From: a virus | Virus record (IMG/VR): IMGVR_UViG_3300022871_000001 | Coordinates: 1-49,428 of that record | Direction: 5' to 3' (one strand) | DNA length: 49,428 bases | Shown here: positions 1 through 49,428 of the stretch, one piece after another | Numbering within the stretch: the stretch's first letter is position 1 | Layout: each line of letters starts with the position of its first letter | Notes under the pieces: model-generated | Told to the model about the DNA's origin: nothing | The model's input: only the letters and a program-made list of their open reading frames with translations | Databases searched by the model: none | Position numbers and translations under genes: made by a program

Positions 1-127
1 CAAACAGTGAAATTACAACTTTAGACAATCTTACTTCAATTGCCGGAAATGTTTATTTTAAAAACAGTAAAATTACAAGTTTAAACAATCTTACTTCAAT
101 TGCCGGCAATGCTGATTTTGGGGATAG
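1..127. repeat. Direct terminal repeat (left copy)
   Basis: Bases 1-127 are identical to 49302-49428. A perfect repeat at both contig ends is what an assembler leaves when it walks round a circular or circularly permuted molecule, and 127 is a commonly used k-mer size. The reading frame 48566 onward continues in frame through the junction. The caution is that the overlap lies inside a 60-bp repeat array, so the number of repeat units at the junction may be wrong. Confidence 0.85.
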
Positions 128-480
128 TGAAATTGCAACTTTAGACAATCTTATTTCAATTGGCGGCAATGCTGATTTTAGGGATAGCAAACTTACAAGT
201 TTACGAAATCTCAATTCAATTGGCAGAAATGTTATTTTTGCAAACAGTGAAATTACAACTTTAGACAATCTTACTTCAATTGCCGGATATGCTAATTTTG
301 AAAACAGTAAAATTACAAGTTTAAACAATCTTACTTCAATTACCGGAAATGTTTATTTTAAAAACAGTGAAATTGCAACTTTAGACAATCTTATTTCAAT
401 TGGCGGCAATGCTGATTTTAGGGATAGCAAACTTACAAGTTTACGAAATCTCAATTCAATTGGCGGAAATGTTTATTTTG
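1..480 (+). repeat. 60-bp tandem repeat array, eight units
   Basis: Eight consecutive 60-bp units encode the leucine-rich repeats. Units 1 and 5, 2 and 6, 3 and 7, and 4 and 8 resemble each other most, so a four-unit block of 240 bp has been duplicated. Two further units at 49302-49428 are the same bases as units 1-2 because of the terminal overlap. Confidence 0.9.
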
Positions 481-521
481 CAAACAGAAGAAAAAGATTT
501 ATTATGGAATCAACAAAATAA
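1..521 (+). CDS. PcfJ-like / leucine-rich repeat protein, 3' part (continues from 48566)
   Basis: This is the C-terminal half of the gene that starts at 48566 and crosses the circle junction; codons start at base 3 and the stop is TAA at 519-521. Joined, the protein has 418 residues. This part consists of eight 20-residue repeats of exactly 60 bp with the pattern NSxITTLDNLTSIxGNxxF, a short leucine-rich repeat that would build a solenoid. Units 1-4 and 5-8 are near copies of each other, giving a 240-bp higher-order repeat. After the last unit the frame runs into a copy of the 3' end of the gene at 47946 but in a different frame, so the last dozen residues (RRKRFIMESTK) look accidental. LRR solenoids usually bind proteins; the target is unknown. 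Confidence 0.75.
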   Translation, partial: NSEITTLDNLTSIAGNVYFKNSKITSLNNLTSIAGNADFGDSEIATLDNLISIGGNADFRDSKLTSLRNLNSIGRNVIFANSEITTLDNLTSIAGYANFENSKITSLNNLTSITGNVYFKNSEIATLDNLISIGGNADFRDSKLTSLRNLNSIGGNVYFANRRKRFIMESTK

Positions 522-600
522 ACAAGGAGATAAGACAGTGGAATATTTAAAAAATATGTTTGGATTTAATAAATAGGAGGATAATATGAATATAAATAAT
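485..600 (+). repeat. Duplicated segment (copy of 48040-48155)
   Basis: About 116 bp match 48040-48155 with two differences seen. The copied piece is the 3' end of the small gene at 47946-48131, its stop codon, the following AGGAGG ribosome binding site and the ATG of a next gene. Here it forms the tail of the LRR gene and the start of the following spacer. Confidence 0.9.
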
Positions 601-706
601 ATAGTAAAACAGCATAAAACAATTTGTAATTATTGAAATATGGTTTATATTATATGTAATGATAATTTTGTAAAGAGATCTTTGCGTTTATTATATAGGA
701 GTTAAA
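522..706. other. Spacer between LRR gene and first virion-side gene
   Basis: The left end holds the copied segment with an AGGAGG site and an ATG at 586 that opens only 16 codons before TGA. A similar 6-residue opening follows the other copy at 48141. I see no convincing gene. An AGGAG site at its right end serves the gene at 707. Confidence 0.5.
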
Positions 707-1039
707 ATGATAGATATAACACTAGGAATGAATAGAACATTGACTATAGCAGCCGCTACGGTTACAAATGTCACATTGCCGTTTCTAGTTAGGCTTGTTG
801 AAATTGAAAAAGAAGATCAGCCAGCATTTTATTTAAAGGTAAATTCTGAAGTAGAAATAGGATTGTTAAACGAAGCAAAATATATATCAAAGAATATTCT
901 ATCATTTAACATATACAACGAGCCATCAATATCTTCAGGCGTTCCGGGGATAGAGTACCCATTCAATTTTATATCATTTTATAGTACTTCAGAGGTGACA
1001 ATACATTTTCTAAATTTAACGGCAAATGCAGGATCATAA
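707..1039 (+). CDS. Small beta-rich phage protein, unknown function
   Basis: This 110-residue protein is hydrophobic and beta-rich, with no signal peptide or catalytic motif. The start is supported by TAGGAG eight bases upstream. The C-terminal motif around VPGIEYPFNFISFYS resembles small conserved phage proteins of unknown role. It stands alone before a hairpin at 1060-1112 and is separated from the packaging operon by the methylase gene. A minor structural role is possible but is only inferred. Confidence 0.65.
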   Translation: MIDITLGMNRTLTIAAATVTNVTLPFLVRLVEIEKEDQPAFYLKVNSEVEIGLLNEAKYISKNILSFNIYNEPSISSGVPGIEYPFNFISFYSTSEVTIHFLNLTANAGS

Positions 1040-1059
1040 TTTTAATTGTGTTAATATTA

Positions 1060-1112
1060 AAATAGGCTAGGTTAGCTACTGAACAGCAGTTTACTCAACT
1101 GCCCGCCTATTT
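1060..1112 (+). terminator. Probable transcription terminator
   Basis: AAATAGGC at 1060-1067 pairs with GCCTATTT at 1105-1112. Inside, GCAGTT-TACTC-AACTGC makes a second hairpin. The outer stem ends in TTTCTTT, so this looks like a branched intrinsic terminator between the genes at 707 and 1146. Confidence 0.65.
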
Positions 1113-1145
1113 CTTTATAATGAGTTATAATAGGAGTTATAGACT

Positions 1146-2201
1146 ATGATACATAAACTAGGAATGCCTTATCAAGGATCAAAACGTAAACTTGCAAAGC
1201 CTATAGTTGATAAAATACTTGCTGACAATCCAGGGACTAAATATGTTTTTGATTTGTTTGGCGGCGGTGGTGCAATGTCCTTTGAGCTTTTACAACGTCC
1301 CGGAATTAAATTAGTAGTATATAATGAGCTAAATACAGGTGTAGTTGAATTATTAAAGGATATACAGTCAACTGGAGTAACGTCTAAGTATTATCAATGG
1401 ATAGATCGAGAAACGTTTAATGCTAATAAAAATAAGAATGACTGGCTAGGTGGTTTCTGCAAGGTATTATGGAGTTTCGGCAATGCACAAACCTGCTATT
1501 TATTTGGTAAGCCAATCGAATATAATAAGCGATTAGCACACTTAATGATTGTAAATAAAGATAAAGATGCTTTATTAGAGTTAGCTAATATATTAGAGAT
1601 AGATATACCAAAAAACATATTAGATATAGAAAGCATTAATAATAGAAGACTAAAGTTTAGTAGTATAGCAAGAGAGAATAGAAAGCGTTTTGATTTAGAG
1701 CAATTACAGAATTTACAGAATTTACAGCAATTACAGCAATTACAGCGATTAGAGCGATTAGAGCAATTACAGCGATTAGAGCGATTAGAGCAATTACAGC
1801 AATTACAGCAATTAGAGCGATTAGAGCAATTACAGCATAATATTAAAAAGCAACCATCTTTGTTAGATGAACAGCATTTATATCTTGACGACTTAGATAT
1901 ACAGAATAAATCATTTGAGAATGTTATAATAGATACACCAGTGGCAGAGACTATAATATATTTAGATCCACCTTACAAGGGCACACGTGAGTATGAAAAG
2001 AAACTTAATCATGATTTATTAGTTGATTACATTAACAACTCAAGATATAAAATCTACATGTCATCATATAATAGCAGGCTTAGATGTATAGCAGAGTATA
2101 GTCATAGATGTACGCTATCCGCTACTGCTAATAATAAAGTTACTGAAAAGTTGTTTGTGCGTAATATAGGTGAAAGAGTAGCTAATATTTTTAATATATA
2201 G
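1146..2201 (+). CDS. D12-class DNA adenine N6-methyltransferase with repeat insert
   Basis: The protein transfers a methyl group from S-adenosylmethionine to adenine in DNA. The N-terminus MPYQGSKRKLAKPI and the glycine-rich DLFGGGGAMS (about residues 36-45) are the D12/Dam SAM-binding motif, and DPPY at residues 274-277 is the catalytic motif. The start has AGGAG upstream. Residues about 183-229, between the two motifs, are a run of LQQ, LQN and LER triplets encoded by 9-bp DNA repeats, which lies where D12 enzymes carry their target-recognition region. Likely roles are protection from host restriction or marking DNA for packaging. The recognition site cannot be read from the sequence. Confidence 0.88.
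   Translation: MIHKLGMPYQGSKRKLAKPIVDKILADNPGTKYVFDLFGGGGAMSFELLQRPGIKLVVYNELNTGVVELLKDIQSTGVTSKYYQWIDRETFNANKNKNDWLGGFCKVLWSFGNAQTCYLFGKPIEYNKRLAHLMIVNKDKDALLELANILEIDIPKNILDIESINNRRLKFSSIARENRKRFDLEQLQNLQNLQQLQQLQRLERLEQLQRLERLEQLQQLQQLERLEQLQHNIKKQPSLLDEQHLYLDDLDIQNKSFENVIIDTPVAETIIYLDPPYKGTREYEKKLNHDLLVDYINNSRYKIYMSSYNSRLRCIAEYSHRCTLSATANNKVTEKLFVRNIGERVANIFNI
1694..1834 (+). repeat. 9-bp tandem repeat tract inside the methylase gene
   Basis: About fifteen 9-bp units alternate between TTACAGCAA-type and TTAGAGCGA-type, giving LQQ, LQR and LER triplets. The unit is a multiple of three, so gain or loss of units would change protein length but keep the frame. Confidence 0.9.
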
Positions 2202-2209
2202 GAAAGACA

Positions 2210-2698
2210 ATGTCAAGAAAATCAAAATATGATACACACGTTAAGCATCGACTTAAAGAAGTTGCCGCTTGGTGTAGAGACGGCTTAATAGACGTACAGA
2301 TCGTAAAAAAATTAGGTGTTGGTCTTACCTCATTTTATCAATATCAAAAGGATCATCCTGAATTAATTGAAGTCCTTAAAAAGAACAAGGAAGTAGTAGA
2401 CATAGAAGTTGAGAACTCAACGCTTAAAAGTGCACATGGATATGAGGTTGTTGAGACTACAAAAGAAATGCGTTTAAATCCAGATACAGAAAAATACGAG
2501 TTGGTTGTTATCAAAGAGGTAATCAAACATGTTCCCCCTAATGTAACCGCACAGATCTTTTGGTTAAAGAACCGTAAACCTGAACAATGGTCAGATAGAC
2601 ATGACATTAATCATAACTTTGTAGGCCCGGCTAAAATTGAGTTTACAGATAATAGTGAAGTAGAAGAAGAGGAAGAGATTAAAGAAGAAAACGAATAA
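2210..2698 (+). CDS. terS: Terminase small subunit
   Basis: This 162-residue protein sits directly before the large terminase, its TAA overlapping the ATG of that gene (TAATG). The N-terminal about 60 residues (KLGVGLTSFYQYQKDHPEL) form a helix-turn-helix like those of small terminases that recognise phage DNA. The middle segment with VPPNVTAQIFWLKNRKPEQW is a widespread terminase-small feature, and the C-terminus is an acidic glutamate-rich tail. It should bind the packaging site and load the large subunit. Confidence 0.88.
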   Translation: MSRKSKYDTHVKHRLKEVAAWCRDGLIDVQIVKKLGVGLTSFYQYQKDHPELIEVLKKNKEVVDIEVENSTLKSAHGYEVVETTKEMRLNPDTEKYELVVIKEVIKHVPPNVTAQIFWLKNRKPEQWSDRHDINHNFVGPAKIEFTDNSEVEEEEEIKEENE

Positions 2699-3984
2699 TG
2701 GAAATATCTTATAAATTTAGGTCCTTGTTTGAAATATTAAGCACAGACAAGAAATATGAAGATAAATATAAGGATATTAGATATATAGTTTTAGTCGGTG
2801 GCAGAGGATCAGGAAAATCATACGCACTTGCAGCAGGAATAAATACCGCATCGTATAATAAAGGATGGGGTTTTTTATTTACTAGATGGACAATGGTATC
2901 TGCGGCAACCTCAATCATACCTGAATTTTTAAAACAGGCAGATGCATTAAATAATGAGAATGATTTTATATTTATTAAATCACGTGTAGTAAACACACAA
3001 TCAAACGCAGTAATCGATTATAAGGGTATTAAACCACAAAGTAGTCAATCTTCGGGTGCATTGAAGTCAGTATCAGGAAAGAACGTATTTATAGTTGAGG
3101 AGGCAGAGGATTGTCCAGACTTTGAGCTATTCGATAAGATAGATAACTCAATTAGGACAATAGACCATAAAAATTTAATTATACTATGCTTAAATCAAGG
3201 CCATGTAAATCACTGGCTATACACTGAATTTATTAAAGAAAAACGAGATGATGTATTAATATTAGAATCAACATATCTTGATAATTTAAAAAACCTAGAC
3301 AAATCGTTTATTAAAAAAGCAGAGCGCGAGAAAAAAAGAAACCTGAAGCGCTATAGACATATTTATCTTAACGAATGGCAGGACTCAGTAGACGGTGCAT
3401 TATGGTTACAATCAGACATATCAGTTAATAGAATAAGTGTAGAGGATTATAAGAATAAAATTGAATCAGATATAGTTCAGATAGTAGTAGCATTTGACCC
3501 AGCCGTTACAGATGAAAAGAAGAACTTATCAGGGCAAGAACCGGACGAAGACGGAATAATGATAGTAGCAAAAGATAGACAAGGTCATTGCTATGTATTA
3601 AAAGATCTATCATGCCGGGGTAAGAGAAGCGAAATATCTAAAATCATTGTAGGTGCTTATAAAGATTATAATGCTAATTTTATAGTAATAGAAAAAAATA
3701 ACGGTGGGGACTGGATCCCTACTGTCATTAAATCAGTTGATAAATATGTAAGGATTAAAACAGTCACAGCAACAAAAGGTAAAAAACTAAGGGCTGAACC
3801 AGTGCAGGCACGATATGAAGAAGGTGAAGTTCACCATGTAGGTCATTTATCAGAACTTGAATTTGAGATGACTACATGGGTCCCGGATATGGGGATGAAA
3901 AGCCCTGGAAAAATAGATAGTTTAGTCTGGGGAATAACGGCACTAACAACAAAACAAAAACAATTTAAAGTTTTTACAACTTAG
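2698..3984 (+). CDS. terL: Terminase large subunit (ATPase-nuclease)
   Basis: This 428-residue packaging motor has a Walker A GGRGSGKS at residues 34-41 and a Walker B with its catalytic glutamates, FIVEEAED, near residues 131-138. The C-terminal RNase H-like nuclease shows acidic residues in VVAFDPAV (D267), EPDEDG (D285) and VIEKNNGG (E332). The length and order fit the PBSX-type terminases. It pumps DNA into the prohead and cuts it. It overlaps the small subunit by one base pair set and is followed nine bases later by the portal. Confidence 0.95.
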   Translation: MEISYKFRSLFEILSTDKKYEDKYKDIRYIVLVGGRGSGKSYALAAGINTASYNKGWGFLFTRWTMVSAATSIIPEFLKQADALNNENDFIFIKSRVVNTQSNAVIDYKGIKPQSSQSSGALKSVSGKNVFIVEEAEDCPDFELFDKIDNSIRTIDHKNLIILCLNQGHVNHWLYTEFIKEKRDDVLILESTYLDNLKNLDKSFIKKAEREKKRNLKRYRHIYLNEWQDSVDGALWLQSDISVNRISVEDYKNKIESDIVQIVVAFDPAVTDEKKNLSGQEPDEDGIMIVAKDRQGHCYVLKDLSCRGKRSEISKIIVGAYKDYNANFIVIEKNNGGDWIPTVIKSVDKYVRIKTVTATKGKKLRAEPVQARYEEGEVHHVGHLSELEFEMTTWVPDMGMKSPGKIDSLVWGITALTTKQKQFKVFTT

Positions 3985-3993
3985 GATTAAAGT

Positions 3994-5412
3994 ATGAGAT
4001 TATTTAGAAAAAAAAACATAGTGCCAGAAAAAAAGGGGATGAGTACAGACATTCGGCAGCTAAATCTAAAAGGTGGGATAGGTGAAATATTAGGATATGC
4101 TACAGCAGGTAAAATGAAATGGCATCAAATCAGTAACTCGATTGCCTGGAACTATTACATGCAGGTATCTGTTATATATAACGCAATAGATATTATATCA
4201 CAATCCTATTCAGTTGTTAAACCTAGAATTTATGATAATCAAGAAGAAAAGTTCTTAACAAAAGAAGATACAAAAGTTCCAGCGCTACAACTATTAGAAT
4301 TATTAAAATCCCCTGAACAGGGGTTTTCTTATAATGAGCTAGCGCGTGAGATAGTACCGAATTTTTTAGTGACAGGTGATTTATATTTCAGGATCAAATC
4401 TGCACATGAAAATTCTATCCCCATTGAAATTGAAGTTATAAACTCGCAGGATGTGTCACCGTATGAGGATAACATCGAGGGGAAGCCGAATCGTTATGAT
4501 ATTTCGTTCATGGGCGGAACAGAGGTATTTTTAAGGGACCACGAAACAGGTAGGTTCTTTAATAGTTTGCGAAATCATGAGCTATGGCATATCAAGACAT
4601 TTAACCCATCAAGTAAGATTAAAGGTTTTTCTCCTCTGAATGCACTATACTATGAGATAGAGCAATTTATTTCAAGTTCCGTACACAATGGGAATATAAT
4701 GAAAAATGGAATGCGACCTGCCGGTGTGATGACAATAGATCCTGAGGCAGACCTTTCAGATGAACAATACCAACAGGTTAAAGATCAAATTAAAAATTTC
4801 TATCGCGGTGAGGGTAACGCCGGGAATGTATTAGTAATACAGGGAGGCAAAGAGTTTAAGGAATTATCTATTAATAATAAAGATATGGATTTTGCTACTC
4901 TTAAAAAAACAATTACAGAACAGTGCTATCGTAATTTAAAGATTCCTATGAGTTTAGTTTTGTCAGACTCTATGACGCTAGATAACTTCAAACAATCAGT
5001 TCCAGTCCTTTATAAAATGGCAATACTTCCCCTGCTTGATAATATAATGCAGGAATTAAATTTATTTCTTATGCCTAGATATGATGACTCAGGCAGATAT
5101 AGATTATCATATAACATAAAAGATATACAGGCCCTTGAGATTGATTTTATGAGTCGTGTATTAGATGAGTTAAAAACAGGACTGCTCAGCAGGGATGAAG
5201 GGCGTGAACTAATAGGAAGGGATTCTCTTAATGACGATAGAGGTAAAGAAATTATATTTTATAATAGTGCTAAACTCAAAACAAATGCTGTAGATCAAAC
5301 TTTACCTACAAAATCATTATCTCAAGATGAGTATAATTCACTATTACGCAAGAATAATTTTAGTGAAGATCAGATTACAACTTATATGGATAAATATTAC
5401 AAAAATATATAG
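3994..5412 (+). CDS. Portal protein (HK97 family)
   Basis: This 472-residue protein follows the terminase and has the HK97-type portal layout: SIAWNYYMQVSVIYNAIDII near the N-terminus, the motif LRNHELWHIKTFNPSSKIKG and GFSPLNALYYEIE in the middle, and DNFKQSVPVLYKMAI before the C-terminal domain. It should form the dodecameric vertex ring through which DNA passes. The last about 40 residues are polar and variable. Confidence 0.93.
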   Translation: MRLFRKKNIVPEKKGMSTDIRQLNLKGGIGEILGYATAGKMKWHQISNSIAWNYYMQVSVIYNAIDIISQSYSVVKPRIYDNQEEKFLTKEDTKVPALQLLELLKSPEQGFSYNELAREIVPNFLVTGDLYFRIKSAHENSIPIEIEVINSQDVSPYEDNIEGKPNRYDISFMGGTEVFLRDHETGRFFNSLRNHELWHIKTFNPSSKIKGFSPLNALYYEIEQFISSSVHNGNIMKNGMRPAGVMTIDPEADLSDEQYQQVKDQIKNFYRGEGNAGNVLVIQGGKEFKELSINNKDMDFATLKKTITEQCYRNLKIPMSLVLSDSMTLDNFKQSVPVLYKMAILPLLDNIMQELNLFLMPRYDDSGRYRLSYNIKDIQALEIDFMSRVLDELKTGLLSRDEGRELIGRDSLNDDRGKEIIFYNSAKLKTNAVDQTLPTKSLSQDEYNSLLRKNNFSEDQITTYMDKYYKNI

Positions 5413-5475
5413 ATCCTTTAATTGATGGGTATTTTTTGGCAAATATGATACATGAAAATTTAACGTAGGTAAATA

Positions 5476-6339
5476 ATGGCAATACTAAACAAAACTAATG
5501 AACAAATGAAATCAGAAGCACAGGCGCAGGATGATATTGATTTAGTTTTTGAGAAAACAACTGAGCGTAAGCTAAATTCATTAGTTAGGAAGATAGTTGA
5601 GGAATTTGTTATTGTTTACGCTGCAACCGGTCGAATTATAGACACATTACAATATATTGTCGAATTACAGTCTCTAATTATTCAGGCATATCGTAGAACT
5701 AATAGTGAGTTTAGTGTTTCATATATTAATGATATGGAGGAAGCGCTATCAAGATCAAAAACTGATCCTGAGAAGACAAGGCTAAATAATCTTATAAAAA
5801 TTAGGGATGAAGCAAGTCCTATTATTCTTTTATCGTTATTAGCATGGTCAAAACGGATGGCACCAGTACAGAGCAGATATATAGTTGAGACATGGGGCAA
5901 GATAATAAGAAAAAACGTTGATGATGTTGTTGCGGATCTTTTATTATCAGAGCAGGCACTTGATAATAAGATTATAGCACAAAAAACAAAGAACCCTTTA
6001 CTCTGTGAGTTAATCAATCATAATAAACTAATAGCAACGCAGGAAATACAAACAGCAACAGAGAACGCTAAGCATACAGAAGTTAGTGAGTTTAATCTGT
6101 TGATTAAAAGAAGCGTAATAAGTAGAGAAATAATAAAAATAGCGATGATTGAAAAAAAGTGGATAACAATGGGAGACCTAAGAGTTAGAGAACATCATGC
6201 GATAGCTAATGGGCAGCGCAGAAATCTCAATGATCCTTTTTTAGTAGGTGGTGAGCTATTAAAGTATCCTAATGATACATCTTTAGGCGCAAGCGTCTGG
6301 AATATTATTAATTGTAGATGTAAATCAATATATTTATAA
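5476..6339 (+). CDS. MuF / SPP1 gp7-like head morphogenesis protein
   Basis: This 287-residue protein lies between portal and protease, the usual place for a MuF-type minor head protein. The C-terminal about 80 residues carry the diagnostic pattern: KKWITMGDLRVREHHAIANG, then PNDTSLGASVWNIINCRCKS. The N-terminal part is helical and weakly conserved. The protein is thought to sit at the portal inside the head. The spacer before it (5413-5475) holds a GTAGG site and nothing else evident. Confidence 0.85.
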   Translation: MAILNKTNEQMKSEAQAQDDIDLVFEKTTERKLNSLVRKIVEEFVIVYAATGRIIDTLQYIVELQSLIIQAYRRTNSEFSVSYINDMEEALSRSKTDPEKTRLNNLIKIRDEASPIILLSLLAWSKRMAPVQSRYIVETWGKIIRKNVDDVVADLLLSEQALDNKIIAQKTKNPLLCELINHNKLIATQEIQTATENAKHTEVSEFNLLIKRSVISREIIKIAMIEKKWITMGDLRVREHHAIANGQRRNLNDPFLVGGELLKYPNDTSLGASVWNIINCRCKSIYL

Positions 6340-6436
6340 AATTAGATAAAATAATTAAATTCAATTGGTAAAAACAATTATACATGGTATATTATATATA
6401 ATCAATGCTATATTATAAATACCTAGATGGGGAAAT
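6340..6436. other. A+T-rich spacer before the protease gene
   Basis: This stretch holds repeated TATATT and TATAAT-like words but no clear -35 matching the early promoter family. It could contain a late promoter, which is only a guess. A GGGGA site lies just before the ATG at 6437. Confidence 0.3.
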
Positions 6437-7540
6437 ATGGACAAAGAAATTAAAAGAATTGAAGTCCCATTTTTGGTGACAAAAGAAGATATGATTGAAG
6501 GTGATATGTATTTTACTTTCAAAGGATACGCGTCAACATTTGGTAATATAGACAGGGACGGGGATACTATAGAACAGGGAGCTTTTAAAAAGTCATTAGA
6601 AAAGTTTTTAGAAACAGGGAATAAATTACCAATTCTTTGGCAGCATGAAATGGACATGCCTCTCGGGATTTATACACGTTTTACTGAAGATGACAAAGGA
6701 TTGCTAGTTGAAGGTAAAATGCCTAAGGCTGATAATTTTGTATCCGGTAGAGTTATTCCTCAAATGAGAATTGGTTCAGTACGTAAAATGTCAATAGGTT
6801 TTAGAATTTTAGAAAAAGAATATCAAACAATTGACGGAAGAAATATAAGAGTTATTAAAGAAGTTGAGCTGTTTGAGGTTTCACTAGTAACAATACCTGC
6901 AAATAATGAAGCTGATATTACAGGAATGAAATCATTCACTGTTTATAACGACTTACCTTTAGCAGAATTAAAAACTATATGGAATAAAGAGGATGCGCTA
7001 GGACGTGTCAGGGTATTAACAAACTCAACAGCACAGCCAAATTGCGGATACAATAAAGCATTCTTAAATTATGATATAGATAAGAAAAGTCTATATTCAA
7101 GCTATACCCTAGCTTTTGCAGATGTAATAGAAGATCAAATAAAAGCAGTTCCAGAAGCAATATTTGAAGTCGCAAAACAACTAATGACCGAAAAATATAA
7201 TAGTAATATTAATCCAGAGGACCGCCTTAAAATAATAACAAACATAAATAAATACTATGCTAAAATGCGTAAACAATTCGAAGATGCTGATATTATATCA
7301 CCTTTTGAAGAAGATACAGCACAGCTAATTAAAACATGTACAAAACTTTCAGATGTAGAATCGATATTTAAAAAACATTTCTTTAGCAATAAAGAATCAC
7401 AGATGATAATATCAAAAATAGCAGAATTAAAGCGGCTTGGTGACCAAGCTGCCGAAGATAGCCAAAACGATGATGTGTTGGCAAACGAGTTAACCGACAT
7501 TCTGTCGGAATTTAAAACAATTAATATCAGGGAGATATGA
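6437..7540 (+). CDS. Prohead protease (U35 family) with long C-terminal extension
   Basis: The N-terminal about 170 residues are an HK97-type assembly protease: FKGYASTFGNIDRDGDTIEQ at the start, the active-site histidine in ILWQHEMDMPLG, RKMSIGF, and FEVSLVTIPAN with the serine of the motif. The remaining about 195 residues include a globular region (residues about 175-270) and a charged helical tail that could serve as a fused scaffold, which is inferred. It cleaves capsid precursors during head maturation. Its TGA overlaps the capsid start region (TGAGATG). Confidence 0.9.
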   Translation: MDKEIKRIEVPFLVTKEDMIEGDMYFTFKGYASTFGNIDRDGDTIEQGAFKKSLEKFLETGNKLPILWQHEMDMPLGIYTRFTEDDKGLLVEGKMPKADNFVSGRVIPQMRIGSVRKMSIGFRILEKEYQTIDGRNIRVIKEVELFEVSLVTIPANNEADITGMKSFTVYNDLPLAELKTIWNKEDALGRVRVLTNSTAQPNCGYNKAFLNYDIDKKSLYSSYTLAFADVIEDQIKAVPEAIFEVAKQLMTEKYNSNINPEDRLKIITNINKYYAKMRKQFEDADIISPFEEDTAQLIKTCTKLSDVESIFKKHFFSNKESQMIISKIAELKRLGDQAAEDSQNDDVLANELTDILSEFKTINIREI

Positions 7541-7541
7541 G

Positions 7542-8852
7542 ATGTCTAGAGAAGAAAACGCACCTGTACTGCAAGAGTTCAAAGCAATAGCAGATACACT
7601 AAAAACAGATCTTGCTAATTTAGTATCAGAACAGAAAAAATCAGTTGATCAAATTGCTAAAGATGGCAAAGTACATGCAGATACAGTAATTAAACTCGAA
7701 GAAACTGTTAAAGGGATTAAAACAGAATTCGAAACCAAGGAAAAAGAATATCAAAAATCGATTAAAGATCTTGAAAAATCTATGGCAAATGCAAATGCGT
7801 TTGACAAAGCTGGTGATCTATCGAAAAACATTAAAAATTTTAACAAAATCCTAAAATCAAATAATAAACAAGAAATTCAGTTAGAAAACGTTTCAGAGAT
7901 TAAATCGGCATTTGATAAATATATCTGTTTTGGTAAAGAGTCACTTGATGATGGCGAACGCAAATTTCTTAACACTATTATAGATAGTTCAGGCGGATTT
8001 TTAGTAGTACCTGAATATGCTCAAACAGTAGAAACAAAAGAATTTGATAGTCACGGATTCATGGGAGCTTGTAATACAAGAGTTATAGGATCAAGTGAAT
8101 TTAAAGAAATTATCGACTGGGAAGACTACGATCAATCATTTTATGAAAATGAACTTGACGAAACAACTCCTTCGGACGATCAGGACTTCAAGGAAGTTAC
8201 TATACACGCAATACAACAGATCTATACAAAGAAAATCACAAGAAATACACTAGAAGATTCAATGATTAATATTGAGTCATATATTTTAGAACAATTGAGA
8301 ATGGGAATGTTACGCAAAGATGGCACAAATCTAATTACCGGTAATGGTGTTGATAAGCCCCGCGGTATTTTGACATACGCAACAGGTTCAACATACGGAA
8401 CTATCGAACAAGTCACAGGAACTACGGGAGCAGGCGTAGTCGGATGGTTAGAAATTCTCAAACTATTACCTAGCGCACTTAAAGATAATTATCATGCAAA
8501 CGCTTCTTATGTAATGCCTAGAGCTGCATTTTTCAGCATTTTGACTGATAAATCTGGAGGTACGGAATTTCAGGTAGGTTCACAAATTAATTTCTTTGAT
8601 AAATCAGGGGTTTCAATGAGACTTTTGGGATATCCAGTAGTTTTTGAATCTGCAATGCCTGCAGTAGCTTCAGCCTCACTCTCTATAGCATTTGGTGATA
8701 TGAGAAGAGCATATACTTATGTAAAACGTTTAGGCGTTTCTATCATAAGAGACGAAACAAATCCAAGATATATAAAACTGCATTTAAGACAGCGCGCTGG
8801 TGGTAATGTAATTAATTTTGAAGCATTGAAACTTCTAAAAACTAAATCATAA
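7542..8852 (+). CDS. Major capsid protein (HK97 gp5-like)
   Basis: This 436-residue protein begins with about 115 residues of charged coiled coil, the delta domain that scaffolds and is then cut off by the protease encoded upstream. The mature fold starts near the segment LNTIIDSSGGFLVVPEYAQT and continues with the family motifs NLITGNGVDKPRGIL and LLGYPVVFESAMP. The start is fixed by GGGAGATATGAG before the ATG. It builds the icosahedral shell. Confidence 0.95.
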   Translation: MSREENAPVLQEFKAIADTLKTDLANLVSEQKKSVDQIAKDGKVHADTVIKLEETVKGIKTEFETKEKEYQKSIKDLEKSMANANAFDKAGDLSKNIKNFNKILKSNNKQEIQLENVSEIKSAFDKYICFGKESLDDGERKFLNTIIDSSGGFLVVPEYAQTVETKEFDSHGFMGACNTRVIGSSEFKEIIDWEDYDQSFYENELDETTPSDDQDFKEVTIHAIQQIYTKKITRNTLEDSMINIESYILEQLRMGMLRKDGTNLITGNGVDKPRGILTYATGSTYGTIEQVTGTTGAGVVGWLEILKLLPSALKDNYHANASYVMPRAAFFSILTDKSGGTEFQVGSQINFFDKSGVSMRLLGYPVVFESAMPAVASASLSIAFGDMRRAYTYVKRLGVSIIRDETNPRYIKLHLRQRAGGNVINFEALKLLKTKS

Positions 8853-8872
8853 GATATAATAATTATATAACT

Positions 8873-8894
8873 CCCCATTTTTTATTAAGTGGGG
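8873..8894 (+). other. Hairpin after the capsid gene
   Basis: CCCCA at 8873-8877 pairs with TGGGG at 8890-8894 around a 12-base A+T loop. There is no U-tract after it, so it may be an mRNA-stabilising or attenuating hairpin rather than a full terminator. Confidence 0.45.
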
Positions 8895-8922
8895 AAACAT
8901 TTTAAAATAAGGGATTATAAAA

Positions 8923-9327
8923 ATGCACAAAGATGGAATATCAAGAACAGAAACAAAAGTAATGTTAGCACCAGTTGCTATCAGTACAGATACTACAACT
9001 ACGAGTGTAATAATTGACACGAGAGGTTATGACTCAATGAAAGTAAGTGTTGTAGCTGGCATAGTAACTGCCGGTGATGTAGTAATTACAGCGTTAACAG
9101 AATCAGCAGATAGTGCAATGTCTGGAGCAACAGCAGTTCCATCCGCACGTCTTATAGGAACTCTCGCAGCTAATACAGCAGTTGACACAACTAATGAAGT
9201 AGCGAGTGTAGGGGTTGTTGCAAATTTACGTTACGTAGAATGTGTTTTAACATCGGCTAACTCATGTGATATGTTAGTTTCAATTATTGCAGAATTGGGA
9301 AATGCAGTAGTAGCATCAACAGTATAA
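8923..9327 (+). CDS. Probable capsid decoration protein
   Basis: This 134-residue protein directly follows the capsid gene and is rich in Ala, Val, Thr and Ser in a beta-sandwich-like pattern (ISTDTTTTSVIIDTRGYDS near residues 19-37). Small beta proteins in this position often decorate HK97-type heads. It has no catalytic motif. It is flanked by hairpins on both sides, suggesting separate control of its amount. Confidence 0.65.
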   Translation: MHKDGISRTETKVMLAPVAISTDTTTTSVIIDTRGYDSMKVSVVAGIVTAGDVVITALTESADSAMSGATAVPSARLIGTLAANTAVDTTNEVASVGVVANLRYVECVLTSANSCDMLVSIIAELGNAVVASTV

Positions 9328-9338
9328 AATAAAATATA

Positions 9339-9363
9339 GGCTAGCCTAGAAAACTAGCCTTTT
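9339..9363 (+). terminator. Terminator-like hairpin
   Basis: GGCTAG at 9339-9344 pairs with CTAGCC at 9354-9359 and is followed by TTTT. It lies between the decoration protein and the small gene at 9377 and may weaken transcription downstream. Confidence 0.6.
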
Positions 9364-9376
9364 AAAAGGATTTAAT

Positions 9377-9604
9377 ATGAGAGTCAAATATCTAAAAGAC
9401 ATGCCAATTTGTTATGATGGATTTACAAGAACAGAACATAAAAAAGGCGACATTGTAGATATAAAAGACTTAAAACTTGTCAAAGAATTAATAGCAAGTA
9501 GAAGTGTTAAAGAATACAATGAGCAGGAAGAAAAGCAAATAGCTCAGTATGAAAACAAGATGGTTAAAAAAGTTAGAAATAAAAGACAGGTTAAAAGTAA
9601 ATGA
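9377..9604 (+). CDS. Small head-module protein, unknown function
   Basis: This 75-residue protein has a short globular N-terminus (MRVKYLKDMPICYDGFTRTE) and a very basic C-terminus ending KKVRNKRQVKSK. It lies between the decoration and connector genes and its TGA overlaps the next ATG (ATGA), so translation is probably coupled. It resembles the 56-residue protein at 10213 in pattern (small beta start, KKG motif, charged tail). Confidence 0.6.
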   Translation: MRVKYLKDMPICYDGFTRTEHKKGDIVDIKDLKLVKELIASRSVKEYNEQEEKQIAQYENKMVKKVRNKRQVKSK

Positions 9605-10206
9605 TATTTCCATACATTGAACAATCTCGAGCAGATGTGTTGCCTATGTCACTCTCGTATGCAAAAGAGTATTTGCATATTGACAGCGCAGATACTTCTC
9701 ATGACGTCACTGTAGGATACATGGTGAAAGCAGCACGCGACTTTTTTGAAAAGCATACAAACGTAACAACAACAGAAGTAACTTATAAAACATTTAGACT
9801 AAACTTTAATGATCGCTGTTTTCAGATACGTAAAAAACCATTACTGGCTATCAGTTCAGTTAAATATTATGATACAGATGATGTATTACAAACAGTAGAC
9901 GCTAGCAATTATTATATAGTTGAAGATAATCATTATAATTTTTTAGGATTTAAAAGAGCTTTTAGTGCGCCTAGTCTATCGGAAGATAATGGCTGGCCAA
10001 TACAAATAACTTTCACAGCAGGATATAGTGCACTAACGGATAAAATATCAGACGACATGAAAGACGGAATTTTAGCACATGTAGCTAAGATGTTTGAGAA
10101 TAGAGGAGATTCGTTCGAGTTCGATAATTCAAATTTAAATAGGCTAGTTCCTAGAACAACAAAGTTAGCAATAAGATCTTATAAAGTTCAGGAATTAGGG
10201 GGATAG
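9601..10206 (+). CDS. Head-tail connector (gp6-like)
   Basis: This 201-residue protein has the layout of phage gp6-type adaptors: LSYAKEYLHID near residues 18-28, the helical HDVTVGYMVKAARDFFEKHTN, then RLNFNDRCFQIRKKPLLAISSV and ITFTAGYSA, and a C-terminal helix. It should form the ring under the portal. Coupled to its upstream neighbour by an ATGA overlap. Confidence 0.8.
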   Translation: MIFPYIEQSRADVLPMSLSYAKEYLHIDSADTSHDVTVGYMVKAARDFFEKHTNVTTTEVTYKTFRLNFNDRCFQIRKKPLLAISSVKYYDTDDVLQTVDASNYYIVEDNHYNFLGFKRAFSAPSLSEDNGWPIQITFTAGYSALTDKISDDMKDGILAHVAKMFENRGDSFEFDNSNLNRLVPRTTKLAIRSYKVQELGG

Positions 10207-10212
10207 AATAAA

Positions 10213-10383
10213 ATGAAATTAATAGCAAGACGCAATGTACGTATATCGTGCAATAATGAAGTTATTCAGATTAAAAAGGGCCAAAGAATACCTACAAAGA
10301 GTTTGCCTATATCTGAAGAAGATATTAAATCATTAAGTAATAGTTCAGCATTTAGAATTGAAAAAGAAAAAGAAAATAAATGA
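10213..10383 (+). CDS. Small protein, unknown function
   Basis: This 56-residue frame starts MKLIARRNVRISCNN and ends in the charged EKEKENK. It overlaps the next start as ATGA. A small all-beta start with an IQIKKGQRIP loop resembles the 9377 product, so the two may be related. No function can be assigned. Confidence 0.6.
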   Translation: MKLIARRNVRISCNNEVIQIKKGQRIPTKSLPISEEDIKSLSNSSAFRIEKEKENK

Positions 10384-10790
10384 AATACGGTTTTAATAGC
10401 TCAAAAATTAAAAGATCAACAATAGGCGATATGCGATACAGGCTAGCAATAGAAACTTTTATGCCTATGCCAGCAAATGATCTATCAGGACAGATGACAG
10501 ACACCATATCCGTTATAGCAACAGTTTGGGGAGCTATGGAAACAAAGGCAGCTGGATCGTTTAGATTATTAGGTATTAATCTTGATGAAACAGAAGCACC
10601 AACACATGTTTTTTATATTAGATTTTGGAAAGCAGAATTTTTAGAAGCACGTTTTATTAGTTTTAATGGAAACCGGTATAAAATAATAAAACCACACGAT
10701 ATAAGGGGTAATCAACAAAGCAATTATCAAATTAGTTTTAACTGCGTTTTTAAGGGTGCAGTAGGTAAAAAAGCAAGCACTTATAAATAA
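10380..10790 (+). CDS. Head-tail adaptor / joining protein (gp16-like)
   Basis: This 136-residue protein has the small beta-barrel pattern of head closure proteins: GDMRYRLAIETFMP at about residues 16-29, VWGAMETKAAGS in the middle, and FISFNGNRYKIIKPHDI near the C-terminus. Its position after the gp6-like connector agrees. It should plug or extend the connector so that the tail can attach. Confidence 0.8.
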   Translation: MKYGFNSSKIKRSTIGDMRYRLAIETFMPMPANDLSGQMTDTISVIATVWGAMETKAAGSFRLLGINLDETEAPTHVFYIRFWKAEFLEARFISFNGNRYKIIKPHDIRGNQQSNYQISFNCVFKGAVGKKASTYK

Positions 10791-10805
10791 GAAGGAAAAA
10801 AGAAA

Positions 10806-11135
10806 ATGACATTCGCACCTAAAAAATATTCACATACGCAGTTGGCAGATACAAAAACTGCATTAGTAACTGCAGGCTCAAATAATACAATACATATTCG
10901 TAGTATTCAATTACATAATACTAATACATCAAATGAAGACGCAATAATTTATCTTAATGATGGAACTAGCGATTTAATTATACATAAAATAACAATAAAA
11001 CCAAACGAAACTGTTCTAATTGAATATAGCCGAGGCAGTATGATACTAGCGCCTACTGACATTATATCAGGATTGACAGACACAGCATCAAAAGTCACAT
11101 GTACAGTCACAGGCGAAGAAGCAATAGGCGTATAA
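10806..11135 (+). CDS. Small beta-sandwich structural protein
   Basis: This 109-residue protein is threonine- and isoleucine-rich with regular beta strands (HIRSIQLHNTNTSNEDAIIY, residues about 34-53; then TVLIEYSRGSMILAP). It resembles small phage proteins that decorate heads or necks. It has an AAGGAAA site upstream. Its exact position in the virion is unknown. Confidence 0.6.
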   Translation: MTFAPKKYSHTQLADTKTALVTAGSNNTIHIRSIQLHNTNTSNEDAIIYLNDGTSDLIIHKITIKPNETVLIEYSRGSMILAPTDIISGLTDTASKVTCTVTGEEAIGV

Positions 11136-11157
11136 TAAAAGAAAAGGAATTTAGAAA

Positions 11158-11826
11158 ATGGGAATTACAAGAACAGTTAATACAGTGACAGAGTTCACAG
11201 ACCCTACATTTACATCACCAGACATAAGAACTGGAATTGATGATATAAATGGAAATGAGTCAATTTTAATAGCAGCAACAGCCACAGCAGTTAATGAAAT
11301 AACAGTAACAAATGCAGCAACAGGCGATGCACCTGCAATAACAGCAACAGGCACAGATACAAATATAAATTTATCATTAGCAGGAAAAGGCACAGGTGTT
11401 GTAGATGCTGGCGCGCTTCTTTCAGCAACTGCGATTAAAGCTACAGAATTGTTTGTAGGTGCAACAGGAGCAGAAGTTCAAATATTAGCAACTCCAGCGG
11501 AAATAAATTTACAGTGTGATATATCAGCACAAACAGAAGCTATTACAACTGGAGCAATTTCAGTAACAAAAAGAATTACTGTTCTTGATACGACTGCAGG
11601 AGCTGTATTATTTACATTAGCCGCACCTGACGCAACAATGCTAGGACAAGTTAAAGTAATTAATTTTGTTACAGACAATGGAGACGCAACTCTGACTCTT
11701 ACAAACGTGCAAGGCGGGAGTGCAGCTACAACGTGTACGTGGGCAAATGTCGGCGAAGAATTAGTATTAGTTGGCGGTGTTTCAAAATGGAATGTTGTAT
11801 CCGAAGGTGGAGTAGTATTATCATAA
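11158..11826 (+). CDS. Putative virion structural protein, alanine/threonine-rich
   Basis: This 222-residue protein contains a strand-turn repeat in the N-terminal half (GNESILIAATATAVNEITVT, LSLAGKGTGVVDAG) followed by a C-terminal domain with DATMLGQVKVINFVTDNGDA. This combination is common in phage head-fibre or decoration proteins. It lies between head closure and tail completion genes. No enzyme motif is seen. Confidence 0.6.
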   Translation: MGITRTVNTVTEFTDPTFTSPDIRTGIDDINGNESILIAATATAVNEITVTNAATGDAPAITATGTDTNINLSLAGKGTGVVDAGALLSATAIKATELFVGATGAEVQILATPAEINLQCDISAQTEAITTGAISVTKRITVLDTTAGAVLFTLAAPDATMLGQVKVINFVTDNGDATLTLTNVQGGSAATTCTWANVGEELVLVGGVSKWNVVSEGGVVLS

Positions 11827-11832
11827 GCAATG

Positions 11833-11846
11833 TGGTCATTTGACCA
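11833..11846. promoter_or_regulatory. Palindrome TGGTCATTTGACCA
   Basis: A perfect palindrome (TGGTCA-TT-TGACCA) lies in the 85-bp spacer between the genes at 11158 and 11912. A second, imperfect hairpin (ATGGGATC against GGTCTCAT) follows. It could be an RNA hairpin or a protein site. Only the symmetry is seen. Confidence 0.35.
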
Positions 11847-11911
11847 ATGAACATAAAATGGGATCTTCAATGGTCTCATGCTTAAATTTAAATAGAATAT
11901 AAGGCTTAAAA

Positions 11912-12343
11912 ATGTATCCAGTAGTCACAATAGACGAAAAGAGCAGAGAAGTGTTATTAGACTTCGGGAATATGGATAAAAACTTTCGTGGTGCGATTAG
12001 AAGAGGTCAGATAGCAAACGGTAGCTCATTAAAGAAACATTTACGCGCAGGTATTAAAAATCCGCCTAAAAGCGGGATTAAACATAGAAGTTTACCTAAT
12101 ATTAGTTCACGCGCTGGAGAATATCCTGCAACACAATCAGGGAAGCTAATGAATAGCGTTGAATATCGGACATCTGGATTAAATATGAAAATAGGGTATA
12201 TTAAAAAATATGGTAAGTTTTTAGAGCTTGGAACAAAGAATATGGATGCTAGACCCGGATTAATTACAACAATTAGGAATAATTTATTTAGACTCAAATA
12301 TAATTTTATGAGAGAATTAAATCGAGGATTAGGAAGAAAATGA
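11912..12343 (+). CDS. Tail completion protein (HK97 gp10-like)
   Basis: This 143-residue protein carries the gp10 family pattern: an N-terminal helix, then the basic central segment with RAGEYPATQSGKLMNSVEYR and YIKKYGKFLELGTKNMDARPG near the C-terminus. Members act at the neck or tail terminator. Its TGA overlaps the ATG of the next gene. Confidence 0.82.
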   Translation: MYPVVTIDEKSREVLLDFGNMDKNFRGAIRRGQIANGSSLKKHLRAGIKNPPKSGIKHRSLPNISSRAGEYPATQSGKLMNSVEYRTSGLNMKIGYIKKYGKFLELGTKNMDARPGLITTIRNNLFRLKYNFMRELNRGLGRK

Positions 12344-13413
12344 TTTCACAAATTATAAAATCCATGATATTTAATATTGCAGATTATTCAAATAAACTGA
12401 ATGATTATAATGTAATCACAGGTGTAAATTCTGATTCAGGTAGTATATTATTAACATGCGAAGATGATATCGATAGTAATTTATTAGAAGGCAATTATAT
12501 TCTTATTACAGGGGCATTATTTAAAAATGAATTAGAGTCATTAACCGCGGTCACTGGTGGATATTTAGTTGAGACTACTGTTAATCATGATTTAACAGAA
12601 GATTTTCAGACAACAATTAATTTGGTAGGTTTTGGCGGTAGTTGGGATGATACGTTTGTCATAGCAAGCATAAATGGTCCTAAAACTTTCACAATTACAA
12701 CAAGCTTATCTTCACCAGCAGGAACAGCTTATCTTTTAGAAAATAGATATGGTTCGATAAGAGGTTTTCAGATTATAACTGCAATAGATGGAAAAACATT
12801 AACGTTTGCAAGCGATACATCATTTTTATTATACGATTTAACAAATGCTAAAATAAACTATAACTATAGGATTACAAGCGTCTTTGATGATGAGGCTGCA
12901 ATAGCACATTATAACGCTAATTCGACTACAGACAAAGCTTGGGCTTATATTTTATACGATGGGACAATTGCTTCAAAGGATGTCAATATAGATTCTGATA
13001 GTATCGCAAAGATGTCACGCGTAGACGCTATATCACAGGAGATTATTATAGGATTTAGTATATTAGTAATTGAAGGATCTTCAAATTATAACACATCACA
13101 AGTAGTTCAAAATAGTTTAATTAATTTCAGGTATCCAATTCTAAAAAGTATTTATGGTTTACAAATTAACTTTGATAATTATCTTAATGCTGATAGACAA
13201 GGAGTAGTTTTTTTAGGAGATTCAGCAGCAAGCTATAAGGGAGGAATATATTTACATATTTATAATTTCCAGACTCAACTTTATTTAACGGTTTATGAAA
13301 CAATAGAAAACAATGCAAGCGCAGCAATGCGTAGTATAGACTTAAGCTTATTATTAGAATACGATGATTACACTAACACTAAAAAAGAAGTAAAGATAAT
13401 TTTACCAGAATAA
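12340..13413 (+). CDS. Tail terminator-position protein with an inserted beta domain
   Basis: The gene lies where Mu-like phages place the tail terminator, between gp10-like and sheath genes. At 357 residues it is longer than usual terminators. Residues about 55-130 look like a small beta domain (TVNHDLTEDF, NLVGFGGSWDDTFVIASING, PKTFTIT) that matches in pattern the domain inserted in the baseplate protein at 21718. The C-terminal third (GFSILVIEG to YLHIYNFQTQLY) could be the terminator fold. The function is inferred from position. Confidence 0.55.
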   Translation: MISQIIKSMIFNIADYSNKLNDYNVITGVNSDSGSILLTCEDDIDSNLLEGNYILITGALFKNELESLTAVTGGYLVETTVNHDLTEDFQTTINLVGFGGSWDDTFVIASINGPKTFTITTSLSSPAGTAYLLENRYGSIRGFQIITAIDGKTLTFASDTSFLLYDLTNAKINYNYRITSVFDDEAAIAHYNANSTTDKAWAYILYDGTIASKDVNIDSDSIAKMSRVDAISQEIIIGFSILVIEGSSNYNTSQVVQNSLINFRYPILKSIYGLQINFDNYLNADRQGVVFLGDSAASYKGGIYLHIYNFQTQLYLTVYETIENNASAAMRSIDLSLLLEYDDYTNTKKEVKIILPE

Positions 13414-13435
13414 ACAAAAAAGGGGATAAAGAAGA

Positions 13436-15037
13436 ATGACAACTATCAGACAACCTGCAGTAACAGTTAATAAGCTGCCTGCCGTATTACCTGCTGCATT
13501 AGAAGAACAAAAAGTTTTAATCGTAGGGCAAATGTTATCTACAGGAAGCGCCACGACTGGCATAATAGAAACTAATATAGTAGAAACTGAGATAGACGCA
13601 AAGTTCGGCCAAAAATCAATGGTAGCAGAACAATTAAGACAATCGTTTACAATTTTAAAGGAATCAGGAAGTGCAAGAATTCCTAGAATTGATGTATTAC
13701 CATTTTCAGACGCAGGTGGATCAGCTGCAGCACAAGGGATAATTAGTATTACCGAAAAAGGCGGTTCTACAGCCGCCGCAACAGTTGGAGGAACATTAAA
13801 CGTAATTATAGGTTCAGCTCAGCAATATACAATTCCTTATAATATTTCAGTGGGTGATAGTTTTACGGCAATTGTTGCTGGCGTTACTGCCGCAATTAAT
13901 TCAACAACTTGTCCGGTAACCGCAGCCGTTGGATCAGTTACAGTAACAAATATTGAGATTGATTTTAATAATGCTGGAACAGTAGGTAATTTTATAGGCC
14001 TAGGATTTTCTGGCACAATTAATGATGGTACAGATGAAGTACTAGGGAACGTTCTTGTAGCTGTCACAGGTTTTGCCTCAGGATCTGGCGATCCTGCAAC
14101 TGCAGATATTAATACAGCGCTTGATTTAATAGTAGAACGTTATCAAACAATATGCGCACCTAGTCAATGGGCCGTTGCAGATATTAAAACTTTCTTAAAT
14201 ACTCGTTTTAATGTAGATAATGAAATTTTAGACGGTGTTTGTATAACTCATAAAATTGATACAGCAAGTAATCTTGCAACTTATGCAACTACTACAAACA
14301 ATAGTAATGCAGTCGTAGTTTTAGGAGATGAAGATCAAACAACTAGCAAGTACGCTGGTCCGCTATATCGTGAGTTTGACTTTTGTCAGTCATGCCATCT
14401 TGGTGTAATTCGCGCACTTAGACGCACTAACGGAGCTAATTTGATACGTTACGTAATTAACGGTCAAACATTTGACTTACAGGGAGGCCCTGAGTTAGCT
14501 TCATTGCCATACCATAACACGCCGCTTTATAATATTAACGTTGCAAATAGTTCATTAGGATTTAGCAAAACTGAAGTTGTAACACTAAACACGGCAGGTG
14601 TCACGCTGATCGGTAATAATATTTCTAATGCTCTAGTACTTTTAGGGACTACAGTAACAACATATAAAACAAACGCACAAGGACAAGCAGACGCAACATG
14701 GCATTTCCTAAATACTGTTGATACTGTTTCTGTTGCAGCAGAATATATATTTAATAGTTTTAAACGTGACTATGTACAAACTCGTTTGACGACAGGAAAT
14801 CTTAGGGCTGGCCGTGGCGTTGCAAATGCTGAGTCAATACTTGCTAGCATGAAACAATATTATCTTGAACTTGCAGATCTTATGATCGTACGTGATTCTA
14901 AGACCGATATCAAGTTTTTCATGGAATCAATATTACTAGATATAGATTTAGTAACAGGCGCCGCAGTAATTGGAGCAAATTTACCTATCGTTGTTCAGCT
15001 TAGATCTATAGTTGCATCATTAATAACTACATTCTAA
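13436..15037 (+). CDS. Tail sheath protein (Mu gpL-like)
   Basis: This 533-residue protein starts TTIRQPAVTVNKLPAVLPA, the typical opening of Mu-type sheath proteins, and has the C-terminal sheath domain with TWHFLNTVDTVSVAAEYIFN and KRDYVQTRLTTGNLRAGRGV. A threonine/alanine-rich insertion sits at residues about 100-220. It forms the contractile outer tube that drives the inner tube through the host envelope. It is followed by the tube gene. Confidence 0.92.
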   Translation: MTTIRQPAVTVNKLPAVLPAALEEQKVLIVGQMLSTGSATTGIIETNIVETEIDAKFGQKSMVAEQLRQSFTILKESGSARIPRIDVLPFSDAGGSAAAQGIISITEKGGSTAAATVGGTLNVIIGSAQQYTIPYNISVGDSFTAIVAGVTAAINSTTCPVTAAVGSVTVTNIEIDFNNAGTVGNFIGLGFSGTINDGTDEVLGNVLVAVTGFASGSGDPATADINTALDLIVERYQTICAPSQWAVADIKTFLNTRFNVDNEILDGVCITHKIDTASNLATYATTTNNSNAVVVLGDEDQTTSKYAGPLYREFDFCQSCHLGVIRALRRTNGANLIRYVINGQTFDLQGGPELASLPYHNTPLYNINVANSSLGFSKTEVVTLNTAGVTLIGNNISNALVLLGTTVTTYKTNAQGQADATWHFLNTVDTVSVAAEYIFNSFKRDYVQTRLTTGNLRAGRGVANAESILASMKQYYLELADLMIVRDSKTDIKFFMESILLDIDLVTGAAVIGANLPIVVQLRSIVASLITTF

Positions 15038-15064
15038 AATTTATAATAAAAGGAAGAAAAAATC

Positions 15065-15454
15065 ATGGCAGACGCAACAAAAACACTAATTGATCCGCAA
15101 GTTTCAATTAATAATGAAATATTACAAGTTGTCCCTGGATCTAGTGCATATCGACGAGGTAAAGGTACTACTTCTGTAGACGTAACAAGCGCAGGAAACG
15201 GAAATACGGATATAGTAGTAGGAAAAGACGTATCAAGCAAAAAGGGTTATTTTAAAACCTCTGTAAGGAATACAGAGCAGAACGCAGCACAAATTGATGC
15301 ACTAAAAGATTTAGATGGCGGATTAACCCTATCAATTAATGAAGGTTCGTTTAATATTATAATGAGAAAGGGCTCCATTATTAATGAACCTGAGTTCTCG
15401 TTTTCAAACGATTCTAATGTGGAAATTGAAATTGAGGGACTTCCCTTTCAATAA
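15065..15454 (+). CDS. Tail tube protein (Mu gpM-like)
   Basis: This 129-residue protein follows the sheath, as in Mu-type tails, and begins ADATKTLIDPQVSINNEILQ. The pattern PGSSAYRRGKGTTSVDV and the C-terminal EFSFSNDSNVEIEIEGLPFQ fit the tail tube family. It polymerises into the inner tube. A long non-coding leader with RNA structure follows before the chaperone gene. Confidence 0.87.
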   Translation: MADATKTLIDPQVSINNEILQVVPGSSAYRRGKGTTSVDVTSAGNGNTDIVVGKDVSSKKGYFKTSVRNTEQNAAQIDALKDLDGGLTLSINEGSFNIIMRKGSIINEPEFSFSNDSNVEIEIEGLPFQ

Positions 15455-15653
15455 TATTTATTATATTATATGCTTGATATATCACTTTTTTGTGCTATAT
15501 TATAAGTAAGGTAATACTTTTTTGGTATATCAAGAAGCATTAAACAATTTAATAGATTAAGCCTCAATCTGGAGCTGGCGAAATTAATTACTCGCTAGTT
15601 CTGGATGTTATAATGAGGTTAATAATAAACAAACAAAAAAAAGAGGCTAAAAA
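15455..15653 (+). other. Structured leader between tube and chaperone genes
   Basis: This 199-bp spacer has an A+T part with CTTGATATA and TATATCAAG 9-bp arms (15472-15534) and a second, strong hairpin at 15562-15618. No gene is seen. Promoter-like TATAAT words occur. It may set the ratio of chaperone to tube expression. Confidence 0.5.
15562..15618 (+). ncRNA. Conserved-looking RNA hairpin
   Basis: CTGGAGCTGGCGA (15569-15581) pairs along all 13 positions with TCGCTAGTTCTGG (15592-15604) if G-U pairs are allowed; four of the pairs are wobble pairs. The loop is AATTAATTAC. An outer stem CCTCA/TGAGG (15562-15566, 15614-15618) closes it. Wobble pairs point to an RNA rather than a DNA site. There is no U-tract, so it is not a normal terminator. 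Confidence 0.55.
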
Positions 15654-16130
15654 ATGAAGAAGAATTTTACGTACAATTTTGTGGATGAATTAGAATATGA
15701 CGCACATGGTGATAAGGCTATCGCTGAAAGTATTGAAGTGAAAGCGCCTTCTAATAAAATAATGCCATTCGTGACAACTATTGAGTGTTTATATCGCAAG
15801 ACATCATTTGATAGCATGGCGCGTCTACAAAGCATGCTATCCGCAGAAAAACTTCAAAAAATAATGGAACTGCAAGAAAGTTCAGAAATAAATAAAGAAG
15901 AAGTTGAAACACCTTCGGATGAGATTGTAAACAGTATGATGTCATGTTGCGAGGCTTCAGATATGGTTAAGGTCTATAATGCCTTTGATATGATTTTAAA
16001 AGATTCTGCAACATTAGATGATGGCGTAAAATTTGGTGGGACGTTATTTGCAAAAATGAGTCCTTTTGATACAAAATGTATCTTAGGAGAATATATAAAA
16101 AGTTTTTTTATCTCTTCCCCTCGAGTTTAG
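15654..16130 (+). CDS. Tail assembly chaperone, short form
   Basis: This 158-residue protein lies between tube and tape measure, the position of lambda gpG or the Mu-type equivalent. It is helical and acidic and ends at TAG at 16128-16130. A heptamer T-TTT-TTT at 16103-16109 in its last codons allows a -1 frameshift into the downstream frame. It should bind the tape measure protein while the tail tube assembles. Confidence 0.85.
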   Translation: MKKNFTYNFVDELEYDAHGDKAIAESIEVKAPSNKIMPFVTTIECLYRKTSFDSMARLQSMLSAEKLQKIMELQESSEINKEEVETPSDEIVNSMMSCCEASDMVKVYNAFDMILKDSATLDDGVKFGGTLFAKMSPFDTKCILGEYIKSFFISSPRV

Positions 16131-16291
16131 AATATTGTAACATAGATCTTCTCGAGGAGATGTTGAGCGTCTTAAGATTTTTAAAGGGCGGTGTTACGAT
16201 AGAGTATTTAAACTCAGTTCCACTGCCTGAATTTTTCAATATAAAAAATAAATGTGTAAAAATAGCAGAACGAGAAAAAGATTCTGGTTAA
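15654..16291 (+). CDS. Tail assembly chaperone, long form made by -1 frameshift
   Basis: The second frame (16076-16291) has no ribosome binding site of its own and overlaps the end of the first frame. Slippage on TTTTTTT at 16103-16109 (zero-frame codons TTT TTT after AGT) joins residues up to SFF to the frame reading YLFPSSLEYCN and gives a fusion of about 212 residues. This mirrors the G/GT arrangement in tailed phages, in which a minor fusion product recruits the tape measure. The fusion is inferred from sequence only. Confidence 0.82.
16103..16109 (+). promoter_or_regulatory. Slippery heptamer for -1 ribosomal frameshift
   Basis: Seven consecutive T bases are read as (AG)T TTT TTT A in the zero frame, a canonical X-XXY-YYZ slippery site. 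They lie within the overlap of the two chaperone frames, exactly where such a site is expected. Confidence 0.8.
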
Positions 16292-16310
16292 TAAATAAGA
16301 AGGTTAGATA

Positions 16311-18368
16311 ATGTCAAATTTTAGTATTGCATATAATTTCAAGGCTATGACAAGCCATTTCCAGAAAAACGTTCATGCAATGCAACGTGACATGAAAAAC
16401 TTTGAAAAGACTTTCCAAAAAAACAATCATTCTGCTTTAAAATTTGCTAAAAATCTTGATAAAATTGGAAGTTCAATGACTAGGAAGTTGACTTTGCCAC
16501 TTATTGCAATGGGAACTGCTGGAATTTATTCTTTTGCTAAACTAGAGTCTGGTCTTACAAATACTCTTAACTTGCTTTCTAAAGATGAGATTAGTCAATG
16601 GGGAGGACAACTTAAAGATGCACAGGCTAAAGCAATAGAAATGGGATTTTCTATTGAGGATGTAAATAAAGGCTTATTTGATAATGTATCTGCATTAGGA
16701 ATTAATAATAATGCTATGGCCTCATATAAAGAAGCACAAAAGCTTGCTATTGCCGGAAATACCACACTTTCTGCGTCAATAAATGGTATAACTAGCATAG
16801 TTAATGCGTATGGACGTGAGACAACTAATTCTATTGAAGTCTCAAATGCTTTATTCTCTGCACAGGTCAAAGGCAAGGTGACTGTAGAGGAATTAGCAAA
16901 TAATATAGGTAAAATAGCACCAATTGCAAAAGCTGCCGGGATAGGTTTTAAAGATGCTCTAGCTGGATTGTCAGCAATGACACTAGGTGGTCTATCTGCA
17001 GAGGAGTCTTCAACTGCTTTACGTGCGACATTACAGGCTTTATTAAAACCAACAAAAGAAACAGCTAAATTATTAAAAGGATGGGGGGTACCAGTTGGAC
17101 AGAGCGAACTTGCTGCTGCTGGATTAAGTAAGACATTAAAAGCATTAAATAACGCGATGGAAATAGGTGGAGATAAATTTTCAGAGGCTATCCCAAATCT
17201 TCGGGCGTTTATAGGGGCTGCAACACTATCAGATGATAAGTTAAAAATACTTGATGATACTGTTATAAAAATGGGGAATGACATTAAAAATGGCACTGGT
17301 TTACAAGAAGGTTATAACCGGATGCTTGCAACTGCGAGTCAGGAGCTTAAACAATTAAAAGGTAAATTCACTATAATTTTAGCGCAACTTGGAACTGAAT
17401 TATTCCCAATAATTAAAAAAGTTATTGATAGAGGTTTATTACCAATGATAAAATTGTTTAAATCATTAAGTTCAGGCACTAAGGAATGGATTGTAAAATT
17501 AGGACTTTTATTAACAGTAGGCGGACCATTGCTTATTTTATTTAGTAAAGTAATTACTTCAATAATTGGAATTGGAAAAGTATTGGGAATTGTTAAAGTT
17601 GCAATGATGGGACTTACTGGTAATACTATAGCTGCCGCTGGATCAATGGGTGTTTTATCAAAAGCAGGATTTCTTGTAGGCGCTGCGCTCGGCGGATGGA
17701 CCATAGGGAAGCTTATTGCTCAGATTCCTGTAGTGGACAAGGCACTAACTAAATTTTCAAACTATTTAATGGGTGATGAGTTTCTGCAAAAACAAGGTGC
17801 ATTATCAGATACAAAACTTGCTATAGCTAATTTTATTAAACAAAAAAACAAAGAACAGGGTTTAAACATTAGAATAGCAGATGTAATAAATCCAATCCAG
17901 GATCTAAAACAGGCTAAATATATTAAAAAACAATTAGAAACAGGTCAAATAAAATTACAGTCGTTAATCACGCCATTAAATAATATTAAACAGTTAGAAA
18001 CTCAATCAATAAATAAGCAGTCGTTAATTACGCCATTAAATAATATTAAACAGTTAGAAGCTCAACCAATAAATAAGCAGTCGTTAATCACGCCATTAAA
18101 TAATATTAAACAGTTAGAAACTCAATCAATAAATAAGCAGTCATTAATCAAACCATTAAATAATATTAAACAGTTAGAAACGTTCAATAATCAACTTAAT
18201 ACAAACAAATTAAATAATCAACAATTAGCAGGACAAACAAATCAGCAGATGAATGCTAAAATAACGATAGAGACAAAAGATCCACAGGGTATTGTGAAAA
18301 ATGTTACACCTGAAACTTCTAATCCATGGATCAGTTTTACAAATTTAGGTGGGAGTATGATGTACTAA
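16311..18368 (+). CDS. Tape measure protein
   Basis: This 685-residue protein has an N-terminal helical part, the phage tail tape measure core (ALGINNNAMASYKEAQ, NNIGKIAPIAKAAGIGFKDA, LSAMTLGGLSAEESSTALRA) and a hydrophobic region at residues about 395-475 (KLGLLLTVGGPLLILF and later) that could cross the host membrane. Residues about 549-624 are four 20-residue repeats, QSLITPLNNIKQLE followed by a variable end, encoded by 60-bp units. It sets tail length and helps DNA entry. Confidence 0.92.
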   Translation: MSNFSIAYNFKAMTSHFQKNVHAMQRDMKNFEKTFQKNNHSALKFAKNLDKIGSSMTRKLTLPLIAMGTAGIYSFAKLESGLTNTLNLLSKDEISQWGGQLKDAQAKAIEMGFSIEDVNKGLFDNVSALGINNNAMASYKEAQKLAIAGNTTLSASINGITSIVNAYGRETTNSIEVSNALFSAQVKGKVTVEELANNIGKIAPIAKAAGIGFKDALAGLSAMTLGGLSAEESSTALRATLQALLKPTKETAKLLKGWGVPVGQSELAAAGLSKTLKALNNAMEIGGDKFSEAIPNLRAFIGAATLSDDKLKILDDTVIKMGNDIKNGTGLQEGYNRMLATASQELKQLKGKFTIILAQLGTELFPIIKKVIDRGLLPMIKLFKSLSSGTKEWIVKLGLLLTVGGPLLILFSKVITSIIGIGKVLGIVKVAMMGLTGNTIAAAGSMGVLSKAGFLVGAALGGWTIGKLIAQIPVVDKALTKFSNYLMGDEFLQKQGALSDTKLAIANFIKQKNKEQGLNIRIADVINPIQDLKQAKYIKKQLETGQIKLQSLITPLNNIKQLETQSINKQSLITPLNNIKQLEAQPINKQSLITPLNNIKQLETQSINKQSLIKPLNNIKQLETFNNQLNTNKLNNQQLAGQTNQQMNAKITIETKDPQGIVKNVTPETSNPWISFTNLGGSMMY
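17957..18181 (+). repeat. 60-bp tandem repeats in tape measure gene
   Basis: Four near-identical 60-bp units (CAGTCGTTAATCACGCCATT and onward) encode 20-residue repeats. The few differences suggest recent expansion. Change in unit number would alter tape measure length in steps of 20 residues. Confidence 0.9.
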
Positions 18369-18369
18369 A

Positions 18370-19605
18370 ATGTCTATTAATCAACAATTACGTAATGCTA
18401 CATTTAGAAAAGTACCTTTTTTAGTCAAAGATTCTAGAATCTTGTTTGGGCAGAAAACTGTCATACATAGATATCCTAATTCTTCGCGCGTAGAGGTAGA
18501 ATATCTAGGCGCAGATGTTGAAGAATTTAGTCTTGATATGATTATAAAGGGTACAGGGGATCAATACTTTTCAGATAGAAATGCGTTAAAAATAGCGCTC
18601 TTAGAAGGTGCAAATGGAGTTTTACTGCATCCTTACGAGGGCGAGATTAATTGTGCAGTTGTTGGGAAACCAGTCCTTAATGAGCAGGACCGCGAACAGG
18701 GCATTGCTAGTTTTATAGTTAATTTTATTAAAGTTAATGAAAAAATATATCCTATTGAAACTTCAAATAATTTTGGTCTTATACAAAACTGGCGTGATCA
18801 GGTCACATCATCACTGGCAACATGGATTGATGATAGTTTCAATATTTCAAATTCTTATGCTTATCAAGTTGCCAAGGAAAGTTTTACGACTGTTTCAGGA
18901 TTATATACAGATGTCACTAATTCTATTGCAGTAGCAACAAATAAAATATCAGACGTAAAAAGTACTATTGCAAATTTTAATAATAATACATTGTCATATT
19001 TATCAGGAGGATTATCAACCTCTGGGGGATTATTGACATTATATAATAGTATTTTAGGAATTGGAGCAACACCAAACGCTCAGTTTCAATTATATGTACA
19101 GCTATTGGATAGCATATTACCTAATCCAACATATAAAACATCAACTGCGCAAAGAGCAGCAGCGTTAAAAAATACTGATATAGTAAATACAAGTGCAAAA
19201 GTACAAACATTAGCTAATATTTATAATTATACTCCTGATTTAGAATTTAGTTCTATTAAAGAAATAAATGCATATAGATTAGACATAGAAAAAATATATC
19301 AGAGCATAGTCAATGTTGATACTAGTATTCCTATCACATCCTTATCCATTACAGGTTTAGAAAATACAGATGTAGCCTATAATTTAAGTCAACTACGATC
19401 TGAAAACCAGAAATATATTGATACTATAGAAAATATAGTCGGTGAGATTATAACTATTAATAATGTGCAGCCGACTACATTAGAAAATTTTGTTTTTGCT
19501 AGATATGGTAATTTAAACAATTATGATGCAATTAAAGCACTCAACAATATACAGGATCCTACTCAGATTCGTGGTACTATTCAAATATTATCAGAGGTTT
19601 CTTAA
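18370..19605 (+). CDS. DNA circularisation N-like baseplate protein (Mu gp43-like)
   Basis: The first about 130 residues match the Mu N/gp43 family domain: RNATFRKVPFLVKDSR, then HRYPNSSRVEVEYLGADVEE and LLEGANGVLLHPYEGEI. The rest is helical and poorly conserved. In Mu-type tails this protein joins the tail tube and baseplate hub. It is followed by a TAATG overlap with the next gene, so the two are translated together. Confidence 0.87.
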   Translation: MSINQQLRNATFRKVPFLVKDSRILFGQKTVIHRYPNSSRVEVEYLGADVEEFSLDMIIKGTGDQYFSDRNALKIALLEGANGVLLHPYEGEINCAVVGKPVLNEQDREQGIASFIVNFIKVNEKIYPIETSNNFGLIQNWRDQVTSSLATWIDDSFNISNSYAYQVAKESFTTVSGLYTDVTNSIAVATNKISDVKSTIANFNNNTLSYLSGGLSTSGGLLTLYNSILGIGATPNAQFQLYVQLLDSILPNPTYKTSTAQRAAALKNTDIVNTSAKVQTLANIYNYTPDLEFSSIKEINAYRLDIEKIYQSIVNVDTSIPITSLSITGLENTDVAYNLSQLRSENQKYIDTIENIVGEIITINNVQPTTLENFVFARYGNLNNYDAIKALNNIQDPTQIRGTIQILSEVS

Positions 19606-20666
19606 TGCAGAAAATAACAATTAAAATTAATAATATAGAATATGAAGGATTCGATGATATTACAATAAGCCAAAATATAGAAAATTTTTGTTCTGGTTTT
19701 TCTTTTACCTCATTTTCTGAAAAAGATGTTAAATTGCCATTCGAACCAGGTAAAATTTGTGAAATTTTTTTAGGTGGTGATGTCCTAATCACAGGATTAA
19801 TAGATAGCGTTAAAAGTGGTTTTACAAATGATTCTCATTTTTATAATATTGCAGGAAGAGATGCAACTAGTATTATAGTTGATAGTTCTGCAAAAGGAAA
19901 TCTTAGTTTTACAACGCCAATAAATATTATTAAAATAATGAAGGATATCCTAAAAAGAAATGGTTTACAATACACAATATTAGAACCTGAAGATGGAATT
20001 ACTGATTTTACAAAGGCAGAATTACCGGAGGGCGAAGATGGCGAAAACATGTTTACCTTTTTTGAAAAGTTAGGTAGACAAAAAGGATTGTTAATTAGAA
20101 CAAATAATAAAGGCAATATCACATTAGATAAAAAACAAGGTGAAATGTATAATGTTATTTTGCTAAATGAATTGAATGGAAATAGAAATAATATATTAGA
20201 AGCTAGCTATACTAAAGATGACTCTCAAAGATATCATACATATAGTTCTAGTTCACAAACTAATATGAGTTCAGGAATTAATGTAAGGGCGGATATTAAT
20301 ATTATAGGACTATATACCGATACGCAGCAAGTTTTAAATCCTTATAAATATTTAGATGTTAGTAGCGAAATATCAGACAATGGATCTTCTATTAAAACAC
20401 GAGCAGAATGGGAATGTAGAATAAGAGCTGCGAGAAGTCGCGTGTACTCATGTAAAGTTCAGGGGTTTATTGCAGAAAATATAAATGGACAAAAAAAATA
20501 TTGGGAAACAAACAAATTAATTAAAGTAAAGGATGTATTTAACGGAATTGATGCTATATTATTAATACGTAGTATTTTATTTAATTATTCACAATCTACT
20601 GGAAGTACTACGACATTAGAGTTAGTACCTAAAGATGCTTATTTATTAGAATCAGAGATAAAATGA
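19605..20666 (+). CDS. Baseplate hub protein (Mu gp44-like)
   Basis: This 353-residue protein is the expected next gene in a Mu-type baseplate. It starts with the beta pattern TIKINNIEYEGFDDITISQ and has PGKICEIFLGGDVLITGLID and the later FFEKLGRQKGLLIRTNNKGN, as in gp44/gpD-type hubs. It should form the trimeric hub that holds the spike. Its TGA overlaps the spike start. Confidence 0.87.
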   Translation: MQKITIKINNIEYEGFDDITISQNIENFCSGFSFTSFSEKDVKLPFEPGKICEIFLGGDVLITGLIDSVKSGFTNDSHFYNIAGRDATSIIVDSSAKGNLSFTTPINIIKIMKDILKRNGLQYTILEPEDGITDFTKAELPEGEDGENMFTFFEKLGRQKGLLIRTNNKGNITLDKKQGEMYNVILLNELNGNRNNILEASYTKDDSQRYHTYSSSSQTNMSSGINVRADINIIGLYTDTQQVLNPYKYLDVSSEISDNGSSIKTRAEWECRIRAARSRVYSCKVQGFIAENINGQKKYWETNKLIKVKDVFNGIDAILLIRSILFNYSQSTGSTTTLELVPKDAYLLESEIK

Positions 20667-21244
20667 ATGCAAACACAATAAAATTATGTAGAACTTCATT
20701 ACCTGAAGATGACTCAGGTTTTACGCCTATCGTGCAGATACAATATTTGTCACAGGTTAAAAATGCTGTTAATGCAACACCGTATGGTTTACATTCTAAT
20801 CCTGTAAAAGAAACGCCTTGTTTGCTAATTTCAATAAATGGGGATTCAGGTAATAATTTTATAATTCCTTTATCAATAGAAGAAAGAATAATACCAGAAA
20901 TTGAGTTAGAAGAAAGTGAAGTAATTACAGGTAATTTTACTAAAAAATCAACTATTTTTTTTGATGCAGATGGCAATATAAATATAACATCATCAAAAGA
21001 TACAATTATAAATGTTGCTGGCAACTGTAAAATAAACGTTGACGGTTCAACTGATATAACTAGCACATGTGATGTTTCAGTTGATGCACCTAATATAAAT
21101 ATTACTGCTGATACAAATATAACAGGAAATACTCTCGTAACTGGAACGCTAGAAAGTACATCAACTTTAACGGCAGGAAATGGCGCAACAGGATCTTTTG
21201 ATATTGTAACCGTAGTGGACGGAATAGTAACAGCAGGAAGCTAA
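20663..21244 (+). CDS. Baseplate spike protein (Mu gp45 / gpV-like)
   Basis: This 193-residue protein has an N-terminal OB-like part with PYGLHSNPVKETPCLLI and a C-terminal run of short strands (INITSSKDTIINVAGN, DITSTCDVSVDAPNINITAD) that would form a triple beta-helix tip. It ends GIVTAGS. It should pierce the host outer membrane. It overlaps its neighbours as ATGA and TAATG. Confidence 0.87.
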   Translation: MNANTIKLCRTSLPEDDSGFTPIVQIQYLSQVKNAVNATPYGLHSNPVKETPCLLISINGDSGNNFIIPLSIEERIIPEIELEESEVITGNFTKKSTIFFDADGNINITSSKDTIINVAGNCKINVDGSTDITSTCDVSVDAPNINITADTNITGNTLVTGTLESTSTLTAGNGATGSFDIVTVVDGIVTAGS

Positions 21245-21714
21245 TGACAACAGAAATTAAAACTATTGATATCGCAGTTGCGCAAAATGTAGAAGGCATA
21301 TATGATATTTCATTTGATGATAATGGCGATTTTGTACGAGATAGAAGTTATGAAACAGCAATACGCATGAGCTTGTTTTTAGATGCGAGGGCAGATGTAT
21401 CAGATATAAAACCAGCAGAATTGCGCCGCGGCTGGTGGGGAAATGGAGAACTTTATAGTATCCCACACGAAATTGGTTCGAAATTATGGTTATTACAGCA
21501 AAGACGCAACACAGTAAAAGCACGAAATGATGCAATAGGATATGTTAAAAATTGTCTTCAATGGTTAATAGACGATAATCATGCTGAAAAAGTTGAGATA
21601 ACTGCCTCGAGTGAAGATGTATTTGATATGATTTTAGATATAAAAATTACATATTCTGCTGATTTATTAGAGACTTTTCGCTTTAATCTTTGGTCGAATA
21701 CAAAGGAATTATAA
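21244..21714 (+). CDS. Baseplate wedge protein (Mu gp46-like)
   Basis: This 156-residue protein has the gp46/GpW pattern: YDISFDDNGDFVRDRSYETA at residues about 18-37, then AELRRGWWGNGELYSIPHEIGSKLW in the middle. It lies between spike and wedge genes exactly as in Mu. It should be one component of the wedge that links hub and sheath. Confidence 0.88.
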   Translation: MTTEIKTIDIAVAQNVEGIYDISFDDNGDFVRDRSYETAIRMSLFLDARADVSDIKPAELRRGWWGNGELYSIPHEIGSKLWLLQQRRNTVKARNDAIGYVKNCLQWLIDDNHAEKVEITASSEDVFDMILDIKITYSADLLETFRFNLWSNTKEL

Positions 21715-21717
21715 ACT

Positions 21718-23013
21718 ATGGCTTTAAATTTTCCTAAAACTAGAAAAGAAGTATACAACGGGATTACGACTGATTTTCAGACTGAAATTCCTGAATCAAA
21801 TCCTACACTAAAAAATAGCTGGTTAAGGGCTTTTTTAATGGCTCTCGCAGGAGCGATATTCGGCATATATGAACGACTAAAGGTTTTAAAAACTCAATTA
21901 TTCGCTCAAACTGCGTCAGATGATGATCTTTTAGCGATTGGTAATAAATGGATAGGGAACTATCTTGCAGCTACAATATCAACAGGATATGTTAGTTTTT
22001 CTGGAACAGTTAGTTCGATTATACCTGCAGCAACGCTTTTGCAAATTGATGGTTTACAATATAAAACATTATCAGAGGTAACTATTGCCTCTAATGTACA
22101 ATCTATAACAACTATTGCTTATGCCTCAAATATTGCAACTGTAACAGTAGCTAGTGCTCATAAATTAGCAACAGGAATGAGTGTAGTAATTTTTGGTGCT
22201 AGCCCAGCCGGCATAAATGGAACATTTATAATAACAGTTACCGGAGAAACAATTTTTACATATACAACAACTGAATCAGGCACAGGAAGTGCGACAGGTA
22301 CAAAAACATGCACAAGTGCATTTGTAAGTGTTCAAATAGAAAGTTTAGAAGTTGGTTTAGATAAAAATCAAGATCCAGGCGCTCAGATGTCTGTAGTAAC
22401 TGCAATCTCAGGCGTTAATACTGTATATGTTCAGTATTCTGAAATTGTCGGGGGTACAGATATTGAAACAGCAGAAAATTATAGAATAAGATTAAATTTT
22501 AGATTACAAAATCCAGTTGCACATTTTAACGATGCTGATATTATCTTAAATATTTTAAAATTAGGTATTGTTAATAGAATATTTGTTCAGGATGTAACAC
22601 CTGCACTAGGGCAGGTAACAATTTATAGTTTAAAAGAAAATAATGTTGTGCCTACCGCAACAGAATTAACATTAATTAAAAATCAGATATTAACTATTAA
22701 ACCAGCAAATACGCCCGATAGTGCAGTTTATGTTTTAACACCAACGCTTGTTCCCACAAATTTTACATTTACGTCAATTACACCTGATGCAAGCACTATG
22801 AGAACAGCTATTACTAATAGTTTGATAGCTTTTTTTGAAGATGATCCTGAAATTGCAACAGATATAACAGAAACGCAATACACAAATGCAATAATTAATA
22901 CAATAGATCAGACAACTGGTGCGGCATTAACAGATTATACTTTATCTGTTCCTAGCGCTGCAATTACAATCGCAACAGGCGAAATTGGAACATTGGGGAC
23001 GGTATCATTTTAA
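21718..23013 (+). CDS. Baseplate J-like protein (Mu gp47) with inserted beta domain
   Basis: This 431-residue protein has the J family layout: ASDDDLLAIGNKWIGNYLA near the N-terminus and TDIETAENYRIRLNFRLQNP in the middle, with a beta C-terminus. Residues about 125-200 look like an inserted small domain, with ITTIAYASNIATVTVASAHK, ATGMSVVIFGASPAGINGTF and TYTTTESGTGSATGT, resembling the FCCH-like repeats seen in phage structural proteins. The same type of domain occurs in the protein at 12340. Confidence 0.87.
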   Translation: MALNFPKTRKEVYNGITTDFQTEIPESNPTLKNSWLRAFLMALAGAIFGIYERLKVLKTQLFAQTASDDDLLAIGNKWIGNYLAATISTGYVSFSGTVSSIIPAATLLQIDGLQYKTLSEVTIASNVQSITTIAYASNIATVTVASAHKLATGMSVVIFGASPAGINGTFIITVTGETIFTYTTTESGTGSATGTKTCTSAFVSVQIESLEVGLDKNQDPGAQMSVVTAISGVNTVYVQYSEIVGGTDIETAENYRIRLNFRLQNPVAHFNDADIILNILKLGIVNRIFVQDVTPALGQVTIYSLKENNVVPTATELTLIKNQILTIKPANTPDSAVYVLTPTLVPTNFTFTSITPDASTMRTAITNSLIAFFEDDPEIATDITETQYTNAIINTIDQTTGAALTDYTLSVPSAAITIATGEIGTLGTVSF

Positions 23014-23030
23014 TAACATAAAGGATAATA

Positions 23031-23111
23031 ATGTATATATATAAAATCACAAATAAAATTAATAATAAAAAGTATATAGGTCTTAGAACTACCTCTAAGG
23101 AAGCTAAATGA
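23031..23111 (+). pseudogene. Remnant of a GIY-YIG homing endonuclease
   Basis: The 26-residue frame opens MYIYKITNKINNKKYIG, which is the N-terminal strand pair of GIY-YIG nucleases (IYKITN then KKYIG), and then ends after LRTTSKEAK. It has a good AAAGGATAAT site before the ATG, and its TGA overlaps the gp48-like start. All later motifs of the domain are missing, so it cannot be an active nuclease. It is likely the scar of a homing gene inserted between two baseplate genes. Confidence 0.7.
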
Positions 23112-23689
23112 AAACATTATCTGAAATAACTCAAAGTTTAAAAAATTATTTTGCTGAAGGTTTTTTACATAAAGCAATTAATATATCTAGTACAAACATA
23201 TATAAGATGTTTGCTGCTATTGCTCAAGTTTTTTATAGAGAGTCAAAAGCAGAAGCATATTTTAAAAGAGAGGTAAACCCTGAAACAACTTATGACCTGA
23301 TTTTAGACTGGGAAAAGGAAGTTAAAATACCTTGTGAATGTTTTACTACAGATGTTAGTATTGACCAGCGAAAAAAACAAGTTTTAGTAAAATTAACTGC
23401 GAACGTACAAATTGCGCAGGATTTTGTAGATTTGGCTAAAATATTAGGGGTTACAATTACGATGCGGGCTAAAAATGAGGGGGCAACACCATTTCCATTG
23501 TTATTGCCGTATTCGCTAGTTGATATATCTAATTTTTATGTAATAATTGTTGATATAGCAAATTGGAGTCCATCACAAGTTTTTCCTTTTTTATTACCGT
23601 ATCCGCTCGGGCAGGAACAATATAGTACTCAGATACAATGTTTATTTAATAAATTAAAACCAGCAAATTGTTTAATAGAATATATATAA
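23108..23689 (+). CDS. Tail protein, Mu gp48-like (DUF2313)
   Basis: This 193-residue protein has the gp48 pattern: LHKAINISSTNIYKMFAAIA at the N-terminus, then VNPETTYDLILDWEKEVKIP and CECFTTDVSIDQRKKQVLVK in the middle. It follows the J-like gene and precedes the fibre gene as in Mu. It should connect the baseplate to the tail fibres. Confidence 0.87.
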   Translation: MKTLSEITQSLKNYFAEGFLHKAINISSTNIYKMFAAIAQVFYRESKAEAYFKREVNPETTYDLILDWEKEVKIPCECFTTDVSIDQRKKQVLVKLTANVQIAQDFVDLAKILGVTITMRAKNEGATPFPLLLPYSLVDISNFYVIIVDIANWSPSQVFPFLLPYPLGQEQYSTQIQCLFNKLKPANCLIEYI

Positions 23690-23705
23690 AAAGGAAGGTA
23701 AATAT

Positions 23706-24719
23706 ATGATTTACGTCGTTGATAAAATTAATGGTATTGATTATGTACAGGATTATCAATATAACAGTGTAAAAAATAATGTATTAGATTCAGTCTTAAC
23801 AACGGGGCAAACACCGGACTCAGATACCGGGATATCTGACACAAATGTAAAACAACTTTCAACGGCTATTGCTATTCATGCCGCTGGGGGAAATTATTAT
23901 ATTGACAGTGGGCTTGCTGATGCGTATGTTTTAGGTGTTCAGACAATATCAGGCACCCCCATGGTTGCGCCTAATGTTTTTTTTAATGGTATGTCATGCA
24001 GGTTTATTGCAAATGTGTCAAATACTGGAACAAGTACGGTAAATGTTGCAAGTTTAGGAATAAAAACTATACGAAAAAATAATGGGACAGATATACTTGC
24101 AGCTGGAGATATTATTGCTGATTATTTATATACAATAATATATAATTCAGCAACTGGTTTTTTTGAGCTATCAAAAAATATTAGTGGCGATTACAGGATA
24201 GTAAATGGTAATCTGACTGTTGATAAAGCTATAACATCAACAGTGGGAGATATCACGACAACAACTGGTAATTTTGTAATAGGGACAGCTGGAAAAGGTA
24301 TAGACTTCTCAGGCGTAGGGACTGCGGCTAATATACTACATGATTATGAGGAAGGGGCTTGGACTCCAATACCATCAAGAACTACTGGGGGAGCTATTAC
24401 TGCAACAGTAACTACAACAGATTGTGTTTATACAAAGATAGGAAGAGAGGTTACCCTCTATTGCAGAATGTTTATATCCTCAGTCACAGCACAAGGAACT
24501 GGTGATAGTTTTATGTCAGGTTTACCTTTTGAAAATAGCTATAATCAGAATATGGTTGGAAGTTTATTTATTGGCTCTGCAATAACAGGTACTGCTCCAG
24601 TTTTATCTACAATTGCAAGTAACAAAATATATTTTTCTGACGATAGAGTAAATTTGTCTAATGGAGACTGGAAAGCTGGTACTATCGAATTTTCAATATC
24701 ATATATTACATCAACTTAA
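23706..24719 (+). CDS. Tail fibre protein
   Basis: This 337-residue protein begins with a baseplate-binding-like segment, then a central domain with ANVSNTGTSTVNVASLGIKT and a C-terminal beta domain introduced by ANILHDYEEGAWTP, a motif common at the receptor-binding end of phage fibres. A linker GDITTTTGNFVIGTAGKG precedes it. It is likely the host-recognition protein. The start has AAGGAAGG upstream. Confidence 0.8.
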   Translation: MIYVVDKINGIDYVQDYQYNSVKNNVLDSVLTTGQTPDSDTGISDTNVKQLSTAIAIHAAGGNYYIDSGLADAYVLGVQTISGTPMVAPNVFFNGMSCRFIANVSNTGTSTVNVASLGIKTIRKNNGTDILAAGDIIADYLYTIIYNSATGFFELSKNISGDYRIVNGNLTVDKAITSTVGDITTTTGNFVIGTAGKGIDFSGVGTAANILHDYEEGAWTPIPSRTTGGAITATVTTTDCVYTKIGREVTLYCRMFISSVTAQGTGDSFMSGLPFENSYNQNMVGSLFIGSAITGTAPVLSTIASNKIYFSDDRVNLSNGDWKAGTIEFSISYITST

Positions 24720-24737
24720 TCTTAAAGGATAAACACA

Positions 24738-24980
24738 ATGACGACACAAACAACATTTTATAAGGGCTTCATAGAAGAAACTGGAAGTTTCAATAGATGT
24801 CTTCTAATTTTAGAACTTGAAGATAATATAGTAATAAAACAAACACTACACAGACGAGTAATAAGTCCATTAGAAAATTATTCCGATGAAATACAAATCA
24901 TAAAAGATATATGTGATGATATGTTCACACCTGAAATAAAAGCAGAATATCAATTATTTTTAGATTCGATGGAGGTATAA
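24738..24980 (+). CDS. Small acidic protein after the fibre gene
   Basis: This 80-residue protein is unrecognised. It has a small beta start (TTFYKGFIEETGSFNRC) and an acidic helical end. Its position suggests a fibre accessory or fibre assembly role, which is inferred. The ribosome binding site of the next gene (GGAGG) lies in its last codons. Confidence 0.6.
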   Translation: MTTQTTFYKGFIEETGSFNRCLLILELEDNIVIKQTLHRRVISPLENYSDEIQIIKDICDDMFTPEIKAEYQLFLDSMEV

Positions 24981-25214
24981 ATGAAAACTGGTAAAATAAT
25001 AATAAATTCAGATATGGAATTATTTGAAGAAGAAATTGTCATCGAAGAAATTGACGGTTTAAATTACAGAGTTAAGAAATTAAACAAAATAACTCCTATA
25101 GATGATGTATCAGATAAATCAGATAAAGTTAAAAAGCTTTCTAATATTCTGAATACTAAGAAAATTAAAGATAAATATCAAGCGAAGCTAGATAAAACAA
25201 AAAAAGTTAAATAA
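24981..25214 (+). CDS. Small lysine-rich protein, unknown function
   Basis: This 77-residue protein follows its neighbour without a gap. The first half is acidic and beta-like, the second half is strongly basic and helical (KIKDKYQAKLDKTKKVK). No family is recognised. Confidence 0.55.
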   Translation: MKTGKIIINSDMELFEEEIVIEEIDGLNYRVKKLNKITPIDDVSDKSDKVKKLSNILNTKKIKDKYQAKLDKTKKVK

Positions 25215-25215
25215 A

Positions 25216-25377
25216 GGTATATATACGAGCGAATGGAATAAACTACCTCCTGTAGCTGCTACTGATACAATACAAAAAGATGGTTCATAGAAAACGCAAA
25301 TTGCAACATTCAATAACCCTGTTTGGGTTCAAAATCCGTTGCAAAATGGTTGTGATCTTGTTTTAGTTGAAAATTAA
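25216..25377 (+). pseudogene. Decayed virion-protein fragment with in-frame TAG
   Basis: The frame reads GIYTSEWNKLPPVAATDTI and onward, hits TAG at 25288-25290, and continues as QIATFNNPVWVQNPLQNGCD to TAA at 25375-25377. There is no start codon with a ribosome binding site. The residues look like a piece of a secreted or fibre-associated protein. It is either a relic or needs amber readthrough. Confidence 0.45.
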
Positions 25378-25417
25378 TTTTAACGTGCTATTGTATATAA
25401 AAGAGAAAGGCCTTAAA

Positions 25418-25744
25418 TTGAATTTAAATACTGGAAATAATTTTGATATTAAAAAAATAGGAGCTAGTTTGTTAATTCTTATTCTTGCAGGTATTTTTTC
25501 TTTTATCTGGAAACTAAACTCAAGCGATTCATTACAAACTTACAATGATATTGATTTTAAAGATAGATTAATATCAACAATCAATATAGTCTCGGATAAT
25601 AGGAAAATACAAGATAAGCGCTATATTGAATTAATAAAAATAGCTACAGAGACGCAGAGTAATGTAAAAACAATAAAAGAACAAATTAATAAATTATGTG
25701 AGAGAGAAAGCAGACTTAATGGTTTTTTAATTACGAAAGATTAA
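25418..25744 (+). CDS. Single-pass membrane protein of the lysis region (possible i-spanin)
   Basis: A TTG start at 25418 follows AAAGAGAAAGG with good spacing, which is better than the TTG at 25367. The product has about 108 residues: a short cytoplasmic start, one membrane segment (IGASLLILILAGIFSFIW) and a polar helical part. Its position before a small lipoprotein gene suggests the Rz/Rz1 spanin pair, but the helical part is short and no sequence proof is seen. Confidence 0.55.
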   Translation: MNLNTGNNFDIKKIGASLLILILAGIFSFIWKLNSSDSLQTYNDIDFKDRLISTINIVSDNRKIQDKRYIELIKIATETQSNVKTIKEQINKLCERESRLNGFLITKD

Positions 25745-25746
25745 AA

Positions 25747-25917
25747 ATGAAAACTATATTAATTTTATTATTCTTATTTTTATCATCTTGCCAAACTGTA
25801 AATTTTAAAGAATATACAGAAGACGGAAAATTGATAAAAGAATATAGCAGAACCGGGACTCCTAACTGGTCTGATAATAAGACAATTCCAGTCTCTTTTT
25901 CAGGAATAGGGGTATAA
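25747..25917 (+). CDS. Small lipoprotein (possible o-spanin)
   Basis: This 56-residue protein starts MKTILILLFLFLSSC, a signal peptide with the lipobox LSSC, so the cysteine at residue 15 should be lipidated. The mature 42 residues are polar with an YSRTGTPNW segment. A short outer-membrane lipoprotein directly after a single-pass membrane protein in a lysis cassette fits an Rz1-like o-spanin, and points to a Gram-negative host. Confidence 0.6.
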   Translation: MKTILILLFLFLSSCQTVNFKEYTEDGKLIKEYSRTGTPNWSDNKTIPVSFSGIGV

Positions 25918-25920
25918 AAA

Positions 25921-26313
25921 ATGAATACTGTATTAACAAAAGAACAATTAGAAAAGTCAAAACTAGAGATTAAAAAATATAATCTTGTACATAATAAACG
26001 TTTTTTTGAGTGTTCAGATAAGTTTATTATTAACTGCTTCAATGGTGCCGGAGCAGATGGAACAAATATTATCGCTAGAATATGTATAACAGAAATACTT
26101 AGTATGTTTATTACTGCGATACTGCTGCACGATTTCAGTTTCACATTAAAAGATGAAGAGTTTGATATTGTTAATCAAGATTTTAGAGAAAACATGGAAA
26201 AACTATTAGATGCAAAATCATCAAATATATTCTCTAAATCATGGAATAGATTTTTAAAAATTGCCGCGTTCGATATGGTAAATAAATTTGGTAATAAATG
26301 GGAGCTAATATGA
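25921..26313 (+). CDS. Conserved-type phage protein in lysis cassette, unknown function
   Basis: This 130-residue protein has the layout NCFNGAGADG, then ITEILSMFITAILLHDFSFT, then a helical C-terminus WNRFLKIAAFDMVNKFG. This NG-G then ITE then HD spacing resembles a family of small phage proteins of unknown role, many found near lysis genes. It sits where an endolysin would be expected, but it lacks any lysozyme, amidase or peptidase motif that I recognise. Confidence 0.6.
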   Translation: MNTVLTKEQLEKSKLEIKKYNLVHNKRFFECSDKFIINCFNGAGADGTNIIARICITEILSMFITAILLHDFSFTLKDEEFDIVNQDFRENMEKLLDAKSSNIFSKSWNRFLKIAAFDMVNKFGNKWELI

Positions 26314-26510
26314 ATGAATTACTTAAAAAACTAACTAATACAAAAACTATTATTGCAATAGCGTCATCGTTATTATTAATAGCGCAGACGTTAGGGTTGA
26401 AAATTGACAATGAAAAAGTAATGATTGTTGTTAATTTAGTGCTAACTATAGGCATTTTATTGGGAGTATTAAATAAATCAGGTATGAATACAACTAAAAT
26501 GGATAAATAA
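26310..26510 (+). CDS. Holin (phi LC3-like)
   Basis: The start at 26310 is supported by GGGAG six bases upstream, rather than the ATG at 26298 that forms part of that site. The product has 66 residues with two membrane segments (TIIAIASSLLLIAQTLG and VMIVVNLVLTIGILLGVL) separated by LKIDNEK, which matches the phi LC3 type of small holins. It should open the inner membrane at the end of infection. Confidence 0.8.
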   Translation: MNELLKKLTNTKTIIAIASSLLLIAQTLGLKIDNEKVMIVVNLVLTIGILLGVLNKSGMNTTKMDK

Positions 26511-26512
26511 TT

Positions 26513-26860
26513 ATGCTACATAAACTAATCAAATTCTATAATAAATATATTACTACATATATGCAGTTCAAAAAAGATAGTAAACATTTAGTATATCTCA
26601 ATGAGACTACACAAAATAAATATGAAAAAGTTGAGACATTATTATTAAAGAATGAGATAGATATTTTATGCGAAAATGATCTTGAAGAGTTGAGTAGAAG
26701 TACTCGTATAATAAGTTTATGTTTTACTGAACAAGAAGAAATGCAAGAAGCACTAACAATAAACATTGATTTTATATTAAAGAACAAATGGAAGTATAAG
26801 ATTGCATATTATACAATTGAAGCGCTCTGTATTTTAGGAATTACTAACAAAATTAAATAA
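26513..26860 (+). CDS. Protein after the holin, unknown function
   Basis: This 115-residue protein starts MLHKLIKFYNKYITTYMQ and is mostly helical and acidic. It is the last gene of the long plus-strand late block and lies just before the terminator at 26922. No family is recognised. Confidence 0.6.
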   Translation: MLHKLIKFYNKYITTYMQFKKDSKHLVYLNETTQNKYEKVETLLLKNEIDILCENDLEELSRSTRIISLCFTEQEEMQEALTINIDFILKNKWKYKIAYYTIEALCILGITNKIK

Positions 26861-26921
26861 TATACTCTGGAAGTCTATATAAATTAAGTTATATATAAAC
26901 TATTAGATTTAAGTATATTAT

Positions 26922-26950
26922 GGACTAGATTTTATGCTAGTCCTTTTTTT
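26922..26950 (+). terminator. Intrinsic terminator of the late operon
   Basis: GGACTAG at 26922-26928 pairs with CTAGTCC at 26937-26943 around an 8-base loop, followed by seven T bases. It separates the plus-strand late genes from the convergent minus-strand block. Confidence 0.85.
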
Positions 26951-26973
26951 ATGTTTAAACAATATTTTTATAA

Positions 26974-27546
26974 TTATTTCATATGACTGATCTTATCAAT
27001 GAATTCCTGTTCTTTTGTTAAAGCACTTTTCATATAATAATTATCTTCTAATCTCATACCCCAATTTTCGCAATAATATCCAGGCTCTACTGCAATTATC
27101 TCATTATCATAAGTATCATGTACTATATTTGTAATTCCGTGATTCAAACGATGATTACAATCCGGCAACACAGTATTCCATATCTTCTCTGCAGTATCTT
27201 CTAATAACGTTCTTTTTACTGTTTTTAAAAAGTTAAATTTTTCCCTATACTTTGCAGGAATAAATCTTCCGCAGTAGAGCATGCGTGTGATATCACTACA
27301 TTGATCGTTAATCTTAAAACCAAAGTCAATTAAAACTAGATCACCTTTCCTTAATTGTCTATTAGTCGCTGGTTCATTGTGTATTTCCCTAGTATTCTCG
27401 CCAAACGCTACTAAAGGATAGAAGGCAATATGGCCACTTCTGATAATAAAGTCTACAACATCAATTTCCCTTAGCCCTACGCATATAAAATCTTTTAATG
27501 CCGAGTAAATTTGTTCAGTAAAATCGAATACATCGTTAGTTTTCAT
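26974..27546 (-). CDS. Compact M24-family metallopeptidase
   Basis: This 190-residue protein has the complete active site of the M24 (methionine aminopeptidase / Xaa-Pro dipeptidase) fold: H56 in TREIHNEP, metal ligands D74 (LVLIDFGF), D85 (CSDITRML, eleven residues after D74 as in the family), H136 (LNHGI) with H143 seven residues later, E154 (IAVEPGYY) and E167 (MRLEDN). It is clearly shorter than the usual about 250 residues because the part between D85 and H136 is trimmed. It should remove N-terminal residues from peptides or be a binding-only derivative. It is the last gene of the minus-strand operon, with GAGGAGA before its start. Confidence 0.82.
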   Translation of the reverse strand: MKTNDVFDFTEQIYSALKDFICVGLREIDVVDFIIRSGHIAFYPLVAFGENTREIHNEPATNRQLRKGDLVLIDFGFKINDQCSDITRMLYCGRFIPAKYREKFNFLKTVKRTLLEDTAEKIWNTVLPDCNHRLNHGITNIVHDTYDNEIIAVEPGYYCENWGMRLEDNYYMKSALTKEQEFIDKISHMK

Positions 27547-27583
27547 AATTATCTCCTCTTATTTTACATTTAATCCTTGACAT

Positions 27584-27766
27584 TTAACTTATCATATTTA
27601 CTATTTCATCTGTAGTTTCTATAACATCAATATCTTCTACTATATTATTAGTAACTATTCTTATTGTTGTAAAAGTGTTCTTATAATTACGAAAGAAGTA
27701 TATTATATTTAGTTCATTGATCCTTAGATCACTGCCATTTGTTGTTTTTACATAAATAAAATTCAT
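27584..27766 (-). CDS. Small protein, unknown function
   Basis: The chosen start gives 60 residues (MNFIYVKTTNGSDLRINELN); it overlaps the TGA of the 20-residue frame upstream as ATGA. A GTG three codons earlier is less likely. The protein is beta-rich with an acidic end (DIDVIETTDEIVNMIS). No family is recognised. Confidence 0.6.
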   Translation of the reverse strand: MNFIYVKTTNGSDLRINELNIIYFFRNYKNTFTTIRIVTNNIVEDIDVIETTDEIVNMIS

Positions 27767-27825
27767 AATAACCACTTATATTTATTATTTTTTTTTGCTC
27801 TATTAATATATTTTTTAAGCTTCAT
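27763..27825 (-). CDS. Very small basic peptide
   Basis: A 20-residue frame (MKLKKYINRAKKNNKYKWLL) has a strong AAAGGAGGAG site and overlaps the next gene as ATGA. It is the first frame after the minus-strand promoter at 27878-27906. It may be a true peptide or a leader that couples translation. Confidence 0.5.
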   Translation of the reverse strand: MKLKKYINRAKKNNKYKWLL

Positions 27826-27877
27826 TATTTTCTCCTCCTTTATATTTTAATTATATTTCTTTCTCTTTATATAATAT

Positions 27878-27906
27878 ATTATAACATATACATCACATTT
27901 TGTCAA
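27878..27906 (-). promoter_or_regulatory. Promoter of the shared early family
   Basis: On the minus strand CTATTGACA, a 17-bp spacer and TATAAT occur. It should drive the genes 27825 to 26974, including the M24 peptidase. Confidence 0.8.
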
Positions 27907-27923
27907 TAGCAGTTTTAATTCTT

Positions 27924-28190
27924 TTACTTTTTTATTTCTTCTCTAATCTTATTTACTATTGCACTATATTCTGATCTAGCATCATTTATTTTTTTAACTA
28001 GTTCAGCAGTAAATGCTTCATCTTCTAATCCTTTTGATATATCTAGTGTATTGCTCTTCCCTTTATGATAATCTTCTGAACTTGTTGCCCCCCATGTGCC
28101 ATATTTTGCTGTGAATCCTCTCGCATATAATATCAAAACTAAATTTTTTATAATGCTTTTAAGTTCTGCTAATCTTTTAAAACTATTCAT
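27924..28190 (-). CDS. Small phage protein, unknown function
   Basis: This 88-residue protein is helical at both ends with a central glycine-rich piece (GFTAKYGTWGATSSEDYHKG). Its leader region (28199-28273) is the inverted copy of the leader at 31231-31305. It follows rha by about 80 bp. No function can be assigned. Confidence 0.6.
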   Translation of the reverse strand: MNSFKRLAELKSIIKNLVLILYARGFTAKYGTWGATSSEDYHKGKSNTLDISKGLEDEAFTAELVKKINDARSEYSAIVNKIREEIKK

Positions 28191-28198
28191 TTTTATTA

Positions 28199-28273
28199 CT
28201 TTCTTAGTGTTAATGACTTTGTTAATAACTCTATATTTTGTGCCTAGTGTGCCTGTTAATAACTTTCACTATA
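28199..28273 (-). repeat. 75-bp inverted repeat, left arm
   Basis: This arm matches the reverse complement of 31231-31305 with one mismatch. It contains GTTATTAACA, GTTATTAACAAAG and CATTAACAC words, and GGCACACTAGGCACA, so it may hold operators. It lies between rha and the gene at 27924. Confidence 0.9.
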
Positions 28274-28973
28274 TATTTAATATGTTTTTAATTTTGTCTA
28301 GAAGGTATATTTGTCCTTTGCCGGTAATTAGATATGTTGTAACTAATAAATCGCCCTTAATAGAAGTTAAAACTGTTTCTTTAATTTCGAATATGCCCAT
28401 ATTTATATATCTTTGAAACGGAGAATTTTTAGATCTACCGGCTTTTATCAAAAATCCATTTTTGCGCAGTAGGTTGAATAGTTTATTACGACCTATTTTT
28501 ATGCCATAGTTATTTAACACTTTTGCATAATCACAAACCGGTATCGATTCTGAGGAGTTCGCTACACTTTTACCGAAGTTTGAAAAAGGTTTATCAAGTT
28601 TTAATTGTTCTGATTTTCTTTCATTTAATTCTACTATATCTACTAATGCTAATAGAGCTTCTTTGTACGTTGCAGGCAGCTTTGGCATATTTTGATTTTC
28701 AAGTTCTTCCCAGCGTGATAAAACTATATCTCTTAATTTTGTTGAATATCCTGTCAATAAAATCATTAATTCATGGTACGGTAAAAGATATTGCTTTTGG
28801 AATCTTCCACAACTGTCACTATAGATCTCCTCAAAAGTGAGGTAACCTTTTTTAAGATCTTTTAACATTTTTTCAATGTCTCTAAGTACATTGTCATGTC
28901 TCTTCCCTGTTTCTTTTGCAATTTCTCTACTGCTCATCGTCACTTTATTGTCCCTAACTTTTAAATTATTCAT
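28269..28973 (-). CDS. rha: Rha-family regulator with KilAC-like C-terminal domain
   Basis: The N-terminal about 90 residues are a Rha domain (VTMSSREIAKETGKRHDNVL, then FQKQYLLPYHELMILLTGYS). The C-terminal part (VCDYAKVLNNYGIKIGRNKL, LLRKNGFLIKAGRS, then a stretch ending in LDKIKNIL) matches the KilAC/ANT domain of antirepressors. The Rha plus ANT combination is typical of phage regulators that interfere with repressors or host functions. A relic of its middle part lies at 31186-31243. The 234-residue length fits the family. Confidence 0.88.
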   Translation of the reverse strand: MNNLKVRDNKVTMSSREIAKETGKRHDNVLRDIEKMLKDLKKGYLTFEEIYSDSCGRFQKQYLLPYHELMILLTGYSTKLRDIVLSRWEELENQNMPKLPATYKEALLALVDIVELNERKSEQLKLDKPFSNFGKSVANSSESIPVCDYAKVLNNYGIKIGRNKLFNLLRKNGFLIKAGRSKNSPFQRYINMGIFEIKETVLTSIKGDLLVTTYLITGKGQIYLLDKIKNILNI

Positions 28974-28976
28974 TTG

Positions 28977-29255
28977 TTAACTCTCCTCTATCTCATTTAA
29001 TAAATTAATATCTCTTTTTGCACGTTCTATAATTGATATTCTTTTTATTTCTCTACATGTAGCTCCAGTTTGTTGTTCTGCTGCTTCATAGCATTTACTT
29101 ATATCGCAAAAACAGTCCTCACAGTCAAATTCAGCTAGAAGTAGGTCTAGTGCCATATTTCTATATTCAATTTCATTTGTTAATATATCAATATGTTCAA
29201 AAAGAGCTTTGATTTGATTAGATATAATTTCTAATTGTTCTTTATCGTGTTGCAT
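28977..29255 (-). CDS. Small cysteine-rich protein, unknown function
   Basis: This 92-residue protein is a helical N-terminus followed by FDCEDCFCDISKC and a later TGATC, five cysteines that could bind a metal. It lies four bases before rha and is probably co-transcribed with it. No family is recognised. Confidence 0.6.
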   Translation of the reverse strand: MQHDKEQLEIISNQIKALFEHIDILTNEIEYRNMALDLLLAEFDCEDCFCDISKCYEAAEQQTGATCREIKRISIIERAKRDINLLNEIEES

Positions 29256-29264
29256 TTTTAAATC

Positions 29265-29513
29265 CTAAATTAATCTTAAAAATTTTAATATTTTTTGTAC
29301 TAATGTTAATTCTATCTTTAACTGTTTTTTTAATGTTTTTATTCTTGCCTCACAATTTGTAATTTTATTTAACATGATATATATCGTATATTTTGCTTCA
29401 TCTTTTGGAATAATCCTTATTCCAGAATTATCTATTTCATAAATTAGATTTTTAAATTCAACTACATAATCTTCTAAAATTTCTATTTCGTCTTTTATTG
29501 TAATATCATCCAT
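29265..29513 (-). CDS. Small helical protein, unknown function
   Basis: This 82-residue protein (MDDITIKDEIEILEDYVVEF at its start) is mainly helical and charged, with a hydrophobic end. It has an AGGAAT site. It lies second in the operon that contains rha. No function can be assigned. Confidence 0.6.
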   Translation of the reverse strand: MDDITIKDEIEILEDYVVEFKNLIYEIDNSGIRIIPKDEAKYTIYIMLNKITNCEARIKTLKKQLKIELTLVQKILKFLRLI

Positions 29514-29515
29514 TT

Positions 29516-29587
29516 TTAAAATTCCTTTATTTTATAACTTTTTATATAAATTTCGCTATAATCTTTTATTATTTTATAACCCTCCAT
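29516..29587 (-). CDS. Possible 23-residue peptide
   Basis: The frame MEGYKIIKDYSEIYIKSYKI ends two bases before the start of the next gene, so it may be a coupled leader. The ribosome binding site is weak. It starts just downstream of the promoter at 29598-29625. Confidence 0.3.
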   Translation of the reverse strand: MEGYKIIKDYSEIYIKSYKIKEF

Positions 29588-29597
29588 TTTGATCTTA

Positions 29598-29625
29598 ATT
29601 ATAAGCCCATATCGTTATTTGTCAA
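29598..29625 (-). promoter_or_regulatory. Promoter of the shared early family
   Basis: On the minus strand TTGACA and TATAAT are separated by 16 bp. The -35 box is inside the last codons (PIDK) of the gene at 29615-29782. It should drive 29513 to 28269, including rha. Confidence 0.8.
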
Positions 29626-29782
29626 TAGGCTTTTTTAAATATTTTGAATATATTTCTCCAAAATGTTTTGCTAAACCTTTTTGTATCCAGTACATTGCTG
29701 CTTGTTCATCACTTACTTCTAGCCTCCTAGCGTACTTGTGAATCCATCTCATTTGTATCATATTGTATTTTAATGTTGTCAT
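29615..29782 (-). CDS. Small basic protein, unknown function
   Basis: This 55-residue frame (MTTLKYNMIQMRWIHKYARR at its start) has a very strong GGAGGGAT site. It has a helical pattern (EQAAMYWIQKGLAKHFGEIY) like short helix-turn-helix or coiled proteins. It is preceded by the promoter at 29811-29838. The end of the gene doubles as the -35 box of the next promoter. Confidence 0.65.
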   Translation of the reverse strand: MTTLKYNMIQMRWIHKYARRLEVSDEQAAMYWIQKGLAKHFGEIYSKYLKKPIDK

Positions 29783-29810
29783 CTCTAATCCCTCCTGCTT
29801 TATACTAGTA

Positions 29811-29838
29811 ATTGTACGCCTAAATAGCTGTTTGTCAA
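29811..29838 (-). promoter_or_regulatory. Promoter of the shared early family
   Basis: On the minus strand CTATTGACA, a 16-bp spacer and TACAAT occur. Upstream of it are A-tracts (CTTAAAAAACTTAAAAAAAG) spaced about one helical turn, like an UP element. It serves the gene at 29782. Confidence 0.7.
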
Positions 29839-29893
29839 TAGGCGAAACAAGCTTTTTTTAAGTTTTTTAAGTTTTTTTTATAACTAAAATTGA

Positions 29894-29965
29894 CGGGCGT
29901 TAATAGAGTCGAACTATCAATAACAGAGATAAATCTGTCGTACTGCCGTAGTACTTTGAACGCCC
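29894..29965 (-). tRNA. tRNA-like gene with non-standard anticodon loop
   Basis: On the minus strand, GGGCGTT (29959-29965) pairs with AACGCCC (29895-29901) to form a 7-bp acceptor stem, with G as the discriminator base. The T-arm is canonical (GATAG, loop TTCGACT, CTATT). The D-arm is GTACT/AGTAC with a GG-containing loop. The anticodon arm ACAG/CTGT leaves the 8-base loop ATTTATCT; pairing one more A-T leaves six. Neither is the normal seven, so the anticodon (TTA or TAT are possible) is uncertain. The CCA end is not encoded. It may be a working phage tRNA, a decaying one, or a mimic. Confidence 0.7.
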
Positions 29966-29997
29966 ATAAAATGTTTTTTATCTCTTTCATATTAGTA

Positions 29998-30026
29998 ATT
30001 ATATATAGTAACATTAACTTTGTCAA
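29998..30026 (-). promoter_or_regulatory. Promoter before the tRNA-like gene
   Basis: On the minus strand TTGACA, 17 bp and TATAAT precede the tRNA-like gene by about 33 bp. The sequence upstream (CCTATTGACA side, A-tracts at 30037-30060) is a near copy of that at 29833-29870, so the promoter module is duplicated on each side of the tRNA. Confidence 0.8.
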
Positions 30027-30039
30027 TAGGCGAATTAAT

Positions 30040-31139
30040 TTTTTTTTAAGTTTTTTTTAAGTTTATTTATTATGATTTGATTATCTAAATCTAAAAACAC
30101 AATAGACGCGTCTTAGAATGCAAAAGATATAAGACCCGATACAGTTATCACAAATCAATACAATCAAAAGCACATATAACAGTATGATCAAATTTAACCC
30201 TATTTTAACTTATATATTGGATTGGTAAATAACATTCCACCTAGTTAACCATATCAGTTCGCTTTTTAACTCTTACTTTTAATATCAAAATAATTATTTA
30301 AAAAACATGTAAAAAATCTTATTCCTGACTGTCTAGATAAAATATCTTTAATATCTTACTTATATTTATTATGTTCATTGTGTCGATGTCCGGTCGATGT
30401 GTTGATTATTTCTTTATCATTCTTTTTTAAACAGCGATAGGATCTGTTATTGCTTTAGACATAATAATTACTTTCTATCTTTATTATTAATGTCAAATAT
30501 AATAATAAAATAAGGGAGGTCAATAATATTTTTAGATTTTGACCCCTTCTTTTATATATGTTATTAGAATAATAATATATATTCTTGTTAGTGTCCGATT
30601 TAAAAAACGACGAGGTGTAACTTATTGATTGCTAAGTACTTATAAGAAAAATCCGCTGTCCGGTCGCTGTCCGAACGCTTGTTTTAATTAGTTGTAAGTT
30701 ACTAATAATAAGCTAGTTGCCTTATGCAATCCGCTGTCCACTGACCCTTTTTTTTTGACCTGCAATTTTTACCCATTTTTGATGATTATATTGATCTTTT
30801 AAAGTTCGTTGTTCAAACACTTGTTTTAATTAGTTGTAAGTTGTTAATTTATAATATGTTATCTTATGTAGTTCGCTGTCCAGTCGCTGTCCGATTTTAA
30901 AAAATAGAGTTTATAAATAGCTTATGATTAATATGTTATAAACTAATTTCGCTGTCCACTACTTTTTGCTAAAATTTCAATACAATTCTGATTTGTTAGA
31001 GATCTATATAGATTGATAGAACGTACATCGAAGCATCGACACGTCGACACATCTACAGAATATCGACACATCTACCTATTGTTTTGATTCATGTTTGGCA
31101 AGAAATTAAAGATTTTATCAAAATAACTAAAAACTGCTA
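30040..31139. other. Non-coding, iteron-rich region, probable replication origin
   Basis: No credible gene occurs in this 1.1-kb stretch. It holds at least six exact copies of CGCTGTCC (30654, 30665, 30732, 30874, 30885, 30950), several pairs spaced 11 bp apart, with variants CGATGTCC (30384) and GTGTCCGATT (30591). Two longer repeats share TTGTTTTAATTAGTTGTAAG (30680 and 30820). A second word, CGACACATCTAC, occurs twice near 31045 and 31065. The reverse complement GGACAGCG is repeated inside the initiator gene at 36.4 kb. This is the make-up of a phage origin bound by its own initiator. Confidence 0.65.
30516..30600 (-). pseudogene. Decayed inverted fragment of the initiator gene
   Basis: Read on the minus strand, this stretch begins AATCGGACACTAACAAGAATA, which is identical to about 36545-36565 of the initiator gene, and after a variable piece continues with GGGTCAAAA as at 36599. 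In translation it keeps KSDTNKN and later GQNL. It is therefore a broken, inverted duplicate of part of the initiator gene. Confidence 0.6.
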
Positions 31140-31167
31140 TTGACAAATTTACTTTTTGTAGTACACT
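31140..31167 (+). promoter_or_regulatory. First rightward early promoter
   Basis: CTATTGACA, a 16-bp spacer and TACACT precede the leader that leads into the rightward early genes. The -10 is the weakest of the family, which suggests it may need activation or be regulated. Confidence 0.65.
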
Positions 31168-31185
31168 TATCTAACAAAGGGAAAA

Positions 31186-31248
31186 ATGTTAAAAAATCTT
31201 AAAAAAGGTAACACAACTTTTAGGGATACCTATAGTGACAGTTATTAA
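31186..31248 (+). pseudogene. Relic of rha acting as a possible 20-residue leader
   Basis: The frame MLKNLKKGNTTFRDTYSDSY has AAAGGGAAA before its ATG. Positions 31186-31243 match the rha gene (28868 down to 28811) without gaps with about a dozen differences; rha reads MLKDLKKGYLTFEEIYSDS there. After TATAGTGACAGTT it jumps to sequence found downstream of rha. A deletion between two similar TATAGTGA words explains it. Confidence 0.7.
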
Positions 31249-31305
31249 CAGGCACACTAGGCACAAAATATAGAGTTATTAACAAAGTCATTAACACTAA
31301 GAAAG
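31231..31305 (+). repeat. 75-bp inverted repeat, right arm
   Basis: This arm is the reverse complement of 28199-28273 with one mismatch. It forms the untranslated leader of the gene at 31315, as the left arm does for the gene at 28190. It carries GTTATTAACA and CATTAACAC words that may be operators. Confidence 0.9.
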
Positions 31306-31314
31306 GCAAATAAA

Positions 31315-31503
31315 ATGAAACAGGGATATGCAGCATTATCAGCACGACAGCATCTAATTCAAAGATCAGTTAACCGGATTAAAAAAGAATCAAAAAATCA
31401 TTTAAGTTATGGAGATGATATTGATGATCAAAAAACGTTATTATATATGCAATCTGTTAAAGATATATTAGAAGAATTACAGGAAATAATAGATATAAAA
31501 TAA
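31315..31503 (+). CDS. Small charged protein, unknown function
   Basis: This 62-residue protein (MKQGYAALSARQHLIQRSVN at its start) has a helical second half that reappears in the frame at 31868-31996. It is the first full rightward early gene. The ribosome binding site AAGAAAGG is moderate. No family is recognised. Confidence 0.6.
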   Translation: MKQGYAALSARQHLIQRSVNRIKKESKNHLSYGDDIDDQKTLLYMQSVKDILEELQEIIDIK

Positions 31504-31606
31504 TATAAAAAACTTTCAAAAAACTTCTTTTAACTATTGACAAATTGCATTAAGTGCATATAATGTATAATAGAAAGAGAGGTAAATGAAATGAAAAATT
31601 TAACAA
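31384..31606 (+). repeat. Duplicated cassette, copy 1
   Basis: These 223 bp recur at 31877-32099 with one difference seen. The unit spans the 3' half of one small gene, a full promoter and the start of the next gene, so recombination or copying has moved a promoter plus gene boundary. Confidence 0.93.
31537..31564 (+). promoter_or_regulatory. Promoter of the shared early family
   Basis: TTGACA, 16 bp and TATAAT. Phased A-tracts lie just upstream (AAAAAACTTTCAAAAAACTTC). It serves the gene at 31591. Confidence 0.85.
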
Positions 31607-31878
31607 ATAAGTTAGTAGATCAAGGATATAAATTAGAAGTTAATTATAAACTTAATTTTCAAAAAAGGAATTTAGAAATGAAAACTACAAACAGTGAATT
31701 TTTAATGAATAAGGTTATAAGATTAACCGGTCACACAAAAGAACAAATTATGAATGATTATTATAATTCTTATAGAGTTTCAGATTTTATAAAAAGTTTG
31801 GATGGAGATGATATAAATAGTGCTAAAATTACAAGCACTTTGAGAAATTTATATAAAAAATTAAGTAATGAATCTTAA
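31591..31878 (+). CDS. Small protein, unknown function
   Basis: This 95-residue protein shares its first residues MKNLT and its promoter with the gene at 32084 because of the cassette duplication. The rest (VIRLTGHTKEQIMNDYYNSY) is helical. Its end overlaps the start of the repeated frame at 31868. No function is recognised. Confidence 0.6.
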   Translation: MKNLTNKLVDQGYKLEVNYKLNFQKRNLEMKTTNSEFLMNKVIRLTGHTKEQIMNDYYNSYRVSDFIKSLDGDDINSAKITSTLRNLYKKLSNES

Positions 31879-31996
31879 AGAATCAAAAAATCATTTAAGT
31901 TATGGAGATGATATTGATGATCAAAAAACGTTATTATATATGCAATCTGTTAAAGATATATTAGAAGAATTACAGGAAATAATAGATATAAAATAA
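31868..31996 (+). CDS. Truncated paralogue of the 31315 product
   Basis: The frame is MNLK followed by ESKNHLSYGDDIDDQKTLLY and onward, identical to the last 38 residues of the 31315 product. The start lies inside the preceding gene (AGTAATGAATC). It is the coding part of the duplicated cassette and may be a harmless passenger. Confidence 0.5.
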   Translation: MNLKESKNHLSYGDDIDDQKTLLYMQSVKDILEELQEIIDIK

Positions 31997-32099
31997 TATA
32001 AAAAACTTTCAAAAAACTTCTTTTAACTATTGACAAATTGCATTAAGTGCGTATAATGTATAATAGAAAGAGAGGTAAATGAAATGAAAAATTTAACAA
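31877..32099 (+). repeat. Duplicated cassette, copy 2
   Basis: This is the second copy of 31384-31606, offset by 493 bp in the same orientation. The one visible difference is GCGTA in place of GCATA in the promoter spacer. Confidence 0.93.
32030..32057 (+). promoter_or_regulatory. Promoter of the shared early family (second cassette copy)
   Basis: TTGACA, 16 bp and TATAAT, duplicated from 31537-31564. It serves the gene at 32084. Confidence 0.85.
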
Positions 32100-32251
32100 T
32101 AAAAGAAAAAAAAGTTATGTTGCAGGCCTTAGAACTATTAAATAGATTTACAAAATGTGAAGATCTAAACAAGCAGTATGAAGCAATATTATCAAAGCTT
32201 ATAAGAATTGTAAAAACAGATGATGAAACAGAGTCCGAAATTTGGTTATAA
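32084..32251 (+). CDS. Small helical protein, unknown function
   Basis: This 55-residue protein (MKNLTIKEKKVMLQALELLN at its start) has a good GAGAGG site copied with the cassette. It is helical and charged. No family is recognised. Confidence 0.6.
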   Translation: MKNLTIKEKKVMLQALELLNRFTKCEDLNKQYEAILSKLIRIVKTDDETESEIWL

Positions 32252-32266
32252 AAAGGATATAAAGAA

Positions 32267-32524
32267 ATGCACGAATTAACTATATATATTAAGAAAAAGT
32301 TATTGCAAGAAATTGTTTTGACTGATATCTATATGTCAGATATTATTGAAACAAAATTAGATGATGTTGTAATGTTCGATTGTCTTGATGCTAAAATTAA
32401 TATTTACAGTGGGGCAGATGGTAACATAAAACACACAAAACCACTGGACAAAGATATATTTTTTGAGAATTACTATGAACAAATAGAGACACAAATATTA
32501 GATGAGCTAGGTTTATATTTATAA
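32267..32524 (+). CDS. Small acidic protein, unknown function
   Basis: This 85-residue protein has an alternating strand and helix pattern (MHELTIYIKKKLLQEIVL at its start) and an acidic character. It lies directly before the recombination genes. No family is recognised. Confidence 0.6.
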   Translation: MHELTIYIKKKLLQEIVLTDIYMSDIIETKLDDVVMFDCLDAKINIYSGADGNIKHTKPLDKDIFFENYYEQIETQILDELGLYL

Positions 32525-32542
32525 AAATAAGAGGCAAATAAA

Positions 32543-33145
32543 ATGGAAAAATCAGAAACAATTAATAAATTAGCAGTAAGCTTATGTAAGGCACAGGAAC
32601 AAATGGGCGGGGCAAATAAGAATGCAACAAATCCATTTTTTAAAAGCCAGTACTCAGATTTAACAGAAGTAATTCAAACAATTAAAAGTTGTTTACATAA
32701 AAATGGATTATCAATTATACAGGCGCCGGTAAGTAGCGAAAAAAGTATAGGCGTTGAAACTATATTACTACATGAATCAGGTGAGTATATTAGTAGTTCT
32801 TTCACATTGCCGATGATCAAAATGGATCCTCAGCAAGCCGGCTCTGCTATCACTTACGCACGTCGTTATGCATTAAAAAGTTGGATGTTAATTCCTGATG
32901 TTGATGATGACGCACAAAGTTGTATGCAAAATAAAAATGTTAAACAAAACAACTATAGTAATACTCAATCCGATAGTAAAATTTTACCTATTAGTGACTC
33001 AATTAAGAATAGGATTAAACTTGCTAATGACTTAAATGGATTAACTACAATATATCATCAACTCAAAGATAATAATTCAATAGATCAAGCTGAGTTAAAT
33101 TCATTACTATCAAATAGAAAGAAAGTATTAAATGAAAATAAGTGA
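32543..33145 (+). CDS. erf: ERF-family single-strand annealing protein
   Basis: The N-terminal about 130 residues carry the ERF signature: MGGANKNATNPFFKSQYSDL, then IIQAPVSSEKSIGVETIL and the motif AGSAITYARRYALKSWMLIP. It should anneal single-stranded DNA and pair with the exonuclease encoded just downstream. The C-terminal part is polar and variable. Its last codons overlap the small membrane protein gene at 33132. Confidence 0.9.
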   Translation: MEKSETINKLAVSLCKAQEQMGGANKNATNPFFKSQYSDLTEVIQTIKSCLHKNGLSIIQAPVSSEKSIGVETILLHESGEYISSSFTLPMIKMDPQQAGSAITYARRYALKSWMLIPDVDDDAQSCMQNKNVKQNNYSNTQSDSKILPISDSIKNRIKLANDLNGLTTIYHQLKDNNSIDQAELNSLLSNRKKVLNENK

Positions 33146-33251
33146 TACCTTATATTTAACAATATTTATGTTTTCATTTATTCTAGGTTTAGCATCTGGA
33201 ATAATTTTAGGAATAACTTTAGGAATAATAATTAGCTTAATAGGGGGATAA
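33132..33251 (+). CDS. Small membrane protein
   Basis: This 39-residue frame overlaps the end of erf. It is almost wholly hydrophobic with small-residue patterns (LGLASGIILGITLGIII), which suits one or two tightly packed membrane helices. Its role is unknown. Confidence 0.55.
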   Translation: MKISDTLYLTIFMFSFILGLASGIILGITLGIIISLIGG

Positions 33252-33252
33252 A

Positions 33253-33846
33253 ATGCAGATAATACGAGATGTAGAACAGGGATCAGAAAAATGGTTTAAA
33301 TTGCGTGAGTTACGCATGACTGCTTCACATGCTCAAAGTATTGCTGCAGCAGGTAAGGGCCTAGATACATATATAAGGACTAGAATTCAAAACTATAAAT
33401 TAGGACAAGGATCTCCTATTTTCATTAATGATGCGATTGAAAATGGTATTAAGTTAGAGCCAGAGGCGCGCTCAATGTATGAAATAACTAAAGGAATAGA
33501 AACACGGCAGGTTGGCTTTGTAATATATAACGATTATGTAGGTTGTTCGCCTGATATGTTGATTTGTAAAAAGGGACTAGGTGAAATAAAATGTCCTACT
33601 GACCGCGTATTTTTACGATATCTAAAAGATAAAATAATAAATACAAAATATCTATGGCAAATGCAAATGCAAATGATGATCTGCGAGCGTAGCTGGTGCG
33701 ACTATATAGTTTACAATCCACATTTTTTAGAAAACATTATTGTAAAGCGCGTATATGCGGATACGGCAATGTTTCAAAAGTTAAAAGCAGGGTTAGTAAT
33801 AGGTACAGAACTAATTAAAGAATTACTAGAAGGAGGTGAAAAATGA
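33253..33846 (+). CDS. YqaJ-like viral exonuclease
   Basis: This 197-residue protein has the YqaJ/lambda-exonuclease layout: QGSEKWFKLRELRMTASHA at the start, the acidic residue in VGCSPDMLI, then LGEIKCP (the E-x-K motif) and YLWQMQMQM. It should digest one strand of double-stranded DNA and supply single strands to the ERF protein, forming a Red-like recombination pair. Confidence 0.92.
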   Translation: MQIIRDVEQGSEKWFKLRELRMTASHAQSIAAAGKGLDTYIRTRIQNYKLGQGSPIFINDAIENGIKLEPEARSMYEITKGIETRQVGFVIYNDYVGCSPDMLICKKGLGEIKCPTDRVFLRYLKDKIINTKYLWQMQMQMMICERSWCDYIVYNPHFLENIIVKRVYADTAMFQKLKAGLVIGTELIKELLEGGEK

Positions 33847-33978
33847 ATATAATATTAGTATTAGTAGGAACAATTATATTGATAATGATGATAATGATGA
33901 TAATCACGGGGATATATTTATCAACTATATCAGACGAAATAGATAGAGAATATAAGAAACAAAAGGAATTTGAAGAAA
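33831..33978 (+). repeat. Duplicated membrane-peptide segment, copy 1
   Basis: These 148 bp are identical by eye to 34870-35017. They begin at the ribosome binding site and end in the coding sequence of the membrane peptide. Confidence 0.93.
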
Positions 33979-34001
33979 CAATAAAAAGAGGGGGAACTTA
34001 A
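33843..34001 (+). CDS. Small membrane protein (copy 1)
   Basis: This 52-residue protein has one N-terminal membrane segment (MNIILVLVGTIILIMMIMMI) and a charged tail. The first 45 residues are identical to the protein at 34882; the last few differ. It has an AGGAGGTG site. Confidence 0.7.
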   Translation: MNIILVLVGTIILIMMIMMIITGIYLSTISDEIDREYKKQKEFEETIKRGGT

Positions 34002-34003
34002 TA

Positions 34004-34885
34004 ATGAATAGTATCGTAAAAGTAGACGCAAAAGACTTTGGATTAGAAGAGAACAAAGCTCAGCAGATAGCAATAATGTTTGATCCGATGTTGAATAAAA
34101 TGGTAGAGCTAGAAAAAGAATATAACGCGCTAGCTAAAATTGATATTTCAGAAAAAAAATGTCAGTGGGCTAAGGATTTAAGATTACAATATGTTAAAGT
34201 AAGGACAGGCACAGCTAAAATTCATAAAGAGCTAAAACAATTCTATTTACAGGGGGGTAGATTTGTTGACGGCTGGAAAAATGCGCAATTGATGGCTTCC
34301 GGAACAATAGAAAATAAACTTAAAGACATAGAAGATCATTATGTTAATATTGAAAAAGAAAAAATACAAAAGGTTGAGGATGAAAGAACCGTTGAATTAT
34401 TAAAATATGGTAGTGAAATAATGCCGAAACAGTTAGGTAATATGCCAGAAGCAGTATTTCAAAATTATTTAACAGGAGTAAAAACTGCTTATGAATTAAA
34501 AATAGCCGCAGAGGAAAAAGCTGAAGATGAAAGAATAAAATTAGAACAACAAAAAATAGCAGAAGAAAAAGCTTTGCGTGCAGAGAACGAAAGGTTAAAA
34601 GAGCAGGCAAAGGCAGATGCAATAATACGTGAGAAGGAACGTATAAAATTTGAGGCAAAGGCAAAAGAGCAGGCAAGGGCAGAATTAGATCGTAAAATAC
34701 AGGAGGAAGAAAGACAGGAAAAGACAAGATTAAATTCACGCGAGGATTTAGTCAAATTTAAAGATTTTAAAACAAATATATTATCGTTAATAAAAGAATA
34801 TGATAATTTTACTGATCAAAGATGTGCTGATAGTTTTAATTATATCAAGGATTTTATAACCGATTATTTAGGAGGTGAAAAATGA
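34004..34885 (+). CDS. Coiled-coil phage protein of the recombination region
   Basis: This 293-residue protein has a helical N-terminus with a segment recurrent in phages (KVRTGTAKIHKELKQFYLQG, then GRFVDGWKNAQLMASG) and a long central charged coiled coil at residues about 165-245. It resembles a family of phage proteins of unknown role that often lie next to recombination genes (DUF1351-like). It lies between the two copies of the small membrane gene. Confidence 0.65.
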   Translation: MNSIVKVDAKDFGLEENKAQQIAIMFDPMLNKMVELEKEYNALAKIDISEKKCQWAKDLRLQYVKVRTGTAKIHKELKQFYLQGGRFVDGWKNAQLMASGTIENKLKDIEDHYVNIEKEKIQKVEDERTVELLKYGSEIMPKQLGNMPEAVFQNYLTGVKTAYELKIAAEEKAEDERIKLEQQKIAEEKALRAENERLKEQAKADAIIREKERIKFEAKAKEQARAELDRKIQEEERQEKTRLNSREDLVKFKDFKTNILSLIKEYDNFTDQRCADSFNYIKDFITDYLGGEK

Positions 34886-35017
34886 ATATAATATTAGTAT
34901 TAGTAGGAACAATTATATTGATAATGATGATAATGATGATAATCACGGGGATATATTTATCAACTATATCAGACGAAATAGATAGAGAATATAAGAAACA
35001 AAAGGAATTTGAAGAAA
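34870..35017 (+). repeat. Duplicated membrane-peptide segment, copy 2
   Basis: This is the second copy of 33831-33978, offset by 1,039 bp in the same orientation, identical by eye. Confidence 0.93.
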
Positions 35018-35049
35018 GACTAGAAAAAGGTAAAATTAATAATGAATGA
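34882..35049 (+). CDS. Small membrane protein (copy 2)
   Basis: This 55-residue protein is the duplicate of the one at 33843 and differs only in the last about ten residues (RLEKGKINNE). Its start overlaps the TGA of the coiled-coil gene. A 17-codon frame (35042-35095) follows and is too short to call. Confidence 0.7.
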   Translation: MNIILVLVGTIILIMMIMMIITGIYLSTISDEIDREYKKQKEFEERLEKGKINNE

Positions 35050-35095
35050 AAAGAAACGTAAAAACTTATTAATAAAATATAAGGGAATTATATAA

Positions 35096-35503
35096 ATGTC
35101 AAAGATAACAGCTAAACATATAGCAAACGTCGACAAAAATGGTGAGATGATTATCTTCGCAGATGTCGTAAAATGGAAACAGAACAAGCTAACTCTAAAA
35201 GGTCAGCAAGTTGAAATAACAATTAAAAAATTAGTAAAACATCGTAGTACTAATCAAAATGCCTATTTTGCATGCGTTATTTGTGTTATGTTCGCGGAAG
35301 AGATGGGCTGTAGATCTGAGGAGGCAAAGGAGGCACTTAAACGTGAATTCCTAGAAATACAATTAGCGTGTGGATTGAAGACAACAAAACCAACAAGTAG
35401 CCTCTCAACTGTTGAATTTGAGGATTTTACAAGACAATGCAGGCAGCTGGCCGGCGAGATGTTTGATCTTTATATTCCCTTGCCCAATGAAATAAATTTT
35501 TAG
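35096..35503 (+). CDS. NinB-like recombination protein
   Basis: This 135-residue protein has the pattern HRSTNQNAYFACVICVMFAE, then EEAKEALKREFLEIQ, then SSLSTVEFEDFTRQCRQLAG and a C-terminal YIPLPNE, found in NinB/Orf-like phage proteins that aid homologous recombination. Position next to ERF, YqaJ and an HNH protein agrees. Confidence 0.72.
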   Translation: MSKITAKHIANVDKNGEMIIFADVVKWKQNKLTLKGQQVEITIKKLVKHRSTNQNAYFACVICVMFAEEMGCRSEEAKEALKREFLEIQLACGLKTTKPTSSLSTVEFEDFTRQCRQLAGEMFDLYIPLPNEINF

Positions 35504-35549
35504 GAGGTTAATATAATAGATATAATTAATAAACTTGATGAGGCAAAGA

Positions 35550-35945
35550 ATGAAAAAGAAAAAAACTGATCGCGCAAAACTAAAAATACGTTTAGAAAAA
35601 ATGGCAAAGGATATTGTAAGGGCTAGAGATGATAATATTTGTACAAAATGTAAAAAATTTGTAGAGGGATCAAATCGACATTGTTCTCATATCATACCTG
35701 AAAGTGCAGATCATCGCTTAGCATTAGAACCTCATAACATGATAATAATGTGTTTTCATTGCCATATAAACTGGTGGCATAAAAATCCTATCGAAGCAAG
35801 CGAATGGGCATTAAAACTTTTTCCTACTTTAGTGCTAAAACTAAGACAGGAACATCTAGAAAATAGTTCAAAAGGTCCCATTAAACTTTCCGAATTAGAA
35901 GAAATAGAAGAAAGACTAAAAGAAATGCAGAAAATATGTCAATAA
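35550..35945 (+). CDS. NinG/Rap-like HNH protein
   Basis: The chosen start gives 131 residues with GAGGC upstream. The protein has the CTKC zinc pair, then RHCSHIIPESADHRLALEPH and CFHCHINWWHKNP, the HNH-type metal fold of NinG/Rap nucleases that act on recombination intermediates. A strong GGAGG site 30 bases upstream has no ATG next to it. Confidence 0.72.
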   Translation: MKKKKTDRAKLKIRLEKMAKDIVRARDDNICTKCKKFVEGSNRHCSHIIPESADHRLALEPHNMIIMCFHCHINWWHKNPIEASEWALKLFPTLVLKLRQEHLENSSKGPIKLSELEEIEERLKEMQKICQ

Positions 35946-35949
35946 GCTA

Positions 35950-35977
35950 TTGACAATTTAGTACAAAGTGATATAAT
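35950..35977 (+). promoter_or_regulatory. Promoter of the shared early family
   Basis: CTATTGACA, 16 bp and TATAAT directly precede the replication initiator gene. Confidence 0.85.
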
Positions 35978-35996
35978 TACATAAAAAGAGGATAAG

Positions 35997-36929
35997 ATGC
36001 AAAATGGATTTATAAAAAATTTTAGAGCTGTACTAGACAATGCAGTATGTTGCAAGGATACAGATTATTTTGCTGTGTGGAATTATCTTCTTCTTAATGC
36101 TACATATAAAAATAAGTTTGCAATATTGGCAGGCCAAAAAATACTACTAAAACCGGGTGAAATTATCACCGGAAGATCATCAATTTCAAAATTTTGGAAT
36201 ATTTCACATTCTAAAGTTGAGCGCATATTAACTACACTTGAAAAAGATGGACAAATCAGTCAAAAAACATCCAGTAGTGGGCGCTTAATCACTATAACAA
36301 ACTGGTCAATATATCAGATAAAAGATAAAAGCCCTGAACAGCAAAATAATATTATAAATAAAACAGTACCAAGCACTTATGATATCAAAAATAAAAAATC
36401 AGACAGCGACCGGACAGCGAGTGGACAGCGGAAGACAGTAGACATCGGACAGCGAGTGGATAGCGGAAGCAATTGTGATATAAACACTTATGACTTAGAT
36501 ACACAACAAATCGGACAGCGAATGGACAACCCTATTTTAGCAAAATCGGACACTAACAAGAATAAAGAAAGTAATATAAATATTACTAATAATATAAAGG
36601 GTCAAAACTTAGAATATATAAAAATAGTAAATAACTTTATCGAGAAGAAACTTACAGACGAAACATTTAAAAATAGTCTTTATCTTAAAAATACCGATGT
36701 ACAGGCATGGGTCTTAGAAATCGATAGGTTAGTAAGACTAGACAAACACACGCAAGACACTATAATCGAAGTTTTAGAGTTTTCTCTGTACAATCCTTTC
36801 TGGTCTAATCAGATTGTATCACTGTTAAATATACGCAAAAAAAGCAAAAGAAACGGATTATCCAAATTTGAAAACTGTAGATTAAGCTTAGAGACAGAAA
36901 AAAATTATAAACTAAAAAATAGGAGGTAA
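35997..36929 (+). CDS. Replication initiator with N-terminal winged helix
   Basis: This 310-residue protein begins QNGFIKNFRAVLDNAVCCKD and has a winged-helix-like segment (IITGRSSISKFWNISHSKVE, then RILTTLEKDGQISQKTSSSG), as in phage O-type initiators. Residues about 133-190 are the iteron-encoded part (SGQRKTVDIGQRVDSG, QQIGQRMDN). The C-terminus is helical. It likely opens the origin and recruits a helicase or its loader. Having iterons within its own gene is the lambda O arrangement. Confidence 0.78.
   Translation: MQNGFIKNFRAVLDNAVCCKDTDYFAVWNYLLLNATYKNKFAILAGQKILLKPGEIITGRSSISKFWNISHSKVERILTTLEKDGQISQKTSSSGRLITITNWSIYQIKDKSPEQQNNIINKTVPSTYDIKNKKSDSDRTASGQRKTVDIGQRVDSGSNCDINTYDLDTQQIGQRMDNPILAKSDTNKNKESNINITNNIKGQNLEYIKIVNNFIEKKLTDETFKNSLYLKNTDVQAWVLEIDRLVRLDKHTQDTIIEVLEFSLYNPFWSNQIVSLLNIRKKSKRNGLSKFENCRLSLETEKNYKLKNRR
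36402..36566 (+). promoter_or_regulatory. Iteron cluster inside the initiator gene
   Basis: GGACAGCG-type words occur at 36402, 36412, 36423, 36447, 36458 (GGATAGCG) and 36513, many about 11 bp apart and so on one face of the helix. The same word in the opposite orientation fills the non-coding region at 30.4-31.0 kb. This is a probable initiator-binding site and a candidate origin. Confidence 0.7.
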
Positions 36930-36931
36930 AA

Positions 36932-37558
36932 ATGATTTATAAAGAAGAAATTGTTGATATTGTACAGGAAACTCTATTTGCCAATTTTGCATTTCCGCCA
37001 TCCGTGATGGACAAGTATGTAATAGGATTATCAAATATTAACAATATAGAAGGTCTTGTTGATGTTATTAATGCTCTTGCTATAGAGTATAGAAAAGACA
37101 AATTTAATCCTAAACCTCCCTTAAATTTGATTATTGACACATATAATAAAAAAGTAATGAGTAGACTAAGAAATAATACAACCTGTAATCTTTGCAATAA
37201 TAAGGGGACTATAATAGCTTTTTGTGACCTCAGAGACGGTCTGATAGAATGGAAAAAAGGAATACATGCATATCAAAATTTGACGCAAGCAGTGTTGGTA
37301 TGTGAATGCGAATATGGTAATGATATGATAAAATTTCCTCAAAAAAGTGTAGATCAAACAGTTTGTATACGAAGTAAATTAATTGAAAAATATGGTTTAA
37401 CATATAGAGATGCAAAACGAGTAAAACTTATTAATATTGCTATAGATGAGTATAATAAACAATGTGATAATATAATAGATAGTTTAGATTCTGAAATGGT
37501 TTTATTCTGGTTTACTAGATTTTTTATTAAACAATGTAGGAACTATGAGGGGCAATAA
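36932..37558 (+). CDS. Zinc-binding protein next to the initiator, possible helicase loader
   Basis: This 208-residue protein lies directly after the initiator gene with GGAGG before its start. It has an N-terminal helical part, then CNLCNNKG and a later CEC that could bind zinc, and a helical C-terminus. No Walker motif is seen, so it is not a DnaC-type ATPase. A helper in replication is inferred only from position. Confidence 0.6.
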   Translation: MIYKEEIVDIVQETLFANFAFPPSVMDKYVIGLSNINNIEGLVDVINALAIEYRKDKFNPKPPLNLIIDTYNKKVMSRLRNNTTCNLCNNKGTIIAFCDLRDGLIEWKKGIHAYQNLTQAVLVCECEYGNDMIKFPQKSVDQTVCIRSKLIEKYGLTYRDAKRVKLINIAIDEYNKQCDNIIDSLDSEMVLFWFTRFFIKQCRNYEGQ

Positions 37559-37794
37559 TGACTGTATTCGAATTAATAGCAAAACTATCACACTATAATC
37601 CTAATTCAAAAGTAATAGTTGATGTTGATAAAAATGGGGATATATATCTTAAAATAGATGAAAACAAAATACAACATCAATCTGAAATAGTTATACAATT
37701 TAATTTGACAAAAGAAATAATGGAAGAACAAATAAAAAAAGAAATTTTAGCAATAAGATCAGAAAAAATAATGTTTGAAAATGATAACAAATAA
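37558..37794 (+). CDS. Small phage protein of a paralogous set
   Basis: This 78-residue protein starts TVFELIAKLSHYNPNSKVIV and resembles the openings of the proteins at 46880 and 47221 (LIKELSKY, FIKELGKNPD). Such proteins are common in phages and have no known role. Its ATG overlaps the stop of the upstream gene. Confidence 0.6.
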   Translation: MTVFELIAKLSHYNPNSKVIVDVDKNGDIYLKIDENKIQHQSEIVIQFNLTKEIMEEQIKKEILAIRSEKIMFENDNK

Positions 37795-37806
37795 AAGAGA
37801 TATAAA

Positions 37807-38544
37807 ATGGATAACGAAAAACTATTAAGTAGAATAAGAAAGTACGCAGAGTTCCATGTTCATAAAACGTTTGAAGATTTTAAAGAAAGAGAACATAATG
37901 CAGATGATATATATCAATTAATAAATTGCAGTATAGTATTTCAAACTCAAACAAACTTTGAATATCTAATTTCACTTAAACCGGCACCATATCAAATATT
38001 TAATTTGATTAATTATAATGTTAGATTTCAAAAACAAATATATTTTGACTATCTAAAAACAGTAAATCCTCGAGTAGAACAAGTATGCTCGGCAATTAAA
38101 TGTAATAAAAGATTACAAACACAAGCAAATTTTGACTATGTAAAAACATTAAATCCTGATAAGTATGAGATATATTTATTGTTAGCGTACAGAGAGAGAA
38201 TGCAAAATCAAGATAATTTTAATTACTTAAAAACATTAAGCCCTCTCAGCGAACAAGTTAAAACTATGATTAGATATAACAAATCATTTCAGACACAGGA
38301 GAATTTTAATTATCTTAAAACATTAAAACCGGTGTGCGATGAAATTTATCATCTTATTAATGAGATACTAATTTTTCAGACTCAAGATAATTTTGATTAT
38401 TTTACAACTCTTGATATAGATAGCTTTGATATCTATCACTTAATTAAAAATATTCCTGAGCTACAAACAAAAGAAAATGTAGAATGTTATAAATTAAAAG
38501 AGCCTAATCAAGATAATTTAAAATATTTACTAGAAATAATATAA
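37807..38544 (+). CDS. Seven-repeat helical protein, unknown function
   Basis: This 245-residue protein consists of about seven 29-residue repeats with the pattern FQTQxNFxYLKTLxPxxxxI (87 bp each) after a short N-terminus. The strongly conserved positions FQTQ, NF-YLKTL and the C-terminal I-LI suggest paired helices, as in solenoid binding proteins. No family is recognised. Confidence 0.7.
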   Translation: MDNEKLLSRIRKYAEFHVHKTFEDFKEREHNADDIYQLINCSIVFQTQTNFEYLISLKPAPYQIFNLINYNVRFQKQIYFDYLKTVNPRVEQVCSAIKCNKRLQTQANFDYVKTLNPDKYEIYLLLAYRERMQNQDNFNYLKTLSPLSEQVKTMIRYNKSFQTQENFNYLKTLKPVCDEIYHLINEILIFQTQDNFDYFTTLDIDSFDIYHLIKNIPELQTKENVECYKLKEPNQDNLKYLLEII

Positions 38545-38551
38545 ATGCCTA

Positions 38552-38579
38552 TTGACAATTTTACATAATACCCTATAAT
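38552..38579 (+). promoter_or_regulatory. Promoter of the shared early family
   Basis: CTATTGACA, 16 bp and TATAAT precede the HNH gene. Confidence 0.85.
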
Positions 38580-38603
38580 TGTAGTCAAAGGGAGGGATTT
38601 AAT

Positions 38604-38912
38604 ATGAAAGAGCGCGATATAAATAATACTATAAGGAGAATGCATAAATATAAACGCTGGACTACTAATATTAAAAAGCGTGATAATAAATGTGTATTCT
38701 GTGGTAAAATTAATGAATTAGAAGTGCATCATATACGAGCATTGTCAGGACTAATTAATTATTTGAATATTGATAGTAGAGATAAGGCTTTAGGATGCGA
38801 TCAATTATGGGATCTTAAAAACGGCATATTAGTTTGTCATAATTGCCATTTACAAATTGAAAAAGATATAAAAATTAAAAATAATTGTAAAATAATTGAA
38901 AAAGCCTATTGA
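38604..38912 (+). CDS. HNH endonuclease
   Basis: This 102-residue protein has the HNH fold in compact form: CVFCGKINELEVHHIRALSG, then LWDLKNGILVCHNCHLQIEK. Such proteins may be homing nucleases or act in packaging. This one stands alone behind its own promoter, in the early region. Its last codons overlap the next promoter. Confidence 0.85.
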   Translation: MKERDINNTIRRMHKYKRWTTNIKKRDNKCVFCGKINELEVHHIRALSGLINYLNIDSRDKALGCDQLWDLKNGILVCHNCHLQIEKDIKIKNNCKIIEKAY

Positions 38913-38936
38913 CAAATAAACGATATGGGGTATAAT
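38909..38936 (+). promoter_or_regulatory. Promoter of the shared early family
   Basis: CTATTGACA, 16 bp and TATAAT overlap the end of the HNH gene (its TGA is within the -35 box). Confidence 0.85.
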
Positions 38937-38961
38937 AGATAAGCAAAGGGAGGGATTTAAA

Positions 38962-39111
38962 ATGAATACAATATATGAATTAGAAGAAATGACAGAAGAA
39001 GAAATTTTATTATCTCTTAACGAAACTACTGAGGAAGAAGAAGAAAAAGAAAGGTTAAGTTGGAATACAATGAGTAAAGAAGATAGACTAAAAAGCTTAT
39101 TTGAAGATTAA
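38962..39111 (+). CDS. Small acidic protein, unknown function
   Basis: This 49-residue frame (MNTIYELEEMTEEEILLSLN at its start) has a strong GGGAGGG site and follows its promoter directly. It is extremely glutamate-rich. Acidic small phage proteins sometimes mimic DNA or inhibit host enzymes, but nothing specific is seen here. Confidence 0.6.
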   Translation: MNTIYELEEMTEEEILLSLNETTEEEEEKERLSWNTMSKEDRLKSLFED

Positions 39112-39136
39112 ACAGATTAACTATGAGGTAAAACAA

Positions 39137-39328
39137 ATGCCAACATTACGAAAAGAAACGTCTGAATATCTTAAGAACTTAAAAAAGGTTATGTTAATTC
39201 AAAAAATGTATTTAGAAGTTGAAAAGTATAGAGGAGCTAGCAGCGAAGATATATTTGATTTAGTTCAGGTAATAAGATCTACACGTTTAGAATATGATAC
39301 ACTAATTAAAGAATTATTTTATGAGTAA
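39137..39328 (+). CDS. Small helical protein, unknown function
   Basis: The ATG at 39137 has TGAGGTAAAAC upstream and is preferred to an ATG at 39101 inside the previous gene. The 63 residues (MPTLRKETSEYLKNLKKVML at the start) are helical. No family is recognised. Confidence 0.6.
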   Translation: MPTLRKETSEYLKNLKKVMLIQKMYLEVEKYRGASSEDIFDLVQVIRSTRLEYDTLIKELFYE

Positions 39329-39348
39329 ACTTTAAACTAAGGAGAATT

Positions 39349-39603
39349 ATGAATGAAAGTATAAAATATCTCGAGGATAATTCATATTGCCAACTTAATT
39401 TAAAAAACTATAATTATGGAGACGATTGTCCTATTTGTGGTAAGGAATTAACTCAACTTAACGAAAATAAATGTTTATGTTGTGATGAGTGTGGCTGTGG
39501 GACATTTTTTGGGATAGGACTCTATTATCTTAGAACTTATATAATATCAGATAAGAAGGGAAGCGCTCAAACTAAATATGCGCGAGTGGTGCGATCATGT
39601 TAA
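39349..39603 (+). CDS. Small zinc-ribbon protein
   Basis: This 84-residue protein has CPICGKEL and CLCCDECGCG, enough cysteines for one or two zinc sites. The C-terminus is basic. Its stop overlaps the start of the metallophosphatase (ATGTTAA), so the two are translationally coupled. Confidence 0.65.
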   Translation: MNESIKYLEDNSYCQLNLKNYNYGDDCPICGKELTQLNENKCLCCDECGCGTFFGIGLYYLRTYIISDKKGSAQTKYARVVRSC

Positions 39604-40445
39604 CACAAAAAGAAATAATACTAAAAACTATAGAAAAAACTCCTAAACTACTTGAAAATAAAACAGAACTTGCTAAATTACTTATACAAGCATATCCAAT
39701 TCTATTTACAACAGTTGAGAGTACAAGATCTAATATTAGCCATATTTTCAATAAACGTAAGAAAAAAACAAAAGATAATAATAATACAGTATTAGTATTT
39801 AGTTGTTTCCATGCCCCTTATCAAGATAATAGAGCTATAGATTTTTTAAAAGAAACAGCAGACAAATATCAGCCTAAAAAAATTATAAGCCTAGGAGATA
39901 TGGCAGATATAAATTCTACAAGTTTTCACGAAGTTAATCCTAATATGTCTAGTGCACTCGATGAGTTAGATGCAGCAACAAATGAATTAGCTAAGCTGTA
40001 CAAAGAATTTCCAGATATGACAGTAACAATAGGAAATCATGATAGAAGATATGCAAGAAAACTAACAAGCGGTAGCGTTCCTTCTAGGTTGCTATTACCG
40101 TTAAATCAAATATGGAATACTCCAAAGTGGGACTGGGTAGAGGAGATATATATTGACGGAGTTAGATATTTTCACGGCGATGGAGCTTCAAAAGCTCATT
40201 TAAATGCATTTACTACAGGAATAAGTCATGTACAAGGTCATTTGCACACTGAGTTTAGTCTTCAATCAAGATATATACAAGGATATAAAAAAATAGTCTT
40301 TGGTGCAACGGTAGGATGCTTAGCAGATCCAAAATCATTGGCAATGGCATATTCTAAAAATGCACGATTTAAAAATGTATTAGGTTGCGTAATAATAAAA
40401 AATGGTGAAGATGTAAAATTAATTAAATTAGAAGAAAAAGCCTAG
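39597..40445 (+). CDS. Calcineurin-like metallophosphatase
   Basis: This 282-residue protein has an N-terminal helical part of about 65 residues and then the metallophosphatase motifs: VFSCFHAPYQD, SLGDMAD, TIGNHDRRYA, RYFHGDG and HVQGHLHTEF. The first motif has cysteine in place of the usual aspartate (SCFH rather than SDxH), though the other ligands are present. It likely removes phosphates from nucleotides or nucleic acid ends; a helper of DNA repair is possible. Confidence 0.87.
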   Translation: MLTQKEIILKTIEKTPKLLENKTELAKLLIQAYPILFTTVESTRSNISHIFNKRKKKTKDNNNTVLVFSCFHAPYQDNRAIDFLKETADKYQPKKIISLGDMADINSTSFHEVNPNMSSALDELDAATNELAKLYKEFPDMTVTIGNHDRRYARKLTSGSVPSRLLLPLNQIWNTPKWDWVEEIYIDGVRYFHGDGASKAHLNAFTTGISHVQGHLHTEFSLQSRYIQGYKKIVFGATVGCLADPKSLAMAYSKNARFKNVLGCVIIKNGEDVKLIKLEEKA

Positions 40446-40471
40446 ATCTATATAAATAAAAAGGAGGTAAT

Positions 40472-40972
40472 ATGTTTAATAATAGAGAACGGAATATAAT
40501 TCTTACTGGCGATATAGAAGCAAACAATTCAATAGCTGTATGCGCCAATTTATTAGATTTAGATTCAGAAGAAGAAATTACATTATTTATAAATTCCGCA
40601 GGTGGAAGCATAAATGCCGGTTATGCTATTATAGACGTTATGCATGCATTAGATAGTCCTGTCAACATTGTTGCGATAGGGTATGTCGCAAGCATGGCAA
40701 CCTCGATAATGGCGCTGGGCGAAAAAGGCAGACGATATGCATATTCTCATACTGTTTTTTTGATCCACAATCCTAGGACAAAAACAGAAGGTAACTACGG
40801 CGAATTAAAAGTTGATTTAAACCATTTGCTTAAAACAGAAAAAAGTATGATAACTGATTTAGCAAAAGCTACAGGTCAAACAAAAGAACAAATAACTAAA
40901 GATTTTAAACTAGAAAGAACTTTTACGGCGAAAGAAGCTAAAAAATATGGATTAATAGATCACATAATTTAA
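40472..40972 (+). CDS. clpP: ClpP-like serine protease
   Basis: This 166-residue protein has the ClpP fold: FINSAGGSINAGYAI, GYVASMATSIMALG with the nucleophile S74, and FLIHNP with H99, separated by 25 residues as in ClpP. The third residue, expected 49 after the histidine, is E148 in place of aspartate. The oligomer-sensing Asp-Arg pair is also changed (KL). The protein is not fused to capsid genes and a separate U35 protease exists, so its target is probably host or early phage protein. AAAGGAGG precedes the start. Confidence 0.88.
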   Translation: MFNNRERNIILTGDIEANNSIAVCANLLDLDSEEEITLFINSAGGSINAGYAIIDVMHALDSPVNIVAIGYVASMATSIMALGEKGRRYAYSHTVFLIHNPRTKTEGNYGELKVDLNHLLKTEKSMITDLAKATGQTKEQITKDFKLERTFTAKEAKKYGLIDHII

Positions 40973-40979
40973 GGAAAAT

Positions 40980-41450
40980 ATGAAAACAGGTATAATATTT
41001 GATATTGATGAGGTTTGCTCAATAACATTCGAAAAAGAATTAATGAAAGAGCATGCGCAAGAAATTCTTGTTGATGATTATACCTGGTTTCTTCCTCTTA
41101 TTAAAACGTTCAAGGCTTCAAAAAGTAGTATAGCTTTAATTAATGCAATGTCTATACAACATAAAATTATTTTTGTAACATCTAGAAACGAAAGGACTCG
41201 ATCAAAAACAATAAATTGGATTAATAATAATTATATTTTTCCAGAAAATAATACATATTTATTATACTGCAGAGAGATGACAGATTTAAGGTCTGCTTAT
41301 CTTGTTAAAAAAGATTTATACTTAGATCATATTAAAGATAAATTTGATATAATCTTTGCGCTAGATGACTTAAAAAGAGTATGTAAAGTTTGGCAAGATT
41401 TAGATATAGATTCTTATCAAGTAAGACTTGCTTATAATAAGAAAGGATAA
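40980..41450 (+). CDS. HAD-type polynucleotide 3'-phosphatase-like protein
   Basis: This 156-residue protein has the HAD nucleophile motif FDIDEV, the segment HKIIFVTSRNERTRSKTINW and the acidic motif FALDDLKRVCKVW, in the order found in the phosphatase half of T4-type polynucleotide kinase. No kinase domain is present. It may clean 3' ends for ligation or repair. Confidence 0.75.
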   Translation: MKTGIIFDIDEVCSITFEKELMKEHAQEILVDDYTWFLPLIKTFKASKSSIALINAMSIQHKIIFVTSRNERTRSKTINWINNNYIFPENNTYLLYCREMTDLRSAYLVKKDLYLDHIKDKFDIIFALDDLKRVCKVWQDLDIDSYQVRLAYNKKG

Positions 41451-41473
41451 AATATGGAATAAAAAAATAGCCT

Positions 41474-41483
41474 CCCCCCCCCC
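41474..41483 (+). repeat. Homopolymer of ten C in an A+T-rich genome
   Basis: TCCCCCCCCCCG interrupts the 67-bp spacer between the phosphatase and PhoH genes. It lies in the untranslated leader of PhoH. Such tracts can vary in length by slippage. It may also be a sequencing or assembly weak point. Confidence 0.9.
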
Positions 41484-41517
41484 GCAAATTGAAATTATTA
41501 AAGTTAGGAAAAAAACA

Positions 41518-42834
41518 ATGCGTATACTAATATTAGACACTAATGTTATACTGCATGACTCAAATTGCATTGAACAACTTAGTAATGATAATGTAGTTAT
41601 ACCAATTACGGTGATAGAAGAACTTGACACGTTTAAAAAGGGTCACGATTCTATAAATTATAATGCGAGATCATTTCTCCGAAAATTAGATGCCTTAAAT
41701 TGTAAAGAACTATATATTGAAGGCGCTAAAATTGGCACTGGAACCGGAACTCTTAGAATAGATTCTGTAGATTCAATACACGAAAACATTAAAAAAAAGT
41801 TTTCTGCTGATAGTAATGATAATAAAATTATTAATGTTGCATATATAAATCATAAGTATTTTATAAACTCCGAAGTGATATTATTATCTAACGATGCAAA
41901 CATGAGGATTAAAGCAAGATCATTAGGATTAGTTGCAGAAGAATTTAGTACTGATAAAACAGCTAACGCAACAGGATTATATTCAGGAAGTAGAATAATA
42001 GATGATGTTTCTAAAACAATTCTAGATAAAATAACTATGGGAATGCAGGAAGTTGATGCTTCTGAATTAGAATTAAATGAAGAACTTACCCCTAATGAAT
42101 TTTTAATACTAAGGAATGAAAAAAAGTCAGTACTAGCTATCTTTGATGCCTCGATTAATAAAATAAAAAAATTAGAAGAAAATGGTATACAAGGGATTAA
42201 ACCCAGAAACGCAGACCAGGCATTTGCTATTCATGCAATGCTGGACCCTAAAATTAGCTTAGTAACATTATCAGGTAAGGCAGGAACAGGAAAGACTATA
42301 ATGGCACTTGCTGGCGCGCTTCAAGCAGGCAAAAGATATAATCAAATATTAATATCTCGTCCGGTTGTTCCTTTAAGTAACAAAGATATCGGGTTTTTAC
42401 CTGGTGACATTGATGCAAAGCTAGATCCATACATGCAACCTCTATATGATAATCTTGGAGTAATACAAAGTAATTGCTCAGGTGTAGATCCAAAAACGTT
42501 TAATATGCGATTTTTCATGGAAAATAAAAAAATGGAAGTCGCACCTTTGGCATATATCCGCGGTCGTAGCTTAGTCAAGTCGTTTTTTATCATTGATGAA
42601 GCACAGAACTTAACAGCACATGAAATTAAAACTATTATAACACGTGCTGGAGAAGGTACAAAAATTATATTAACAGGTGACTTATTTCAGATAGATCATC
42701 CAGATATTGACAGCCAGTCAAGCGGACTAAGCTATTTAATAGAAAAAATGCAGGGTCAAAAAATATATGCTCATATCAATTTAGACAAAGGAGAACGTTC
42801 AGAACTTGCCGAGATAGCAAGTAATATTTTATAA
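41518..42834 (+). CDS. phoH: PIN-PhoH protein (RNase-like domain plus ATPase)
   Basis: The ATG at 41518 after TTAGGAAAA is preferred to an upstream TTG at 41428, which would read through the C-tract. The protein has 438 residues: an N-terminal PIN domain (RILILDTNVILHD, IPITVIEELDTFK) and a PhoH ATPase with Walker A GKAGTGKT and Walker B FFIIDEAQN, then ILTGDLFQIDHP. PIN-PhoH fusions unwind and cut RNA. Phage copies are common; their role in infection is uncertain. Confidence 0.9.
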   Translation: MRILILDTNVILHDSNCIEQLSNDNVVIPITVIEELDTFKKGHDSINYNARSFLRKLDALNCKELYIEGAKIGTGTGTLRIDSVDSIHENIKKKFSADSNDNKIINVAYINHKYFINSEVILLSNDANMRIKARSLGLVAEEFSTDKTANATGLYSGSRIIDDVSKTILDKITMGMQEVDASELELNEELTPNEFLILRNEKKSVLAIFDASINKIKKLEENGIQGIKPRNADQAFAIHAMLDPKISLVTLSGKAGTGKTIMALAGALQAGKRYNQILISRPVVPLSNKDIGFLPGDIDAKLDPYMQPLYDNLGVIQSNCSGVDPKTFNMRFFMENKKMEVAPLAYIRGRSLVKSFFIIDEAQNLTAHEIKTIITRAGEGTKIILTGDLFQIDHPDIDSQSSGLSYLIEKMQGQKIYAHINLDKGERSELAEIASNIL

Positions 42835-42842
42835 CTAAACAT

Positions 42843-42869
42843 TTGCTGCCGGCATGAAGTCGGTAGCAA
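42843..42869 (+). other. Hairpin after phoH
   Basis: TTGCTGCCG at 42843-42851 pairs with CGGTAGCAA at 42861-42869 (nine pairs, one G-U). There is no U-tract, so it may stabilise or attenuate the message. Confidence 0.55.
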
Positions 42870-42891
42870 AATAACCGCAGAGGAGATTATT

Positions 42892-43050
42892 ATGTTGATT
42901 ATATTATTAGGTATAATGAATATAATGGCAATAATAACAATTATAAAAGTATTAATAGATATAGATGATAGATCTAATAACAATGAATCATTATTAAGAT
43001 TAGTTAATAGTAAATTAGATAGTTTAAAGAAAATTAAAAATAAAAAATAA
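42892..43050 (+). CDS. Small membrane protein
   Basis: This 52-residue frame has AGAGGAG upstream, one hydrophobic N-terminal segment (MLIILLGIMNIMAIITIIKV) and a charged helical end. It resembles in layout the duplicated membrane proteins at 33843 and 34882. Confidence 0.6.
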   Translation: MLIILLGIMNIMAIITIIKVLIDIDDRSNNNESLLRLVNSKLDSLKKIKNKK

Positions 43051-43051
43051 T

Positions 43052-43195
43052 ATGATTAAAGAAGAATTAATAAAGCAGGTTAATAATAAAGAAGAAAAGA
43101 TTAACAATCTTATTAAAGAATTGCAACTAAATTTCAAAAATGATGATAATATAGATATTATATATTTAATTAAAAAACTTAGGGCAATGATATAA
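43052..43195 (+). CDS. Small helical protein, unknown function
   Basis: This 47-residue frame (MIKEELIKQVNNKEEKINNL at its start) is a charged coiled coil. It lies one base after the previous stop and is probably translationally coupled. No family is recognised. Confidence 0.5.
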   Translation: MIKEELIKQVNNKEEKINNLIKELQLNFKNDDNIDIIYLIKKLRAMI

Positions 43196-43204
43196 AGGGG
43201 CTAC

Positions 43205-43648
43205 ATGAAAACGAACTGGACATTACTTGACTTTGAAACATTAGAAGAGGCTGTTAAAGTGCTTCAAAAAGGATGTGGTAATCATATTGCAGATAGCTGG
43301 AAAAATGAGCCTATAGAGGTTGATATAGAATCATTATTGAGACATATATTAGACTATGTAAAAGGCATTAAAGTTGACAGAGACAGCGGGTTCCATTCGT
43401 TGTCGCATGCTATGTGTAGATGCATGTTTATTATAAATAAAGATAAGAGAAAAGATAAACAATATGAAGTAGCGCAAAAAAAGATGGATATGGAACGAGC
43501 TGCAAAAGATAATGAACATTATAATATAGATTCAAATTTTAAATGCAATAAATGTAAAAGTATTTTTACACTAAAAAATGCCGCAGCTTTTTTGACAGAT
43601 AATCCTAAAATTATATTTTGTACAGATTGCTTAGAATCAACAAAATAA
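43205..43648 (+). CDS. dATP/dGTP diphosphohydrolase-like protein with zinc ribbon
   Basis: The N-terminal about 85 residues (LEEAVKVLQKGCGNHIADSW, then SLLRHILDYVKG and HSLSHAMCRCMFI) fit the dATP/dGTP diphosphohydrolase N-terminal domain found in phages. The C-terminal about 40 residues hold FKCNKCKSIF and FCTDCLES, a zinc ribbon. It may adjust the nucleotide pool. No purine-synthesis partner gene is seen in the window, so a link to modified DNA is unsupported. Confidence 0.65.
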   Translation: MKTNWTLLDFETLEEAVKVLQKGCGNHIADSWKNEPIEVDIESLLRHILDYVKGIKVDRDSGFHSLSHAMCRCMFIINKDKRKDKQYEVAQKKMDMERAAKDNEHYNIDSNFKCNKCKSIFTLKNAAAFLTDNPKIIFCTDCLESTK

Positions 43649-43660
43649 TAGACTAAATAC

Positions 43661-43688
43661 AAGGATCCCTAATCGGATCTTTTTTTTT
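43661..43688 (+). terminator. Intrinsic terminator
   Basis: AAGGATCC at 43661-43668 pairs with GGATCTTT after the loop CTAATC, and a run of T follows. It closes the early operon that ends with the diphosphohydrolase gene. Confidence 0.8.
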
Positions 43689-43721
43689 GTAAAAATAATA
43701 TAAATATTTATTTTTTATCTA

Positions 43722-43749
43722 TTGACAAATATGCTTATGTGCGTATAAT
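43722..43749 (+). promoter_or_regulatory. Promoter of the shared early family
   Basis: CTATTGACA, 16 bp and TATAAT start a new operon right after the terminator. Confidence 0.85.
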
Positions 43750-43772
43750 TAGAGTTAAAAGGAGATATTGAA

Positions 43773-43949
43773 ATGAATTTTGATAGAACAGTAGATGTTT
43801 ATGAGGAGTTAGAAGCTCTGAGAAGTGTACATGATGATAGTGATATTTTGAGTATGATGTTAGCAGTAATGGAAACTAATTATGCATTAAATGTCATTAA
43901 AAAAACAAACGTTATGCTGGGTGAGTATAATAGAAATGCAGGAGCATAA
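43773..43949 (+). CDS. Small helical protein, unknown function
   Basis: This 58-residue frame (MNFDRTVDVYEELEALRSVH at its start) has AAAGGAG upstream and directly follows its promoter. Helical and acidic. No family recognised. Confidence 0.6.
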   Translation: MNFDRTVDVYEELEALRSVHDDSDILSMMLAVMETNYALNVIKKTNVMLGEYNRNAGA

Positions 43950-43952
43950 AAA

Positions 43953-44156
43953 ATGATACTTAAAAAATTAGAAAAAATGATAAAATATAGGAGTACTCTA
44001 CTTGACATATCATTTTCATTTGATTATGAAGGAGATGATATGATGCTATATGAGAAATTTGTAATAGAAAATAAATGGGTAAAGGATAAAATAAAATTAC
44101 TAGATAATAAATTAGAGATAATTAAAAATATAATTAATTCAGTAGAAAGGAAATGA
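43953..44156 (+). CDS. Small charged protein, unknown function
   Basis: This 67-residue frame (MILKKLEKMIKYRSTLLDIS at its start) is mostly helical with a basic end. It follows the previous gene by three bases. No family is recognised. Confidence 0.55.
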   Translation: MILKKLEKMIKYRSTLLDISFSFDYEGDDMMLYEKFVIENKWVKDKIKLLDNKLEIIKNIINSVERK

Positions 44157-44158
44157 AA

Positions 44159-44323
44159 ATGGCTATTTACAAGGAGCTTACAGAAGCAGAAGTAAATGAA
44201 ATACTATTTAATAGTAGTAATCATAAAGCAGGAAAAGAATCAATTTGTTATTTTAGCGAAGAAAAGGCAGAGTATGTATTTTTAACAAGTGAAGAAATAA
44301 AAGAATGTCAAAATAATAAATAG
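44159..44323 (+). CDS. Small protein, unknown function
   Basis: This 54-residue frame (MAIYKELTEAEVNEILFNSS at its start) has AAAGGAAATG before the start and is co-transcribed with its neighbours. It shows a strand-helix mixture. No family is recognised. Confidence 0.55.
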   Translation: MAIYKELTEAEVNEILFNSSNHKAGKESICYFSEEKAEYVFLTSEEIKECQNNK

Positions 44324-44422
44324 GTGAATAAAATTCTAATCAAAGAAGATAAGCTAATATTTACTATAGCAAATATTATTATTAAATTTTTATATAATAT
44401 TAAACTCGTAGAAAAGGAGTAG
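44324..44422 (+). CDS. Possible 32-residue peptide with GTG start
   Basis: The frame MNKILIKEDKLIFTIANIII lacks a good ribosome binding site, starts with GTG and may be translated only by coupling. It is partly hydrophobic. Confidence 0.3.
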   Translation: MNKILIKEDKLIFTIANIIIKFLYNIKLVEKE

Positions 44423-44426
44423 AAAA

Positions 44427-44495
44427 ATGAAATACGAAATTATAGCATTAATAGTAATAGGAATATTTATAATAGCAACATTTATCATAATATAA
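44427..44495 (+). CDS. 22-residue membrane peptide
   Basis: The frame MKYEIIALIVIGIFIIATFI has a good AAAGGAG site and is almost wholly hydrophobic, like small phage membrane peptides that modulate host channels or enzymes. The role is unknown. Confidence 0.45.
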   Translation: MKYEIIALIVIGIFIIATFIII

Positions 44496-44516
44496 TAATA
44501 GAGAAACGATAACATA

Positions 44517-44705
44517 ATGAAAAATTTATTAACAGAAAAAGAAATCTATGATCTAATAAAAAATGGTGACAAGATATATAAAAAACAACAAGAAGAACGT
44601 GATAAGTTTTTAAATGATCCTAAAAATAAAAAAAAAATAGAGCAGATCAAAAAAACATTAAAAGACGCTGAAATAGAATATAAATTGCAGGTGGATACGA
44701 AATGA
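44517..44705 (+). CDS. Small charged helical protein
   Basis: This 62-residue protein (MKNLLTEKEIYDLIKNGDKI at its start) is a charged helix. Its last codons are part of the 250-bp duplicated cassette and overlap the start of the NrdD-tail gene (ATGA). Confidence 0.6.
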   Translation: MKNLLTEKEIYDLIKNGDKIYKKQQEERDKFLNDPKNKKKIEQIKKTLKDAEIEYKLQVDTK

Positions 44706-44866
44706 ATAATAAAAAATGCGGGTTAAAATGCGAAGTATACGCACGCGTAACTGGATATATAAGACCGGTTAACGTATGGAACAAGGGTAAAAAAGAAGAG
44801 TTTATTAATAGGAAGGAATATATTACAAATAATCAGAAAATAATCAAAAAGGCTATTGACAAATAG
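44702..44866 (+). CDS. Orphan NrdD C-terminal domain (glycyl-radical RNR tail), copy 1
   Basis: This 54-residue protein has CGLKCEVYARVTGYIRPVNV then WNKGKKEEFINRKEY, which matches the C-terminal zinc/radical-region segment of anaerobic ribonucleotide reductase (RVTGYxRPV, WNxGKxxEF). Only one cysteine pair is present and no catalytic domain. Small stand-alone copies occur in phages. It may act on the host enzyme or be unrelated in function. It is identical to the gene at 48243. Confidence 0.75.
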   Translation: MNNKKCGLKCEVYARVTGYIRPVNVWNKGKKEEFINRKEYITNNQKIIKKAIDK

Positions 44867-44883
44867 CATAATATGTGTATAAT
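44856..44883 (+). promoter_or_regulatory. Promoter of the shared early family
   Basis: CTATTGACA, 16 bp and TATAAT overlap the end of the NrdD-tail gene. It is part of the duplicated cassette. Confidence 0.85.
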
Positions 44884-44908
44884 TATAAGTAAAGAGGAGG
44901 GATTTATA

Positions 44909-45190
44909 ATGAGTGAAAAAACTAAAGAACTTATTAAATCAATAGACGCAGGGATAGAGCGATGTAAAATCGGAATAGAAGAAAACGAAAGTAGTATTGA
45001 GGAGATTAAGAGAATGTTAGCAAAAACAAAACAACTACTTGATAAATGCGAAGAAAATATGATAGATAATTATATGAGAAGAACTAATTGTTACATGTGC
45101 AAAATAGAACTATCATTAGCAGAAGCACAATATGTTAAAGGCGAATCTTATTGCAAAAGATGTACTGATTGCGTAACTAAAAAGGCATAG
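44909..45190 (+). CDS. Coiled-coil protein with C-terminal zinc site
   Basis: The ATG at 44909 with GAGGAGGG upstream is preferred to an earlier in-frame ATG at 44873. The 93 residues are a charged coiled coil (TKELIKSIDAGIERCKIGIE, then AKTKQLLDKCEEN) followed by CYMC and YCKRCTDC, a TraR/DksA-like or zinc-ribbon arrangement. A DksA-like role in transcription is possible but only inferred from the layout. Confidence 0.6.
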   Translation: MSEKTKELIKSIDAGIERCKIGIEENESSIEEIKRMLAKTKQLLDKCEENMIDNYMRRTNCYMCKIELSLAEAQYVKGESYCKRCTDCVTKKA

Positions 45191-45193
45191 AAT

Positions 45194-45370
45194 ATGATAG
45201 AATTTACACATGATGATAAAATATTTTGAATGGAGATATTATATTCTTATATGAAAAAACTAGGTCCTGACTATTACAAGAAACATAAAATATTTAATGT
45301 ACATAAAAAAATAAGAGATAGTATAAAAACTACTAACGAGAAATTTTATAAAAAAGGAGGAACTTTATAA
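45194..45370 (+). CDS. Small protein, possibly interrupted by TGA
   Basis: The frame opens at 45194 (MIEFTHDDKIF), meets TGA at 45227-45229 and goes on in the same frame from the ATG at 45230 with MEILYSYMKKLGPDYYKKHK to TAA at 45368-45370. The second start lacks a ribosome binding site. It is either one gene broken by a nonsense change or two tiny frames. Confidence 0.45.
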
Positions 45371-45540
45371 TGGCTGGCAAAGGAGATAAGCAAAGGCCAA
45401 CAGATTTTAAAAAGTATCGTAGTAATTATGATAAGATTTTTAAAAAAGATGTTGATATAGAAGAGGAATGGGATCAGAAAAAGGCTTCATACGATTTTGT
45501 AAAACAATTAGAAATATACACAAATATGTTAGGTATTTAA
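45370..45540 (+). CDS. Small charged protein, unknown function
   Basis: This 56-residue protein (MAGKGDKQRPTDFKKYRSNY at its start) has a strong AAAGGAGG site and overlaps the stop of its neighbour (TAATG). The GKGDKQRP opening is frequent in small phage proteins of unknown role. Confidence 0.65.
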   Translation: MAGKGDKQRPTDFKKYRSNYDKIFKKDVDIEEEWDQKKASYDFVKQLEIYTNMLGI

Positions 45541-45541
45541 A

Positions 45542-45823
45542 ATGAAAAAGAAAAAAATTATAAAATGGCGTAGACGTTCAAGAAAAGAGTATGAGGAGAT
45601 AGTGAGCAATCAATATCAATATATTAATATATTACATATTGCTTTAGAGAATATAATAGATGCATTAATCAATTTAGATACAAAATGTAAAAGCAACTTA
45701 TGTGATAAAGATAAATGTAAAGATGGACAAGGAACATGTTATGAAATAATGAAAAGTTCAGTTTTAGAAAAAGCACATAAACAATATGTTAAAGAACAAT
45801 TCAATAATCAGGAGGGAAAATGA
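45542..45823 (+). CDS. Small cysteine-containing protein
   Basis: This 93-residue protein starts with a very basic piece (MKKKKIIKWRRRSRKEYEEI), then a helical part and CKSNLCDKDKCKDGQGTC, four cysteines. It resembles in layout the minus-strand protein at 28977. No family is recognised. Confidence 0.6.
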   Translation: MKKKKIIKWRRRSRKEYEEIVSNQYQYINILHIALENIIDALINLDTKCKSNLCDKDKCKDGQGTCYEIMKSSVLEKAHKQYVKEQFNNQEGK

Positions 45824-46074
45824 TGGAATCTATTTTAATATTAATGTTATTAATGTTATTAATCGCATTCGGTGTGCTAGGACAATTGCTTGTTGAAAAC
45901 AATAAAGGTAATACTGCTAATAAACTAAAAATAGCATTAGAAAGGAATAAAGAACTTAAGGAAATATTAATTAATCAAGAACAAATGATATCAAGACTTG
46001 ATAAAACAATAGCTATACAACAAAATACGCTAAATGCTAAGCACAATATAATACAAAAATTAAATAATAGGTGA
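45820..46074 (+). CDS. Single-pass membrane coiled-coil protein
   Basis: This 84-residue protein has one N-terminal membrane segment (SILILMLLMLLIAFGVLGQL) and a helical coiled coil (LEAN-like ENNKGNTANKLKIALERNKE). It overlaps the previous gene by ATGA; two adjacent ATG codons are possible starts. Function unknown. Confidence 0.65.
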   Translation: MMESILILMLLMLLIAFGVLGQLLVENNKGNTANKLKIALERNKELKEILINQEQMISRLDKTIAIQQNTLNAKHNIIQKLNNR

Positions 46075-46080
46075 AACAAA

Positions 46081-46431
46081 ATGTTTAACTTTAAAAAACT
46101 TGAACGTTTAGAAAAGGAAAATGAACGTTTAGAAAAGGAAAATGAACGATTAATTAAAAATGCAATAAAAATATGCAAGCATGAAAAGTTTATTTATTAT
46201 AAAAAAAATATTCAGAATTATTATATGCGTTATGATACTCATTATTATAAAGACTGTCCTACATGCCCGTTTTACGAAGAGATAACACATAAAGAATATA
46301 ATAAAGGTAAAATAAACATGTATAAAGAATATAATAAAGGTAAAATAAACATATATAAAGAAGGAATAAAAAAATTAGAAGAAAAAATATCAATATGTCA
46401 ACAAGAAATAGAAAAGTATAATTGTAATTAA
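46081..46431 (+). CDS. Coiled-coil protein with CPTC site and internal repeats
   Basis: This 116-residue protein has a coiled-coil start with a repeated RLEKENERLEKENERL (21-bp DNA repeat), a CKHE then CPTCPFYEE segment that may bind zinc, and a second repeat KEYNKGKINMYKEYNKGKIN (30-33 bp DNA repeat). It is a paralogue of the protein at 46449. Confidence 0.6.
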   Translation: MFNFKKLERLEKENERLEKENERLIKNAIKICKHEKFIYYKKNIQNYYMRYDTHYYKDCPTCPFYEEITHKEYNKGKINMYKEYNKGKINIYKEGIKKLEEKISICQQEIEKYNCN

Positions 46432-46448
46432 AAATAGAAAGCATAAAA

Positions 46449-46691
46449 ATGTTTAATAAGGCAAAAAGAATAAAACAATTAGAAGGGAAGCTAGAAAAAT
46501 TAAAACTATCTATTACAAAACTATGTGATCATAAAGATTTTAAAGTTGTAGAGGAGGATGTTTTCTATCTAAAATGTAATACATGCCAGTATATTGTAAA
46601 AATAACAGAAAAGGAATATTATATTAAATTTGAACAATTATTACAAATAAAACTCAATAATTTTATTCAAAATAAGGGGAATAAAACATGA
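46449..46691 (+). CDS. Coiled-coil protein with CNTC site (paralogue)
   Basis: This 80-residue protein (MFNKAKRIKQLEGKLEKLKL at its start) shares with the 46081 product the MFN start, coiled coil, LCDHKDF/ICKHEKF and CNTC/CPTC motifs and ITEKEYY/ITHKEYN. The two genes are tandem paralogues. Confidence 0.6.
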   Translation: MFNKAKRIKQLEGKLEKLKLSITKLCDHKDFKVVEEDVFYLKCNTCQYIVKITEKEYYIKFEQLLQIKLNNFIQNKGNKT

Positions 46692-46870
46692 AGATAAAAG
46701 ATAATCAAATGCCTTTTAAATATCTTGATGCAATACAACTTCTAGAAAGAGCAGTAAGTATAATAGAAGATGATGGACAAAGCCGGTGCGAGATAGAAAA
46801 AAAAATAGAATGGCAGTTGGAGGCAGAGGAGGCAATCGAGGAATATAATAGAATGTATTATAATAAATAG
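46688..46870 (+). CDS. Small acidic protein, unknown function
   Basis: This 60-residue protein (MKIKDNQMPFKYLDAIQLLE at its start) overlaps its neighbour as ATGA. It is helical. No family is recognised. Confidence 0.6.
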   Translation: MKIKDNQMPFKYLDAIQLLERAVSIIEDDGQSRCEIEKKIEWQLEAEEAIEEYNRMYYNK

Positions 46871-46879
46871 AGGTAAAAA

Positions 46880-47101
46880 ATGAAAGTTTATAATTTAATT
46901 AAAGAACTATCAAAATACGCACAAAACTTAGAGGTGTCAATCTATGATTATAATGAAGATGAATATACAGACATAGAGATTAAAGCGCAAAAAGTAGATA
47001 TTGATAATGCTCCTATAGGGCTTTATAATTCTAGTGATCAATTAAATATTTGTTTATTGCATAAAGAACGCAAAGAAGATAGATACACTAATGAGGATTA
47101 A
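46880..47101 (+). CDS. Small phage protein of the LIKELSKY set
   Basis: This 73-residue protein starts MKVYNLIKELSKYAQNLEVS and resembles the proteins at 37558 and 47221. It is acidic with beta strands (QLNICLLHKE near the end). Its role is unknown. Confidence 0.6.
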   Translation: MKVYNLIKELSKYAQNLEVSIYDYNEDEYTDIEIKAQKVDIDNAPIGLYNSSDQLNICLLHKERKEDRYTNED

Positions 47102-47204
47102 AAAAAATCAAAAAAAGATTAAACAGCTTAAAAATAAAATAAAGAAATTGAAACGTGTAAATAATGCGTTATGCGAAATTATAGTGAATGAAGGATATAA
47201 ATAA
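47091..47204 (+). CDS. Small basic peptide
   Basis: This 37-residue frame (MRIKKNQKKIKQLKNKIKKL at its start) overlaps the end of the preceding gene. It is a strongly basic helix. Translation may be coupled. Confidence 0.4.
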   Translation: MRIKKNQKKIKQLKNKIKKLKRVNNALCEIIVNEGYK

Positions 47205-47220
47205 AATAAAGGTATAAATC

Positions 47221-47376
47221 ATGACAACTAAAGAATTTATAAAAGAACTAGGAAAAAATCCAGATTGGCCTTTATTTGTTCGATTTAAAGGTCAACTAGT
47301 TAGTGTTAAAAATATAGATATAAATATTTCAATTAATAAAGACAGAGAACCTATTTTAATTATACAACAACAATAA
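47221..47376 (+). CDS. Small phage protein of the LIKELSKY set
   Basis: This 51-residue protein starts MTTKEFIKELGKNPDWPLFV and repeats the layout of 37558 and 46880: a short helix, a strand with V or F, and a beta end (PILIIQQQ). Its role is unknown. Confidence 0.55.
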   Translation: MTTKEFIKELGKNPDWPLFVRFKGQLVSVKNIDINISINKDREPILIIQQQ

Positions 47377-47384
47377 GGCATATT

Positions 47385-47633
47385 ATGTATATAGAAATAT
47401 TAGGCTATACCGGCAGTGCTATAATAATTTATGCTATATGTAGTAATGATATGACTACGTATAGAATTCGCGATAGTGTAGGATGTATTATATTTGCTTT
47501 TTATGGTTTTCTACGAGGAACATATCCAGCAGTTTTAATATCTATAATGATACTAGTAATACATATTATATTCTTTTATAAACTGTATATTAAAAAAAGA
47601 AAAAAAAAGCATACTGAAGAAGATAAAGAATGA
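47385..47633 (+). CDS. Small multi-pass membrane protein (YgjV-like)
   Basis: This 82-residue protein has three membrane segments and the pattern GYTGSAIIIYAICSND, then RIRDSVGCIIFAFYGFLRGT and YPAVLISIMILVI, which is like the YgjV or semiSWEET-type small transporters (R-x-x-N/D-x-x-G, F-x-x-YG, G-x-x-P). A phage copy is unexpected. It may move a small molecule or only share the fold. Confidence 0.5.
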   Translation: MYIEILGYTGSAIIIYAICSNDMTTYRIRDSVGCIIFAFYGFLRGTYPAVLISIMILVIHIIFFYKLYIKKRKKKHTEEDKE

Positions 47634-47908
47634 TGTATATAACTATTGAAATGATAAAAGAGAATGATGATGATCTACATTTTGTAGATTACTTTTTTAA
47701 TCTATATGGTGAAAGAATAGAAATATTAGAATTTATAAAAACAGAGCACGAATTATTATATATTATATTTTTATTAAAAAACTTTGAATGTTTTAGAGTA
47801 CCTGAGTTTTTTGATTATATTAGAAGAGAATATCCAGATCATTACGATTGGATTTGTTATAATTGTATAGATGTAAGAAAAACATACGTACATTTATATG
47901 AAGGATAG
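47630..47908 (+). CDS. Small protein, unknown function
   Basis: This 92-residue protein overlaps the previous stop (ATGATG). It is acidic, aromatic-rich (HFVDYFFNLYGERIEILEFI) and has a WICYNC motif near the C-terminus. No family is recognised. Confidence 0.6.
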   Translation: MMYITIEMIKENDDDLHFVDYFFNLYGERIEILEFIKTEHELLYIIFLLKNFECFRVPEFFDYIRREYPDHYDWICYNCIDVRKTYVHLYEG

Positions 47909-47945
47909 ATATATCTAGCAATAGTAAAAAGTAAAGGAATAAATA

Positions 47946-48131
47946 ATGATAGATAATAATGTACGCCTAGAAAAAATACGTAAAGAAATACAAAGAAGTA
48001 TACATAATAAAGACTGGATCAAGGTTGGCATGTTAAAAGCAGAAGAAAAAAAATTATTATGGAATCAACAAAATAAACAAGGAGATAAGACAGTGGAATA
48101 TTTAAAAAATATGTTTGGATTTAATAAATAG
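47946..48131 (+). CDS. Small protein whose 3' end is duplicated at the LRR gene
   Basis: This 61-residue protein starts MIDNNVRLEKIRKEIQRSIH and ends in KTVEYLKNMFGFNK. Its last about 90 bases, stop and the following ribosome binding site recur at 485-600. Helical. No family is recognised. Confidence 0.65.
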   Translation: MIDNNVRLEKIRKEIQRSIHNKDWIKVGMLKAEEKKLLWNQQNKQGDKTVEYLKNMFGFNK

Positions 48132-48155
48132 GAGGATAATATGAATATAAATAAT
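48040..48155 (+). repeat. Duplicated segment (source copy of 485-600)
   Basis: This stretch includes the end of the gene at 47946 and the AGGAGG and ATG after it (ATG at 48141, which opens only six codons). It recurs at 485-600. Confidence 0.9.
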
Positions 48156-48242
48156 TTATAAGAGTTAATAAGAAAAAGTAGAGCAGATCAAAAAAGGATT
48201 AAAAGACGCTGAAATAGAATATAAATTGCAGGTGGATACGAA

Positions 48243-48407
48243 ATGAATAATAAAAAATGCGGGTTAAAATGCGAAGTATACGCACGCGTAACTGGATATA
48301 TAAGACCGGTTAACGTATGGAACAAGGGTAAAAAAGAAGAGTTTATTAATAGGAAGGAATATATTACAAATAATCAGAAAATAATCAAAAAGGCTATTGA
48401 CAAATAG
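48243..48407 (+). CDS. Orphan NrdD C-terminal domain, copy 2
   Basis: This 54-residue frame is identical in sequence to the gene at 44702 and is the coding part of the duplicated cassette. The upstream gene of copy 1 is missing here; only its last 20 or so codons remain, without a start. Confidence 0.75.
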   Translation: MNNKKCGLKCEVYARVTGYIRPVNVWNKGKKEEFINRKEYITNNQKIIKKAIDK

Positions 48408-48424
48408 CATAATATGTGTATAAT
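48397..48424 (+). promoter_or_regulatory. Promoter of the shared early family
   Basis: TTGACA, 16 bp and TATAAT, copied with the cassette from 44856-44883. It stands before the PcfJ/LRR gene. Confidence 0.85.
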
Positions 48425-48428
48425 TATA

Positions 48429-48565
48429 GTTAGAAGGAGGGGATATAATGAAAAAAAAGGTATATTAAAAAGAACAATTATAATAAAAGGAGGGGATATA
48501 ATAAAAAAAAAGGGATGACAAGACAAATAGAAAATCAAAAATGTTAATTATAAGGAAATAAGATC
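48429..48565 (+). other. Leader with repeated ribosome binding sites
   Basis: Two copies of GGAGGGGATATAAT(G/A)AAAAAAAA occur at about 48436 and 48490. The first has an ATG that opens only six codons (MKKKVY); the second has lost its ATG. This looks like a decayed and duplicated gene start between the promoter and the PcfJ/LRR gene. The start at 48566 has TAAGGAAA upstream. Confidence 0.5.
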
Positions 48566-49428
48566 ATGCTTACTGAAATAAAAAAATATGCTATTGGATT
48601 ACACAGTAACGATAATGTTATAGACTGGGTAGATACTACTTTATATAAATTTTTAACTAAAAAAGCATTATCTATTGATACTCAGGAACATATAGTTGAT
48701 TATTTAAATTCAACTGATAGCCCGGCAAAATTAGAAGGAATGTCAGTTAAACAAGCTATAGGTAAAGCACAAATTTGGATTGATAATTTAAACGAAAAAG
48801 CAAAAGGTATTAGCGAAAATAAAAATGATACTAAAATTATTTTAGAATTAAATAATGGATATAAAATAGTACAACTTATTAAAGAACCTGCGTATAAAAG
48901 GGAAGGTATGTTAATGCGCAATTGTGTCGCATCCTATTTTGGAAAAAATGTAGAAATTTATAGTTTACGTGATAGGCACAATATGTCACACTGCACAATA
49001 GAAAAAGATCAGCAAATTAAAGGTAAGGGAAACGGGGATATTTCACCTAAATATATAGATTTTATCATTACATTTTTGGAATTTATAGGGATGAATGTAA
49101 GAGATAATGAGATGAAACATCTAGGTTATAAAGTAGTTGCATTGAATCAATATGTTAAAAATAAATTATATAAAAATAAATATATTAGAGCAAATGAAAC
49201 AATAATATATAATGATAATGTTATTGTTTTTCAACATATTGACGAAGTTGCCAAATATAAAGGTGATAAAATATGTTTACTAAATGGAGATGTTATTTTT
49301 GCAAACAGTGAAATTACAACTTTAGACAATCTTACTTCAATTGCCGGAAATGTTTATTTTAAAAACAGTAAAATTACAAGTTTAAACAATCTTACTTCAA
49401 TTGCCGGCAATGCTGATTTTGGGGATAG
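48566..49428 (+). CDS. PcfJ-like / leucine-rich repeat protein, 5' part (continues at 1)
   Basis: This is the N-terminal part of the 418-residue protein that wraps the junction. The core around MLMRNCVASYFGKNVEIYSL, then HCTIEKDQQIKGKGNGDISP and FLEFIGMNVRDNEMKHLGYK matches PcfJ-like domain proteins (M-R-x-C-V-x-S-Y, then TIE, then IKGKxN). A short adaptor region follows (VIVFQHIDEVAKYKGDKICL) and the leucine-rich repeats begin near residue 244. PcfJ was first named from conjugative plasmids; its activity is unknown. The gene has its own duplicated promoter upstream. Confidence 0.78.
   Translation, partial: MLTEIKKYAIGLHSNDNVIDWVDTTLYKFLTKKALSIDTQEHIVDYLNSTDSPAKLEGMSVKQAIGKAQIWIDNLNEKAKGISENKNDTKIILELNNGYKIVQLIKEPAYKREGMLMRNCVASYFGKNVEIYSLRDRHNMSHCTIEKDQQIKGKGNGDISPKYIDFIITFLEFIGMNVRDNEMKHLGYKVVALNQYVKNKLYKNKYIRANETIIYNDNVIVFQHIDEVAKYKGDKICLLNGDVIFANSEITTLDNLTSIAGNVYFKNSKITSLNNLTSIAGNADFGD
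49302..49428. repeat. Direct terminal repeat (right copy)
   Basis: This is the right-hand copy of bases 1-127. It covers two 60-bp leucine-rich repeat units and a few extra bases. It most likely marks circular closure rather than a biological terminal repeat, because it begins and ends inside a coding sequence at no recognisable packaging signal. Confidence 0.85.

Follow-up and report, generated by a model that had tools for sequence, protein, structure and literature searches.

Can a phage-borne protein of only 190 residues be a working member of the M24 metallopeptidases, and if so, which branch of the family does it represent and on what would it act? The question is raised by a minus-strand gene at positions 26974..27546 of the viral record IMGVR_UViG_3300022871_000001, of which the whole stretch analysed, 49,428 nucleotides, is referred to here as the window. 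M24 enzymes are nearly universal in cells, being present in 14 of 14 control genomes, and a first-pass annotation of the window had singled out this gene as encoding a complete, unusually short and, for phages, rare member of the family. The window belongs to a tailed phage with a contractile-type tail, encoding terminase, portal, head protease, major head protein, tape measure, and baseplate hub and wedge. Because its first 127 bases are identical to its last 127 and a further contig, L003, spans the junction, this is probably a nearly complete genome of about 49.3 kb, either circular or circularly permuted.

The reading frame runs from ATG to TAA over 190 codons without internal stops, and an AGGAG ribosome-binding site, read directly from the sequence (27553..27557, minus strand), lies 6 nt 5' of the start codon. 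Since the Pfam Peptidase_M24 profile (PF00557) is matched with 72.3 bits against a gathering cut-off of 23, the frame is not a product of chance; a chance frame or a pseudogene is ruled out by the uninterrupted frame, the PF00557 match (E 6.4e-20) and the alignment to the family columns, and at the sequence level the gene is confirmed as real and apparently intact. Shortening by assembly error is unlikely because a separate contig of the same phage population, L002, carries an identical frame, with one difference in 13.5 kb, and a relative of similar size exists in another phage contig, L090, although these two contigs come from one metagenome and are thus not independent by place.

Upstream of the M24 gene, and separated from it by 37 nt, lies a small gene (27584..27766, minus strand) of 60 aa from an internal ATG or 63 aa from a GTG at 27775, which has no family match in PHROGs, Pfam or NCBIfam; the two genes are probably co-transcribed. 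A sigma-70-type promoter-like site, TTGACA-17-TATAAT with TG before the -10 box (27878..27906, minus strand), was identified from a 12/12 consensus match. As this site precedes the small gene and then the M24 gene, it would serve a two-gene unit rather than be the M24 gene's own promoter, as had been supposed. The M24 gene of L090 also has a 12/12 TTGACA-17-TATAAT site upstream; because the total of promoter-like sites in both phage regions is not above that of shuffled sequence, only the perfect score and the placement support these promoters. CTATTGACAAA-like -35 elements, accompanied by consensus or near-consensus -10 boxes, recur in the minus-strand block at 27906, 29625, 29838 and 30026 (minus strand). 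The earlier placement of the gene in a regulatory minus-strand block stands: the M24 gene lies between a convergent holin-like gene (26298..26510, plus strand; phrog_297, 1.7e-6) and a minus-strand block with an antirepressor that combines a Rha N-terminal domain with an ANT/KilAC domain (28269..28973, minus strand; phrog_63, 2.2e-56; PF03374, PF09669). A hairpin with a T-tract (26922..26943, plus strand), which separates the M24 gene from the convergent genes on the holin side, is terminator-like on the plus strand and has no T-run on the minus strand.

It is virtually certain that the protein belongs to the M24 family and fold. Peptidase_M24 is its sole significant Pfam family, and its PHROGs match (3.5e-10) is to phrog_24316, a functionally uncharacterised profile of 367 positions; no PADLOC defence family matches it. 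All 10 PDB sequences matched with E no higher than 1e-3 are named or titled as Xaa-Pro or proline dipeptidases or aminopeptidases, and when a two-row profile of the phage proteins was compared with PDB, the first methionine aminopeptidase (MetAP) appeared at E 0.032, after 33 X-Pro-type or related chains. Among NCBIfam models, the cut-offs of Xaa-Pro aminopeptidase (21.9 against 465 bits) and dipeptidase (19.6 against 630 bits) were not reached, and the MetAP models TIGR00500 (13.5 against 171.35 bits) and TIGR00501 (12.6 against 222.65 bits) scored at noise level. The X-Pro-first ranking in PDB, together with the lack of any NCBIfam equivalog at its cut-off, places the protein in M24, nearest the X-Pro branch and outside the named equivalogs; as judged from sequence, this points to a closer relation to the X-Pro branch (M24B) than to methionine aminopeptidase, on which the first-pass annotation had laid its emphasis.

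The putative active site was assessed by alignment to 80 cellular homologues, the best 80 of 530 relatives obtained in a four-row alignment scan of genome contigs, which are bacterial, unclassified and, in a few cases, archaeal. The seven residues that had been listed before, H56, D74, D85, H136, H143, E154 and E167, all fall in M24 family columns, and the metal ligands D74, D85, H136, E154 and E167 follow the order D, D, H, E, E with the D-x10-D spacing. Nine columns (H56, D74, D85, H132, H136, H143, E154, R165, E167) spell HDDHHHERE in the window protein, a string shared by 79 of the 80 homologues, the remaining one having N at the H132 column; Y158 occupies a nearly invariant column. As the homologues were fetched via motifs around D74 and D85, conservation there is partly selected, and loop lengths are unaffected by this. 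The nine columns correspond in order to what we take to be H243, D260, D271, H350, H354, H361, E383, R404 and E406 of Escherichia coli aminopeptidase P, and Y158 maps to Y387 of that enzyme. The earlier description of a full active site was thus sound for the seven residues and incomplete in lacking H132, Y158 and R165. These three agree with the X-Pro site too: they are the equivalents of the proline-pocket (S1') residues H350, Y387/388 and R404/406, and all three are kept.

The roles of the X-Pro active-site residues are taken from two papers (PMC5723419 and PMC5774706). Aminopeptidase P is described there as using a proton relay of Asp260-Arg404-Tyr387 (PMC5774706), and in prokaryotic enzymes a tryptophan of the neighbouring subunit, Trp88', is described as extending the S1' site (PMC5723419). 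Judged by its residue number, Trp88' would sit in the N-terminal domain, and its counterpart is absent from the window protein.

Structure prediction, which had been proposed as a check, returned the X-Pro aminopeptidase/prolidase (pita-bread) fold over 183 of the 190 residues. The AlphaFold2 model (pLDDT 86.9, pTM 0.85) was built from a 48-row alignment consisting of the window protein, the L090 protein and 46 of the 80 cellular proteins; its weakest parts are the C-terminus and residues 111-150 (pLDDT 67-78), which contain H132, H136 and H143. The best Foldseek match is the X-Pro aminopeptidase 2zsg (E 2.8e-14), to which VIA-align superimposed 183 residues with Z 23.8, rmsd 1.9 A and 24% identity. 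MetAP is absent among the 50 entries listed by VIA-align, an absence that excludes nothing. Non-peptidases with the M24 fold, namely ectoine hydrolase EutD, DMSP lyase DddP and SPT16, also align well (Z 19.6-21), so that the fold alone is no proof of peptidase activity. Among predicted viral structures (BFVD), matches at E <= 0.001 were limited to two Megaviridae proteins (A0A5J6VJF0 and A0A5J6VMD3), which share an M24-like fold and differ in size (330-739 aa), in identity (14-16%) and in belonging to giant viruses of eukaryotes.

The protein is as short as had been noted: the cellular homologues (best 80 of 530) measure 242-542 aa, and at 190 aa with a full metal site it is the shortest complete M24 unit in this analysis. 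Part of the difference lies in the N-terminal domain of the two-domain prolidases and aminopeptidase P, which is absent, the model aligning to the catalytic domain alone (137..359 of 2zsg); the two-domain architecture is typical for M24B, though single-domain homologues exist. The catalytic domain is itself shortened: D85 and H136 are 51 residues apart, compared with 57-71 (median 64) in the 80 homologues, and the H143-E154 gap measures 11, compared with 17-23 (median 22) in all 80. The window protein resembles the catalytic domains of M24B Xaa-Pro enzymes (2zsg, 1wn1, 4rgz, PepQ/PepP) in predicted fold, metal ligands, H56, H132, H143, Y158 and R165, and differs from these enzymes in the missing N-terminal domain, in both shortened gaps and in being phage-borne. 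Several single-domain M24B-like proteins, from Nomurabacteria and other genomes (L012, L019, L032, L034; 242-256 aa), likewise lack the N-terminal domain and have the M24 site in the nine columns, but unlike the window protein they have standard loops (64-71 and 22). Two further single-domain proteins from a Clostridia-class search (L093, L094) have open frames of 236 and 237 codons, or 198 and 224 aa from the first ATG. The single-domain cellular M24B-like proteins do not group with the phage pair in the tree described below.

The claimed rarity in phages was borne out. Among 50,697 INPHARED phage records, the window protein matched 7, the L090 protein matched 5 (E limit 0.01) and a single-domain M24 query from Nomurabacteria matched 51. 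Five of these records were opened (L005, L006, L007, MissG2 and Ab105-3phi), and their M24 enzymes are longer, with the L007 copy cut by the record edge. L005, L006 and L007 are short contigs, of which L005 has one further frame beside M24 and the other two have neighbours resembling bacterial metabolic genes, with no phage gene seen on them; in MissG2 the neighbours are chromosomal (UvrA, Mg transporter, Spx, RuvX), and in Ab105-3phi, a partial prophage record, the M24 gene stands at the extreme end, past the integrase. No convincing phage-embedded M24 copy was seen in the five. In cells, the closest homologues (best 80 of 530) are 24-34% identical to the window protein, and a scan of genome contigs with the single protein for signs of host capture gave 28 pattern stretches and 0 relatives. 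No compact M24 copy was found among the matches listed for 1,174 genomes, searched at strict E limits (1e-12 to 1e-18) with compactness judged from open-frame length: 391 in the class of G005 (Oscillospiraceae locus L021), 299 in the class of G006 (Priestia locus L066), 286 in the phylum of G009 (Nomurabacteria locus L012) and 198 in the phylum of G007 (Elusimicrobiaceae locus L010). One 208-aa open frame at a contig edge appeared in the class-of-G005 search. M24-directed motif scans of IMG/VR found M24 genes only in contigs _015663 and _009501 of 3300035698, which were the only two to encode M24 among the 16 stretches of one scan, and another such scan gave no M24 relatives; further scans used terminase and PhoH as queries. 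Because back-translated motif scans miss divergent copies, absence elsewhere in IMG/VR is weak evidence. In titles and abstract openings of the PMC literature, nothing was recognised as describing a comparable phage enzyme.

The search for homologues in other phages yielded one relative. It was found by an alignment-based scan of viral contigs in L090 (IMGVR_UViG_3300035698_009501, 10.7 kb), from the metagenome that also holds a duplicate of the window phage. L090 carries a large terminase (phrog_2, 3.8e-26) and a divergent block of small genes, and its compact M24 protein (9408-9986 of L090; Pfam M24 9.5e-17) has 192 aa, is 36-38% identical to the window protein and resembles it in the metal ligands, the short H143-E154 gap, the promoter-like site and the terminase-bearing surroundings. 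Its model is of similar quality (pLDDT 87.8, Z 21.7 to 2zsg). Eight of the nine columns are kept (H, D, D, H, H, E, R, E), with Y at the H132 column, and such retention at this level of identity argues for selection on the site. However, the equivalent of Y158 and the PG after E154 are missing, leaving only the Arg of the proline-pocket residues, so that the two phage proteins do not have X-Pro specificity in common. The gaps are 10 (H143-E154) and 58 (D85-H136), the latter inside the cellular range, and thus only one of the two shortenings is common to both. When all frames of at least 40 codons were compared between the window and L090, M24 was the only match at E 1e-4. In a maximum-likelihood tree of 50 proteins, the two phage proteins form a long-stemmed clade supported at 100/100; the L090 branch is long (2.31) and attraction is possible; the shared short loop counts as separate support. 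With a distant version in a second, unrelated phage, this looks like a real phage-borne enzyme lineage. Directly 3' of the compact gene, L090 encodes a beta-solenoid repeat protein with YdcK-type repeats (10139-10528).

What, then, would such an enzyme do? The reading we prefer, and hold to be about an even call, is that of a minimal single-domain M24B-type metallo-exopeptidase, expressed early and acting on short (Xaa-Pro) peptides. That the protein is an active metallohydrolase is likely, and, granted activity, a preference for X-Pro is equally likely. We infer metal binding, catalysis and X-Pro preference, with the chemistry carried over from aminopeptidase P and prolidase, and likewise the timing. 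By this analogy, D74, D85, H136, E154 and E167 would coordinate a pair of divalent ions (Mn, Co or Zn) for the activation of water, substrate carbonyls would be bound by H56 and H143, D74-R165-Y158 may form the proton relay, and H132, Y158 and R165 would make a shallow pocket for proline in P1'. With such a metal site and pocket, the enzyme would remove an N-terminal residue before a second-place proline in short peptides, or cleave dipeptides of the Xaa-Pro type. With the N-terminal domain and half of the H143-E154 loop gone, the site should be more open than in the two-domain enzymes. Expression is probably early, driven by a host-type promoter and alongside the antirepressor block. A bolder version, which we regard as unlikely though worth stating, is that the pair represents a phage-specific minimal M24 lineage long split from prolidases, which has shed both the N-terminal domain and a loop of the active site and is dedicated to a peptide or protein N-terminus target early in infection; the L090 copy, its metal site kept and its proline pocket lost, would then mark a change of substrate within the lineage.

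Of the alternatives, the one that survives best is a non-proteolytic use of the M24 fold, as a peptide-binding pseudoenzyme or another small-molecule hydrolase in the manner of SPT16, EutD or DddP. The good alignment of those three proteins to the model, the loss of the proline pocket in L090 and the two shortened loops are consistent with it; nevertheless, pseudoenzymes usually lose ligands, and here the five metal ligands together with H56, H143 and R165 are kept in both phage proteins despite their divergence, which makes this use rather unlikely.

It has also to be considered that the enzyme breaks down one particular short peptide with a signalling or antimicrobial role, such as a phage communication peptide, a host pheromone or a leader, which would explain its proximity to the antirepressor. 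This is improbable: the shared minus-strand block with Rha/Ant, the host-type promoter and the keeping of this one gene by two otherwise unrelated phages favour it, but no peptide gene or receptor was identified, and the block of the L090 copy has no recognised regulator. Somewhat less probable still is a MetAP-like action on protein N-termini, altering the N-terminal processing of phage or host proteins. Methionine aminopeptidases (M24A) are single-domain enzymes with five metal ligands, as is the window protein, whose size and open site are nearer to them than to a two-domain prolidase, and MetAP chains are weakly present in the PDB profile search; yet X-Pro peptidases outrank MetAP in every comparison, TIGR00500 falls far below its cut-off, and the window protein, unlike MetAP, has the X-Pro pocket residues. 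A recently captured, decaying fragment of a host prolidase, which the missing domain and loop segments might suggest, is very improbable given the low identity to the closest cellular homologues, the intact frame with a good ribosome site, and the divergent phage relative with the same short H143-E154 loop in a fully supported clade.

What is moderately surprising about this unusual protein is its compactness, its residence in a phage and the divergent second copy. With a 190-aa M24 protein, one could test directly how far proline specificity depends on the N-terminal domain and on the active-site loop. That two otherwise unrelated phages keep such a gene, each with a strong promoter-like site upstream, suggests that the trimming of peptides is of some value to a phage. 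In a Dp-1-resistant pneumococcus, a mutation lies in a host M24 dipeptidase, and the allele alone is reported to have given an EOP of 1 (PMC4652380); this case therefore has no bearing on the phage enzyme.

Other features of the window provide its setting. The window proteins scanned, a subset of the frames, included no recognisable integrase or repressor, and no DNA match in the phage set was found for window 1-24700 (near) or 2698-8852 (distant); matches of the antirepressor, portal and PhoH are scattered over many hosts. The early plus-strand block encodes a ClpP-like protease (40472-40972; PF00574, 8.5e-45), in which the usual catalytic Asp position may, by eye, be Glu, and, as a passing thought only, it might produce short peptides that the M24 enzyme would trim. 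A dATP/dGTP diphosphohydrolase N-terminal domain (PF18909, 43205-43648) lies near a PNKP-type phosphatase (40980-41450) and PhoH (41428-42834). A D12-type DNA methyltransferase frame (1146-2201) contains a 9-nt tandem repeat at 1677-1855 that encodes a Leu/Gln/Glu/Arg-rich insert, and a 60-nt tandem array runs across the contig ends (1-540 and 49286-49428), with a different copy arrangement in L003. Between the divergent blocks, about 1.1 kb (30040-31160) is free of frames of at least 60 aa and holds repeated CGCTGTCC- and TCGA-rich units; an origin or operator region may lie here. Two divergent small genes (27924-28190, minus strand; 31315-31503, plus strand) have their leader and start region within an inverted duplicate of 89 nt, 94% identical (28186-28273 and 31231-31319), which is probably a duplicated promoter/operator. 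Recent segmental duplications abound in the genome and include a 223-nt direct duplicate, 99.6% identical (31384-31606 and 31877-32099), that contains part of a 62-aa gene and the promoter-like region following it, and further direct duplicates at 44629-44921 and 48170-48457 (95%) and at 33831-34021 and 34870-35063 (93%).

Follow-up and report, generated by a model that had tools for sequence, protein, structure and literature searches.

Why do two divergent genes of a phage, 3 kb apart, start behind the same leader, and does this leader place both under common control? The window analysed here is the whole of IMG/VR record IMGVR_UViG_3300022871_000001 (49,428 nt, 30% G+C), which is a tailed phage marked by its terminase, portal, protease, capsid and baseplate genes; ERF, YqaJ-type nuclease and DnaD-like genes come after the strand switch. 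The map is circular, because the record ends share an exact 127-base overlap and are crossed by L009, an independent contig of a different sample that runs from 48995-49421 into 189-18084. The length of the exact overlap implies an assembly with k=127.

Two copies of one leader and a scrap of rha

The 75-nt inverted repeat of the preliminary description was confirmed: except for one mismatch, at 31239, the segment 31231-31305 is the reverse complement of 28199-28273. In self-BLAST the homology was longer than first stated, covering 28186-28273 and 31231-31319 (89-nt alignment, 94% identity, one gap, E = 3e-32) and reaching both ATG codons. Within the surrounding 6 kb, the longest exact inverted repeat measured at least 39 nt, compared with 12-16 nt in 30 first-order Markov simulations; together with the E value, this excluded a chance origin of the arms. 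The arm sequence occurs only twice in the genome. On the left it fills the whole interval between the stop codon of rha (TAG, 28271-28269) and the next start codon, at 28190; on the right it directly precedes the start codon at 31315 (Table 1).

The neighbouring rha gene encodes a Rha-KilAC antirepressor, its product matching PF09669 (E=1.5e-14) and PF03374 (E=4e-20), both over the Pfam cut-off. The fragment of this gene that had been noticed beside the right arm was confirmed by an ungapped alignment of the scrap to 28872-28811, in which 53 of 62 positions were identical (85%, E = 4e-11). The word TATAGTGA was found at both candidate junction points (28266-28273 and 28816-28823, minus strand) and at 31231 on the plus strand. 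Read in the mRNA sense, the junction region was CTATAGTGACAGTTGTGG in rha, ATATAGTGAAAGTTATTAACAGG in the left leader and CTATAGTGACAGTTATTAACAGG in the right arm, where the sequence matched rha until the C at 31239 and the leader from after AGTT. Thus, the sole arm mismatch was the base that comes from rha at the TATAGTGAcAGTT junction. This points to an inverted copy followed by an internal deletion and agrees with the earlier proposal that copying of the rha end and its leader, with a deletion at TATAGTGA, is the simplest history. About 550 bp would have been lost from the inverted copy between two TATAGTGAnAGTT words, and the scar fits what is expected of such a loss, while one template-switching event skipping the same ~550 bp would produce an identical sequence. 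Inverted duplications by template switching or fold-back are described as ODIRA (PMC4689423). As in ODIRA, the inverted copy was joined at short homologies and flanks an iteron (origin-like) region; in contrast, only 84-140 nt were copied here. This fossil is unusually readable, since the source, the copy, the junction and the decayed passenger of a control element copied to a new operon are all visible.

Table 1. Features of the duplicated leader and its surroundings, in window coordinates
Feature	Position	Strand	Remarks
88-aa gene	27924-28190	-	after left arm; end of rha operon
Left arm	28190-28273	-	spacer from rha stop to 88-aa gene; leader of that gene
rha	28269-28973	-	Rha N-terminal plus KilAC antirepressor gene; source of scrap
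11-bp iteron CGCTGTCCGAT cluster	30384-30960	+	about 8 copies; noncoding; between the arms
Promoter-like TTGACA-16-TACACT	31140-31167	+	CTATTGACAAA family of the phage; box at 31137
rha scrap	31182-31243	+	codons around 35-55; both ends truncated; 13-nt overlap with right arm at junction
20-codon ORF MLKNLKKGNTTFRDTYSDSY	31186-31248	+	rha frame; behind AAAGGG and TTGACA promoter
Right arm	31231-31314	+	inverted copy; leader of 62-aa gene
GTTATTAACA site 1	31241-31250	+	left-arm partner 28254-28263
GTTATTAACA site 2	31275-31284	+	left-arm partner 28220-28229
GTCATTAACA site 3	31287-31296	+	left-arm partner 28208-28217; one mismatch to GTTATTAACA
62-aa gene	31315-31503	+	after right arm; first of rightward operon
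11-bp iteron CGCTGTCCGAT cluster	36398-36555	-	7 copies inside DnaD-like helicase-loader gene; opposite orientation

Unequal decay and a single orientation

The two parts of the copied segment have aged differently. Outside the junction, 9 of 49 nt had changed in the scrap and 0 of 62 in the leader (Fisher p=0.0004). If both were copied together, the leader must have been selected or refreshed from the other arm, and the unequal decay serves as an internal control, setting the leader against its surroundings. It was missed in the preliminary description, as were the in-frame 20-codon ORF behind a promoter and the many other promoter or leader duplications of this phage. In the explanation that we favour, an inverted copy of the rha end and the 78-bp spacer behind it would have been placed at the head of the rightward early operon. 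Of the copied rha, the greater part would then have been lost between the two TATAGTGAnAGTT words, leaving the promoter, a 58-bp rha scrap, the leader and the 62-aa gene, and selection, possibly aided by conversion between the arms, would have held the leader identical during the decay of the scrap. In support of this, the copy stops at a start codon on either side.

The difference between 85% identity in the scrap and 100% in the leader, and a scrap that kept the rha frame without indels, would also be expected if the right side had once been a full, diverged rha-leader unit, for example from a related phage, and had either served as template for the left leader or had only its leader renewed by conversion. 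However, a phage with such an arrangement was not found in the collections searched and the left copy is the intact one, which makes this order of events unlikely.

Conversion between the arms could also have kept them identical without selection, and template switching is known to make inverted arms homogeneous (PMC8604942). The leader could accordingly have arisen passively, as one among many short duplications that template switching or annealing recombination produced, with arms homogenised and devoid of function. This is consistent with the adjoining genes for an ERF annealing protein and a YqaJ-type nuclease, and with several further duplications, both direct and inverted. A direct one (31384-31610 and 31877-32102, 99%) comprises the last part of the 62-aa gene, the beginning of the gene that follows and a promoter, and seems to have given a second small gene its own promoter. 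Others join 44625-44912 to 48167-48451 (96%), 33831-34009 to 34870-35047 (95.5%) and, in inverted orientation, 29567-29655 to 38968-38879 (82%); one dispersed pair lies at 482-607 and 48036-48161, and several dispersed duplications contain CTATTGACAAA promoters. Several of them also carrying promoters, these duplications need not be passive themselves. In addition, the conserved tract of the arms is bounded by start codons and the junction, where a functional leader would be expected to end, and we consider a functionless by-product somewhat doubtful.

Near-perfect 75-nt arms in inverted orientation had also suggested that recombination between them flips the 3 kb in between, switching promoter orientation. 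As the arms are themselves leaders, such an inversion would also swap the promoters between the genes. In contrast, a contig from another sample (L005) that crosses both arms showed the same orientation: it matched 17993-31510 with one difference (18120), being identical from 18121 to 31510, and its end fell 127 bases inside the 223-bp duplication at 31384, exactly where an assembly with k=127 is expected to stop. This k exceeds the 89-nt arms; contigs should therefore break there if a sizeable fraction were inverted, and both assemblies, from which rather than from reads this is judged, were unbroken. Moreover, no invertase was seen in the scanned genes, among the matches listed. With two assemblies in one orientation and continuous through both arms, we consider an invertible segment very improbable.

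Shared sites, promoters and the candidate regulator

Exact GTTATTAACA occurs twice per arm and is absent from the rest of the genome. The two divergent operons share a multi-site element with three sites per arm, of which the exact ones are confined to the arms. Three sites within 60 nt, with up to one mismatch, appeared in 4 of 200 Markov sequences of window length; the cluster by itself is therefore weak and only suggestive. The TTAACA repeats of the arms resemble the known boxes of the regulators PhoP, ArcA and DnaA.

The genome contains 14 CTATTGACAAA boxes with up to one mismatch, 13 of them followed by a -10 box and one (20879) without it. Since the box at 31137 is upstream of the right arm, this arm should be in the rightward 5′ UTR, and the left arm, between rha and the 88-aa gene, is located downstream of the leftward boxes at 29628, 29841 and 30029. 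Site 1 begins 74 nt past the end (31167) of the nearest promoter of the family, and the TTAACA-18-TATAGA inside the arm is a poor promoter candidate. As both arms are apparently inside transcripts, a protein bound to them would block transcription downstream, or act on the mRNA near the ribosome site, and not on the promoter itself.

Such positions raised the question of whether the arms act as RNA, through a common mRNA leader structure or a leader peptide controlling translation of both genes. Each arm has a promoter upstream and stops at a ribosome site, and the right transcript includes the 20-codon upstream ORF. However, the folding of the arms was weak and unremarkable (z -1.8 and -0.45), and there was no Rfam match. 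In addition, the six codons of the ORF that differ from rha before the junction all alter the amino acid (6/6 nonsynonymous, alignment compared by eye), so the ORF gave no sign of peptide conservation. An action as RNA is thus decidedly unlikely.

Instead, we propose that the leader would be a cis-regulatory element with three TTATTAACA-type sites, through which one protein would act on two genes: that of 88 aa, which closes the rha operon, and the one that opens the rightward operon. The best guess for this protein would be Rha-KilAC, the sole recognised transcription regulator in the scanned genes, among the matches listed. No repressor was found among 45 small proteins compared with Pfam and PHROGs, among the families listed (best 25 of 54 for PHROGs). 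To our knowledge, it is not established for this family that Rha-KilAC acts on target DNA via such an operator. The products of the two target genes were modelled from single sequences, mostly as long helices: a two-helix hairpin was predicted for the 62-aa protein, and the 88-aa protein was helical at both ends. Relatives of the former were not found in phage and plasmid records, and those of the latter belonged to the same phage only (viral contigs, phage and plasmid records).

The earlier suggestion that both arms may answer to the same regulator stood as far as the leaders of the divergent genes are identical and their exact sites unique in the genome; common regulation is what we infer from these. 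Altogether, the inverted leader duplication with its gene scrap is real; judging from the sequence, it is most likely a shared cis-regulatory element, and a regulatory function is plausible. The joint reading, in which an inverted rha-leader copy underwent a deletion and the duplicated leader would serve as a cis-regulatory element for two divergent transcripts, appears about as probable as its opposite. That the phage rewires its early genes by short leader cassettes, the inverted copy around the iteron-rich origin region having brought a further operon under one common downstream operator that Rha-KilAC reads, is quite unlikely. If the shared sites were functional, they would offer a specific, testable DNA target for the Rha-KilAC antirepressor. 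Duplication of promoters or leaders is a known kind of change in phages, and this locus is a clear but fairly ordinary example.

Paired operators of divergent phage operons are exemplified by lambda OL/OR. As in lambda, the same multi-site element is placed ahead of the left and right early transcripts. Unlike lambda, the sites appear to lie downstream of the recognisable promoter and not in it, the left copy lies between the last genes of an operon, and neither a CI/Cro-like repressor nor an integrase was recognised in the scanned genes, among the matches listed. In Cluster K mycobacteriophages, the short SAS and ESAS repeats are located directly upstream of gene starts and thought to be regulatory; about half have inverted-repeat parts, SAS being a 13-bp motif present at many genes to which ESAS adds 17-bp repeats (PMC3203893). 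The element described here is likewise repeated directly upstream of gene starts, but it is a single 75-89-nt leader with just two copies, at divergent genes and with a visible copying scar. The 13-bp GGGATAGGAGCCC motif of Cluster K was absent from the arm sequence.

The region between the arms and relatives of the phage

The segment between the arms had been described as containing a tRNA and an origin. ARAGORN found no tRNA in the window and Rfam gave no match of any kind in 27000-33000, despite a cloverleaf-like fold at 29895-29970 (minus strand, z -3.5) with an 8-bp acceptor-like stem and a T-arm-like TTCGACT, just after the leftward promoter at 30029. In contrast, the origin label gained support from the 11-bp iterons, which are clustered between the arms and recur inside the DnaD-like loader gene. 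Some are arranged as head-to-tail pairs and triples, and a 22-nt exact stretch (30580-30601) is common to both clusters. The CGCTGTCCGAT iterons are likely origin or initiator-binding sites.

The ancestral state was searched for in viral contigs, phage and plasmid records and genome contigs, using the Rha, 88-aa, terminase, PhoH and capsid proteins and exact and spaced arm patterns as queries. Neither the ancestral arrangement nor a leader conserved over evolutionary distance was found in these collections. The search recovered the same phage in a second sample, the distant L007, L010 and L013 through capsid or terminase, and a more distant Rha homologue of 32% identity (L004). L010, whose structural genes reach 64% identity, was the closest distinct phage to include an early region; this region was without a Rha match, either arm or a TTGACA-family promoter, and thus gave no evidence on the ancestral state.

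Several further elements were observed. A phage gene at 26974-27546 (minus strand) encodes an M24 metallopeptidase-like domain. A 60-bp tandem array spans the record ends (1-487 and 49286-49428); between L009 and the window, identity was ~92% in this array and 99.4% in the main segment. Finally, the early region of L010 carries an array of 12/18-bp repeats (L012:8269-8587).

Follow-up and report, generated by a model that had tools for sequence, protein, structure and literature searches.

In Bacillus phage SPP1, a single initiator, gp38 (G38P), binds direct repeats at two places, oriL, which lies inside gene 38, and the intergenic oriR, and each locus carries an AT-rich unwinding element (PMC6316719, PMC3485210). 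They are separated by 12-13 kb, and oriR belongs to the late region. In the lambdoid phages (lambda, Stx phages), the origin occupies the middle of gene O, where iterons fill the linker-coding segment and an AT-rich tract lies downstream (PMC7466680). The window analysed here, a stretch of 49,428 nucleotides from a virus of bacteria with a circular genome of 49.3 kb (IMG/VR record IMGVR_UViG_3300022871_000001), has mid-gene iterons and a downstream AT-rich tract, as gene O does. With SPP1 it shares a single initiator, repeats in the initiator gene, the same repeats in an intergenic locus kilobases away and, as far as sequence can tell, an AT-rich element at both. To our knowledge, lambda has a single origin of this type, with a different iteron and no second copy of the segment. 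SPP1 is the worked example of a phage whose two origins share one initiator.

Results

The iteron CGCTGTCC occurs in 10 exact copies in the 49-kb window against 0.18 expected, and none of 100 shuffles reached 10 copies. Six copies lie on the plus strand in a gene-free stretch and four on the minus strand inside ORF 35997-36929, with no exact copy elsewhere in the window; the pair CGCTGTCCNNTCGCTGTCC is present at both loci and had no control matches. The original prediction of one iteron at two places in opposite orientation, with at least six repeats in the non-coding region, is thus borne out. The second cluster does lie kilobases away, although the measured distance is about 5.5 kb (30957 to 36412) and not 6 kb. 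The predicted spacing of about 11 bp within the gene holds when variants are counted, the steps between exact copies being 11, 24 and 66 bp. The distal copies had been described as often 11 bp apart, but just two steps have this length (30654/30665 and 30874/30885), the others being about 65-67 or 142 bp, and the site named at 30384 (30384..30391, plus strand) is a variant, CGATGTCC, outside the framework of about 66 bp.

The product of ORF 35997-36929 (plus strand, 310 aa) is a winged-helix DnaD/O-type initiator, or replisome organiser, with a winged-helix N-terminus, a disordered iteron-coding linker and a helical C-terminal part. It matches the DnaD-like helicase loader family phrog_2514 (6.9e-38) and, more weakly, the O-like family phrog_391 (3.4e-8), a likeness to lambdoid O; a PDB sequence search gave nothing useful. 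In its AlphaFold2 model the N-terminal domain has a pLDDT of about 90 and the linker one below 50, and the nearest PDB folds to the model are winged-helix DNA-binding proteins, none with an E value below 0.001. A promoter-like site of the gene, TTGACA-16-TATAAT (12/12), is found at 35950..35977 on the plus strand. The exact iterons lie on the minus strand at 36412..36419, 36423..36430, 36447..36454 and, 66 bp on from the third, 36513..36520. The entire array (36401..36552, minus strand) includes variant sites at 36401, 36458, 36524 and 36548, the first three (AGACAGCG, GGATAGCG and GGACAACC, respectively) being neighbours at 11 bp. An AT-rich block follows at 36543..36617 (minus strand), together with a candidate DNA-unwinding element at 36560..36639, where nearest-neighbour energies place the duplex among the weakest 0.09% of the genome's 80-bp windows.

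The in-gene cluster is ordinary, the same layout being found in the initiators of distant relatives. A profile search identified homologous winged-helix initiators with iterons in the linker-coding segment; across several phyla these linkers carry GGACA-core iterons at 11/12-bp steps, and the exact 66-bp spacer is present in 13 of 19 initiator genes (the window's included). All three codon frames are used across relatives (53/32/27 sites), which indicates selection on DNA, not on peptide, and rules out the in-gene repeat as a protein repeat. The group comprises uncultivated and temperate phages (L007, L009, L020, L021, L028-L040; prophage-like L092, L110, L097) and has the homologous N-terminal domain, iteron core and step in common with the window; most members also have the 66-bp spacer. 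Unlike the window, they show no distal cluster in the records covered: it appears in none of those of 17 relatives, many of which are fragments. Clusters of 7-mers outside the gene occur in L028, L032, L034, L037, L038 and L040-L042; in the two whose extragenic stretches were read (L028 and L038) there is no iteron array. The initiator had no close relatives in viral and genome collections, the search with the tail sheath led only to a further piece of this phage's own genome (L050), and a terminase search matched distant Arthrobacter, Vibrio and Gordonia phages. A GTDB genome scan for the iteron pair gave 86 loci, of which only 3 match within an initiator that the profile detects; most of the others are apparently chance occurrences in GC-rich DNA. 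A second pair in G008 (1779-1797) was rejected as a cluster, as it consists of two sites where an integrase gene ends (3') beside a tRNA.

The distal cluster occupies a gene-free region of 1,254 bp (30061..31314), about six times the second-longest ORF-free stretch of the genome (205 bp). Its exact iterons, all on the plus strand, lie at 30654..30661, 30665..30672, 30732..30739, 30874..30881, 30885..30892 and 30950..30957. A decayed site, TCGTTGTTC (30806..30814, plus strand), sits at the position expected from the spacing of about 66 bp, and an outlying TGTCC (30592..30596, plus strand) lies within TTGTTAGTGTCCGATTT, a context identical to that of in-gene site 36548. The spacer of about 66 bp is repeated four times (65/67/67/65), with a chance probability of about 7e-4, or 0.004 without the decayed site. 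An internal tandem duplication (30664..30898, plus strand; copies 30664-30752 and 30806-30898, offset 142 bp) multiplied the sites. A candidate unwinding element at 30460..30539 is among the weakest 0.66% of 80-bp windows by the same energy measure, so that both loci combine iterons with one of the genome's weakest duplex stretches. The cluster recurs in another contig of this phage, L012, which matches the window at 99.99% identity over positions 17993-31510, and is therefore not an artefact of a single record, while its linkage to the initiator gene comes from one record/assembly alone, passing a perfect 223-bp repeat.

Several observations point to the origin of this cluster. The AT-rich block at 30526..30601 (plus strand) is the inverted homologue of 36543-36617, with a local alignment score of 57 where shuffles reached at most 39-45 and other segments of the window at most 41; the aligned block measures 76 bp and has diverged to about 72%. 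On the minus strand it can still be read as the relic peptide KSDTNKN..NNI..GQNL, which, like a further distal minus-strand relic, SDSDRTA, is interrupted by stops. The order of these elements and of the iterons that follow is shared by both loci, and tblastn of the window's own initiator against the gene-free gap gave 7e-5. On this homology, the distal cluster derives from the origin segment of the initiator gene as a copy that was inverted and has decayed, and by the same reading it is a complete origin-like segment (iterons, spacing of about 66 bp, AT-rich block) and goes beyond scattered sites. The original prediction overlooked both this derivation and the SPP1 precedent.

Discussion

SPP1 is the one other phage for which such a layout has been described in detail. 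The likeness is one of layout. The loci in the window differ from those of SPP1 in being 5.5 kb apart and inverted, with the distal one placed between divergent early operons and still bearing clear marks of its descent from the initiator gene. We propose, at about an even chance of being right, that the phage has one in-gene origin and a duplication-derived second initiator-binding locus, working like oriL and oriR of SPP1. The narrower claim is that an inverted copy of the in-gene origin entered the early control region, gave up its coding role and now serves as a dedicated second initiator-binding locus; we hold it at a little short of even.

From the sites, their homology, order and spacing, and the weak duplexes, we infer binding, initiation and a barrier role as follows. 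The phage would replicate from an origin within its initiator gene, where the winged helix of the initiator would bind the GGACA-core iterons of the linker-coding segment, like lambda O and SPP1 gene 38, and the bound initiator would open the adjoining AT-rich stretch (36.55-36.64 kb). The origin segment would have been copied, inverted, 5.5 kb off, between divergent early operons; the coding capacity of the copy decayed whilst its iterons, spacing of about 66 bp and AT-rich DNA stayed, and the internal duplication would then have added distal sites. Most likely the initiator binds the distal locus too, which may act as a second origin-like locus in the manner of oriR, that is, as an auxiliary origin. 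Alternatively, the occupied distal locus may be a fork barrier feeding recombination-dependent replication.

A working two-locus arrangement is favoured by the greater number of perfect sites at the distal region (6, against 4 at the in-gene origin) and by the retention of the gene-free stretch. It is also favoured by the recombination module of the kind required by the SPP1 model, which separates the loci (32543..35945, plus strand) and encodes an ERF annealing protein (32543-33145, 7e-26), a YqaJ exonuclease (33253-33846, 2e-16), a NinB-like protein (35096-35503, 1e-7) and an HNH endonuclease (35535-35945). Annealing protein and exonuclease genes are common to SPP1 and the window; SPP1 also has a resolvase-type gene, and for the HNH protein such a role is only hinted at by weak similarity to NinG/Rap (3e-7). 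The reading is weakened by the distant relatives, in whose records no distal cluster appears, by the decay of one distal site and the want of extra iteron conservation described below, and by the dependence of the linkage on one assembly. It is also weakened because the ORFs scanned yielded neither a DnaB-type helicase nor a G39P-like loader; the next gene after the initiator (36932-37558) had no family match, and its single-sequence model, with a pLDDT of 35.6, was too poor to use.

The same surplus of perfect sites would suit titration or handcuffing, in which the distal sites bind initiator without firing and either shrink the pool of unbound initiator or form pairs with the in-gene origin, curbing over-replication. 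In lambda, initiation is blocked by ectopic origins supplied in trans (PMC4488673), so extra sites can count quantitatively, and since the ORFs scanned include no recognisable integrase, the phage could conceivably be maintained like a plasmid under copy control. An AT-rich unwinding element would be superfluous for pure titration, yet a very weak stretch adjoins the sites in origin-like order, and we regard this explanation as rather unlikely.

The distal locus could also be merely decaying, as an inert relic of the inverted duplication or of an older or foreign initiator gene acquired by mosaic exchange. Stops and frame changes run throughout it, with no recognisable relic of the winged helix or C-terminal part; one of eight sites has decayed, and a comparison of the two tandem copies finds the iterons no better conserved than the spacer, which gives no support to purifying selection at the distal sites. 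The original prediction would be undermined by relatives keeping only the coding repeats, and this is what all the distant relatives found show, the close relatives found being fragments of the same phage; the distal locus is therefore lineage-specific, which fits a relic but does not make it inert. Six of the eight sites are nevertheless perfect in spite of the divergence of the aligned block, the region far exceeds any other ORF-free stretch, and the sites were multiplied, not lost. We consider an inert relic unlikely.

Transcriptional operators, on which the initiator or another phage regulator would control the divergent early operons, are suggested by the perfect promoters flanking the cluster, one leftward (30026-29998) and one rightward (31140-31167). 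The sites, however, lie about 180 bp and 570 bp away from these promoter cores, and the sequence to which the locus is homologous is an origin segment, not a promoter, which leaves this explanation very improbable. Rfam and tRNA scans gave no matches, DnaA boxes number 6 against 7.6 expected, with none near either locus, and the GC skew, put forward as a check for the origin, tracks gene strand only, without an origin signal. Of the predicted pair of initiator-binding loci, the presence of the same sites at both is well supported, whereas their roles, as two origins or as one origin and a regulatory site, are a matter of interpretation.

Divergent phage initiators of the winged-helix type have in common the GGACA-core iteron, its 11/12-bp step and the 66-bp spacer, which provide a simple sequence handle for locating origins in uncultivated phages. 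With traces of the initiator gene still to be seen in it, the second locus resembles an intermediate stage on the way from one origin to two. If our proposal is true, it shows a route by which duplication of a single origin leads to a two-origin, SPP1-like replication programme.

An iteron shared by two loci

We identified the iteron CGCTGTCC 10 times in the window, against an expected 0.18, at two places and in opposite orientation, as the original prediction had claimed: six sites on the plus strand between 30654 and 30957, and four on the minus strand between 36412 and 36520. The former lie within a 1,254-bp stretch (30061-31314) that has no ORF of at least 50 aa; the next longest of these stretches measures 205 bp. 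The latter lie inside the ORF at 35997-36929, which matches the DnaD-like helicase loader family phrog_2514 (6.9e-38) and, more weakly, an O-like family. In an AlphaFold2 model of this initiator, built from 19 aligned sequences, the N-terminal domain is confident (pLDDT about 90), the linker disordered (below 50) and the C-terminal part weak; Foldseek matched the model, mostly poor outside the N-terminal domain, to winged-helix DNA-binding proteins, none at E below 0.001. The in-gene iterons map to the DNA encoding the linker.

Among homologous initiators an in-gene cluster is the rule. GGACA-core sites occur in the same linker of homologues from IMG/VR and GTDB, with a step of 11 or 12 bp across 19 initiator genes; an exact 66-bp spacer is found in 13 of the 19, the window included, although several are near relatives and the independent cases are fewer than counted. 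All three codon frames are used by the sites (53/32/27), which means that what is conserved is the DNA rather than the peptide. Some phages, among them Pseudomonas KLEP17-4 and Lactobacillus BH1 with GAACA, have other cores at comparable spacing. The initiator gene of Enterococcus phage Efs 1-1-1 (L044:19998-20753) carries TGACAA sites spaced 67, 65, 67, 11, 22 and 11 bp, a ~66-bp period with a different core that begins in the winged-helix coding part. As in lambdoid phages, whose iterons are flanked by an AT-rich stretch (PMC7466680), such a stretch adjoins the in-gene iterons, here downstream in gene direction, and falls in the weakest 0.09% of the genome's 80-bp windows.

Origin of the distal cluster

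The distal cluster is an inverted, decayed copy of the initiator gene's iteron segment. Positions 30526-30601 align with the minus strand of 36543-36617 at a score of 57 (shuffles, 39-45; other window segments, 41), the best part holding a perfect 19-mer, TCTTGTTAGTGTCCGATTT, and the order of iterons after the aligned block is the same at both loci. The distal minus strand encodes KSDTNKNIYYYSNNIYKRRGQNL, the in-gene counterpart being KSDTNKNKESNINITNNIKGQNL; SDSDRTA and TATGQR are also readable elsewhere in the region, amid stops, and tblastn of the initiator against the gene-free gap gave 7e-5. We detected no relic of either the winged helix or the C-terminal part in the distal region. The copy could have come from a duplication within this genome or, by exchange, from a related phage.

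Read on the minus strand, the distal sites stand at 30957, 30892, 30881, 30814 (decayed), 30739, 30672, 30661 and 30596, in steps of 65, 11, 67, 75, 67, 11 and 65 bp. The ~66-bp spacer thus occurs four times (P about 7e-4 under random placement, 0.004 with the decayed site omitted), part of this recurrence having been passed on by a 142-bp internal tandem duplication. The adjoining 30460-30539 is in the weakest 0.66% of windows. Between the two tandem copies the iterons are not better conserved than the spacer, a comparison that gives no sign of selection on the distal sites; that the locus is an inert relic is unlikely in our estimate.

Both clusters were to be sought in relatives, and only the in-gene repeats were recovered. 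In a scan of whole records, many of them fragments, for GGACA pairs at 11/12 bp, 16 of 17 relatives have pairs inside the initiator gene, the exception (L037) having a different core; elsewhere only isolated pairs occur, in three genomes (G003, G008, G024). The collections searched yielded no close relative. Given this and the many fragments, the lack of a distal cluster in other phages identifies the locus as lineage-specific but is a poor guide to its function.

Genome record and assembly

The window is the entire IMG/VR virus record (49,428 bp), and an exact 127-bp direct repeat is common to its ends (1-127 and 49302-49428). Such a terminal repeat is the usual mark of a closed circular assembly, and the record probably represents a closed circle of 49,301 bp, with the caveat that its ends fall in a repetitive gene, built of NSEITTLDNLTSIAGN-like units. 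Its genes are those of a contractile-tail type phage, with Baseplate_J and a minor tail protein; we read the 533-aa protein at 13436 as the tail sheath. No integrase was recognised among the ORFs scanned in the window, and even the closest terminases reach no more than about 30% identity.

Two contigs of the same phage cover 17993-31510 (L012, 99.99%) and 3436-18084 (L050, 99.6%), both breaking at 17900-18200, where near-perfect tandem repeats (QSLITPLNNIKQLETQSINK) occur in a tail tape-measure-like gene. The distal cluster is also present in L012, which ends inside a perfect 223-bp direct repeat (31384-31606 and 31877-32099) holding promoter-like TTGACA..TATAAT and gene starts; the join between distal cluster and initiator gene is therefore known from the window's own assembly alone. 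Further repeats comprise a 161-bp direct repeat (98%; 33831-33991 and 34870-35030), which doubles a small membrane-protein-like ORF (MNIILVLVGTIILIMMIMMII...) flanking 34004-34885, and a small ORF (MNNKKCGLKCEVYARVTGYIRPVNVWNKGKKEEFINRKEYITNNQKIIKKAIDK) at 44702-44866 and 48243-48407, 3.5 kb apart. Several early promoters, at 30026-29998 (minus), 31140-31167, the 31530 and 32023 region, and 35950-35977 (plus), have the same surroundings of the upstream hexamer (CTATTGACAA), which suggests one common regulator or duplicated promoters. The leftward operon carries an M24 peptidase gene (26974-27546, minus; Pfam Peptidase_M24, 6e-20) close to a Rha/KilAC antirepressor gene.

Proposed role of the second locus

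The closest worked precedent for the two-locus layout is Bacillus phage SPP1. Its gp38 binds two sets of direct repeats, those of oriL within gene 38 and those of oriR between genes, and an AT-rich unwinding element accompanies each origin. Replication begins at oriL, and gp38 bound to oriR is proposed to stall the fork, leading to recombination-dependent concatemer synthesis by exonuclease, annealing protein and resolvase (PMC6316719, PMC3485210). Between the two loci of the window lie genes for an ERF annealing protein, a YqaJ exonuclease, a NinB-like protein and an HNH endonuclease. This precedent and these recombination genes favour an oriR-like, putative initiator-binding second locus, which the initiator would bind as gp38 does oriR, making it an auxiliary origin or a fork barrier; for the two jointly we consider the chances even. 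That the sites are instead transcriptional operators of the divergent early operons is highly improbable. Titration, in which they bind initiator without firing, is somewhat unlikely; ectopic lambda origins block lambda initiation (PMC4488673), by analogy with which extra sites should act quantitatively even if they never fire. The oriR-like locus is favoured over titration, relic and operators alike, and its main interest is that the descent of the second locus is still legible in the sequence.
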